NCBI GenBank assembly: GCA_025965615.1
Contig: JAOPWP010000156.1
Location: 1 to 42,046, forward strand
Length of the DNA: 42,046 bases
Reading direction: 5' to 3'
DNA from: Frankiales bacterium
GTDB taxonomy: Bacteria > Actinomycetota > Actinomycetes > Mycobacteriales > SCTD01
The notes under the pieces are model-generated. The model did not search any database, had not been told where the DNA came from, and saw only the letters and a list, made by a program, of their open reading frames with translations. The position numbers and the translations under genes are program-made. Positions 1 to 42,046 of this stretch are shown here, one piece after another. Within the stretch, counting starts at the first letter, position 1. The number at the start of each line of letters is the position of its first letter.

Positions 1-276
1 GGGGCGGTTCACCTTCCGAACGACCGGTCCTCGAGCGGGCCCGCCGGGCTGCTGGACCCTGCCGTGCCGGCGTCCTACTGCTGGGGCCCCCGGTGCAACG
101 GGTCCACCCGGTCCGCGCTTGCTCTGAGCCGGCTGGGCTACCAGGTCCGCGAGCTGATCGGCGGGTTCGTGTACTGGGTGCGCGAAGGACTTCCGATCGT
201 CACCGCTGCGGGCGCGCGGCGGGGTGACGTAGATCCGCTCACCGGCCCGTCCGCGTCAGCACGTTGCGACTGCTGA
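1..276 (+). CDS. Rhodanese-like domain protein, 3' part
   Basis: This is the C-terminal part of a rhodanese (sulfurtransferase) domain; the gene enters from the left edge already in frame (GAVHLPND at positions 1-24). The active-site loop reads YCWGPRCNGSTR, with the second Cys in the CxxxxR arrangement that forms the persulfide cradle in this family. It is followed by the usual helix and GGFVYWVREGLP strand and a short tail ending in Cys-Asp-Cys. Rhodaneses carry sulfane sulfur on the Cys; the physiological acceptor cannot be told from the fragment. The ATG-like starts inside the window are not credible because the fold needs the upstream residues. Confidence 0.75.
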   Translation, partial: GAVHLPNDRSSSGPAGLLDPAVPASYCWGPRCNGSTRSALALSRLGYQVRELIGGFVYWVREGLPIVTAAGARRGDVDPLTGPSASARCDC

Positions 277-304
277 GGACGCGCCGGGCCGTAGCGTCGA
301 GGTC

Positions 305-754
305 ATGAGCACCCTGAGTGAGGTCGGCGACCGCGACGCGTGGCGCTGCTGGCTGTGCGACGAACCGGTGGACCCCGAGGCCTCGGTCAACGCCGACCGC
401 GGTCCGAGCGTCGACAGTGGAGCGGCACCTGCCAAGGGCAAGAAGAAGGCGGCCGCGCGGCCGGAGCGGCTCGCGCACCGGTCCTGCAACACCCGCAAGG
501 GCGCCGTCCAGGCCGTCGTCCCCTGGTCGCCCTCGCTGTTCGTCCTGGACCCGGCGCCCATCGTGGCCGTCGTCGACCGCCTCACCCGCAAGGGTGGTCG
601 CGAGGTCGTGGCCCGCTGCCCCACCCAGATGGATGCCGACGAGGCCGGGACGTGGTTGCTGGACCGGGTGTCCCGCTTGGCGCCGGACCTGCCGGTCACG
701 ATGTCGGTCGAGCAGGGCGGCGGGCAGTTCCTGCTCGTCCTGCGGACAGCGTGA
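305..754 (+). CDS. Small HNH-like zinc-finger protein of unknown function
   Basis: A 149-residue protein with an RBS-like GAGG just before its ATG. The N-terminal half carries CWLC at about residues 15-18 and, after a Lys/Ala-rich linker, HRSCNTRKG at about residues 59-67. This pairing of CxxC with HxxCN resembles the zinc-binding frame of HNH nucleases, but the central catalytic His of an HNH motif is not obvious. The C-terminal half is a small alpha/beta segment with no motif I recognise. It may be a nucleic-acid-binding protein that is not a nuclease. It stands alone, convergent with the gene on its right. Confidence 0.6.
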   Translation: MSTLSEVGDRDAWRCWLCDEPVDPEASVNADRGPSVDSGAAPAKGKKKAAARPERLAHRSCNTRKGAVQAVVPWSPSLFVLDPAPIVAVVDRLTRKGGREVVARCPTQMDADEAGTWLLDRVSRLAPDLPVTMSVEQGGGQFLLVLRTA

Positions 755-777
755 CGACGCTCTAGGTGTAGCGACAT

Positions 778-1437
778 CTAGGCCCGCCACTCCGGCGTGC
801 GCTCCGGGCTGGCCTGCTCGAGCAGCCGGCGGACCTCCTGCACGTCTGCAGAGGCGCCGTACACCGGCGTGCCGGGCTGCTGGCGCCACGACTCGTCGAG
901 GCCTCCTGCGTCCACGGCGTCGAAGCCGAGCTCGTCGAGCAGCGCGATCACGACGTCCTTCGCCGTGGCGTCGTCACCGGCAACAGGCAGAGCCCGCCGG
1001 TCCTCGGCACCGGGCGGGCGACCGGCGTCGAGCAGGTGGGCGGCGTAGATGCCGTTGAAGGCCTTGACGACAGGGGAGCCGAGCTGGTCTGCGACCCACC
1101 GGCTCTCGGTCGTCCCGGACTCGATGGCCTCGATCCGGCCGTCACGCTGCTGCGGGTAGTAGTTGCCGGTGTCGATGACGACCGCGCCGTCCGCGGCCCG
1201 GCTGAGCACGCCGTCCGACAGGTCGGCCACGTTCTTCTGCGGGATCGTCACGATGACGACCTCCGCGTCCCGGGCCGCCTCCCCGACGTGCACGGCTCGG
1301 GCGCCCGTCTCGGCCGCGAGCTCCGAGAGCGTCTGCGGACCCCGGGAGTTCGCGACCGCCACGTCGTGGCCGAGGGCCGAGAGGCGTCGGGTCAGGTTGC
1401 CGCCGATGTTGCCGGCGCCGATGATGCCGATCTTCAT
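778..1437 (-). CDS. NAD(P)-binding protein related to F420-dependent NADP reductase
   Basis: A 219-residue protein that opens with the Rossmann motif GIIGAGNIGGNLTRRL and continues with VANSRGPQTL, where the Ser-Arg after the second strand suggests NADP(H). Residues from about 75 include VTIPQKN and IDTGNYYPQQRDG, typical of the Fno/NADP oxidoreductase (F420-dependent) family. The substrate could be F420 or another hydride carrier; the sequence alone does not decide. The ATG at 1437 was chosen over the GTG 96 bases upstream because GGTGGAG precedes it and the protein then begins directly with the first strand. It lies 115 bases downstream of the MFS gene and may be co-transcribed with it. Confidence 0.75.
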   Translation of the reverse strand: MKIGIIGAGNIGGNLTRRLSALGHDVAVANSRGPQTLSELAAETGARAVHVGEAARDAEVVIVTIPQKNVADLSDGVLSRAADGAVVIDTGNYYPQQRDGRIEAIESGTTESRWVADQLGSPVVKAFNGIYAAHLLDAGRPPGAEDRRALPVAGDDATAKDVVIALLDELGFDAVDAGGLDESWRQQPGTPVYGASADVQEVRRLLEQASPERTPEWRA

Positions 1438-1552
1438 GAGCACTCCACCGGGGCCGGTCGGTCTCGCCGTACGAAGCGAGCCATGTCGGAGGTCCGTCCC
1501 GGCTCCGCACAACCGTGGCGCGTGCGCCGGCAATCCCGGGCGCCGGGCCGGC

Positions 1553-2784
1553 TCAGCCGCGCTGCTCAGCGGCGCGGTGCCCCGCGCGTCGGTGCGCCAC
1601 CAGCACGGGCCCCAGCAGGACGAGGGCGACCACCTGGAGCACCACCACCCCGAGAACCAGGGCCGGGACCGACCGGTCGTACGCCGCCCCCGCAGCGACG
1701 CCCCCCAGCAGCGCGCCGGCGCCCTGGACGCCGGCGAACACGCCGTACGCCGTGGCCCGGCGCTCGCGGGGGACGAGGTCGGCGACCAGGGCCTTGACCG
1801 TCGAGTCCTGCACCCCGACGGCTGCGCCCCAGAGGAGGATCCCGGGCACGACCGCGGCGAGGGTGCTGCCGAAGGCGAGGACCGGCCAGGCCGCCACCAT
1901 CGGCGGGAGGGCGAGGAGCACCCCCGCCCCGAGGCGGTCGTAGGCCTCGCCGGTGGCGAGCGCCGCGACGGCGCCGGCAGCCATGGCTGCGGCGTAGAGC
2001 AGCGGCACCCCGGCCGTCGGGACGAGCGAACGGTCGACCAGGTGGTAGCCGATCAGGCCGAAGCTCACCAGACCTGCTGTGCACAGGGCTGTTCCGGCAG
2101 CGAAGCGCAGGAAGGCCGGGGGGAGCGGGGGTCGCTGCGCGGGAGCGGTCGGGAAGCCTGCCTGCGCTGCCGGTTCAGCCGGCTCGGGCATGTGCCGGCG
2201 GGTCACGACCAGCAGCAGCATCGCCACCACCGCCGGGAGGGCGAGGGCGGCGAGCCCCAGTTGCAGGCTCCCGGCGGCGACCAGTGCGGCGACGAGCAGC
2301 GGCCCCGCGAAGGCTCCCACCTGGTCCAGCGCCTTGTGCACGCCGAGCCCGCGGCCCATGCCGACCTCGGCCGCGGCCTCCGCCAGCAGGGCAGACTTCG
2401 CCGGGCTGCGTACGGCCTTGCCGATCCGTTCGGCCAGGATCAGGGCTGCCGCCACGGCCAGACCAGCCGCACCCAGCTCGGGGGTGAGGGCGAGCAGGGG
2501 CACGCACACGGCGGTCAGCGCGTAGCCGCAGGTCGTGAGGGTCCAGTAACGCCGGGTGCGGTCGGCCAGCGGCCCGAAGAACAGGCGCAGCACGAGGGCA
2601 GCGGCCTCCCCGGCGCCGGTGACCGCCCCGACGACCAGGGCCGAGGCCCCGAGGGAGGCGAGCAGAGGCCCGTACACCGACCGCGCGCCCTCGTAGACCA
2701 TGTCGGCGGTCAGGCTGATGGTGCCGAAGCCGACCACCACCCGCCACGGGGACCACCGCGTACCCGTTGCGCGGCGCGGCAGCC

Positions 2785-2788
<4 letters not shown>
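1553..2788 (-). CDS. MFS transporter, substrate unknown
   Basis: A 411-residue integral membrane protein with about 12 hydrophobic segments. The loop between the second and third segments reads FGPLADRTRRYW, the GxLADRxGRR signature of the major facilitator superfamily. No feature points to a substrate; drug or metabolite efflux is the most common role of such single-gene members. Its GTG start overlaps the TGA of the acyl-CoA dehydrogenase gene (GTGA), so the two are translationally coupled. The first residues are basic and the C-terminus is short and cytoplasmic. Confidence 0.8.
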
Positions 2789-3927
<1,139 letters not shown>

Positions 3928-3983
3928 GAAGGCTCCGTCCTGGTCGGTCCGGTCCTGCACGAGGCAGGCGTGAACGGCGAGCT

Positions 3984-4319
3984 CTACAGCACCGTGGCCA
4001 GCGCCTCCGCGGGGCCCAGGGCCTCCCGGAACTCGAGGTAGTCGGCGTACTGCTCGTTGGTCATCGGTGCCGTCGGGACGTGCAGCTCGTGCTTCTCGTA
4101 GCCGCCGGCCCTCACCGAGATCCCGACGACCACGACGTCGTCGTGCTCCGGGCGGACCACCCGGACCGGCACGTCGAACGCACGCTGGCCGAGGGCCGCC
4201 GCCGCCTGCACCGCGCTCGAGACGCTCAGGTCGTTCAGGGTGGCCTGCTTCTGGCGAACCGGAGGCAGGGCGCCGATCTGTCGCTTGAGGCGGTCGCGGA
4301 CGCTCAGGGTCGTGGCCAT
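3984..4319 (-). CDS. Small protein of unknown function, divergent from narK
   Basis: A 111-residue soluble protein that I do not recognise. It has a basic N-terminal helix (SVRDRLKRQIG), a central strand-rich part (VPVRVVRPEHDDVVVVGISV) and an acidic, aromatic C-terminal helix (TNEQYADYLEFREALG). It starts divergently from narK and shares the intergenic region that contains a DevR-type palindrome, so it could be hypoxia-controlled. An ATG 18 bases upstream (4337) is an alternative start; neither has a strong RBS. The acyl-CoA dehydrogenase gene follows after 56 bases on the same strand. Confidence 0.6.
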   Translation of the reverse strand: MATTLSVRDRLKRQIGALPPVRQKQATLNDLSVSSAVQAAAALGQRAFDVPVRVVRPEHDDVVVVGISVRAGGYEKHELHVPTAPMTNEQYADYLEFREALGPAEALATVL

Positions 4320-4391
4320 GTGCAGAGCGTGCCTCATCGAGCAGGGCGCGTTCAGGGTTCGGCCGACTGGGGCCGACCGGTGACGCCGCCC

Positions 4392-4405
4392 GGGACCTTG
4401 GTCCC
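4392..4405. promoter_or_regulatory. DevR/DosR-type box upstream of narK
   Basis: GGGACCTTGGTCCC is a palindrome (six-base arms around TT) matching the DevR/DosR recognition sequence GGGACT-WW-AGTCCC and its GC-rich actinomycete variants. Its centre lies about 72 bases before the narK ATG, and the site also faces the divergent small gene ending at 3984. This is what one expects for activation of nitrate uptake and respiration under hypoxia or nitric oxide. Confidence 0.7.
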
Positions 4406-4470
4406 TGGTCCAGCGGGCTCAGGTCCGAGACGGTTGGCCGAGCCGGTGTCGCCCACGTCGAGGAGCTCTC

Positions 4471-5691
4471 ATGTCCACCCGCCAGGAAGCGCCGCCGCAG
4501 TCGCCGGCGCCCCCTCGAGAGGGAGCGGTCCCGGGAGGGGCCTTCGTGGCCCTCGCTCTCGCCACGGCCGGGTTCGGCGTCAACTTCTGGGCCTGGGCGC
4601 TGCTCAGCCCGCTCGGGCCGCGCTTCCGCGACGCGTTGGACCTCAGCGCCTCCCAGCTCTCGCTGCTCGTCGCGGTCCCCGTGCTCGTCGGCTCGCTCGG
4701 CCGCATCCCGGTCGGTGCGCTGACCGACCGCTACGGCGGCCGGATCATGTTCCCGGCCGTCTCCTTCCTGACCATCGTCCCGGTGCTCTTCCTGGGCCTG
4801 GTCGGGTCCGACAGCTACGCCGCCCTGCTGGTCGGCGGCTTCTTCCTGGGCATCGGCGGCACGGCCTTCGCGGTGGGCGTGCCCCTGGTCAACGCGTGGT
4901 TCCCCCCCGAACGCCGAGGGTTCGCCATCGGGGTGTTCGGCGCAGGCATGGGTGGCACCGCGATCAGCGCGCTGACCACGGTCCGCCTCGTCGACTCGGG
5001 CAGCGCGAGCATGCCGTTCCTCATCACGGCCGCCTGCCTCGCGGTCTACGGGGTCCTCGCTGCGCTGCTCCTTCGCGACGCCCCGGGGCGGGTCCCGCCG
5101 ACGGAGCCTGCGCTCCGCCGCCTCGGCCTCGCCGTGCGCCTGCCGATCACATGGGAGGCCGCGCTGCTCTACGCCGTGGGCTTCGGCGGTTACGTCGCGT
5201 TCAGCGTCTACCTCCCCACCTACCTGCGCACCGCGTACGGGCTGGAGCAGGCCGATGCTGCGGCCAAGATGGCCGGCTTCGTCGTCCTGGCCGTGCTCAT
5301 GCGCCCCCTCGGCGGCTACCTGTCCGACCGCATCCCCCCGCTGAAGGTGCTGTCCGTGGCCTTCGGTGCCGTCGCGGTCTGCGCGCTCGTGCAGTCCTCC
5401 ACCCCCGGGCTGAACCCCGCGGGGACGATCGCCTTCCTCGCGATGGCCGCGGCCCTGGGGGCGGCGAGCGGGGCTGTCTTCGCGCACGTCGCGCAGCGCG
5501 CACCCGGCGCCCAGGTCGGCTCCGTGACCGGGCTCGTCGGAGCGGCCGGCGGCCTCGGCGGCTTCGTCCCACCGCTCGTGATGGGCGCCGTGTACAGCCG
5601 CACGGGCTCCTACAGCGGGGGCCTCGCGGCGCTGGCGGTCGTCGCCGCCCTCGCCCTGACCTGGTGCGTCGTTGCTGGCAGGAGGGCGTGA
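4471..5691 (+). CDS. narK: Nitrate/nitrite MFS transporter NarK
   Basis: A 406-residue, 12-helix transporter of the nitrate/nitrite porter family in the cytoplasmic membrane. Two glycine-rich nitrate-signature stretches are visible: GFFLGIGGTAFAVGVPLVNAW with the following GAGMGGTAISAL in the N-terminal half, and GLVGAAGGLGGFVPPLVMG in the C-terminal half. The loop RIPVGALTDRYGGR is the MFS motif. The Pro/Ala-rich first 25 residues are cytoplasmic. GAGGAGC lies just before the ATG. It heads the nar operon with only 43 bases to narG, so it probably imports nitrate and exports nitrite for the reductase. A DevR-type palindrome lies upstream. Confidence 0.9.
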   Translation: MSTRQEAPPQSPAPPREGAVPGGAFVALALATAGFGVNFWAWALLSPLGPRFRDALDLSASQLSLLVAVPVLVGSLGRIPVGALTDRYGGRIMFPAVSFLTIVPVLFLGLVGSDSYAALLVGGFFLGIGGTAFAVGVPLVNAWFPPERRGFAIGVFGAGMGGTAISALTTVRLVDSGSASMPFLITAACLAVYGVLAALLLRDAPGRVPPTEPALRRLGLAVRLPITWEAALLYAVGFGGYVAFSVYLPTYLRTAYGLEQADAAAKMAGFVVLAVLMRPLGGYLSDRIPPLKVLSVAFGAVAVCALVQSSTPGLNPAGTIAFLAMAAALGAASGAVFAHVAQRAPGAQVGSVTGLVGAAGGLGGFVPPLVMGAVYSRTGSYSGGLAALAVVAALALTWCVVAGRRA

Positions 5692-5734
5692 GCCTGTGCG
5701 AGGGTCGGCGCCACATCCGGACGAAAGGCCCCAG

Positions 5735-8700
5735 ATGACCACGATCCGACCCGAGGGCGCGCCGGTCACGTCCGGAGACAACCCGTTCGAGCAGCTGCTG
5801 CTCAAGGGCGGTCGGCACTTCCGCAAGGGTGAGGTCAGCGACGACCTCCGCACCCTCCACCAGATCGGCGGCCGTGAGGCCGACAGCTTCTACCGGGACC
5901 GCTGGAGCCACGACAAGGTCGTCCGCTCCACGCACGGCGTGAACTGCACGGGCTCGTGCTCGTGGAAGGTCTACGTCAAGGACGGGATCATCACGTGGGA
6001 GTCGCAGCAGACCGACTACCCGTCCGTCGGCCCGGACAGCCCCGAGTACGAGCCCCGCGGCTGCCCGCGCGGTGCGGCCTTCTCCTGGTACACGTACTCG
6101 CCGACCCGCATCCGCTACCCGTACGTCCGGGGTGTGCTGCTCGAGATGTTCCGGGCCGCCAAGGCGCGCCACGACGGCGATGCGGTCCTCGCCTGGGCTG
6201 AGATCGTCAGCACCCCTGAGCTGGCTCAGCGCTACAAGCAGGCTCGGGGCAAGGGCGGTCTGGTCCGCGCCAGCTGGGACGAGGCGGTCGAGATCGCCTC
6301 GGCTGCGCACGTGCACACCGTGAAGACCTGGGGGCCGGACCGGGTGGCGGGCTTCAGCCCGATCCCGGCCATGAGCATGGTGAGCCACGCGGCAGGAGCG
6401 CGCTTCTACTCGTTGATCGGTGCACCGCTGCTCAGCTTCTACGACTGGTACGCCGACCTCCCGATGGCCTCACCGCAGGTGTTCGGCGACCAGACCGACG
6501 TCCCGGAGTCGGGGGACTGGTGGGACGCGTCCTACCTGATCCTCTGGGGCTCGAACGTGCCGGTGACCCGCACGCCTGACGCGCACTGGATGACGGAGGC
6601 GCGCTACCGCGGGCAGAAGGTCGTCGTCTGCTCACCCGACTACTCCGACGCCACGAAGTTCGCCGACGAGTGGCTCGCCCCGTCTCCCGGCAGCGACGGG
6701 GCGCTCGCGATGGCCATGGGCCACGTGATCCTGCGCGAGTTCTTCGTCGAGAAGCAGACGCCGCAGTTCGACGACTACGTCAAGAGGTTCACCGACCTGC
6801 CCTTCCTGGTGACGCTGGAGGAGCGGGACGGCCGCGTCCTGCCCGGACGGTTCCTCACCGCCTCGGACCTCGGCCAGACCGACGAGCACAGCGAGTTCAA
6901 GACGGTGCTGCTCGACAGCGCCACGGGCGAGCCGGTCGTGCCGAACGGCTCGCTCGGCTTCCGGTTCGGCCCGCAGGGCGCAGGCAGGTGGAACCTCGAC
7001 CTCGACGAGGTCGACCCGCTGCTCTCCGCCATCGGCGAGGGCACGTCGACGGAGGTCTGCCTGCCGCGATTCGACTCACCGGACGGGTCCGGTTCGGTCG
7101 TCGTCCGAGGTGTCCCGACCCGCACCGTGGCGGGGCACCGGGTCACGACGGTGTTCGACCTGCTGCTCGCGTCGTACGGCGTGGGCAGGGAGGGCCTTCC
7201 GGGCACGTGGCCCTCGGGCTACGACGACCCCGGCTCGCCGTGCACGCCCGCTTGGCAGGCGGAGCTGACCGGTGTGCCGGCCGAGAAGGCGGAGCGGATC
7301 GGGCGTGAGTTCGCCCAGAACGCGCTCGACTCCGGGGGCCGCTCCATGATCATCATGGGGGCGGGGACCAACCACTACTTCCACTCCGACACGATCTACC
7401 GCGCGTTCCTGATGCTGACCACGATCACCGGTTGCCAGGGCAAGAACGGCGGCGGCTGGGCGCACTACGTCGGGCAGGAGAAGGTCCGGCCGGTCACCGG
7501 GCACCAGCAGCTCGCGATGTCGCTCGACTGGCAGCGCCCCCCGCGGCAGATGATCGGCACCGCCTACTGGTACCTCGCGACGGGGCAGTACCGCTACGAC
7601 TCCTTCGACGCCGACGTCTTCTCCTCGCCCACCGGGGAAGGCCGGTTCAAGGGCATGACGACGGCGGACGTCCTCGCCCAGTCGGCGCGCCTCGGGTGGA
7701 TGCCGTCCTATCCGACGTTCAACTGGAGCTCGCTCGACCTGGGCGACGCGATCGTCGAGAGCGGGCAGAAGCCTGGTGACTTCGTGGCCGACGAGCTGGA
7801 AGCCGGCCGCCTGAGGTTCGCAGGGGAGGACCCCGACGCTCCTGAGAACTTCCCGCGGGTGCTCACGGTGTGGCGAGCCAACCTGCTCGGGTCGTCGGGC
7901 AAGGGCAACGAGTACTTCCTCAAGCACCTGCTCGGCGCCGACAGCTCGCTGCGCGCCGAGGAGCCGCCGCCTGCCGGCCGTTCACGCGACCTGACGTGGC
8001 ACCAGGAGGCCCCCGAGGGCAAGCTCGACATGCTGCTCGCCCTGGACTTCCGGATGACGTCGACGACGCTGTTCGCCGACGTCGTGCTGCCAGCGGCCAC
8101 CTGGTACGAGAAGCACGACCTCAACACGACGGACATGCACCCGTTCGTCAACGCCTTCACGCCCGCGATCTCGCCGCCGTGGCAGACCCGTACCGACTTC
8201 GACATCTTCGCGACGCTCGCCAAGACCTTCAGCGAGCAGGCCAAGACCCACCTCGGGACCCGGACGGACCTCGTCGCCTCTCCGCTGGCGCACGACACCC
8301 CTGACGAGATGTCCTTGCCGCACGGCAGGGTCAGCGACTGGCGAGCGGACGGCACACGTCCCGTGCCGGGCGTGAACTTCCCCAAGCTGACGATGGTGGA
8401 GCGTGACTACACGCAGATCGCCGCCAAGATGGCCGCGCTGGGCCCGCTTGCCGACACGCTCGGCGCAACCACGAAGGGCGTCACGTTCGACCTCACCCAG
8501 ACGGTCGAGTACCTGCGCCACAAGAACGGCGCAGTGCGGGGCGGGGTCGCTGACGGGCGGCCGCGGCTGGACACCGACACCTCGATGTGCGAGGCCATCC
8601 TCGCCATGTCCGGCACGACGAACGGATCGCTCGCCGTGCAGGGCTTCGAGACGCTCGAGAAGCGCACGGGGACCCGGCTCGCGGATCTCGCTCGCGAGCA

Positions 8701-9436
8701 CGAAGGGAAGCAGATCACGTTCGCAGACACCCAGGCCCGTCCGACGCCCGTGATCACCTCCCCGGAGTGGAGCGGCTCCGAGCACGGAGGGCGCCGCTAC
8801 TCGCCGTTCGTCATCAACGTCGAGCGGTCCAAGCCCTGGCACACGCTCACGGGACGCCAGCACTTCTTCGTCGAGCACGACTGGATGGCCGAGGTCGGTG
8901 AGCAGCTGCCGGTCTTCCGCCCCCCGCTGGACATGCACAAGCTGTTCTCGGAGCCGCGCATCGGCGAGCAGGGAGAGCTCGGCATCACGGTCCGGTACCT
9001 GACCCCGCACAGCAAGTGGTCGATCCACTCCGAGTACCAGGACAACCTGTTCATGCTGTCGCTGTCGCGCGGGGGCCCGACGATCTGGATGAGCCCGGCG
9101 GACGCCGCGAAGGTCTCGGTCGAGGACAACGACTGGATCGAGGCGGTCAACCGCAACGGGGTGGTGGTCGCGCGGGCCATCGTGAGCTCGCGGATGCCCG
9201 AGGGGACCGTGTTCATGTACCACGCGCAGGAGCGGACGATCGACGTCCCGATCGCCGAGACGTCAGGCAAGCGGGGCGGCATCCACAACTCCCTCACCCG
9301 CCTGCTGATGAAGCCCTCGCACCTCGCGGGCGGCTACGCGCAGATCAGCTACGCGTTCAACTACATCGGGCCGACGGGCAACCAGCGCGACGAGGTGACG
9401 GTCATCCGTCGCCGCAACCAGGACGTCACCTACTGA
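5735..9436 (+). CDS. narG: Respiratory nitrate reductase, catalytic alpha subunit NarG
   Basis: A 1233-residue molybdenum bis-MGD enzyme that reduces nitrate to nitrite at the inner face of the membrane. The N-terminal FS0 cluster ligands are His67, Cys71, Cys75 and Cys110 (THGVNCTGSCSW ... EPRGCPRG), the His-Cys3 arrangement typical of NarG. The molybdopterin core includes SFYDWYADLPMASPQ, the region that carries the Asp molybdenum ligand in E. coli NarG, and WGSNVPVTRTPDAH. The C-terminus (FNYIGPTGNQRDEVTVI) matches the family end. There is no twin-arginine signal, as expected for a cytoplasm-facing subunit. The ATG at 5735 follows GAAAGG; upstream in-frame codons are not family-like. Confidence 0.96.
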   Translation: MTTIRPEGAPVTSGDNPFEQLLLKGGRHFRKGEVSDDLRTLHQIGGREADSFYRDRWSHDKVVRSTHGVNCTGSCSWKVYVKDGIITWESQQTDYPSVGPDSPEYEPRGCPRGAAFSWYTYSPTRIRYPYVRGVLLEMFRAAKARHDGDAVLAWAEIVSTPELAQRYKQARGKGGLVRASWDEAVEIASAAHVHTVKTWGPDRVAGFSPIPAMSMVSHAAGARFYSLIGAPLLSFYDWYADLPMASPQVFGDQTDVPESGDWWDASYLILWGSNVPVTRTPDAHWMTEARYRGQKVVVCSPDYSDATKFADEWLAPSPGSDGALAMAMGHVILREFFVEKQTPQFDDYVKRFTDLPFLVTLEERDGRVLPGRFLTASDLGQTDEHSEFKTVLLDSATGEPVVPNGSLGFRFGPQGAGRWNLDLDEVDPLLSAIGEGTSTEVCLPRFDSPDGSGSVVVRGVPTRTVAGHRVTTVFDLLLASYGVGREGLPGTWPSGYDDPGSPCTPAWQAELTGVPAEKAERIGREFAQNALDSGGRSMIIMGAGTNHYFHSDTIYRAFLMLTTITGCQGKNGGGWAHYVGQEKVRPVTGHQQLAMSLDWQRPPRQMIGTAYWYLATGQYRYDSFDADVFSSPTGEGRFKGMTTADVLAQSARLGWMPSYPTFNWSSLDLGDAIVESGQKPGDFVADELEAGRLRFAGEDPDAPENFPRVLTVWRANLLGSSGKGNEYFLKHLLGADSSLRAEEPPPAGRSRDLTWHQEAPEGKLDMLLALDFRMTSTTLFADVVLPAATWYEKHDLNTTDMHPFVNAFTPAISPPWQTRTDFDIFATLAKTFSEQAKTHLGTRTDLVASPLAHDTPDEMSLPHGRVSDWRADGTRPVPGVNFPKLTMVERDYTQIAAKMAALGPLADTLGATTKGVTFDLTQTVEYLRHKNGAVRGGVADGRPRLDTDTSMCEAILAMSGTTNGSLAVQGFETLEKRTGTRLADLAREHEGKQITFADTQARPTPVITSPEWSGSEHGGRRYSPFVINVERSKPWHTLTGRQHFFVEHDWMAEVGEQLPVFRPPLDMHKLFSEPRIGEQGELGITVRYLTPHSKWSIHSEYQDNLFMLSLSRGGPTIWMSPADAAKVSVEDNDWIEAVNRNGVVVARAIVSSRMPEGTVFMYHAQERTIDVPIAETSGKRGGIHNSLTRLLMKPSHLAGGYAQISYAFNYIGPTGNQRDEVTVIRRRNQDVTY

Positions 9437-9452
9437 TGAAGGGCACCTCCTC

Positions 9453-11198
9453 GTGCGCGTGATGGCCCAGATGGCGATGGTGATGAACCTCGACAAGTGC
9501 ATCGGCTGCCACACCTGTTCGGTCACCTGCAAGCAGGCGTGGACCAACCGCAGCGGTGTGGAGTACGTCTGGTTCAACAACGTCGAGACCCGGCCCGGTC
9601 AGGGCTACCCGAGGACCTACCAGGACCAGGAGCGCTGGAAGGGTGGTTGGGCGCTGAACAGGCGCGGCAACCTCTCCCTCAAGGCCGGGGGACGGGTCAA
9701 GAAGCTGCTCAGCATCTTCTCCAACCCGCTGATGCCGAGCATCCAGGACTACTACGAACCCTGGACCTACGACTACGAGACCCTGACGAACGCCCCGGCT
9801 CAGGAGCACACCCCGGTCGCCCGACCGAAGTCGCTGATCAGCGGCAAGGACATGAAGGTGCAGTGGTCGGCGAACTGGGACGACAACCTCGCCGGCAGCC
9901 CGGCTCTCACGGTCGAGGACCCGATCCTGAAGACCCTCGGCGACAAGGTGAAGCTCGAGTTCGAGCAGACCTTCATGTTCTACCTCCCGCGCATCTGCGA
10001 GCACTGTCTCAACCCGAGCTGCGCTGCGTCGTGCCCCTCCGGTGCGATCTACAAGCGCGAGGAGGACGGCATCGTCCTGGTCGACCAGGACCGCTGCAAG
10101 GGCTGGCGCATGTGCGTCACGGGCTGTCCCTACAAGAAGATCTACTTCAACCACAGGACCGGCAAGGCGGAGAAGTGCACCTTCTGCTACCCGCGCGTCG
10201 AGGTGGGCATCCCGACCGTCTGCGCCGAGACCTGCGTGGGGCGGCTGCGCTACATCGGCATCGTGCTCTACGACGCGGACCGCGTGCTCGAGGCGGCGTC
10301 GGTGGAGGACGAGCACGAGCTCTACATGGCGCAACGGTCGCTGCTGCTCGACCCCGACGACCCTGAGGTCCAGCGCGAGGCCGAGCTCGCCGGCATCCCG
10401 CGCGACTGGATCACCGCGGCCCAGAAGAGCCCGGTGTGGGCGCTGATCAACCGCTTCGAGATCGCCCTGCCGCTCCACCCGGAGTACCGCACGATGCCGA
10501 TGGTCTGGTACATCCCGCCGCTGTCGCCGGTGGTCGACCGGCTCACCGAGACGGGGCACGACGGCGAGGACGCGAAGAGCCTGTTCGGTGCCATCGACGC
10601 GTTGCGCATCCCCATCTCCTACCTGGCTGAGCTGTTCACCGCCGGCGACCCCAAGCCGGTCCGCGACGTGCTCGCCCGCCTCGCCGCCATGCGCTCGTTC
10701 ATGCGCGACATCAACCTCGGTCGCGAACCGGACGTGTCGATCCCGGACTCGGTCGGCATGACCCCGGAGGACATCGAGGACATGCACCGCCTGCTCGCCA
10801 TCGCGAAGTACGAGGACCGCTACGTCATCCCGACCGCGCATGTCGAGGGCGCCGACCCCCAGGAGCTGGCGCACAAGCTGGAGGAGACCGCCGCGGAGTG
10901 CTCCCTGGACTACGACGGGGGTCCGGGCATGGGCGGTTCCGGACCGTTCGGTGAGAGCTCGGGTGGCGCCAGCCCTCTCGCGGTCGAGAACTTCCACATG
11001 CTCAAGCAGCGGCAGACCAGCGACACCTTCGTCGATCCTGCGGACAAGCGACGCCGGGTGAACCTGCTGAACTGGGACGGCAAGGGGGCGGGCAAGGACC
11101 TGTTCCCACCCCGAGAGGGTGAGCACCGAGGCGCTCCGGACATCGCGCAGGGCGCCGCCGGCACCGACAGCCCCGGTGTCGTGGAGCCCCGCCCGTGA
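9453..11198 (+). CDS. narH: Respiratory nitrate reductase, iron-sulfur beta subunit NarH
   Basis: A 581-residue electron-transfer subunit linking NarI haems to NarG. Four cysteine groups are present: Cys16/19/22/26 (CIGCHTCSVTC), Cys182/185/190/194, Cys215/221/225 with Trp218 in place of the fourth Cys (CKGWRMCVTGC), and Cys242/245/257/261. The Trp substitution is the mark of the 3Fe-4S cluster beside three 4Fe-4S clusters. The GTG at 9453 has AAGGG nine bases upstream and aligns the N-terminus with E. coli NarH; an ATG at 9462 is possible. The protein is about 70 residues longer than E. coli NarH, the excess being a C-terminal Gly/Ser/Pro-rich tail. Confidence 0.95.
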   Translation: MRVMAQMAMVMNLDKCIGCHTCSVTCKQAWTNRSGVEYVWFNNVETRPGQGYPRTYQDQERWKGGWALNRRGNLSLKAGGRVKKLLSIFSNPLMPSIQDYYEPWTYDYETLTNAPAQEHTPVARPKSLISGKDMKVQWSANWDDNLAGSPALTVEDPILKTLGDKVKLEFEQTFMFYLPRICEHCLNPSCAASCPSGAIYKREEDGIVLVDQDRCKGWRMCVTGCPYKKIYFNHRTGKAEKCTFCYPRVEVGIPTVCAETCVGRLRYIGIVLYDADRVLEAASVEDEHELYMAQRSLLLDPDDPEVQREAELAGIPRDWITAAQKSPVWALINRFEIALPLHPEYRTMPMVWYIPPLSPVVDRLTETGHDGEDAKSLFGAIDALRIPISYLAELFTAGDPKPVRDVLARLAAMRSFMRDINLGREPDVSIPDSVGMTPEDIEDMHRLLAIAKYEDRYVIPTAHVEGADPQELAHKLEETAAECSLDYDGGPGMGGSGPFGESSGGASPLAVENFHMLKQRQTSDTFVDPADKRRRVNLLNWDGKGAGKDLFPPREGEHRGAPDIAQGAAGTDSPGVVEPRP

Positions 11199-11851
11199 GG
11201 AGGCTGCGGGGGGTTCGGGGCCCCGAGATGCCGGAGCAGTCCATCGAGGCGGCCCTGCAGGCCGCGTCGCTGCTGCTCGGCTACCCCGAGCGCGAACTGG
11301 TGAGGCAGGTGCCGTTGCTGGACGGCGTCGCCGACCTCCTGCCCGAGTCAGCAGCCGTGCCGCTGCGCCGCATCTGCCGACACCTGAAGTCGACCCCGCT
11401 CCTGAAACTGCAGGTCGACTACACCGAGACGTTCGACCTCCGCCGGCGCTGCTGCCTGTACCTCACCTACTTCTCGCACGGCGACACGCGTCAGCGGGGC
11501 ATGGCCCTGCTCCGGTTCAGCCACGCCTACCGCGCCGCGGGGGTCGACTTCCTGGGCGGCGAGCTGCCCGACCACCTCGCTGTCGTCTGCGAGTTCGCGG
11601 CGACGCACGACCTGACCTCCGGGCTGCGACTGCTCAACGAGCAGCGCGCGGGCATCGAGCTCGTGCGAACGGCGCTGCTCGACATGGGCTCCGCCTACGT
11701 GGACGTGCTCGACCTGGTCCGCGCTGTCCTCCCCGAACCGGCGCCCCGCGACCTGGAGAAGGCACGGGAGCTCGCTCGCTCGGGTCCACCGGAGGAAGAG
11801 GTCGGCCTCGAGCCCTTCGGGCCGCCCGAGCTGATGGGAGGGCGTCGATGA
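11195..11851 (+). CDS. narJ: Nitrate reductase assembly chaperone NarJ
   Basis: A 218-residue cytoplasmic helical chaperone needed to insert the cofactor into NarG and to dock the enzyme to NarI; it is not part of the mature complex. The conserved segment VDYTETFDLRRRCCLYLTYF and the following HGDTRQRG are the family signature. The GTG at 11195 overlaps the narH stop (GTGA); an ATG at 11228 is an alternative that would remove a basic 11-residue extension. The end overlaps narI (ATGA), so narHJI are translationally coupled. Confidence 0.93.
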   Translation: MRRLRGVRGPEMPEQSIEAALQAASLLLGYPERELVRQVPLLDGVADLLPESAAVPLRRICRHLKSTPLLKLQVDYTETFDLRRRCCLYLTYFSHGDTRQRGMALLRFSHAYRAAGVDFLGGELPDHLAVVCEFAATHDLTSGLRLLNEQRAGIELVRTALLDMGSAYVDVLDLVRAVLPEPAPRDLEKARELARSGPPEEEVGLEPFGPPELMGGRR

Positions 11852-12594
11852 CCGGCACCGAGCTGTTGCTGTGGGTGATCGTCCCGTACCTGTGCCTGGC
11901 CGTGTTCGCCGGCGGCCACGTGTGGCGCTACCGCTACGACAAGTTCGGGTGGACGACCCGGTCCAGCCAGCTCTACGAACGACGCCTGCTGCGGATCGCC
12001 AGCCCGCTGTTCCACTTCGGGATCCTCGCGGCACTCGGCGGCCACGTCATGGGGCTGCTCATCCCCAAGTCGTGGACCGAGGCGGCAGGGGTGCCCGAGG
12101 TCGCCTACCACGCCGTCTCGCTCACCTTCGGGACCATCGCCGGCGTCGGCACCGTCGTGGGCATGGCGCTGCTGATCTACCGGCGCCGCACGGTCGGCCC
12201 GGTCTTCTCGGCGACGACCAGGAACGACAAGATGATGTACGTCTTCCTCGCCGTGACGATCGTGCTCGGGCTGGTGACGACCGTGCTGACGAACCTGACC
12301 GGCCATCCGCACGACTACCGCGAGACGGTGTCGCCGTACTTCCGCTCCGTGTTCTACCTGCAGCCGCAGGGCGAGCTCATGGCCGAGGCGCCGCTGGGCT
12401 TCCAGCTGCACGTGATGTCGGCGTGGCTGCTGCTCGCGATCTGGCCCTTCACCCGCCTGGTTCACGTCTTCAGCGCACCGGTCGGATACCTGACGCGGCC
12501 CTACATCCCGTACCGCTCGCGCGACGACGTGGCCGGCTCGCGCAAGGTCAAGCCGGGATGGGAACCGGTTGCCACGTCGAGCCGTCGTCCGTGA
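11848..12594 (+). CDS. narI: Nitrate reductase membrane subunit NarI (cytochrome b)
   Basis: A 248-residue, five-helix di-haem b subunit that oxidises menaquinol and passes electrons to NarH. The four axial His ligands are at 56 and 66 (HFGILAALGGH) and at 188 and 206 (LHVMSAWLLL ... RLVH), almost the same positions as in E. coli (56, 66, 187, 205). The first helix (LLLWVIVPYLCLAVFAGG) follows the start directly, supporting the ATG at 11848 rather than the much longer upstream open frame. It closes the nar operon. Confidence 0.95.
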   Translation: MTGTELLLWVIVPYLCLAVFAGGHVWRYRYDKFGWTTRSSQLYERRLLRIASPLFHFGILAALGGHVMGLLIPKSWTEAAGVPEVAYHAVSLTFGTIAGVGTVVGMALLIYRRRTVGPVFSATTRNDKMMYVFLAVTIVLGLVTTVLTNLTGHPHDYRETVSPYFRSVFYLQPQGELMAEAPLGFQLHVMSAWLLLAIWPFTRLVHVFSAPVGYLTRPYIPYRSRDDVAGSRKVKPGWEPVATSSRRP

Positions 12595-12623
12595 GCGCGT
12601 CGCCGTGTGGGTAGGGCGGAAGG

Positions 12624-12637
12624 GTGACCTAAGACCC
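12624..12637. promoter_or_regulatory. Degenerate DevR-type box upstream of the PNPOx-like gene
   Basis: GTGACCTAAGACCC matches the DevR consensus GGGACY-WW-RGTCCC at 12 of 14 positions; the two mismatches are symmetric (second base from the left and fourth from the right). It is 36 bases before the ATG at 12673. A still weaker half-like site (GGGACCACAGACCA) follows at 12652-12665. Support is by similarity and context only. Confidence 0.4.
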
Positions 12638-12672
12638 TGTTCGCGGACCGCGGGACCACAGACCATGGGCCC

Positions 12673-13113
12673 ATGATCGAGACCGAGCACGGGGCCAGTG
12701 AGCTCTCCCGGGACGCGTGCCTGGCCCTGCTCCCGACCGTTCCCTTCGGCAGGCTCGTCTTCACCGAGGGCGCTCTTCCAGCGCTGCTGACCGTCAACTT
12801 CGTGCTCGACCCCGTGGGCGTGGTCATCCGGACCACGCAGGGGAGTCGGATCTGCCGGGCGGCGAACTCCTCCGTCGTCGCCTTCCAGGCCGACGTCATC
12901 GACCCGGTGCGACGCAGCGGGTGGACCGTGACGGTGGTCGGCAAGGCCACCGTCGTGACCGACCCGCTGCTCGTCACGCGCCTGGCCGGCCTGCCGCTCA
13001 GCACCTGGGTGTCCGGCGAGCGCAACACGTTCGTCGTGGTGGACGTGGGGCTCGTCAGCGGGCTCCGCCTCGGCGGCGCCGAGCTGGCCCACGACGCCAC
13101 GTCAGCCGTGTGA
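12673..13113 (+). CDS. PNPOx-like flavin/deazaflavin-binding protein
   Basis: A 146-residue split-barrel protein of the pyridoxamine-5'-phosphate oxidase-like superfamily. Visible family features are the opening CLALLPTVPFGRLVF, the strand ALLTVNFVLDPVGVVIRT, and SGWTVTVVGKATVV in the second half. Members bind FMN or F420 and act as small oxidoreductases; a catalytic role here is not proven. Similar proteins are common in DevR regulons, and a degenerate DevR-type box precedes it. It converges with the acg-like gene, 16 bases apart. No clear RBS precedes the ATG. Confidence 0.78.
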   Translation: MIETEHGASELSRDACLALLPTVPFGRLVFTEGALPALLTVNFVLDPVGVVIRTTQGSRICRAANSSVVAFQADVIDPVRRSGWTVTVVGKATVVTDPLLVTRLAGLPLSTWVSGERNTFVVVDVGLVSGLRLGGAELAHDATSAV

Positions 13114-13129
13114 CGGCCACACCGACGTC

Positions 13130-16525
<3,396 letters not shown>

Positions 16526-16573
16526 GCCCCATCCTGGCACCTCTTCGGGGGTCCGGGCGCGCCCGTGACGTGG

Positions 16574-16906
16574 CTACCCGTGCTTGACGACGGTCAGGAG
16601 CACCGCCGCGTCGTCCATCGCCTCGAGGCTGTGCCGCTCCTGAGGGACCACCAGCAGGTCGCCCGGGCTCCCCTCCCAGCTCGTCGGACCGGCCGTCAGG
16701 CGGACCCGGCCGGACAGGACGTGCACGGTGGCCTCGCCGGGGTTCTCGTGCTCGGCCAGCGATCTGCCGGCGGCCAGGGCGATGACGGTCTGCCGCAGGG
16801 AGTGCTCGTGCCCGCCGTACACGGTCTCGGCCGCCCGGCCGCTGGAGGCCGTCGCCGCCTTCCGGCCCTGCTCGCGTGCCGCTGCCACCAGGCTGAGCTT
16901 GAACAT
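16574..16906 (-). CDS. Small single-domain cupin protein
   Basis: A 110-residue protein with one cupin barrel. Motif 1 is degraded (SLAEHENPGEATVHVLSGRV, with His and Glu residues that could bind a metal) and motif 2 is PGDLLVVPQERHSLEA. Small cupins of this type often lead or accompany devR-regulon operons; their ligand is not known. It is the first gene of the leftward cupin-devR-devS-acg operon, 48 bases before devR. Two DevR-type palindromes lie about 85 and 105 bases upstream of its ATG. Confidence 0.78.
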   Translation of the reverse strand: MFKLSLVAAAREQGRKAATASSGRAAETVYGGHEHSLRQTVIALAAGRSLAEHENPGEATVHVLSGRVRLTAGPTSWEGSPGDLLVVPQERHSLEAMDDAAVLLTVVKHG

Positions 16907-16989
16907 CGCTTCCAGCTCTCGATCCGGACGGTCCGCTGAACGCCATCCGCCTGCACCGTCAGTGTCGAGCCCGCGCGCGCCCTCCCCCC

Positions 16990-17003
16990 GGGACCTTGGT
17001 CCC
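16990..17003. promoter_or_regulatory. DevR/DosR-type box 1 in the devR divergent promoter
   Basis: GGGACCTTGGTCCC, identical to the narK box. The symmetry extends outward: ten-base arms CCCCGGGACC and GGTCCCGGGG surround TT between 16986 and 17007. It sits between the cupin-devRS operon and the membrane-protein/ADH operon, so it could serve both directions and give DevR autoregulation. Confidence 0.75.
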
Positions 17004-17011
17004 GGGGCGCA

Positions 17012-17025
17012 GGGACCTTGGCCCG
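17012..17025. promoter_or_regulatory. DevR/DosR-type box 2 in the devR divergent promoter
   Basis: GGGACCTTGGCCCG, a slightly degenerate copy of box 1 placed 22 bases (about two helical turns) further right, so two DevR dimers could bind the same DNA face cooperatively. It is about 109 bases before the ATG of the rightward gene. Confidence 0.65.
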
Positions 17026-17133
17026 CATCGGTCCGGCCCCAGGCTGACGACCCTGGAGCCGAGCCCGCGAGGGCCGATCGGCTGAGCCACCGGAACCCCG
17101 GTGCCCAGGGCCGTCTGACCCGATGGAGATCAC

Positions 17134-17625
17134 ATGACCAGCGCCGCCCCCGAGCGTCCCCGCACCGTCGACCTCGACAGCAGCCCCAGGACCCACACCA
17201 AGAGCGGGGGCGACCGTCGCGTCGGCCTGCTCGGCACCCTGGTCATGGTTGCCGGGCTCATCTTGAGCCTGTCCGGAGCCGGCACCTGGACCCTGGTCCA
17301 GACGAGCCTGTCCGACGAGAACGTCACGGTCGCCGAGGATGCCGGCAGCTTCGCCGGCCAGCACGTGAACGGACCGTTCACGGCCTACGCCGAGGCCCAG
17401 ATCATCGAGAAGCACGCCCTGGAGTCAGCGGGCGGCAAGACCTACTCCCAGATGGACCGGACCGATCCGGCCCGCGCCAGCGTCATGAACGGCTCGTTCC
17501 TGCGAGCCAGCCTGTTCACCAGCGTGGTGTCGTTCGGCATCGCGGCCATGGCCGTGGGCCTGGGCGTCGTCTTCATGCTCATCGGCTACGCCCTGCGCAG
17601 CCTGGGACGTCCGACGGCCGCCTGA
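17134..17625 (+). CDS. Two-helix membrane protein of unknown function
   Basis: A 163-residue protein with a polar N-terminus, a first hydrophobic helix (about 31-52, LLGTLVMVAGLILSLSGAGT), a roughly 70-residue polar segment (DENVTVAEDAGSFAGQHVNG ...), and a second helix (about 131-152, FGIAAMAVGLGVVFMLIGYA). The polar part should face outside if the N-terminus is inside. Proteins of this layout are sometimes named LigA-like in actinobacteria, but nothing here supports a ring-opening dioxygenase. GGAGA precedes the ATG. It is the first gene right of the twin DevR boxes and 68 bases upstream of the alcohol dehydrogenase gene. Confidence 0.72.
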   Translation: MTSAAPERPRTVDLDSSPRTHTKSGGDRRVGLLGTLVMVAGLILSLSGAGTWTLVQTSLSDENVTVAEDAGSFAGQHVNGPFTAYAEAQIIEKHALESAGGKTYSQMDRTDPARASVMNGSFLRASLFTSVVSFGIAAMAVGLGVVFMLIGYALRSLGRPTAA

Positions 17626-17693
17626 GCTCAGGTACCCCTGCACGTACGACCGGCGACGGCACCCCGGCGCCGACCTCCGACCAAGGAGCGGAC

Positions 17694-18743
17694 ATGAAGG
17701 CCCTCGTCTACCACGGCCCCGGCGCCAAGAGCTGGGACGACGTCCCGGACCCGAAGATCATCGACAGCACGGACGCCATCGTCCGCGTCGACACGACGAC
17801 CCTGTGCGGCACCGACCTGCACATCCTCAAGGGCGACGTGCCGACGGTCACGGAGGGCCGGATCCTCGGTCACGAGGCGGTCGGCACGATCGTCGACGTC
17901 GGCGCGGCCGTGAGCTCGGTCAAGGCGGGCGACCGCGTCCTCGTCTCGTGCGTCAGCGCCTGCGGGCGCTGCCGCTACTGCCGTGAGGGCCACTACGGCC
18001 AGTGCCTGGGCGGTGGTGGCTGGATCCTCGGCAACACCATCGACGGGACGCAGGCCGAGCTGGTCCGGGTCCCGTTCGCGGACACCTCCACCTACCTGCT
18101 CCCCGCCGGTCTGGACGACGAGTCGGCGCTCATGCTGTCCGACATCCTCCCGACCGCGTACGAGGTCGGTGTCGTCAACGGGGGCATCTCACCCGGTGAC
18201 GTCGTGGCGGTCGTCGGTGCAGGGCCGATCGGACTCGCTGCGGTGCTCGCGGCCCGGCTGTTCAGCCCGGCTCACGTCGTGGCGATCGACCTGGTCGACT
18301 CGCGCCTCGAGGCGGCGAAGCAGTTCGGCGCCGACATCACGATCAACCCGTCCCGCGAGGACCCGGCCGAGCAGCTCGCCACCCTCACGGGCGGGCTGGG
18401 CGTGGACGTCGCGGTCGAGGCCGTCGGCGTCCCCGGGACCTTCGAGACGTGCACCCGCCTGGTGAGGCCCGGCGGCCGCGTCGCGAACGTCGGCGTGCAC
18501 GGGTCCCCGGCGGTCCTCCACCTGGAGGAGCTGTGGTCCCGCAACGTCACGATCACGACCGGGCTCGTCGACACGTGGTCGACCCCGACACTGCTCAAGC
18601 TCGTGGTGTCCGGCCAGCTGGAGGCGAAGCGCTTCGTCACGCACCGGTTCGACCTGGCGGACGTCCTCGACGCCTACGACACCTTCGGGCGGGCCGCTGA
18701 CACGGGGGCCCTGAAGGTCGTCCTCACCGGCGCCTCGGGCTGA
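17694..18743 (+). CDS. Zinc-dependent alcohol dehydrogenase
   Basis: A 349-residue medium-chain dehydrogenase that interconverts an alcohol and an aldehyde or ketone with NAD(P). Catalytic zinc ligands include Cys38 (TLCGTDLH) and His60-Glu61 (LGHEAVG); the structural zinc site is Cys90, Cys93, Cys96 and Cys104 (CGRCRYCREGHYGQC). The Rossmann motif is VVGAGPIGLAAV, with Asp at the end of the next strand (VAIDLVDSR), favouring NAD. The ATG at 17694 follows AAGGAG. Located downstream of DevR boxes, it probably disposes of reductant by fermentation during oxygen shortage. The open frame starts much further upstream, but that stretch overlaps the preceding gene. Confidence 0.9.
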   Translation: MKALVYHGPGAKSWDDVPDPKIIDSTDAIVRVDTTTLCGTDLHILKGDVPTVTEGRILGHEAVGTIVDVGAAVSSVKAGDRVLVSCVSACGRCRYCREGHYGQCLGGGGWILGNTIDGTQAELVRVPFADTSTYLLPAGLDDESALMLSDILPTAYEVGVVNGGISPGDVVAVVGAGPIGLAAVLAARLFSPAHVVAIDLVDSRLEAAKQFGADITINPSREDPAEQLATLTGGLGVDVAVEAVGVPGTFETCTRLVRPGGRVANVGVHGSPAVLHLEELWSRNVTITTGLVDTWSTPTLLKLVVSGQLEAKRFVTHRFDLADVLDAYDTFGRAADTGALKVVLTGASG

Positions 18744-18753
18744 GGTCGCTCCC

Positions 18754-19395
18754 GTGGACGGGCGCGCTGCAGGGACGACAGGTCCGGCGCGCCACGGATC
18801 CGACCGAGGTCACGTCGACCTGTTCTGGCTCCCCCTGGGAGCCGGCGGTCGGTCCGTCCGGGCGAGCGGGGTGGTCTTCGAGTCCGCGTCCGCCCGCATG
18901 GGCGGCCGGCCCCGCTGCGACCTCTACCACTCGGCGTTGGAGGTGGCCCTCGGGTCCGAGCGCTTCGTGGTCGAGATGACGCCCGTCCGGCGCGGTGGCG
19001 CCGGGCGGGGCGTCGTGTGCGAGGGCCCGGTCGGGAGTCCGTGGCTGGGACGCTCGCGGCTGTTCCGCTACGAGGTGCGCCGCTGGCAGGGCGGCACCAT
19101 CGGCGACGTGGCCGAGGCGGTGAAGAGCCCCGTGCTGGTCAGTGACGACGCAGGCACGGCGGGGCGCCTGCTTGACCTGGTCGTCGAGTTCCCTGCGCGC
19201 ACCTGGGGCCGGGACGAGCAGGGCACCGGGGAGATGTGGAACTCCAACTCGCTCACCGCGTGGCTCCTGTCGCGGACCGGCCACGACGTCGCCGGCATCG
19301 CACCTCCCGGGCACGGGCGAGCCCCGGGGTGGTCAGCTGGGCTCGTGGTGGCTCGGCGCCAGGAGGCGTCCGACCGGTCGTGGGTCGCGAGATGA
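18754..19395 (+). CDS. Conserved protein of unknown function (His ... NSNS motif)
   Basis: A 213-residue soluble protein. It has DLYHSALEVAL around residue 58 and EMWNSNSLTAWLLSRTG around residue 163, followed by PPGHGRAPGW. The order of an early His after a Tyr and a late NxNS before a helix resembles circularly permuted papain-like proteins (LRAT/PPPDE type), in which the second motif would carry the catalytic Cys; here a Ser stands there. This fold assignment is a guess. GAGG precedes the GTG start. It begins 10 bases after the ADH stop and is presumably in the same operon. Confidence 0.6.
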   Translation: MDGRAAGTTGPARHGSDRGHVDLFWLPLGAGGRSVRASGVVFESASARMGGRPRCDLYHSALEVALGSERFVVEMTPVRRGGAGRGVVCEGPVGSPWLGRSRLFRYEVRRWQGGTIGDVAEAVKSPVLVSDDAGTAGRLLDLVVEFPARTWGRDEQGTGEMWNSNSLTAWLLSRTGHDVAGIAPPGHGRAPGWSAGLVVARRQEASDRSWVAR

Positions 19396-19563
19396 CGCGT
19401 CTGGCGGTTGCCGTCCCGAGGACGGCCGGGCCGTGAGCCATGATGCGCTGGGGACAGCCTCCTGGTCTCCCGTACGGCGAGTTCTTCCGGGCAGGTCGGA
19501 CCACCACGACCTCCTGCTGACCGGCGCGGTGCGCGTCAGCCGGCCCCTGAGGTAGGACAGAGC

Positions 19564-20823
19564 ATGCGGACGATCAGCCCCGAGGGGCTCGCACGGACCC
19601 TGTCGGCCCTCCCGCAGGTGGAGCCGCGGGTGGTGACCAGCGGCAACGCCGCCACGCACCTCGACGCCCTCGGCGTCGTCGACGGGGCTCTGGAGCGCTA
19701 CCGGCTGTTCCTGCTGAACGCCCCGCTCGGTGTGCCGAGCCGGCCCGGCGTCACGCTGGAGACGCCTTTCGTCGGACCGGGACAGCGCGACCAGCCAGGG
19801 CTCGCCTACGTCCCGGCCAGGCTGTCGCTCGTCCCGCTCCTGTTCGGTGGACGTCGTCCCCCGGACGTCGTCGTGCTCCACACCACGACGCCGCGCGCGG
19901 GGACCGTCAGCCTGGGCATCGAGGTGAACATCCTGCCGGCGGCGATCGAGCAGGCCCGGGCCCGGGGCGGCCTCGTCGTCGCCGTCATGAACCCGGCGAT
20001 GCCCTTCACGTACGGCGACGCGGTCCTCCCGGTCGACGAGGTCGACCTCGCGGTCGAGATGCCGTACCCGCTGCCGTCCCCCGGGGTGCGCGCGCGGGAC
20101 GACGTGTCGCAGGCGATCGGCGACCGGGTCGCCGCTCTCGTCCCGAACGGGGCCACCCTGCAGCTCGGGATCGGCGCCGTGCCCGACGCGACCCTGGCGG
20201 CGCTCGGCAGCCACCGCTCCCTGCGCGTGTTCACGGAGATGTTCAGCGACGGCGTCCTCGACCTGCACCGCCGGGGCGTCCTCGACGCGGAGGCGCGGCT
20301 CGTGAGCTCGTTCCTGATGGGCTCACCCGAGCTCTACGCGTGGGTCGACCGCAACCCCTCGGTCCGGGTCCTGCGGACCGAGAAGACCAACGACCCCTCC
20401 GTCATCGCTCGCCAGCGCGCCATGACGTCGGTGAACACCGCCATGCAGATCGACCTGTACGCCCAGGCGAACGCCTCACGCCGTCCCGGAGGGAGCATCT
20501 TCTCGGGGTTCGGCGGCTCGACGGACTTCATCGTGGGGGCGCTGCACTCCTCCGGCGGCCAGGCCCTCTTGGCGCTTGCCTCGTGGCACCCGAAGGCCGG
20601 GGTCTCGACGGTGGTCGAGCTCGTCGACGGCCCGGTCACGTCGTTCCAGCACTCGGCCCTGGTGACCGAGCAGGGAGTGGCTCAGGTCTTCGGCGGGAGC
20701 CAGGCCGAGCAGGCCCAGGCGGTCCTCGGTGTGGCGCACCCGCGGGTCCGCGACGCGCTCCGGGCAGCCGCGCAGCGCCGTGGGCTGATCGCCGAGGGGG
20801 TCAGCCCAGCCGCCGGCCGGTGA
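19564..20823 (+). CDS. Acetyl-CoA hydrolase/4-hydroxybutyrate CoA-transferase family protein
   Basis: A 419-residue family I-type CoA-transferase or hydrolase. The N-terminal domain has RVVTSGNAATHLDAL and VLHTTTPRAGTVSLGIEVN; the C-terminal domain has LQLGIGAVPDA, then VFTEMFSDGVLDL, where Glu225 is at the position of the catalytic Glu that forms the CoA thioester. It also has SIFSGFGGSTDFI, the oxyanion/CoA region. It could move CoA between acetate and another short acid in anaerobic metabolism. GAGGTAGGA precedes the ATG. Its end overlaps the end of the convergent PNPOx-like gene by 23 bases. The 168 bases upstream hold no clear promoter. Confidence 0.85.
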   Translation: MRTISPEGLARTLSALPQVEPRVVTSGNAATHLDALGVVDGALERYRLFLLNAPLGVPSRPGVTLETPFVGPGQRDQPGLAYVPARLSLVPLLFGGRRPPDVVVLHTTTPRAGTVSLGIEVNILPAAIEQARARGGLVVAVMNPAMPFTYGDAVLPVDEVDLAVEMPYPLPSPGVRARDDVSQAIGDRVAALVPNGATLQLGIGAVPDATLAALGSHRSLRVFTEMFSDGVLDLHRRGVLDAEARLVSSFLMGSPELYAWVDRNPSVRVLRTEKTNDPSVIARQRAMTSVNTAMQIDLYAQANASRRPGGSIFSGFGGSTDFIVGALHSSGGQALLALASWHPKAGVSTVVELVDGPVTSFQHSALVTEQGVAQVFGGSQAEQAQAVLGVAHPRVRDALRAAAQRRGLIAEGVSPAAGR

Positions 20824-21388
20824 TCCGGGTCGGGCGGATGCGGATGACGCCGTGCCGCGGCCCGGCCACCCACGGGACCGGCAGCTCTCCCTCGTCGAGG
20901 GACTGGAGCTGCGCCGGGGTCAACCGCTGCGCGCGACCGACGAGCACGACGCTCCACCCCGTACTGGCCTCGTCGTCGACGTCATCGACCTCGAAGGCGA
21001 CCAGCTCCCGCCGCTCAGCGGCCTGCAGCTTCGGCCCGGGTCCCGAGCGCACCAGCACGTCGGAGCCGGACAGGACGTAGTTGACGGGTGCGATGTCCGG
21101 CACGCCTGCACGGGCGACGTACGCCATCCGACCGACCGTCTTGCCGCGCAGCAGGTCGAGGCACTCCTCGCGGGGCAGGGTGGCCATCTCGCCCGGGCCC
21201 AGAGGGAGCCCCGGCGCGGACGGGGCGAGGGACCGGCGCTCGGCGATCTGCTGGGCCAGGGAGGCGACTGCCTGGCGCGCGTTGTCGACGGCGCTCCCCC
21301 CGAGCGAGCTCACCAGGCTCGCTGTCGCGCGGGGGCGGCCGAGGGCTCGTCGCACGCCACGGCCTCGACCGGCGTCTGGAGATGCCAT
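20801..21388 (-). CDS. PNPOx-like flavin-binding protein with helical N-terminal extension
   Basis: A 195-residue protein. Residues about 65-195 form the split-barrel PNPOx-like domain (ECLDLLRGKTVGRMAYVA, DIAPVNYVLSGSDVLVRS, GWSVVLVGRAQRL). The first 65 residues are an Ala/Arg-rich helix-forming extension not found in the shorter paralogue at 12673. The ligand may be FMN or F420. It is divergent from the universal stress protein gene, sharing a DevR-type box, and overlaps the CoA-transferase gene end to end. Confidence 0.78.
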   Translation of the reverse strand: MASPDAGRGRGVRRALGRPRATASLVSSLGGSAVDNARQAVASLAQQIAERRSLAPSAPGLPLGPGEMATLPREECLDLLRGKTVGRMAYVARAGVPDIAPVNYVLSGSDVLVRSGPGPKLQAAERRELVAFEVDDVDDEASTGWSVVLVGRAQRLTPAQLQSLDEGELPVPWVAGPRHGVIRIRPTRITGRRLG

Positions 21389-21408
21389 GGGCCGAACCTA
21401 GCGGGGTC

Positions 21409-21422
21409 GGGACGTTCGGCCC
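21409..21422. promoter_or_regulatory. DevR/DosR-type box between PNPOx-like gene and usp
   Basis: GGGACGTTCGGCCC, an imperfect copy of the GGGACC-TT-GGTCCC element, 61 bases before the usp ATG and 21 bases before the divergent PNPOx-like start. Both neighbours belong to families typically DevR-induced in mycobacteria. Confidence 0.55.
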
Positions 21423-21482
21423 TCCCCCTGAGGGCGTGTCCGGAGCACAGTGAGTCGACCGAGACCGACACGAGGAGCAGTC

Positions 21483-22346
21483 ATGAACAGGATCATCGTC
21501 GGCGTCGACGCCGGCCCAGCAGGCGTGGCCGCGATGCAGTGGGCCCTCCGCGAGGCCGTGTCCCGGCAGGTGCCGCTGCACGCCGTACGGGCGTGGTCCC
21601 CCAGTGCCTACGCCATGGAGTACTCCGCCTACGTGTCCTACGAGGTCGAGCCGCAGGAGCGCTTCGTCGCCCAGGCGCTGGCCGACGAGCAGCTGAAGCT
21701 GGCCGTCGACCAGGTGCCTGGAGCGGACACCGTCACGTGCACGGCGGCGGCCGTCCAAGGCAGTGCCGCTCACGTGCTGGTGGAGGAGTCCGCCACGGCC
21801 TCCATGGTCGTCGTCGGGTCCCGCAGTCACGGCGTCCTGTCCCGGGCCGTCCTCGGGTCGGTGAGCTCGTCGGTCCTGCACCACGCGACGGTGCCCGTCA
21901 CCGTCGTGCCGGAGCCCCATGAGCACGACGGAAGGCCCGGTCGGGTGCTGGTCGGCGTCGACCACTCACCGTCGTCGGTCGTCGCCCTGGCGACCGCTGC
22001 CGAGCAGGCCCGCCGGCACGGCATGACGCTGGTCCCGGTCTACGCCCACGAACCGGTCTACGGAGATGTCGCCGGACTCGGGATCAGCTCTCCCGATCCG
22101 GCCACCCTGGAGGAGGTGGAGCGCCGCACGCTGGAGCTCGCCGCCAAGGTCGCCGGCGGGGTCGACGTGGACGCGGAGGTCGTCGTCGGCCATCCGGCCG
22201 CCACGCTGAAACTCATGGCCCGCCCGCAGGACCTGCTCGTCGTCGGCTCGCGAGGCAGGGGCGGCTTCAAGGGCCTGCTGCTGGGATCGACGAGCACCCA
22301 GTGCGTGCAGCACGCCACCTGCCCGGTCCTCGTCGTCCGGTCATGA
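21483..22346 (+). CDS. Tandem universal stress protein (UspA family)
   Basis: A 287-residue protein with two Usp domains (about 1-142 and 153-287). Each begins with a short strand and Asp (IIVGVDAGPAG; VLVGVDHSPSS) and ends with an ATP-binding Gly motif: VVVGSRSHGVLSRAVLGSVSS and VVGSRGRGGFKGLLLGSTST (G-2x-G-9x-G-S/T type). Such tandem Usps bind ATP and are associated with growth arrest under hypoxia. The ATG at 21483 follows GAGGAG; an in-frame ATG 33 bases upstream has no RBS. A DevR-type box precedes it. Confidence 0.92.
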   Translation: MNRIIVGVDAGPAGVAAMQWALREAVSRQVPLHAVRAWSPSAYAMEYSAYVSYEVEPQERFVAQALADEQLKLAVDQVPGADTVTCTAAAVQGSAAHVLVEESATASMVVVGSRSHGVLSRAVLGSVSSSVLHHATVPVTVVPEPHEHDGRPGRVLVGVDHSPSSVVALATAAEQARRHGMTLVPVYAHEPVYGDVAGLGISSPDPATLEEVERRTLELAAKVAGGVDVDAEVVVGHPAATLKLMARPQDLLVVGSRGRGGFKGLLLGSTSTQCVQHATCPVLVVRS

Positions 22347-22379
22347 TCCAGCGGGCACCCGGTCCCGTGCCCGCTCTCC

Positions 22380-22778
22380 CGGTGGTGTCCGAGACCCCCT
22401 GCGCACGCCGTTCGCGGGCGGGGGCCGGGTCTACAAGGTCAAGAAGGCCGTCGACCTCTGCTTGCTCGACGTCACGACGCTTCGGGGGTCGAGGTGGCCG
22501 GGTCGCTCGACCGCTCGAGCATGTCCACACGCGGAGCACGAGACCTGTCGCGCGAGCTCGGAGGCGTCCTACCCGGTCCGTCTCACTCTGGCCGGACGGG
22601 GCTGCGCGGGCTGGCACGGGGCCGTCATGACGGGAGCCGGGCGCGGCTCGTCGCCGACCTCGCCGCCCCCGCGCCCGGCACGGCCATGGTCCACTTCGAC
22701 ACCTCGGGGCACCCCGCTCGCGACGAGCAGCCGCAGGACGTCCGCCGCTTCCGGGTCGAGGTCCTCGCGGTCATCTGA
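22380..22778 (+). pseudogene. Decayed remnant, possibly of an aminoglycoside-phosphotransferase/AAA ATPase gene
   Basis: The 470 bases between usp and the CBS gene hold no intact gene. At 22408-22470 one frame reads RTPFAGGGRVYKVKKAVDL followed by LLDVTTL, which resembles the YKVKKP...FLDFSTLE start of the bifunctional phosphotransferase/ATPase family (Rv2004c type, itself a DevR-regulon gene in M. tuberculosis). The similarity stops after TTLR, and the next plausible coding stretch (LVADLAAPAPGTAMVHFDTS, about 22647-22706) is in another frame. This suggests a truncated, frameshifted relic. The identification rests on a short motif and could be wrong. Confidence 0.4.
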
Positions 22779-22816
22779 GGCAGAAGCCGGACCACCGACC
22801 ATCCTGAGGAGGACGC

Positions 22817-23266
22817 ATGACGAGCGAGATGACGCAGCAAGGGGCGATCCCCCCCTCACTGCTCGAGCTCACTGCCGGTGAGCTCATGACCCGCGACGTC
22901 ACGACCGTGGACCCCACAGCGACCGTCGGGGAGGCCATGGCCACGATGCGCGCCCTCGGGATCCGGCACCTCCCGGTCGTCGCCGGGGGCCGCTTCGCAG
23001 GCCTCGTCGACGACCGCCTCGTCGCGCTGTCCATGCTGGCGGGGAGCGACCGCGTGGCGGCGCTCGACCACCCGGTGACCACGGCCATGACGCACTACGC
23101 ACCGCAGGTCGGCCCCGACGTCGACATCCAGCGGGTGGCGCACCTGCTGCGCGCCAGCCGCTGCGACGCGCTCGTCGTGATCGACGCGGACGAGGCGCTG
23201 CTCGGCATCATCACGATGGTCGACGTCGTGGCGGCAGTCGCGCGGGACCGAGCCAGCCCTTCATGA
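22817..23266 (+). CDS. CBS-domain pair protein
   Basis: A 149-residue protein made of two CBS domains (about 20-75 and 85-140). Domain 1 has AGELMTRDVTTVDPTATVGEAM and IRHLPVVAGGRFAGLVDDR; domain 2 has VTTAMTHYAPQVGPDVDIQR and DALVVIDADEALLGIITMVD. CBS pairs bind adenine nucleotides and act as energy sensors; stand-alone members often occur in DevR regulons. GAGGAGG lies 5 bases before the ATG. The stop overlaps the start of the following broken gene (ATGA). Confidence 0.88.
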   Translation: MTSEMTQQGAIPPSLLELTAGELMTRDVTTVDPTATVGEAMATMRALGIRHLPVVAGGRFAGLVDDRLVALSMLAGSDRVAALDHPVTTAMTHYAPQVGPDVDIQRVAHLLRASRCDALVVIDADEALLGIITMVDVVAAVARDRASPS

Positions 23267-24055
23267 GGGTCGAGGTGCCGGCAGGGGACCTGCGCGACGC
23301 CACCAGCGATCAGCGGGACACCGATGCCAGCGTGCGTGACGCGGTCGCGGGGCTGCGCGACGAGCGCGACGGGCTGGCGGGGAGCGGGACGTCCACGCGG
23401 ACCAGCGCGACGCCGCTGCGCGCGAGCGCGACCGGGTGGGGGACCAGCGTGACAGGGTCGCCTTCCTGCGTGACCACCGCGCCGACGAGCGGGACGACCT
23501 CGCGAACGCCAGGGACCGGGCGGCGGAGCTCGCTGACGCCGGTCCACAGCAGTGGAGGGAGAGCGCTCGCAGGCACGGGGCCGAACGACGCCTCGCAGCG
23601 GCCGATCGGTCGAGCGCCTCGCAGGACCGCGATGCCGGGGTCAGTGAGCGAGGGCAGTCAGGTCGCGATCGCAGCACGGCGTCGGCTGACCGCGACGCCG
23701 GAGCGCAGGAGCGGAGCGAGTCGGAGCACGACCGCGGCACCTCGAGGAGCGACCGCCAGGCTGGCGCGGACGAGCGCGGACCCAGGAGTCGCTGGTCGTG
23801 GCCTACCTGGACGTCGACCACCTCAAGGCCGTCAACGACGAGGCGGTCACCCCGCCGGCGACCGGATGGTCCAGCCAGGTCAACGACGCCCTGTCCGCCT
23901 CGACGCCACCGGGCTCTGTCTCGGTCGGGCTGGCAGAGCTGCGCCCTGGCGACACCTCCGAGTCCCTCGTCGAACGGGCCGACGCGGAGCTCTACCGGGG
24001 GCGGCGTGCCGCGCGCAGCACGTCGGACGCGGACCCACTGGACCCTGCGGTCTAG
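23263..24055 (+). pseudogene. Broken diguanylate cyclase (RD-repeat coiled coil plus remnant GGDEF domain)
   Basis: The parts of one gene can be followed across three frames. It starts at ATG 23263 (GDLRDATSDQRDTDASVRDA), shifts frame near 23383, and continues with heptad-like RD repeats (ERDVHADQRDAAARERD, DQRDRVAFLRDHRADERDD) to about 23790. It then shifts again to SLVVAYLDVDHLKAVNDE, the start of a GGDEF domain. A further fragment GHPAGDRMV (23845-23871, another frame) is followed directly by QVNDALSAS and SVSVGLAELRPGDTSESL, the end of the domain. About 45-50 residues, including the GGDEF signature itself, are missing between them. The gene cannot make c-di-GMP. It was coupled to the CBS gene. 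Confidence 0.75.
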
Positions 24056-24118
24056 GCCGCCTCGCGTACCGTGCCGCCCCGGTGCCGTGCTGCCTCATCG
24101 GTCACCTAGCCTGACGGC

Positions 24119-24919
24119 GTGGAGGTGCTCCGACGCAACAACGTCACGGTGTCCGGGCACCTCGACGCTCCACCGATGGTCTTCGCGCACGGGTTCGGCT
24201 GCGACCAGGGCATGTGGCGCTACGTCGCACCGGCGTTCGAGCAGACCCACCGCGTCGTCCTGTTCGACCAGGTCGGTGCCGGCGGTTCGGACCTGTCTGC
24301 CTACGACCCGGCCAAGTACTCCCGGCTGGAGGGCTACGCGAGCGACGTCGTCGAGATCGTGCAGGCCCTGGACCTGCGGCCCGTGACCTTCGTCGGGCAT
24401 TCGGTCAGCGCGATGATCGGGGTGCTCGCCGCTGCCGAGCGGCCCGAGCTGTTCGAGCGGCTCGTGCTGGTCGGACCCAGCCCGCGCTACGTCGACGACG
24501 TGGACTACCGCGGGGGGTTCACGGCCGACGAGATCGAGGAGCTGCTCGAGACGATGGACGGCAACTACCTCGGCTGGTCCGCGCACATCGCCCCGGTCAT
24601 CATGGGGGTGCCGGGGCGGCCGGAACTCGCCAGCGAGCTGACCAGCAGCTTCTGCCGCACCGACCCGACCATCGCCCGACGCTTCGCGCGCACGACCTTC
24701 CTCTCGGACAACCGCGCGGACCTGTCGCGCGTGCAGACCCCCTCGCTGGTGGTGCAGTGCCGAGATGACGTCATCGCCCCGCTGGAGGTGGGCCAGTACG
24801 TCAGTGAGCGCCTCCGGGACTGCCACCTGGCCGTCCTCGACGCGACCGGGCACTGCCCGAACCTGAGTGCTCCCGACCAGCTGGTCGCCGCCATGCGGCA
24901 GTACCTGCCGGCAGCGTGA
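24119..24919 (+). CDS. rsbQ: RsbQ-like alpha/beta hydrolase
   Basis: A 266-residue alpha/beta hydrolase close in pattern to B. subtilis RsbQ, the partner of the PP2C phosphatase RsbP in energy-stress signalling. Conserved stretches are VFAHGFGCDQGMWRYVAPAF, the nucleophile elbow FVGHSVSAM (Ser95), LVLVGPSPRY, CRDDVIAP (Asp216/217) and DATGHCPNLS (His245): a complete catalytic triad. It has the buried small-pocket architecture shared with KAI2/D14 receptors, so it may bind and hydrolyse a small signalling molecule. Start is a GTG at 24119. Its stop overlaps the phosphatase start (GTGA), strongly supporting functional pairing. Confidence 0.88.
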   Translation: MEVLRRNNVTVSGHLDAPPMVFAHGFGCDQGMWRYVAPAFEQTHRVVLFDQVGAGGSDLSAYDPAKYSRLEGYASDVVEIVQALDLRPVTFVGHSVSAMIGVLAAAERPELFERLVLVGPSPRYVDDVDYRGGFTADEIEELLETMDGNYLGWSAHIAPVIMGVPGRPELASELTSSFCRTDPTIARRFARTTFLSDNRADLSRVQTPSLVVQCRDDVIAPLEVGQYVSERLRDCHLAVLDATGHCPNLSAPDQLVAAMRQYLPAA

Positions 24920-26856
24920 CCTCGGTCCCGGCTGACGACGCCCGGGCGCAGGACGCCCGCGCCGGTGACGCGTGGGACGGCGCCCCCTGCGGCTTGCTCG
25001 TCCTGGCGATGGACGGCGCGGTCCTGCGGGCCAACAGCACCCTGCTGTCGTGGGTCGGACGCTCCCCGGAGCAGGTGCCCGGCCTGCGGATGTCGGACCT
25101 GCTCTCGGTCGGTGGCCGGATCTACTGGGAGACGCACCTGGCTCCGCTGCTCCACGTGGAGCAGCGCCTCGACGAGATCGCCCTCGAGCTGAGGACCAGC
25201 GACGGGCGGATGCCGGTCCTGGTCTCCGCGACCGTGACGCAGGCCGTCGACGGCCGACCGGCGACGGTGCACGTCGCCGTGTCGAGCTCCCACGAGCGCT
25301 CGCGCTACGAGCGCGAGCTGCTGTCCGCGCGCTCTGCCGCCGAGGCGAGCGAGCGGCGCGTCCAGGTCCTGCAGCAGACCACGGCTGCCCTCTCTCGCGC
25401 GCTCGGAGTCTCCGCCGTGGCCGACGCGCTGCTGGCGGCGGCACTCGGCCCGCTCGGGGCGGCTTCCGCCACGGTGTGGGTGGCGGAGCGAGAGGGGGGC
25501 CTGCACCGGCTGTCCGGCGACGAGGCGTTCCTGCCGGACTCCCGCCTGCTGCTGCACGAGCGGACGGCGGTCCGGGACGGGGAGCGCGTCGTGGTCCCGC
25601 TGCACGGGCAGTCCGCCCTGCAGGGCCTGCTGGCCGTCACCCCGCGGCCGGATGCCGGGGCCGAGCCGGTCGACCTCGAGGTGCTCACGGCCATCGGTCA
25701 GCACTGCGGCCTCGCGCTCGACCGCGCCAAGCTCTACGAGCACAGCGCCGGGGTGGCCCGCGAGTTGCAGCACTCGCTGCTGGCGGTGGCAGCCCCTGCG
25801 GACGCGCGCTTCTCGATCGCCACCACCTACCGCCCGGGCGTCGAGATGCTCGAGGTCGGCGGCGACTGGCACGACACCTTCCTGGTCGACGGCAGCGTCC
25901 TCGGCGTCGTCGTCGGCGATGTCGTCGGACGGGGGCTCCGGGCCGCCAGCGCGATGGGTCAGCTCCGCAGCGCGGTCAGAGCCATCGCTGCACCGGGCGT
26001 GGGCCCGGCTCGACTGCTCTCCCGGCTCGACCACTTCGTGGAGCAGGTGGAGGCAGCCGGAATGGCCACGGTGGCGTACGGCGAGCTGGACCTGGCCTCG
26101 GGTCGGTTCCAGTACTCCTGCGCCGGTCACCCCCCTCCTCTCCTCCTCCCGGCCCGAGGCCAGCCACGCTTCCTGTGGGACGGCCGGTCCGTGCCTCTGG
26201 GGGCCTACGTGCACCCCGGTGCCCGCAGCGAGGCCGAGCTGCAGCTCGACCCGGGCGACCGGTTGCTCCTCTACACCGACGGGCTCGTCGAGCGTCGGGA
26301 CGAGGGCATCGACGACCGTCTCGTGCAGCTGCTGCAGGCGGCGTCGGCCGTGCGCATGCTCCCTCTCGAGGGGGCAGTCGCCTCGCTGACGGCCGCGATG
26401 CTCGAGGGCGAGCAGGTGCGTGACGACGTGTGCGTGCTGCTCCTGTCCTGGGGGTCCCTGGAGTTCGAGCACCAGCTGTCGGCCGATCTGACGGCGCTGG
26501 CGGGGACCCGCGGCGCGCTCAGCGCGTGGCTGCTCGGGCGCGGCGTCCGCGAGCAGGTCGCGAACGACGTGGTGCTCGCGGCGTCGGAGGCGGTGGCGAA
26601 CGCCGCCGAGCACGGGGCCGGGTGGGACCGTGACGCCGCGGTGCGCCTGCAGGTACGGCTCGTCCTGGACCGTGGGGCCGGGGAGGTCGTCGTCGTGGTC
26701 CGCGACTCCGGCCGCTGGCGACCGCCGGTGTCGTCCCTGGAGCGGGGGCGTGGGCTGTCGATCATGAGGGGGCTCGTGGACGACGTGAGCGTGGACAGCG
26801 AGGCGGGCGGCACGACGGTCGTCCTGCGCCGACAGCTGCAGCAGGACGCGTCGTGA
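24916..26856 (+). CDS. PAS-GAF-PP2C-HATPase serine phosphatase (RsbP-like)
   Basis: A 646-residue signalling protein. PAS domain at about 20-125 (GLLVLAMDGAVLRANSTLL, RIYWETHLAPLL), GAF at about 145-275, a SpoIIE/PP2C phosphatase at about 290-485 with metal-binding Asp residues in VGGDWHD, VGDVVGRG, YTDGLVE and DDVCVLLL, and an RsbW-type HATPase at about 500-645 (ASEAVANAAEHG, GRGLSIMRGLVDD). It should dephosphorylate an anti-anti-sigma factor; the fused kinase-like domain could phosphorylate it or bind a sigma factor. The coupled neighbours are the RsbQ-like hydrolase before and a STAS protein after (GTGA overlaps on both sides). Confidence 0.9.
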   Translation: MTSVPADDARAQDARAGDAWDGAPCGLLVLAMDGAVLRANSTLLSWVGRSPEQVPGLRMSDLLSVGGRIYWETHLAPLLHVEQRLDEIALELRTSDGRMPVLVSATVTQAVDGRPATVHVAVSSSHERSRYERELLSARSAAEASERRVQVLQQTTAALSRALGVSAVADALLAAALGPLGAASATVWVAEREGGLHRLSGDEAFLPDSRLLLHERTAVRDGERVVVPLHGQSALQGLLAVTPRPDAGAEPVDLEVLTAIGQHCGLALDRAKLYEHSAGVARELQHSLLAVAAPADARFSIATTYRPGVEMLEVGGDWHDTFLVDGSVLGVVVGDVVGRGLRAASAMGQLRSAVRAIAAPGVGPARLLSRLDHFVEQVEAAGMATVAYGELDLASGRFQYSCAGHPPPLLLPARGQPRFLWDGRSVPLGAYVHPGARSEAELQLDPGDRLLLYTDGLVERRDEGIDDRLVQLLQAASAVRMLPLEGAVASLTAAMLEGEQVRDDVCVLLLSWGSLEFEHQLSADLTALAGTRGALSAWLLGRGVREQVANDVVLAASEAVANAAEHGAGWDRDAAVRLQVRLVLDRGAGEVVVVVRDSGRWRPPVSSLERGRGLSIMRGLVDDVSVDSEAGGTTVVLRRQLQQDAS

Positions 26857-27191
26857 CCGTCGAGCCGCTGCCTCAGCAGGGGCGCGTGCGCGTCCTGCGG
26901 GCGACGGGTGAGCTCGACGTGATGACGTCGCGGTCGGTCCTCCCTGCGCTGCCCGAGATGGTGGAGGGAGCGGCGGGCGTCGTGCTGGACGTCTCGGCCG
27001 TGACCTTCTTCGACAGCTCGGGCCTGCGCCTGGTCGACCGCCTGGCGCGGGCCTGCGGCGGCCAGGGGGCTCAGCTGAGGGTGGTCGCGCCGCCCGGCAC
27101 GATGGCCCGACGGGTGCTCGAGATCGCCGGAATGGTCGCCCACCTCGTGGAGGACGACCTCGCCTCTGCGGTGGCGGCGGTGGAGCCCTGA
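26853..27191 (+). CDS. STAS-domain anti-sigma factor antagonist (RsbV-like)
   Basis: A 112-residue single STAS domain. The phosphorylation site is visible in DVSAVTFFDSSGLRLVD, where the first Ser of DSSG is the usual acceptor. Dephosphorylated, such proteins bind an anti-sigma kinase and free the sigma factor. The GTG start overlaps the phosphatase stop (GTGA), so it is the likely substrate of that phosphatase. No sigma factor gene lies in the window, so the target is elsewhere. Confidence 0.9.
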   Translation: MTVEPLPQQGRVRVLRATGELDVMTSRSVLPALPEMVEGAAGVVLDVSAVTFFDSSGLRLVDRLARACGGQGAQLRVVAPPGTMARRVLEIAGMVAHLVEDDLASAVAAVEP

Positions 27192-27278
27192 CGGCTCGGC
27201 ATCGACCGGCCGGGTCGCGGTGGTGACGTCCTTCCTCTAGGTTGCAGGCCGCGTGCGGGGACACGCGGTGGGGGTGAC

Positions 27279-27944
27279 ATGAGGCGGGTACGGCTGGCCT
27301 GGAAGATCGTGAGGACCATCCTGAAGCACCCGTCCTCGCTGAAGCGCGTCCTCACGGTCCTGGAGCACGACGAGCTCTACGACGAGGACTACTTCGCGCA
27401 CGTCGAGGAGTCGACGGCGTCGAGCTCAGCGGTGATCGTCGCGTCGATCATGAGCGATCTCCAGCCGAGGTCCGTCGTGGATGTCGGTTGCGGGACCGGA
27501 GTGCTCCTCGAAGAGTTCCGGGACCTCGGCGTGAGCGTCAAAGGGCTCGAGCACGCGCGCTCGGCGCTCCGGTACTGCCGTGCCCGCGGTCTCGACGTCG
27601 TGTCCTTCGACGTGGAGACCGACGAGCTGCCCGACCGCTTTCGCGGGGCGGACGTGGTGATCAGCGTCGAGGTGGGTCACCAGCTGGACCCGGCGTCGAC
27701 GCCGCGCTACGTCGACCTGCTCTGCAGCATCGCCGACACGGTCATCTTCTCCTCCAACGTCCCCGGCTCCGGCGACCGGAACCCGAGGAACGAGCAGCCG
27801 CACGCCTTCTGGGTCACCCGGTTCGACGAGCGTGGGTTCGACCACGACGAGGCGCTTTCGATGGCCTGGCGGCAGAAGTGGCGTGAAGCCGGGACCGCTG
27901 CATGGTTCTCCAGCAACGTCCTGGTGCTCCGGAAGCGACGCTGA
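27279..27944 (+). CDS. Class I SAM-dependent methyltransferase
   Basis: A 221-residue protein. Motif I is SVVDVGCGTGVLLEEF (about 68-83), the acidic residue of motif II is in KGLEHARSALRY, and motif III/IV is DVVISVEVGHQLDP. The first 50 residues are basic and helical. The C-terminal part (PHAFWVTRFDERGFDHDEAL) resembles methyltransferases of glycan or lipid clusters, but the substrate is unknown. It stands alone between the stress module and the catabolic locus. The upstream 87 bases show no clear promoter. Confidence 0.8.
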   Translation: MRRVRLAWKIVRTILKHPSSLKRVLTVLEHDELYDEDYFAHVEESTASSSAVIVASIMSDLQPRSVVDVGCGTGVLLEEFRDLGVSVKGLEHARSALRYCRARGLDVVSFDVETDELPDRFRGADVVISVEVGHQLDPASTPRYVDLLCSIADTVIFSSNVPGSGDRNPRNEQPHAFWVTRFDERGFDHDEALSMAWRQKWREAGTAAWFSSNVLVLRKRR

Positions 27945-28002
27945 GGAACCAGACGCGTCGGCGCTGGCAACGGGGACGTCTACTTTGGTACGCTCGGACT
28001 AA

Positions 28003-28013
28003 CGGTCAGACCG
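28003..28013. promoter_or_regulatory. Palindromic GGTCAGACC operator candidate upstream of the SDR gene
   Basis: CGGTCAGACCG is a perfect 11-base palindrome with a central A, 37 bases before the SDR ATG. The same core (GGTCAGWCC) recurs at 32551 and 38196. This copy and the one at 32551 also share a GGTWCG element 16 bases before the palindrome (27987 and 32535), as if a longer site were conserved. A repressor of the TetR type would fit; none is encoded in the window. Confidence 0.45.
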
Positions 28014-28049
28014 AAACGGTGGCGGCGTACGCGTCGCGAGGAGAGCTCC

Positions 28050-28865
28050 ATGAGCGAGACCCTGGCACGTCAGTCACCCGTGGGCGTTCCGGCCTTCGGC
28101 CTGGATACGGCCCGTGTCGTCATCGCCGGAGGGACGTCAGGGGTCGGCCTCCACACGGCGCAGACGCTCGCCCTCGCCGGTGCGCCGAGCATCGTGCTCA
28201 TCGGTCGCGACGTGGATCGCGGTCGGGCGGCGGTCGAGCAGGTGCGGCGACGCTGCCCCGATGTCGCGGTGTCGTTCCTGTCGGCCGACATCAACGACCC
28301 GCGCCAGGCGGAGCGAGTGACGGCTGAGGCGCTGGAGGAGCTCGGGGGAGTCGACGTGCTCGTCAACTCCACCGTCGCCAGCTACAGCCCGGTCCTCCTG
28401 CACAAGATCCCCCTGGACGAGGTGCACGACATCCTGGTCCGGCAGGCTGTCGGCTGCCTGCTCCTCAGCCGCGCGATGATCGACACGATGCGAGACCAGG
28501 GCTCCGGCTCCATCATCAACATCGCGTCCGACGCAGCCAAGGTGCCCACGCCCGGTGAGACGGTCCTGGGTGCCGCCATGGCCGCCATCGTGACCTTCTC
28601 CCGGACGCTGGCGCTCGAGGCGAAGCGGTACGGCGTGCGCGTCAACGTCCTGACGCCCTCGCTGATCGTCAACACCGGCTCCTACGACCGGTCGATGAAC
28701 GCCGAGTTCAGCAAGAAGATCTTCGACAAGATCGTGTCCCAGGCCCACCTCGGCCTGACCGACCCGGAGGACCTCGCGAACGCGATCCTCTTCCTGGCCT
28801 CACCCCTGTCGAAGCGCATCACCGGGCAGGTCATCAGCGTCAACGGTGGCATCTCGGTCGCGTGA
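28050..28865 (+). CDS. Short-chain dehydrogenase/reductase homologue lacking catalytic Tyr and Lys
   Basis: A 271-residue SDR-fold protein. The cofactor motif is VVIAGGTSGVGLHTA (about 23-37), followed by VLIGRD, with Arg53 suggesting NADP(H), and ADINDP. The NNAG motif is changed to NST (106-108). Ser160 is present (IINIASDAAK), but at the YxxxK position, TVLGAAMAAI, Leu173 replaces Tyr and Met177 replaces Lys. The rest of the fold and the end (RITGQVISVNGGISV) are intact, so the protein is probably stable but not an ordinary dehydrogenase. It may bind a CoA ester or cofactor, or use other chemistry. It is followed after 25 bases by an acyl-CoA ligase gene. GAGGAGAG precedes the ATG. Confidence 0.82.
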   Translation: MSETLARQSPVGVPAFGLDTARVVIAGGTSGVGLHTAQTLALAGAPSIVLIGRDVDRGRAAVEQVRRRCPDVAVSFLSADINDPRQAERVTAEALEELGGVDVLVNSTVASYSPVLLHKIPLDEVHDILVRQAVGCLLLSRAMIDTMRDQGSGSIINIASDAAKVPTPGETVLGAAMAAIVTFSRTLALEAKRYGVRVNVLTPSLIVNTGSYDRSMNAEFSKKIFDKIVSQAHLGLTDPEDLANAILFLASPLSKRITGQVISVNGGISVA

Positions 28866-28890
28866 CCCATCCATCCGGAGAGCGGGAGCC

Positions 28891-30810
28891 ATGACAGCCA
28901 CGGACTTCACGGTGCCGAGCGCGTTCGGGAACCAGGCTGGGAGTGAGCTCGCTCGTCACCGGCTGCGACGCGCGCAGGACGTCGTCGAGATCGAGCGGCT
29001 CCCGCCGTCGCAGCTCCTGCCGGCGCTGACGATCCACGGCTGCATCGCAGCCGCAGCGCGGGCGGCGCCGACGAAGGTGGCCATGGCCGTCGTCGAGGCC
29101 CCGGACCTCCTGTCACCCGTCCGCGAGGTGAGCTTCCGAGATCTCGTCGCGTCGATCGAGCAGTCCGCCTGCCTCTTCCGGGCCACTGCTGGGGACGGGC
29201 CGAGCGTGGTGGGCATCATGCTGCCGATGGTGCCGGAAGGGCTCTTCGGGTTGTGGGGCGCGGCCACCGCCGGTCTCGCGGTCCCTCTCAACCCGCACTT
29301 CGACATCGACGCGGTGATCGGGATCCTCCACCAGGTCGAAGCGTCGGCTCTCGTCACGAGCCGTGAGCTGTGGGAGGCCAAGTGCCTTGATCCGGAGGAC
29401 TTCCGGCGGAGGGTGCCTACCCTCCGCCGGGTCTTCTTCGTCGAGGACCCCGAGACGGAAGACGACTTCGGCACGGCGATGCGCGCGTACGCCGGTCAGG
29501 GGCTGGCGTTCCCCGTCGACGAGGATCCAGAGCGCGACGCCATCATCATGCCGACGGGCGGTACGACCGGCGTGCCGAAGCTGGTCAGGATGTCGCAGGG
29601 CGGGCAGCTCATGGTCGCCTGGAACGTCGGTGCGCTCATGGGCAACGCTGCTGACGGGGTCGTCGCCCACGGCATGCCGAACTTCCACGTCGGTGGGAGC
29701 GTCGTCCTCGGGCTCCGGGCCATGATCACGGGCCAGACGCTCCTGACGCTCACGTCGCAGGGCTTCCGCACGAGATCCGTCGTCGACCGCTTCTGGGAGA
29801 TCGTCCAGCACTTCGGGGTGACGTCAGTTCTCGCCACACCGACGACGGCGCTCGCTCTGCTCGACCAGGAAGCCGAGGCCCCGCGAGAGCACCGGTTGGC
29901 CGACTTCCACTGCGGCGGGAGCGTCCTGCCGATGCAGCTCGTCCAAGGCTTCCACGACCGGTTCGGCATCTGGCTCCGGGAGAACTGGGGGATGACCGAG
30001 CTCCACGGGACGACCACGGGCCACTTCGACGACGGCCAGCAGCCGCGCGTCGGTTCAGCCGGCCGGTCACTGCCCTACAACTCGGTCCGCGCCGTGGAGC
30101 TGGACGGCAACCAGTTCGTCCGCGAGTGCCGTCCGGGGGAGCCGGGGATCCTCGTCATCGGCGGCCCGGGCGTGACGGCGGGCTACGTGCGCCCGGAGTA
30201 CGACGCCGACTTCTTCGTGGTCGGCATGCCTGCGCTGGGGCGCTGGGGCAACACCGGCGACATCGGGTCCGTCGACGAGGACGGTTACGTCTGGGTGCAG
30301 GGCAGGAGCAAGGACGTGATCATCCGTGGCGGGCACAACATCGACCCGAAGGGCATCGAGGACGCCCTGTGCTCGCACCCGGCGGTGCAGGTCGCGGCGG
30401 CCGTCGGACAGCCCAGCAGCTCCAAGGGCGAGCTGCCCATCGCCTACGTCCAGCTCAAGGCGGGGATGACGGCTGACGTCGCCGACCTCCTGGCGCACTG
30501 CCGATCCCGCGTGCAGGAGTCGGCGGCGGTGCCGGTGGCCATCGTCATCCTCGACGAGCTGCCGCAGACAGCCGTGGGGAAGATCTCGAAGCCGGTGCTC
30601 CGCAGGAGGGCGCTGGAGCACGAGGTGCTCGGCCTCGTGGAGCGCACGATCGGGCAGGGCCAGGCGGCCATGCGGGTCGACGAGACGGGGCCGCGGATGC
30701 ACATCGTCGTCGAGCTGCCGGCCGGCACATCCACCGCTGATGCGGAGGGCCTCCGGCAGCGGCTGGTCGGCTACGAGTTCGGCTCGGAGATCGTGATCTC
30801 CTCCGCCTGA
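28891..30810 (+). CDS. AMP-dependent acyl-CoA synthetase/ligase
   Basis: A 639-residue ANL-superfamily ligase that activates a carboxylic acid via an acyl-adenylate to its CoA thioester. Motif A3 is PTGGTTGVPKLV (in place of the usual TSGTTGxPK), then ENWGMTELHGTTTGH, WGNTGDIGSVDEDGYVWVQGR, VIIRGGHNIDPKGIE and, near the end, LPQTAVGKISKPVLR with the catalytic Lys. An extra C-terminal piece of about 70 residues follows (RMHIVVELPAGTS). The ATG at 28891 follows GGGAG. The substrate is unknown; context suggests an aromatic or alicyclic acid. The end overlaps the convergent second ligase by 40 bases. Confidence 0.85.
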   Translation: MTATDFTVPSAFGNQAGSELARHRLRRAQDVVEIERLPPSQLLPALTIHGCIAAAARAAPTKVAMAVVEAPDLLSPVREVSFRDLVASIEQSACLFRATAGDGPSVVGIMLPMVPEGLFGLWGAATAGLAVPLNPHFDIDAVIGILHQVEASALVTSRELWEAKCLDPEDFRRRVPTLRRVFFVEDPETEDDFGTAMRAYAGQGLAFPVDEDPERDAIIMPTGGTTGVPKLVRMSQGGQLMVAWNVGALMGNAADGVVAHGMPNFHVGGSVVLGLRAMITGQTLLTLTSQGFRTRSVVDRFWEIVQHFGVTSVLATPTTALALLDQEAEAPREHRLADFHCGGSVLPMQLVQGFHDRFGIWLRENWGMTELHGTTTGHFDDGQQPRVGSAGRSLPYNSVRAVELDGNQFVRECRPGEPGILVIGGPGVTAGYVRPEYDADFFVVGMPALGRWGNTGDIGSVDEDGYVWVQGRSKDVIIRGGHNIDPKGIEDALCSHPAVQVAAAVGQPSSSKGELPIAYVQLKAGMTADVADLLAHCRSRVQESAAVPVAIVILDELPQTAVGKISKPVLRRRALEHEVLGLVERTIGQGQAAMRVDETGPRMHIVVELPAGTSTADAEGLRQRLVGYEFGSEIVISSA

Positions 30811-32462
30811 GGGCTGTTGACAGCGCCGACGCCGGCGGGGGCTGACCGCTCCAGCAGCTCCAGTTCACCCTGCGCTGCGCGGTCGCGGAGCACGAACTTC
30901 TGGATCTTGCCGGTCGGGGTCATCGGGAGCTCGTCGACGAACGTCCAGAACGTCGGCGTCTTGTGGGAGGAGAGCTGGCCGCGCATGAAGTCGGTGAGGT
31001 CCTGGACCGTCGGCTTCTCGACCCCCGCGCGCACCCGCAGGACGGCGGCGATCTGCTCGCCCCACTTCTCGTCCGGCACGCCGATCACGACGGCCGTCTC
31101 GATGGCCGGGTGGTCTTGGAGGGCTCCTTCGATCTCCGCCGGATAGACGTTCATGCCACCGCGGATGATCAGGTCCCTGACCCTGCCGGTCACGCGGAGG
31201 TAGCCGCGGTCGTCCATCACGCCGATGTCGCCCATGTGCAGCCAGCCGTCGCTGTCGATCGTGCTGCCGGTCTCCTCGGGCATCCGGTAGTACCCGAGCA
31301 TGGTCTGGTAGCCCCGGAAGCAGATCTCGCCCGGCGTCCCCAGTGGGGTCGGCTCTCCGGTCAACGCGTCCGCGATCTTGACCTCGAGCTGGGGCAGCGG
31401 TTGGCCCACGGTGTTGGCCTGGTCCTCCGAGGAGTCGGTGATCCTCGTCTGGCTGATGACGCCGTGTGCCTCGGTCTGCCCGAACAGGATGGTGAACTGG
31501 CAGTCCAGCAGGCTCATCGTCCTGCGGACGAGCGAGGCCGAGACCGACGCTGCGCCGCTCCAGATGGTCTGCACGCTCGAGAGGTCGCGCTTGTCCCTGT
31601 CGGGATGGTCGAGCAGGGCGATGAGCATGGTCGGGACCACGAGGGTGTGCTCTCCGCGGTAGGTCTCGAGCGCTTCGAGCAGCAGACCGGGCTCGAAGTG
31701 CGGGAGCAGGACGAAGGTCCCCTTCTGCACCCAGACGCCGAACGACGTCACCGCGCCGCCCCCGATGTGGTACATCGGCATCGCGTTGACGCAGATGCCG
31801 CCGGGCCCCATGCCGGCCCGCTCCGCGACGAACCGCGCCTCGTTGACCAGCCCCTTGTGGTGGAGCATGGCTCCCTTCGGGAACCCGGTCGTGCCGGAGG
31901 TGTACTGCACCTGGATCATGTCGTCGGCCGTCGTGGCCGGGAGGTCGGTCGCCGCGTCGCCGCTGGCCAGGAAGGCGTCCCACTCGTCGAGCGACACCGT
32001 CTCGCGCAGGCCAGGGAGGGAGGGCAGGATCTCCTGGACCATGCCGGCCATGTCGAACCCGCGGTAGGAAGCCGTGAAGAACAGGCCCTTCGCCTGTGAC
32101 TGCTCGAGCACGAACCGCACCTCGCGGGCACGGTAGGCGGGGTTCAGGGCGACCATCACCATGCCGGCCAGGCTGATCCCCTGCTGGAGGAAGACCCACT
32201 CAGCGCTGTTCGGCGCCCAGATGGCCACCCGGTCGCCGGGGGAGAAGCGGGCGAGGAGCGCCCTGGCCACCTTCTCGGCCCCGTCGACGAACTCGCGGTA
32301 GGTCCACTGGCGGCGCAGGGCCGGATCCTCGACGCAGTCCACGAGCGCCACGCGATCCGGGACGGATGCGACCGCGTCGTACAGGACCTCGCCCACGGTG
32401 ACCGGACGGATCTCCCCCGCCTCCGCGGGCCAGTACGACGTCGTGAGCCGGGTGTCTGCCAT
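30771..32462 (-). CDS. Acyl-CoA synthetase (fatty-acyl/aryl-CoA ligase, FadD-like)
   Basis: A 563-residue ANL ligase. The P-loop is QVQYTSGTTGFPKGAML; other motifs are MPMYHIGGGAV, FGQTEAHGVISQT, GWLHMGDIGVMDDRGYLRVTGR, LIIRGGMNVYPAEIEG and MTPTGKIQKFVLRD with the catalytic Lys. It belongs to the medium- to long-chain acyl-CoA ligase group, with the acid not determined. It is transcribed divergently from the thioesterase gene, and the intergenic region holds the GGTCAGTCC motif. Its last 40 bases overlap the tail of the other ligase on the opposite strand. Confidence 0.87.
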   Translation of the reverse strand: MADTRLTTSYWPAEAGEIRPVTVGEVLYDAVASVPDRVALVDCVEDPALRRQWTYREFVDGAEKVARALLARFSPGDRVAIWAPNSAEWVFLQQGISLAGMVMVALNPAYRAREVRFVLEQSQAKGLFFTASYRGFDMAGMVQEILPSLPGLRETVSLDEWDAFLASGDAATDLPATTADDMIQVQYTSGTTGFPKGAMLHHKGLVNEARFVAERAGMGPGGICVNAMPMYHIGGGAVTSFGVWVQKGTFVLLPHFEPGLLLEALETYRGEHTLVVPTMLIALLDHPDRDKRDLSSVQTIWSGAASVSASLVRRTMSLLDCQFTILFGQTEAHGVISQTRITDSSEDQANTVGQPLPQLEVKIADALTGEPTPLGTPGEICFRGYQTMLGYYRMPEETGSTIDSDGWLHMGDIGVMDDRGYLRVTGRVRDLIIRGGMNVYPAEIEGALQDHPAIETAVVIGVPDEKWGEQIAAVLRVRAGVEKPTVQDLTDFMRGQLSSHKTPTFWTFVDELPMTPTGKIQKFVLRDRAAQGELELLERSAPAGVGAVNSPQAEEITISEPNS

Positions 32463-32550
32463 GTCTCGAACTCACGTCCTGTCGTGGCCGCTCCGCGGCC
32501 GCCTGTGGGGATGAGGCCACAGGCTAAGGGATATGGTTCGTTCAAGTAAA

Positions 32551-32561
32551 TGGTCAGTCCA
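32551..32561. promoter_or_regulatory. GGTCAGTCC operator candidate between ligase and thioesterase genes
   Basis: TGGTCAGTCCA, an imperfect palindrome identical over 12 bases (ATGGTCAGTCCA) to the site before dctP at 38195-38206. It lies 14 bases before the thioesterase ATG and about 90 bases before the divergent ligase start. A TATGGT sequence at 32532-32537 could be a -10 element. GTTCGTTCAAG at 32536-32546 resembles GTACGTTCAAG in the PaaX-reductase promoter (34311-34321). Confidence 0.45.
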
Positions 32562-32575
32562 AGCGAGGAGACAGG

Positions 32576-33427
32576 ATGGAGCGCATCGCGGCCGACGCGG
32601 AGCGGGCGTTCCGACGCTCGGACCCGTTGCCGGAGCTGGTCGTCGGGGGGCCGGAGACGATCTTCGGCGTCACGGACCTGTCGTTCGACGGTCCGACGGC
32701 CCGCGCCTCCATGCCGGTCACCGGGGCGCTCGTGAGGTCCGGTGGCATCACGGCGGGGTCGCTGGGGGTCCTGATCGACATCGCACTGGGCTACGCCCTC
32801 GTCGCGGCGCGCCCCCCCGGTTTCTGGTCCGTGAGCAGCGAGATCGCCGTGGAGGCGCTGGGCGGCCTCCGGTCAGCCCGAGGACGTCTGCGCGCCGAGG
32901 CTGAGGTCGTCGACGTCGACGCCCTCGGCGGGCTGGCCCGGGGACGCGTCTTCGACGACACGGGGGAGCTGGTGGCCCTGTGCAGCCAACGAGGCCGGTT
33001 CGTGCCGGTGCCGGCGGGAGGGACGAGCGCGTCAGCCGGTGGCTACGAGCGGCTGCCGGCCGGAGGGGAGCTCCTCGACCTGATCGGTGCGGAGCAGCTG
33101 CCCAGCGACCAGGGAGCCCGACTGCAGTTCGTGGCGTCGGACGCGGTGACGAATCCGCTGGGGAACCTCCACGGCGGGATCGGCCTGTGCTGCTCCGACC
33201 TCGCGGCCCACCTGGCGCTCGGCAGCTCGAACGGGCCGTGGGCCACCACGTCGCTGCAGACGTCCTACGTGCGGCCGGTTCCCGGGGGCGCTCAGGTGGA
33301 GTTCCGCGCGACGGCCCGTCATCGAGGCCGTGGGCTCGCCGTCGTGGACGTCGACGGCGTCGTCGACGGGCGGCTGTGCACGATCGCCCGCGTCACCCTC
33401 CAGCCGCCGGAGCCCCCGGCGCGGTGA
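32576..33427 (+). CDS. Double-hotdog acyl-CoA thioesterase (PaaI-like)
   Basis: A 283-residue protein with two hotdog domains in tandem (about 25-145 and 165-280). Domain 1 has SGGITAGSLGVLIDIALGYAL; domain 2 has TNPLGNLHGGIGLCCSDLAAH, the HGG/Asp-type signature of PaaI-like thioesterases. It would hydrolyse an acyl- or aryl-CoA, perhaps to recover CoA from dead-end intermediates. GGAGACAGG precedes the ATG. Its last 35 bases overlap the end of the convergent paaX-like gene. Confidence 0.8.
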   Translation: MERIAADAERAFRRSDPLPELVVGGPETIFGVTDLSFDGPTARASMPVTGALVRSGGITAGSLGVLIDIALGYALVAARPPGFWSVSSEIAVEALGGLRSARGRLRAEAEVVDVDALGGLARGRVFDDTGELVALCSQRGRFVPVPAGGTSASAGGYERLPAGGELLDLIGAEQLPSDQGARLQFVASDAVTNPLGNLHGGIGLCCSDLAAHLALGSSNGPWATTSLQTSYVRPVPGGAQVEFRATARHRGRGLAVVDVDGVVDGRLCTIARVTLQPPEPPAR

Positions 33428-34235
33428 TCTCGCGCCAGCCCTCCCGCGCGAGCGGGCTCCACCGGTCGCGCAGCTCGCAGATGAGGGCGGCTGCCTCCCG
33501 CCCTCTCCACTCGGGCAGCAGCTCCTTCGGCAGCCTGGGGTCGAGCCGGATGAACCGCTGCAGGTCGTTGAGCAGCTCGAGGTGCGCGAACAGGTGCTCC
33601 CCGGGGGTGCGCGGCCGCAGGCCCGAGAACCGCTGGATCAGCGAGTCGTAGCGCTCCTCGAGGATCGACAGGTCCCACGCCTGCTTCACCACGTCGTCGT
33701 CGGTCAGGCCGATGCCGCGGGTCTCGCCGACGAACGCGTAGGCAGACCGGGTGAGACCCAACTCGCCCACGAGCAGCTGCAGGCCGTCGGCGGTCGATGC
33801 ATGGGGGGTGACCCACACGCCCGGGCTCGGGTTGCCCATGCCGAGCCAGGACAAGCCGCCGTACAGCTTCCTGCGCATGCTCCGCTGCTCGTTCGTGAGC
33901 GTGACCAGCAACACCAGCCACCGGTCGTCCCACGGGTCAGGCTCCCGCAGGAGGGCGGCTGAGCGCCGGTGCCCGTCCTCCACCAGCCCCTGCCCTGTGG
34001 GGGTCAGCGTCCACCAGGCGGTCCTGCCGTGCTTGCTGCCCGCGATCCACCCCGACGCTGAGCTCCTCGCGATCGCCTGGCGGGCCGCGTGGTCCTCCAC
34101 GCCCATGCCCCGCAGCGCCTGGAGCAGCGCACCCGTCCGGACGGGCTTGTCCTCCGGGTAGACCAGCTCGCCGAGCACGGTCAGCAGGAGCGAACGCGCG
34201 CTGGGAGCCGGAAGCGGGCGCTCATCTGATCTCAC
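33393..34235 (-). CDS. PaaX-family transcriptional repressor
   Basis: A 280-residue regulator. The N-terminal winged helix starts ARSLLLTVLGELVYPEDKPVRTGALLQAL and continues with ARQAIARSSASGWIA and GRTAWWTLTPTGQGLV; the C-terminal part (RRKLYGGLSWLGMGNPSPGV, LRPRTPGEHLFAHLELL) is the PaaX effector domain. PaaX members repress aromatic-acid catabolism and respond to an aryl-CoA. Divergent position to the reductase-like genes fits local control. I chose the GTG at 34235 because homologues start just before SARSLLLTVLG; an ATG at 34295 would add 20 residues and nearly overlap the candidate operator. Confidence 0.82.
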   Translation of the reverse strand: MRSDERPLPAPSARSLLLTVLGELVYPEDKPVRTGALLQALRGMGVEDHAARQAIARSSASGWIAGSKHGRTAWWTLTPTGQGLVEDGHRRSAALLREPDPWDDRWLVLLVTLTNEQRSMRRKLYGGLSWLGMGNPSPGVWVTPHASTADGLQLLVGELGLTRSAYAFVGETRGIGLTDDDVVKQAWDLSILEERYDSLIQRFSGLRPRTPGEHLFAHLELLNDLQRFIRLDPRLPKELLPEWRGREAAALICELRDRWSPLAREGWREITAPGAPAAGG

Positions 34236-34304
34236 CGGCTCATTCTCGCCGACGGGTGGCGCGGGCCGGAACCGCTTCCCGCGCAGGGTTCCCATCCGCG
34301 GCCA

Positions 34305-34317
34305 AACGTTGTACGTT
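34305..34317. promoter_or_regulatory. Palindrome in the divergent paaX-like/reductase promoter
   Basis: AACGTTGTACGTT has perfect five-base arms (AACGT/ACGTT) around TGT. TTGTAC at 34309-34314 inside it could be a -35 element with TACAGA (34333-34338) as a weak -10 for the reductase genes, so a bound repressor would block that promoter. It is a natural candidate for the PaaX-like protein's own operator. Confidence 0.45.
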
Positions 34318-34369
34318 CAAGGCGACTCAAGGTACAGAAGTGTATGAGAAACCGTCATGGAGGAGCTTG

Positions 34370-35530
34370 ATGTCCGAGGCACTCGAGGCGCAGCAGCGCC
34401 TGCAGGCGGTCGCGCGTGACCCGCGCGCGTACCTGGAGCAGTGGCGGCAGGCACATCCCGGGGGGAAGGTCATCGGCGCGTTGCCTATGAACTTCCCGCG
34501 TGAGATCGCCTATGCAGCAGGTGTTCTGCCGGTGATCGTCCAGGACGACCAGAAGCCCGTCACGGAGGGCAGGGCCCTGCTGGCGGAGTTCTACTGCGGG
34601 TACACGCGGAACCTCGCGGACCAGGCAGCGACCGGGCGCTTCGACATGTACGACGCGCTGTTCATGGCCGACCACTGCATCCAGCTGATCGGCTCGGCGG
34701 ACATCGTGCGCGCTGTCACGCCGCAGCCCGTCTTCTTCGGCATGCTGATCAGCTCCCTGAGCGACAGCTGGGCCGGCGCCAAGATCGCCGAGATGATGGG
34801 GGAGTTCCGGTCCGAGCTCGAGCGGTTCTCGGGCCGCACGATCGAGGACCACGAGCTGCGCGCCAGCATCGTCGCGTACAACAAGGACCGCCAGCTGCTC
34901 CGCCGCATCTTCGACGACCGCTCGGCCGGCAGTGCCGTGCACTCGCCGACGCAGCTCCAGGACTACGTCGTCTCGTCGATGGTCATGGACCCCGTGGAGC
35001 ACCACAGGCTGCTCGAGGCAGCGGTGTCGGAACCGGCGTCGCGCGACCGGGACGCACGGGTCCGCGTCCACCTGTCGGGTCACCTGTGCCACGCGCCGCG
35101 GCGCGAGCTGCTGGAGGTGATCGAGGACAGCGGGGCGCTCGTGGTCGATGACGACCTCTACACCGGCCGGCGCTACCTCTCGACCGACGTGGACGAGTCG
35201 CTCGACCCGCTCGACGCGATCGGCAAGTGGTACGCGCAGCGCAACGTCAACATCCCGTGCCCGACCCGGGTCCAGCACGACGCCGACTGGGACGAGTACC
35301 TCGTCGAGGCCACCCGGTCCAGCGGGGCGGAGGCGGTCATCCACCTCATGCCCAAGTTCTGCGAGCCGCACATGCTCTTCTACCCCGAGCTCCGCAAGAG
35401 CTTGGAAGCGGCGGGGATCCCGCAGCTGCTCATCGAGACCGAGCACGAGGGCATCCCGCTCGAGGCCTTCCGCACGCGGGTCGAGGCCCTCGTGGAGCTG
35501 ACCCTGCGCAAGCGCCCCGTCCACGTGTGA
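34370..35530 (+). CDS. BcrC-like subunit of a benzoyl-CoA reductase/2-hydroxyacyl-CoA dehydratase
   Basis: A 386-residue iron-sulfur protein of the HgdB/BcrC superfamily, whose members accept a low-potential electron from an ATP-driven activator and pass it to a CoA ester. Conserved features are ALPMNFPREIAYAAGVLPV, FYCGYTRN (Cys76), ADHC (Cys103), HLSGHLCHAPRRELLEVIED, VVDDDLYTGRRY and MPKFCEPHMLFYP (Cys331). Cys76, Cys103 and Cys331 are candidate ligands of the active-site 4Fe-4S cluster. The pattern around VVDDDLY and KFCEPH is nearer to BcrC/BadD than to dehydratase subunits, and the length equals BcrC (about 387). GGAGGAG precedes the ATG. A 25-base gap separates it from the next subunit gene. 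Confidence 0.82.
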   Translation: MSEALEAQQRLQAVARDPRAYLEQWRQAHPGGKVIGALPMNFPREIAYAAGVLPVIVQDDQKPVTEGRALLAEFYCGYTRNLADQAATGRFDMYDALFMADHCIQLIGSADIVRAVTPQPVFFGMLISSLSDSWAGAKIAEMMGEFRSELERFSGRTIEDHELRASIVAYNKDRQLLRRIFDDRSAGSAVHSPTQLQDYVVSSMVMDPVEHHRLLEAAVSEPASRDRDARVRVHLSGHLCHAPRRELLEVIEDSGALVVDDDLYTGRRYLSTDVDESLDPLDAIGKWYAQRNVNIPCPTRVQHDADWDEYLVEATRSSGAEAVIHLMPKFCEPHMLFYPELRKSLEAAGIPQLLIETEHEGIPLEAFRTRVEALVELTLRKRPVHV

Positions 35531-35555
35531 CCACCCCGACCACCAGGAGCCTGAG

Positions 35556-36944
35556 ATGACGACGACCACGACCACGACGCCCGCTCGTGACCAGACGAAC
35601 CGCCTGACCATGACCAGGACCGGCAGCAAGATGATCGCCGACTACTGGGAGGACCTGTTCGTCGCGCGCGAGAACGGCAAGAAGATCGTCTGGTACAACG
35701 GCGGCGCGCTGAACCCGATGTTCCAGGCAGCCGGTCTGGCGTGGTGCCACGGCGAGGCCTTCGCGGCGCGGCTCGCCGCTCAGCAGCTCGAAGGCCCGGC
35801 CCAGTTGGCCGGCGCGGAGTACGGCTACAACTCCGAGCTCTGCTCGTACTCGCGGACCCACCTCGGCTGCGCCGTCCTGACGGTCCAGGGGTCCGACGAC
35901 CCCCAGACCGGAGTCGTCGGACTGCACGATCGTGTCGACCTGGCCTCGAAGCTGCCCTCACCGGACTTCTTCGTGAACAACTACGCGGGGTGCAGCACCG
36001 GGCAGCAGTGGGACGAGGTGTCGTTCCGGATCTTCGGCAAGGACCTTCCGATCTTCAACATCTCGCACCCGTTCCTGTGGGGGAACAAGCCCGACGCCGG
36101 CTACCTGCGCGGCGAGGAGTGGGACTCGGCCTCGCAGTACGTCCGCGGCCAGCTCGTCGAGCTCATCGACTTCATGGAGACGCAGACCGGCGAGCCGTTC
36201 GACTACGACAAGCTCAACGAGTCGATGACCTACATCAAGCGAGCAGCCGAGCTGCGCCAGGAGGGTCTCGAGCTCTGCAAGGCCAAGCCGGCCCCGGCGA
36301 CCTTCTGGGACTGGATCGCCTGCATCGCGCCGATCAACTTCCTCCCGGGGGACCAGGCGCTGGTCGACTACTTCCAGGGGGTCAAGGACGAGATCCAGCA
36401 CCGCGTGGACAACGGGATCTCGGGCATCGAGAACGAGAAGTACCGGCTGTACTTCGACGGGATCATGAACTGGAACAAGCTCGGGTTCCTGTCCAGGAGG
36501 TTCGCCGAGCACGGCGCCGCGGTGCTGGCCGGGCGCTACATCCAGAACGCGTTCTGGCAGGAGCCGCAGCTGATCGACACCAGTGACCCGCTGCTCGGGA
36601 TGGCTCAGCACTACCTGCTCTGCCCCACCAACCACGGGTCCAAGACCCTCGACTACCTCACGCTGAAGGACACCGCCGACTACGACATCGACGGGCTCGT
36701 CTTCCACGCCACGCGGACCTGCCGGGCCTTCACCGGACCGCAGCGCCTGCTCGCGAAGTCAGCGCGGGACAACCTCGGCGTCCCGTCGATCTTCTTCGAG
36801 GGCGACGTCGCAGACGCCTCCTTCTACAAGGACGAGATCCTGGAGAGCCGGCTCGTCGCGATGCTGGAGGCGATCGACGTCGCCCGTGAGCGCGGCGACC
36901 ACAAGGTCGCAGGATCCGGCGCCGAGGTGGCTTGGCCCTCGTGA
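35556..36944 (+). CDS. BcrB-like subunit of a benzoyl-CoA reductase/2-hydroxyacyl-CoA dehydratase
   Basis: A 462-residue partner subunit of the same superfamily (BcrB/BadE or HgdA type). After a Thr-rich start it has KIVWYNGGALNPMFQAAGL, YNSELCSYSRTHLG (Cys96), NNYAGCSTGQQWDEV (Cys146) and, near the end, HATRTCRAFTGPQ (Cys389), plausible ligands of a second 4Fe-4S cluster. Together with the preceding gene it would form the substrate-reducing heterodimer. RBS AGGAGCC is 5 bases before the ATG. The stop overlaps the activator start (GTGA), so the stoichiometry of subunit and activator is coupled. Substrate (benzoyl-CoA, a substituted analogue or a 2-hydroxyacyl-CoA) cannot be read from the sequence. 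Confidence 0.8.
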   Translation: MTTTTTTTPARDQTNRLTMTRTGSKMIADYWEDLFVARENGKKIVWYNGGALNPMFQAAGLAWCHGEAFAARLAAQQLEGPAQLAGAEYGYNSELCSYSRTHLGCAVLTVQGSDDPQTGVVGLHDRVDLASKLPSPDFFVNNYAGCSTGQQWDEVSFRIFGKDLPIFNISHPFLWGNKPDAGYLRGEEWDSASQYVRGQLVELIDFMETQTGEPFDYDKLNESMTYIKRAAELRQEGLELCKAKPAPATFWDWIACIAPINFLPGDQALVDYFQGVKDEIQHRVDNGISGIENEKYRLYFDGIMNWNKLGFLSRRFAEHGAAVLAGRYIQNAFWQEPQLIDTSDPLLGMAQHYLLCPTNHGSKTLDYLTLKDTADYDIDGLVFHATRTCRAFTGPQRLLAKSARDNLGVPSIFFEGDVADASFYKDEILESRLVAMLEAIDVARERGDHKVAGSGAEVAWPS

Positions 36945-37873
36945 CCCGTCGCGTCCTGGGCGTCGACCTCGGTTCGACGACGGCGAAGGCGGTCGTCGTC
37001 GACGAGGCGGGGGCGATCCTCGCCTCTTCGACGGTGGCCATGGGTGCCGTCTCGCGTGCCGGGATGCACCGGTGCATCGATGAGGCGGTCGGCCGCGCAG
37101 GGATCGAGGTCGGTGACGTCTCGGGAACGATCAGCACCGGCTACGGGCGCAAGCTCGTCCCCGGGATCCAGCGGAGCTACACCGAGATCACCTGCCACGC
37201 CAGGGGAGTGGCGGCAATGGTCCCCGGCGTCCGGCTCATCGTCGACATCGGGGGCCAGGACTCCAAGGCGATCACCGTGGACAAGGACGGTCTCGTCGTC
37301 GACTTCGCCATGAACGACCGGTGTGCGAGCGGCACCGGACGCTTCTACGAGGTGCTGGCCCGGGCGATCGAGATCGAGCTTCCCGAACTGGGGCCGCTCG
37401 CGATGCGCGGCAGCCAGGACCTCGAGGTGAGCAGCATGTGCGCCACCTTCGCGGAGACGGAGATCGTCTCGCTGATGGCCCAGGACATGCGCGTCGAGGA
37501 CATCGCCTCATCGGTGCACCGGGCGATCGCGGGCCGGACCCTCGCCCTGGTCGCGCAGGTAGGCAGGCGCACCCCGGTGGTGATGACGGGGGGGGTGGCC
37601 AGGAACCCGGCTGCCGTGCACTTCCTGTCCCGCGCTCTCGACCACGAGGTGCTCGTCCCGGAGCAGCCGCAGATCTCCGGTGCCTACGGTGCCGCGCTGC
37701 TGGCCATGGAGTCGTTCCTCCGGACCTCACCGCCGGTCCCGGACGTTCCAGGCGCGGACTTCATCTTCCCCCGGGTCGACCACACGGCCGCCGGCCACTC
37801 CTGCGCCGGGTGCGACGGCCACCTCAGGGGCAAGGTCGAGCTCGGCGCGGCCATCCCGCTGCGGAGCAGCTGA
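36941..37873 (+). CDS. ATP-dependent activator (BcrA/BcrD/HgdC, BadF/BadG family)
   Basis: A 310-residue ASKHA-fold ATPase that binds a 4Fe-4S cluster between two protomers and fires electrons into the reductase using ATP. Nucleotide-binding motifs are GVDLGSTTAKAVVVD, STGYGRK and VDIGGQDSKAI. The cluster ligands are Cys128 (NDRCASGTGRF) and Cys167 (SSMCATFAETE), practically the positions of Cys127 and Cys166 in HgdC. It is longer than HgdC (about 260) by a C-terminal tail with Cys288-x2-Cys291 (SCAGCDG), not part of the usual fold. Only this one ATPase gene is present where class I benzoyl-CoA reductases have two (BcrA and BcrD), so it probably works as a homodimer. Confidence 0.88.
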   Translation: MTRRVLGVDLGSTTAKAVVVDEAGAILASSTVAMGAVSRAGMHRCIDEAVGRAGIEVGDVSGTISTGYGRKLVPGIQRSYTEITCHARGVAAMVPGVRLIVDIGGQDSKAITVDKDGLVVDFAMNDRCASGTGRFYEVLARAIEIELPELGPLAMRGSQDLEVSSMCATFAETEIVSLMAQDMRVEDIASSVHRAIAGRTLALVAQVGRRTPVVMTGGVARNPAAVHFLSRALDHEVLVPEQPQISGAYGAALLAMESFLRTSPPVPDVPGADFIFPRVDHTAAGHSCAGCDGHLRGKVELGAAIPLRSS

Positions 37874-38170
37874 GCCGTCGGGGAGCCGGGACCACGGTCA
37901 CCGGCAGTTGGTCATCCGCGACTGGGGCAGCTGTTCGAACATGCTGACCTCGGCTCCCGCGCGGAGGAGCGCCTGTTCGGTGTAGCGCCGTCGATGCACA
38001 CCTCAGGGTCGGTGGAGAGCATCTCCGCGTGGTCGGACTCCGGCTCCCACGGGGCCGGGCCGACGCCGTTTCACGAGGCGTGCGGGCGCGCCGCCTGCGG
38101 CGTCGCTGCAGCAGTGCTGCGTCACGACGTGCGGCAGGTGAGCCTCAATGTGGACATGTTGGTGAAGTCG

Positions 38171-38199
38171 TTGACGTGAAGCGTCTCACATCTTATGGT
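38171..38199 (+). promoter_or_regulatory. Sigma-70-type promoter candidate for dctPQM
   Basis: TTGACG (38171-38176) and TATGGT (38194-38199) are separated by 17 bases, a good match to a housekeeping promoter and unusually AT-rich for this window. The -10 overlaps the GGTCAGTCC operator candidate, so a repressor bound there would block transcription of the transporter genes. Confidence 0.5.
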
Positions 38200-38206
38200 C
38201 AGTCCA
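38196..38206. promoter_or_regulatory. GGTCAGTCC operator candidate upstream of dctP
   Basis: TGGTCAGTCCA, identical over 12 bases to the site at 32550-32561 and related to the perfect palindrome at 28003. It overlaps the putative -10 element, 54 bases before the dctP ATG. Confidence 0.45.
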
Positions 38207-38259
38207 TTCTGAAGGTCCAGCCATCAGAACCCCCGCCCACGTATCGAATGGAGACCCGC

Positions 38260-39321
38260 ATGCGCAAGTCGATGAGGATGGGCCTTCTGGGGACGGCGCT
38301 GCTGTCCACGGCTCTGGCAGCTGCGTGCGGAAGCAGCGGCGACACCGCATCCACCGCGGCGGGCAGCTCGGACAAGAAGGTCAACCTGACCCTGGGGCAC
38401 GCCTTCCCCGCCGACCACCTGACCATGGACGTCCTGACGCCCTGGACGAAGTCGGTGTCCGAGGCGACGGGCGGCACGGTCACCATCGACGTCCAGGGAG
38501 CCGGCGCACTCGGCGCCGGGACGGTTGTCTACGAGAACGTCGTCAGCGGCGCGCAGGACCTCGGCATGGCCATCCAGGGCTATACGCCTGGCAAGTTCCC
38601 CCTGACCGAGGCGGTGGACCTCCCCTTCCGCTTCACCCGCGCGGAGCAGGCGACCAGGACGCTCTGGGACGCCTACGAGCAGTTCCCCGAGCTGGCCGCG
38701 GAGTACAAGCAGACGAAGGTGCTCGCCCTGTGGGCCACCGACGTGGGTGACATCTTCACCGCCAAGAAGCAGGTGAAGACGATGGAGGACATGAAGGGCC
38801 TCACCCTGCGCGGCCCCGGAGCGACGCAGAACCGACTCATCGAGGAGCTCGGCGGCAAGGGCGTCGTCATGCCGGCAGCTGACGTCGTCGACTCGGTCGA
38901 CCGAGGCGTCATCGGCGGACTCATGGTCGCCGGCTCCGGCCCGAAGTCGCTCGGCATGGCGAAGTCCCTCGACTACGGGCTCCGGTGCGCCTGCTACACC
39001 ACGGCGCTGTTCCTGACCATGAACCAGAAGGAGTGGGACGGCCTGTCTGACGCGCAGCGGGCCGCGATCGACAAGACCGCTGGACGCGAGCTGTCCATCA
39101 AGCTCGCGAAGCGGTTCGACGCTGCGTACGACGGTGGCATCGCGGCTCTCGTCGAGGGTGGGGCGACCATGACCGTCCTCGAGGGCGAGGAGCGCAAGCG
39201 CTGGGAGGCGGTCGGCGACAAGGTCATCCAGGAGTGGGTCACGGCGCGCAAGGCAGCCGGGCCCTCGCAGAAGCTCGTCGACTTCGTCAAGACGAAGTCA
39301 CGGGAGTACGCCGCCAAGTAG
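38260..39321 (+). CDS. dctP: TRAP transporter solute-binding lipoprotein DctP
   Basis: A 353-residue extracytoplasmic binding protein. The signal peptide (MRKSMRMGLLGTALLSTALAA) ends in a lipobox LAAAC, so Cys23 should be lipidated and anchor the protein outside the membrane. The mature part has VNLTLGHAFPADHLTMD, IDVQGAGALGAGTVVYENV, LPFRFTRAEQATR, GLTLRGPGATQN (region of the carboxylate-binding Arg) and DSVDRGVIGGLMVAG. TRAP systems take up organic acids using an ion gradient. GGAG precedes the ATG; an in-frame ATG 12 bases earlier is possible. Position next to the reductase-like genes suggests it delivers the acid that the pathway degrades. Confidence 0.88.
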   Translation: MRKSMRMGLLGTALLSTALAAACGSSGDTASTAAGSSDKKVNLTLGHAFPADHLTMDVLTPWTKSVSEATGGTVTIDVQGAGALGAGTVVYENVVSGAQDLGMAIQGYTPGKFPLTEAVDLPFRFTRAEQATRTLWDAYEQFPELAAEYKQTKVLALWATDVGDIFTAKKQVKTMEDMKGLTLRGPGATQNRLIEELGGKGVVMPAADVVDSVDRGVIGGLMVAGSGPKSLGMAKSLDYGLRCACYTTALFLTMNQKEWDGLSDAQRAAIDKTAGRELSIKLAKRFDAAYDGGIAALVEGGATMTVLEGEERKRWEAVGDKVIQEWVTARKAAGPSQKLVDFVKTKSREYAAK

Positions 39322-39327
39322 CGCGTC

Positions 39328-39366
39328 GCAGTGGCCAGGTCGCGGTGTCCCGCGCCTGGCCACTGC
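39328..39366. terminator. Strong intercistronic hairpin between dctP and dctQ
   Basis: The arms are GCAGTGGCCAGG (39328-39339) and CCTGGCCACTGC (39355-39366), extended inward by CGCGG/CCGCG (39341-39345 and 39350-39354) with one unpaired T at 39340 and a TGTC loop: about 17 base pairs. There is no following T tract. It may stop part of the transcripts or protect the dctP message from decay, giving more binding protein than membrane subunits. Confidence 0.55.
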
Positions 39367-39376
39367 TGTGTCACAG

Positions 39377-39419
39377 CGACCGAAGTGCCTTAACGACCGA
39401 AGTGTCACAGCGCCCGAAG
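39377..39419 (+). repeat. Three direct repeats with 17-base spacing before dctQ
   Basis: CGACCGAAG at 39377-39385 and 39394-39402 and CGCCCGAAG at 39411-39419 recur at exactly 17-base intervals. The first and third sit in a longer repeat, GTGTCACAGCGnCCGAAG (39368-39385 and 39402-39419). They lie between the hairpin and the dctQ RBS and may be a small duplication or a regulatory array. Confidence 0.6.
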
Positions 39420-39460
39420 CTCCAGGTGGGCTCCCAACCAATCTCGCGGAAGGAACACCC

Positions 39461-40036
39461 ATGGACGAGTTGGAGAAGCACGCGATCCCCGAACCCGTGC
39501 TGGACACGATCACCCCGTCCAGCAAGGCAGAGGCTGTGATCTTCCGGATCAACCAGGCGCTCCACTTCGTCGCCGGTTTCATCCTCATGGCCATGCTTGC
39601 GCTCACGATGATCGACGTCGTCGGACGCAAGTTCTTCGACCGTCCGTTCACCGGCACGATCGAGCTGACCGAAGCTGGTCTGGTCCTCGTGATCTACCTG
39701 GCGATGGGCTACGCCCAGCACTTCGACGATCACGTCACCATCGACCTCCTGTACGAGGCACTGCCTGCTCGCGGCCGACGCGTGCTCGCCGTCGTCGCCG
39801 CCGTGACGGCCGCGACGATCGGGCTCTTCCTGGCCTGGCGCCTCCTGCTCTACTCGAAGCTCCTCAGCGACAGCGGCTACGCAACGCCCAACTGGAACAT
39901 CCCGCTCGGGGTGGTCGCCGGGATCGCCGGGCTGGGAGCCACGACGTTCGTGGCCGCGATGATCGTCACGGTCTGGAAGACGGACGCTGCGCACGGCCCT
40001 GTCTCCACCGCCGTCCAGGCGGAGGAGCAGCTGTGA
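39461..40036 (+). CDS. dctQ: TRAP transporter small membrane subunit DctQ
   Basis: A 191-residue protein with four hydrophobic helices (about 31-52, 67-88, 103-124 and 146-167). The family signature is in the first helix and loop: MAMLALTMIDVVGRKFFDRPFTGTIELTE. It forms the transporter with DctM. AAGGA lies 8 bases before the ATG; an in-frame start 93 bases earlier would run through the repeat region and is unlikely. It is separated from dctP by 139 bases holding a hairpin and repeats, but the stop overlaps the dctM start. Confidence 0.87.
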   Translation: MDELEKHAIPEPVLDTITPSSKAEAVIFRINQALHFVAGFILMAMLALTMIDVVGRKFFDRPFTGTIELTEAGLVLVIYLAMGYAQHFDDHVTIDLLYEALPARGRRVLAVVAAVTAATIGLFLAWRLLLYSKLLSDSGYATPNWNIPLGVVAGIAGLGATTFVAAMIVTVWKTDAAHGPVSTAVQAEEQL

Positions 40037-41334
40037 CTCCCGAACTGATGGGCACCGTCGGCATCCTGGGGATGCTGCTCCTGCTCGTGCTTCGTGTCCC
40101 GGTCGCGCTCGCACTCATGGCGGCCGCCCTGCTCGGCTACGGCTGGATCGTCAACCCGGACGCGGCCCTGGCGCGGTTCGGGCAGGACGCCTTCCGCGAA
40201 GGCGCGAACTCGGCCCTGATCATCGTCCCGATGTTCGTGCTGATGGGCATGGTCCTCGCCAATGCCGGGCTCGGTGCCGACGTGTTCCGGACCCTGGACC
40301 GGTTCATGTGGCGGCTGCGCGGCGGGCTCGCCATCGCCACCGTCGGCGCGTCGGCGATCTTCGGAGCTGTCAACGGGTCCGCGATCGCGGGTGCCACCAC
40401 CATGTCCCTCGTCGCGGTTCCCGAGATGCGAGCGACCGGCTACCAGCGCGGCTTCTCGGGCGGTGTCACAGCCGCCGGCAGCACGCTCGGCATGCTGATC
40501 CCACCGAGCTCGCTGCTGGTCCTGTACGGCCTGATCACAGAGGTGCCGATCGGCGATGTGCTGATCGCCGCCGTCGTGCCGGGACTCATCGTCACGGTCG
40601 CACTCATGGCCACCGCCTACGCCCTGGTGCGTCGGAACCCGGAACTGGCTCCGAGGATCGCGCAGAAGCCCGAGATCTCCAAGCGGCTGGCGCTCCTCCA
40701 GGTCTGGCCGGTGCCGGTGATCTTCGGCATCAGCATGGGAGGTCTCTACGCGGGCTACTTCGCCGCCTCTGAGGCGGGAGCCGTCGGAGCCTTCCTGGCC
40801 CTCGCCTACGGCGTCCTGAGCCGTCGCCTGAACTGGTCCACGTTCGCCGGGGCGCTGAGCAGGACCGTCCGGATCAGCGCCATGGTCTTCCTGCTCGTCA
40901 TCTCCGGCAAGATGTTCGGCTACTTCCTCGCTGTCTCGCACCTCCCAGCGACCCTGGGCAAGTGGGCCGGCGACCTGGACATGGCACCGATCGTGATCCT
41001 GCTCCTGCTGTTCCTCATCTACTTCGTGCTCGGCGCGCTGATGGACGAGACAGCGATCCTCGTCATCATGACCCCGATCGCGCTGCCGATCATCCTGGCT
41101 CTGGGCTACGACCCGGTCTGGTTCGGGGTCGTCTCCATCATGATGCTGCTGACCGGGCTCATCATGCCGCCCGTCGGAGTGCTCGTCTTCGTGGTGGCCG
41201 GCGTGACGAAGATCCCGCTGACGGAGATCTACCGCGGCATCTTCCCCTTCGCCGCCGCCCAGTCGGCCTGCGTGCTCCTGGTCTTCCTCGTGCCGTCCCT
41301 GGCGACGTTCGCCCTGCAGTTCATGGGCGACTAG
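40033..41334 (+). CDS. dctM: TRAP transporter large permease subunit DctM
   Basis: A 433-residue, about 12-helix permease of the ion transporter superfamily that moves the substrate with Na+ or H+. Visible signatures are IIVPMFVLMGMVLANAG, GAVNGSAIAGATTMSLVAVPEM, SGGVTAAGSTLGMLIPPSS (the family hairpin motif) and the repeat counterpart MDETAILVIMTPIALPII with LTGLIMPPVGV. The GTG start overlaps the dctQ stop (GTGA). A weak hairpin CCGGTC-GAA-GACCGG follows 31 bases after the stop (41366-41380) and might end the operon. Confidence 0.92.
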   Translation: MTPELMGTVGILGMLLLLVLRVPVALALMAAALLGYGWIVNPDAALARFGQDAFREGANSALIIVPMFVLMGMVLANAGLGADVFRTLDRFMWRLRGGLAIATVGASAIFGAVNGSAIAGATTMSLVAVPEMRATGYQRGFSGGVTAAGSTLGMLIPPSSLLVLYGLITEVPIGDVLIAAVVPGLIVTVALMATAYALVRRNPELAPRIAQKPEISKRLALLQVWPVPVIFGISMGGLYAGYFAASEAGAVGAFLALAYGVLSRRLNWSTFAGALSRTVRISAMVFLLVISGKMFGYFLAVSHLPATLGKWAGDLDMAPIVILLLLFLIYFVLGALMDETAILVIMTPIALPIILALGYDPVWFGVVSIMMLLTGLIMPPVGVLVFVVAGVTKIPLTEIYRGIFPFAAAQSACVLLVFLVPSLATFALQFMGD

Positions 41335-41610
41335 AGCGGACCGGTCGCAGTCCCGGCGGCGTGACCCGGTCGAAGACCGGTCTGGCCTTCCGCTGACGCA
41401 CCTGGAAGGCCCAGATCGACACGAGTGCGCCCCACCCGGTGCCCACCGACCCTGCAGCAGCGTTCCTGTCCTCTGCTGCCGCAGGCAGTCCTGGCCGCGA
41501 CGCCCACACGAAGGGTCATGATCAGCAGGGGGTCTTGATCGCTCGAGGTGCCACGGGAAGTTGTTGCGCGTCCGACCACTTGGGAGTGGCACACGACTGA
41601 GGAGGACTGC
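41335..41610. other. Intergenic region between dctM and the luciferase-like gene
   Basis: This 276-base region contains a possible hairpin terminator (41366-41380, no T tract) and, close to the next start, two inverted repeats: CCACT-TGGG-AGTGG at 41576-41589 and the pair GTGCCAC (41548-41554) / GTGGCAC (41586-41592). These could be an operator or leader structure. No gene is seen. Confidence 0.35.
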
Positions 41611-42046
41611 GTGAAGCTCGGCATCGACAGCTTCGTGAGCACCGTCACCGATCCCGCCACCGAGCGGGTGCTCGGCCCGGCTGAGCGGATGGAGCACCTG
41701 CTGGAGGAGGTGGTCACAGCTGATCGGGCTGGCCTGCACTCCTTCGGGATCGGTGAGCACCATCGCCATGAGTACTACGACTCGGCGCCTGCGGTCATCC
41801 TGGCGGCGGCAGCTGCTCGGACCGAGCGGATCCGGCTCGGCAGCGCCGTCACCGTGCTCAGCGCTGCTGATCCGGTGCGGGTGTTCCAGGAGTTCGCGAC
41901 GCTCGACCTGATCAGCAAGGGCCGCATCGACCTCGTCGTCGGGCGCGGTTCGTTCACCGAGGCGTTCCCGCTGTTCGGTCTGGACCTCAGTGACTACGAC
42001 GAGCTGTTCGCCGAGAAGCTGGAGCTGCTGCTGCAGATCCGGGACA
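41611..42046 (+). CDS. LLM-class (luciferase-like) flavin-dependent oxidoreductase, 5' part
   Basis: The window ends inside this gene after 145 codons. The protein starts VKLGIDSFVSTVTDPATERV and continues with AGLHSFGIGEHHRHEYYDSA, RLGSAVTVLSAADPVRVFQE and GRIDLVVGRGSFTEAFPLFG. These are the TIM-barrel signatures of bacterial luciferase-like monooxygenases that use FMNH2 or F420; the GEHH motif is typical. GAGGAGGAC precedes the GTG start. Cofactor and substrate cannot be decided from the fragment. It may be an independent unit after the TRAP operon. Confidence 0.87.
   Translation, partial: MKLGIDSFVSTVTDPATERVLGPAERMEHLLEEVVTADRAGLHSFGIGEHHRHEYYDSAPAVILAAAAARTERIRLGSAVTVLSAADPVRVFQEFATLDLISKGRIDLVVGRGSFTEAFPLFGLDLSDYDELFAEKLELLLQIRD

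Follow-up and report, generated by a model that had tools for sequence, protein, structure and literature searches.

The question raised by this locus is which reaction is carried out by an operon in which two subunits of the reductase/dehydratase family are combined with one ATP-dependent activator, and whether this combination is confined to one organism. The window, the whole stretch of 42,046 nucleotides that was analysed, comes from a Frankiales bacterium and contains the following operon genes:

34370..35530, + strand: C-like (relay) subunit, 386 amino acids, PF06050
35556..36944, + strand: B-like (catalytic) subunit, 462 amino acids, PF06050
36932..37873, + strand: ATP-dependent activator, 313 amino acids, PF01869, one per C-B pair

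The three genes are closely spaced in one operon, and a PaaX gene is divergent from it. The C-like gene starts with an ATG at 34370, preceded by GGAGGAG, and the activator gene has a TTG start overlapping the stop of the B-like gene. The Pfam scores (HGD-D PF06050, 201 and 161 bits for the two catalytic subunits; BcrAD_BadFG PF01869, 202 bits) should be compared with cut-offs of about 30 bits, so the family matches are far beyond chance. The original prediction of a three-gene, one-activator operon is thus borne out by the open reading frames, Pfam and profiles of the whole MAG.

The names BcrC-like and BcrB-like hold at the level of the superfamily, PF06050, but no curated equivalog model is passed. 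The C subunit scores 152 bits against a cut-off of 421 for BcrC and the B subunit 87 against 487 for BcrB; the values are 120/454 and 54/449 for BzdN and BzdO. The scores for HadB and HadC, 121 of 750 and 127 of 700 bits, are also far below the cut-offs. Foldseek comparison of AlphaFold models with solved structures did not tell reductase and dehydratase apart: the C subunit (pLDDT 87) is closest to BzdN (8s02_B, E 5.7e-24) and HadC (3o3m_D, 4.2e-23), and the B subunit (pLDDT 78) to MbdO (9g87_A, E 6.5e-19) and HadB (1.6e-17). The activator is above the cut-off of TIGR00241 (225.9 against 125.4 bits), and its nearest solved relative is HadI (4eht, E 7e-67) followed by MbdQ (3.5e-56).

Since BcrC is the top curated model for the C subunit, the operon might encode an ordinary four-subunit class I benzoyl-CoA reductase of which the second ATPase has been overlooked. 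The operon lacks a pair of distinct ATPase subunits (BcrA/BcrD or PQ), and in the MAG (3.14 Mb, 99.5% complete) Pfam profiles detect no PF06050 proteins except the operon's C-B pair and no second activator, the sole other PF01869 match having 21 bits, below the cut-off. A second C-B pair or BcrA/D elsewhere in the genome is thereby ruled out, including the canonical BcrA/BcrD pair that would have contradicted the original prediction. Relatives also have one activator per C-B pair wherever the complete set is visible (45 single and 4 double loci). With the low model scores and the separate clade described below, this explanation is very improbable.

The same three-gene set is present at 56 loci in sequenced genomes, with 52-85% identity in the B subunit. 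Most hosts are aerobic actinomycetes and a few are proteobacteria; the genera include Rhodococcus, Nocardia, Gordonia, Amycolatopsis, Nocardioides and Pseudonocardia. The phylogenetic tree places the family in a single clade (support 100/100) apart from Bcr/Mbd, Bzd, Had/Hgd and Coriobacteriia-type sequences. It falls inside neither the Bcr/Mbd and Bzd clades nor the Had/Fusobacterium/Proteus dehydratase clade, which itself has 100/100 support, and the subunits are therefore not firmly within the known 2-hydroxyacyl-CoA dehydratases. AU tests on the sister group were non-significant (own clade with Had, p 0.185; with Bcr/Mbd, 0.26; with Coriobacteriia, 0.079), so the sister is not pinned to any one known family. 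The suggested hybrid architecture is correct in that a single activator accompanies reductase/dehydratase-family subunits, but the operon is a member of a conserved clade of its own and not a hybrid peculiar to one organism. The annotated records examined label clade members only generically as '2-hydroxyacyl-CoA dehydratase family', and no functional study of this one-activator clade was found in the literature searched.

The reading that we tentatively prefer is an ATP-driven reductase of an aryl- or cyclic-dienoyl-CoA, feeding ring cleavage of the Bad/Mrc type. That the enzyme is instead a dehydratase, activated by ATP and using an alicyclic or other hydroxyacyl-CoA with chemistry of the HadIBC/HgdCAB type, is rather doubtful. 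In such an enzyme a ketyl radical would expel the alpha-hydroxyl to give a cyclic enoyl-CoA for BadK/BadH/BadI-type ring opening, and electrons would be needed only in catalytic amounts. The tree tests do not reject a grouping with Had, which leaves room for the dehydratase, and the lack of a join to any one known family weighs against the reductase.

The active site was examined in BzdO/BzdN numbering (PMC11971306) with a family alignment of 58-59 sequences per position. The cysteines originally listed for the C subunit (76, 103 and 331) and the B subunit (96, 146 and 389) are right. C96, C146 and C389 of the B subunit are invariant cluster ligands and constitute the three-cysteine open site for a [4Fe-4S] cluster seen in the catalytic subunit of class I benzoyl-CoA reductases; the catalytic glutamate is E67 and the thioester-contact tyrosines are Y98 and Y328. 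The catalytic-cluster ligands together with Glu65, Tyr97 and Tyr298 (BzdO numbering) are kept in the window protein and throughout the family wherever a sequence covers the position, in support of the reductase. In the C subunit C76, C103, C297 and C331 are invariant and C240 nearly so, C240 and C297 being absent from the original list.

The two subunits give partly opposite signals about the reaction. The C subunit carries the four cysteines of HadC (C73, C100, C293 and C327 in BzdN numbering), of which Cys293 is lost in BcrC and MbdN, and the closest solved activator is HadI; both points favour the dehydratase and count against the reductase. The Ile at position 274, which HadB has too, likewise favours the dehydratase. 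On the other hand, the C subunit has an FC[HE]xP Cys loop with two extra residues that is shared with 9/9 BcrC and MbdN and absent from Had, Hgd-type and Bzd sequences; Coriobacteriia types have a Cys at the loop position in 17/27 but lack the two extra residues. The loop after Tyr298 in the B subunit is longer, as in BcrB/MbdO and not as in Had. Furthermore, positions 44-45 are Asn-Gly in the operon family where Had has Thr-Ser, and this replacement of the Thr/Ser-Ser motif, the extra Cys240 loop, the low scores against the Had models and the separate clade distinguish the family from HadIBC ((R)-2-hydroxyisocaproyl-CoA dehydratase), HgdCAB and FldIBC, with which it shares the single activator.

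By its sequence the activator is of the single HgdC/HadI type, with C131 and C170 as the bridging-cluster cysteines when numbered from the TTG start; the predicted Cys128/Cys167 is the right pair counted from a later start. It also has an additional tail at the C-terminus, which carries an SCxxCDG motif, and C291 is invariant.

Compared with Bcr (Thauera BcrABCD) and the 3-methylbenzoyl-CoA reductase MbdNOPQ, the fold, cluster ligands and catalytic Glu are alike, but the operon family has a single activator in place of two distinct ATPase subunits, Gly instead of Phe at position 131, and mainly aerobic hosts in its own fully supported clade. The Bzd type (BzdNOPQ, 8s02) shares the fold, Glu65, Tyr97 and Tyr298 and, near the relay cluster, Arg267, Arg290 and in most sequences His330. 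Unlike that type, the family lacks His131 and two of the six [8Fe-9S] ligands, Cys36 and Cys263, which are Pro and an aromatic residue in 58/58 C subunits; a double-cubane relay is therefore not expected and was rejected. Double-cubane-cluster proteins (DCCP/DCCP-R) have the superfamily fold and a single ATP-driven reductase component, but DCCP is a homodimer of six-Cys subunits, whereas the operon encodes two different subunits that pair as a heterodimer, C with four HadC-type Cys and B with three.

The surroundings of the operon in the window are:

28050..28865, + strand: short-chain dehydrogenase (SDR)
28846..30810, + strand: second acyl-CoA synthetase, AMP-binding; PRK07529, 498 of 632 bits
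30771..32462, - strand: acyl/alicyclic-acid-type CoA ligase, AMP-binding
32576..33427, + strand: double-hotdog acyl-CoA thioesterase, 4HBT and 4HBT_3C
33393..34295, - strand: PaaX-family repressor, three PaaX Pfam domains
38107..39321 (start approximate), + strand: TRAP transporter DctP-type solute-binding protein, PF03480, 130 bits
39461..40036 (start approximate), + strand: TRAP transporter small permease DctQ, PF04290, 87 bits
40033..41334, + strand: TRAP transporter large permease DctM, PF06808, 296 bits; TIGR00786 above cut-off

These neighbours agree with the PaaX repressor, CoA ligases, thioesterase and TRAP transporter first predicted. A PaaX-family gene is found in 36/56 relatives' loci, at most five genes from B in 34; members of the SDR's own gene cluster are found near the operon in 41/56 relatives and members of the thioesterase's in 7/56. 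Around the 74-bp intergenic region next to PaaX, a search for an operator gave weak inverted repeats and nothing stronger. The ligase at 30771..32462 matches the cyclohexanecarboxylate-CoA ligase model TIGR03208 only unspecifically (267 of 792 bits), and no benzoate-CoA ligase model is among its listed matches, a point against the reductase.

The window indeed has no ring hydratase or hydrolase, as noted originally, but the genome does. On contig C125 of the same MAG lies a gene for a BadI/MenB-like hydrolase, which scores 339 bits against BadI, together with genes for crotonases, an acyl-CoA dehydrogenase, a 2,4-dienoyl-CoA-reductase-like SDR, an APH kinase and CaiB. Their counterparts in relatives, at 70-84% identity, lie no more than 10 kb from the operon, and the operon and the C125 hydrolase are both absent from 8/8 genus mates and 15/15 family mates sampled. 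The set matches the hydratases, dehydrogenases, BadI-like hydrolase and dienoyl-CoA reductase of mrc monoterpene ring cleavage (PMC4109377). The Bad/ali, mrc and chcpca pathways (R. palustris, Aromatoleum, Castellaniella, R. aetherivorans) share the BadI/MenB-like hydrolase, crotonase hydratases, SDR, acyl-CoA dehydrogenase and dienoyl-CoA-reductase-like gene, but the mrc and chcpca descriptions consulted mention no ATP-driven reductase, and here one is linked. The C125 genes, their link to the operon in relatives, the joint absence and the likeness to mrc favour the reductase. On the other side, a BadI-like block is known without the operon (M. paragordonae plasmid), and in this organism C125 and the operon contig (C72) are separate contigs of one MAG, so that physical linkage is at most presumptive.

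Contamination was rejected. In the stretch 13-27 kb of the operon contig, DNA identity to genus mates is about 70-81%, which makes a binning error unlikely there, and the tetranucleotide make-up of C125 is that of the rest of the bin and does not indicate one.

A P450 set lies near the operon in nine relatives of four genera, with P450tol as best solved match, then P450terp/CYP108. CYP108N enzymes act on p-cymene and limonene by hydroxylating the ring methyl (PMC11889516, PMC11279926). Sets for ring-methyl oxidation would suit the reductase. They yield ring carboxylates, which speaks against the dehydratase, as does the lack, in the gene sets, of anything that would obviously supply a cyclic 2-hydroxy acid.

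The electron flow, reaction, substrate class and regulation that we infer for the preferred reductase are as follows. The activator probably forms a homodimer in which C131 and C170 of each chain hold a bridging [4Fe-4S]; its hydrolysis of ATP would drive electrons of low potential by way of the C subunit's FeS cluster to the open-site [4Fe-4S] in B, beside the catalytic Glu67. Most likely a ring-conjugated CoA ester (aryl-CoA or cyclic dienoyl-CoA, for example 4-alkylbenzoyl-CoA) would be converted to an alicyclic dienoyl- or enoyl-CoA. Crotonase-type hydratases, SDR and BadI/MenB-like hydrolase, encoded on the other contig here and beside the operon in relatives, might take this compound on through hydration, oxidation and ring opening to a product of the pimeloyl-CoA type. 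PaaX may repress the operon until an aryl- or alicyclic-CoA is present. A search of the genome found no 2-oxoacid:ferredoxin oxidoreductase, leaving no evident donor of low-potential electrons in stoichiometric amounts; this weakens the reductase and would be tolerable for a dehydratase.

It is improbable that the enzyme is an ATP-dependent reductase of some other conjugated or hetero-substituted CoA ester, without a six-membered aryl or diene ring, and that the ring-cleavage genes are only frequent neighbours. Such a role would fit the varying neighbourhoods (acyl-CoA dehydrogenase 18, crotonases 21, CaiB 16 and P450 9 of 56 loci) and the alternating importers (TRAP, MHS, MFS or LIV-ABC). Against it stand the linkage recurring across genera at high identity and the joint absence in close relatives.

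The FeS clusters of such enzymes are normally oxygen-sensitive, which sits badly with a reductase in hosts that are mostly aerobes. Class I benzoyl-CoA reductases have been described from anoxic environments (PMC11971306). An extension, though an unlikely one, is that ATP-driven Birch-type reductases include a third lineage, with one activator, that evolved to serve oxygen-respiring actinomycetes. Its route would combine O2-dependent ring-methyl oxidation, CoA activation, reductive dearomatisation and hydrolytic ring opening, without a ring dioxygenase. The existence in aerobic genera of a conserved clade whose active-site ligands are invariant and whose ring-cleavage set matches would mean that ordinary aerobes use ATP-driven radical chemistry on CoA esters, and for biocatalytic Birch reduction an enzyme working in aerobes would offer a better point of departure. 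Because many hosts are culturable and some genetically tractable, the question can be tested directly.

The window also carries narGHJI at 5672-12614 (GHJ by Pfam, NarI by position only), and the suggested nitrate-respiring host is possible, but nitrate respiration does not define the family.

The predicted three-gene operon is borne out by the positions of the open reading frames and by Pfam assignments far over the cut-offs, and its genes overlap or lie close together:

34370-35530, forward strand, gene for the C-like (relay) subunit, HGD-D (PF06050)
35556-36944, forward strand, gene for the B-like (catalytic) subunit, HGD-D (PF06050)
36932-37873, forward strand, activator gene, BcrAD_BadFG (PF01869)

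Curated NCBIfam models place the activator among generic acyl-CoA dehydratase activases (226 bits versus a 125-bit cut-off). The two other subunits reach only a fraction of the equivalog cut-offs (C-like: BcrC 152/421, HadC 127/700, BzdN 120/454; B-like: HadB 121/750, BcrB 87/487). The genome, a MAG of 3.14 Mb in 282 contigs (99.5% complete, 3.5% contaminated), has no second PF06050 gene beyond the operon pair. The proposed search for a second BcrA/D gene was run on the whole genome and found no PF01869 gene over the cut-off besides the operon activator. The PaaX gene (divergent), two CoA ligases, double-hotdog thioesterase and TRAP transporter expected beside the operon are there, together with an SDR, and the contig is native, matching genus mates. 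To the left lies narGHJI, with NarI assigned by position. Since a haem-copper oxidase is also present in the genome, the organism probably respires oxygen and possibly nitrate. Next to narGHJI, window positions 13130-22346 encode a GAF-domain histidine kinase, nitroreductase, alcohol dehydrogenase, acetyl-CoA hydrolase/transferase and universal stress proteins; this cluster, partly common to genus mates, looks like a region for the response to low oxygen.

The B subunit was searched for in one genome of each GTDB species, which gave 56 loci. The hosts include the actinomycetes Pseudonocardia, Amycolatopsis, Nocardioides, Rhodococcus, Nocardia, Gordonia, Saccharopolyspora, Citricoccus, Brevibacterium and others, but also Zhongshania, Hydrocarboniphaga and Steroidobacter, and most host genera are aerobes. 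The family is also found on plasmids of Rhodococcus ruber, Sphingopyxis, Azoarcus sp. KH32C and a Rhodobacteraceae strain. B-subunit identity is 52-85% across the 56 loci and 48% for the KH32C copy. An even sample of 396 genomes from the phylum gave, apart from the window's copy, no match above 32% identity, which marks the family as sparse. C, B and activator genes occur 1:1:1 in 45 of the 56 loci and as two of each in four, two of which are the same Citricoccus region; the remaining seven are incomplete within the stretch compared. This ratio makes the one-activator architecture a family property. The one-activator set of the original prediction is thus confirmed, but not as a hybrid peculiar to this organism, because it is conserved over the 56 loci.

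In trees of C, of B and of both concatenated (37 rows, 784 columns), the family is a single, fully supported clade on a long stem. This clade is distinct from Bcr with Mbd, from Bzd, from the Coriobacteriia-type pairs and from Had with Fusobacterium and Proteus, so the phylogeny suggested earlier as a check sets the catalytic subunits apart from the dehydratase clade. The best tree joins the family to Bzd (support 82/89), and AU tests reject none of the placements with Bcr/Mbd (p = 0.26), Had (0.185) or Coriobacteriia-type pairs (0.079). AlphaFold models of B match MbdO (6.5e-19) and HadB (1.6e-17) best, and those of C match BzdN (5.7e-24) and HadC (4.2e-23). They fit the superfamily fold and favour neither the reductase nor the dehydratase side. 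What we presumptively call the Coriobacteriia type (loci L069-L097, same phylum but other classes) consists of C-B pairs about 30% identical to the family, in which 26 of 27 C subunits have the six-cysteine double-cubane signature of BzdN and the partners are HadB-like catalytic subunits (Thr-Ser-Gly, Trp302). This combination matches neither the Had nor the Bzd type as described in PMC11971306.

The double-cubane ligands of BzdN are Cys36, 73, 100, 263, 293 and 327, the cluster of HadC is [4Fe-5S], and BzdO binds its catalytic cluster through Cys95, 128 and 380, with Glu65 and His131, and contacts the thioester through Tyr97, Tyr298 and Gln274 (PMC11971306). Mapped on alignments, the family C subunits (n = 58) have Pro36, Cys73, Cys100, an aromatic residue at 263, Cys293 and Cys327. 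They differ from BzdN at 36 and 263 and from BcrC and MbdN, which have lost Cys293, and match the cysteine set of HadC exactly. Residues that surround the distal subcluster in BzdN are retained (Arg267 in all, Arg290 in nearly all, His330 in most). The B subunits keep Cys95, 128, 380, Glu65, Tyr97 and Tyr298 at every covered position, and nearly all have Gly at 131 and Asn-Gly at 44-45. A further C-subunit cysteine (C240 in the window protein) lies in an FC[HE]xP loop in 57 of 58 sequences. The loop is shared with all nine BcrC sequences and with MbdN, and is two residues longer than its counterpart in the Had and Bzd types; Coriobacteriia-type sequences have the cysteine in 17 of 27 but lack the longer loop. 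The B-subunit loop after Tyr298 likewise has the Bcr/Mbd and not the Had length. The family sequence is therefore a mixture of HadC-type ligands and Bcr/Mbd-type loops. An ATP-driven reductase of aryl- or cyclic-dienoyl-CoA is tentatively favoured, with a radical dehydratase ranking not far behind. What chiefly speaks against the reductase is that the ligands are of HadC type, that the activator is HadI-like and that this genome lacks a 2-oxoacid:ferredoxin oxidoreductase. Family activators also run on for about 45 residues past the point where the solved HgdC/HadI activators stop aligning; this tail carries an invariant cysteine (C291), in most members within SCxxCDG, which is a family peculiarity.

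Within flanks of up to 10 kb, the 56 loci have as neighbours CoA ligase (43), SDR (41), PaaX (36), crotonases (21), acyl-CoA dehydrogenase (18), CaiB (16), APH-type kinase (12) and a P450 set (9). Among the crotonases is a BadI/MenB-like one, and the acyl-CoA dehydrogenase comes closest to cyclohexanecarboxyl-CoA dehydrogenase; both fall short of the equivalog cut-offs. No ring hydratase or hydrolase had been seen downstream of the operon, and processing by genes elsewhere had been allowed for; matching genes do lie on another contig, C125, whose composition is that of the bin. C125 encodes a BadI/MenB-like hydrolase, acyl-CoA dehydrogenase, 2,4-dienoyl-CoA-reductase-like SDR and three further crotonases, along with APH kinase, CaiB and LIV-type ABC transporter genes. 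Its pathway enzymes are 70-84% identical to operon-adjacent genes of relatives, and in R. ruber the same hydrolase-dehydrogenase-SDR block lies roughly 20 kb away from the operon. Operon and C125 hydrolase are both absent from eight genus mates and 15 family mates of the organism, and this shared absence fits joint acquisition, although it counts as one event only. PMC9795900 and PMC5906575 describe the Bad/ali route along with the form it takes in Rhodococcus.

P450 genes near the operon occur in Rhodococcus, Nocardia, Nocardioides and Pseudonocardia loci, accompanied by ferredoxin, dehydrogenases and LuxR regulators, and are nearest to P450tol (681 bits), then to P450terp/CYP108 (464). CYP108N enzymes are hydroxylases for the ring methyl group of p-cymene, limonene and terpineol (PMC11889516, PMC11279926), the conserved CYP108 cluster of Rhodococcus also contains LuxR, ferredoxin, ADH and ALDH (PMC7037279), and the Castellaniella limonene route takes perillyl-CoA through a hydratase, a dehydrogenase and a BadI-like hydrolase (PMC4109377). 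The linked P450 sets and known ring-cleavage routes would make a ring carboxylate, as its CoA ester, the natural input. Because a monoene of the perillyl-CoA type needs no ATP-driven step, the enzyme would be most useful on an aromatic, cyclic-diene or cyclic hydroxyacyl ester.

Three C-B pairs lie on a 124-kb Rhodobacteraceae plasmid, CP023455.1 (L104), and two or more of these pairs are close to the family. On the KH32C plasmid that bears a family member, L142:12906-14963 encodes a 685-aa protein matching activator and C subunit, an apparent fusion, near a second activator gene, a B-like gene and a 4Fe-4S ferredoxin. A C-subunit homologue from a dehydratase-type locus of Fusobacterium vincentii (L102:4983-6143) has Tyr, Asp, Asp and Asn in place of all four relay-cluster cysteines. 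Loci L005-L011, in large genomes of one genus of the same order (G034, G047, G056), hold a distant PF06050 pair of about 460 and 490 aa with no close kinship to the family or the reference sets.
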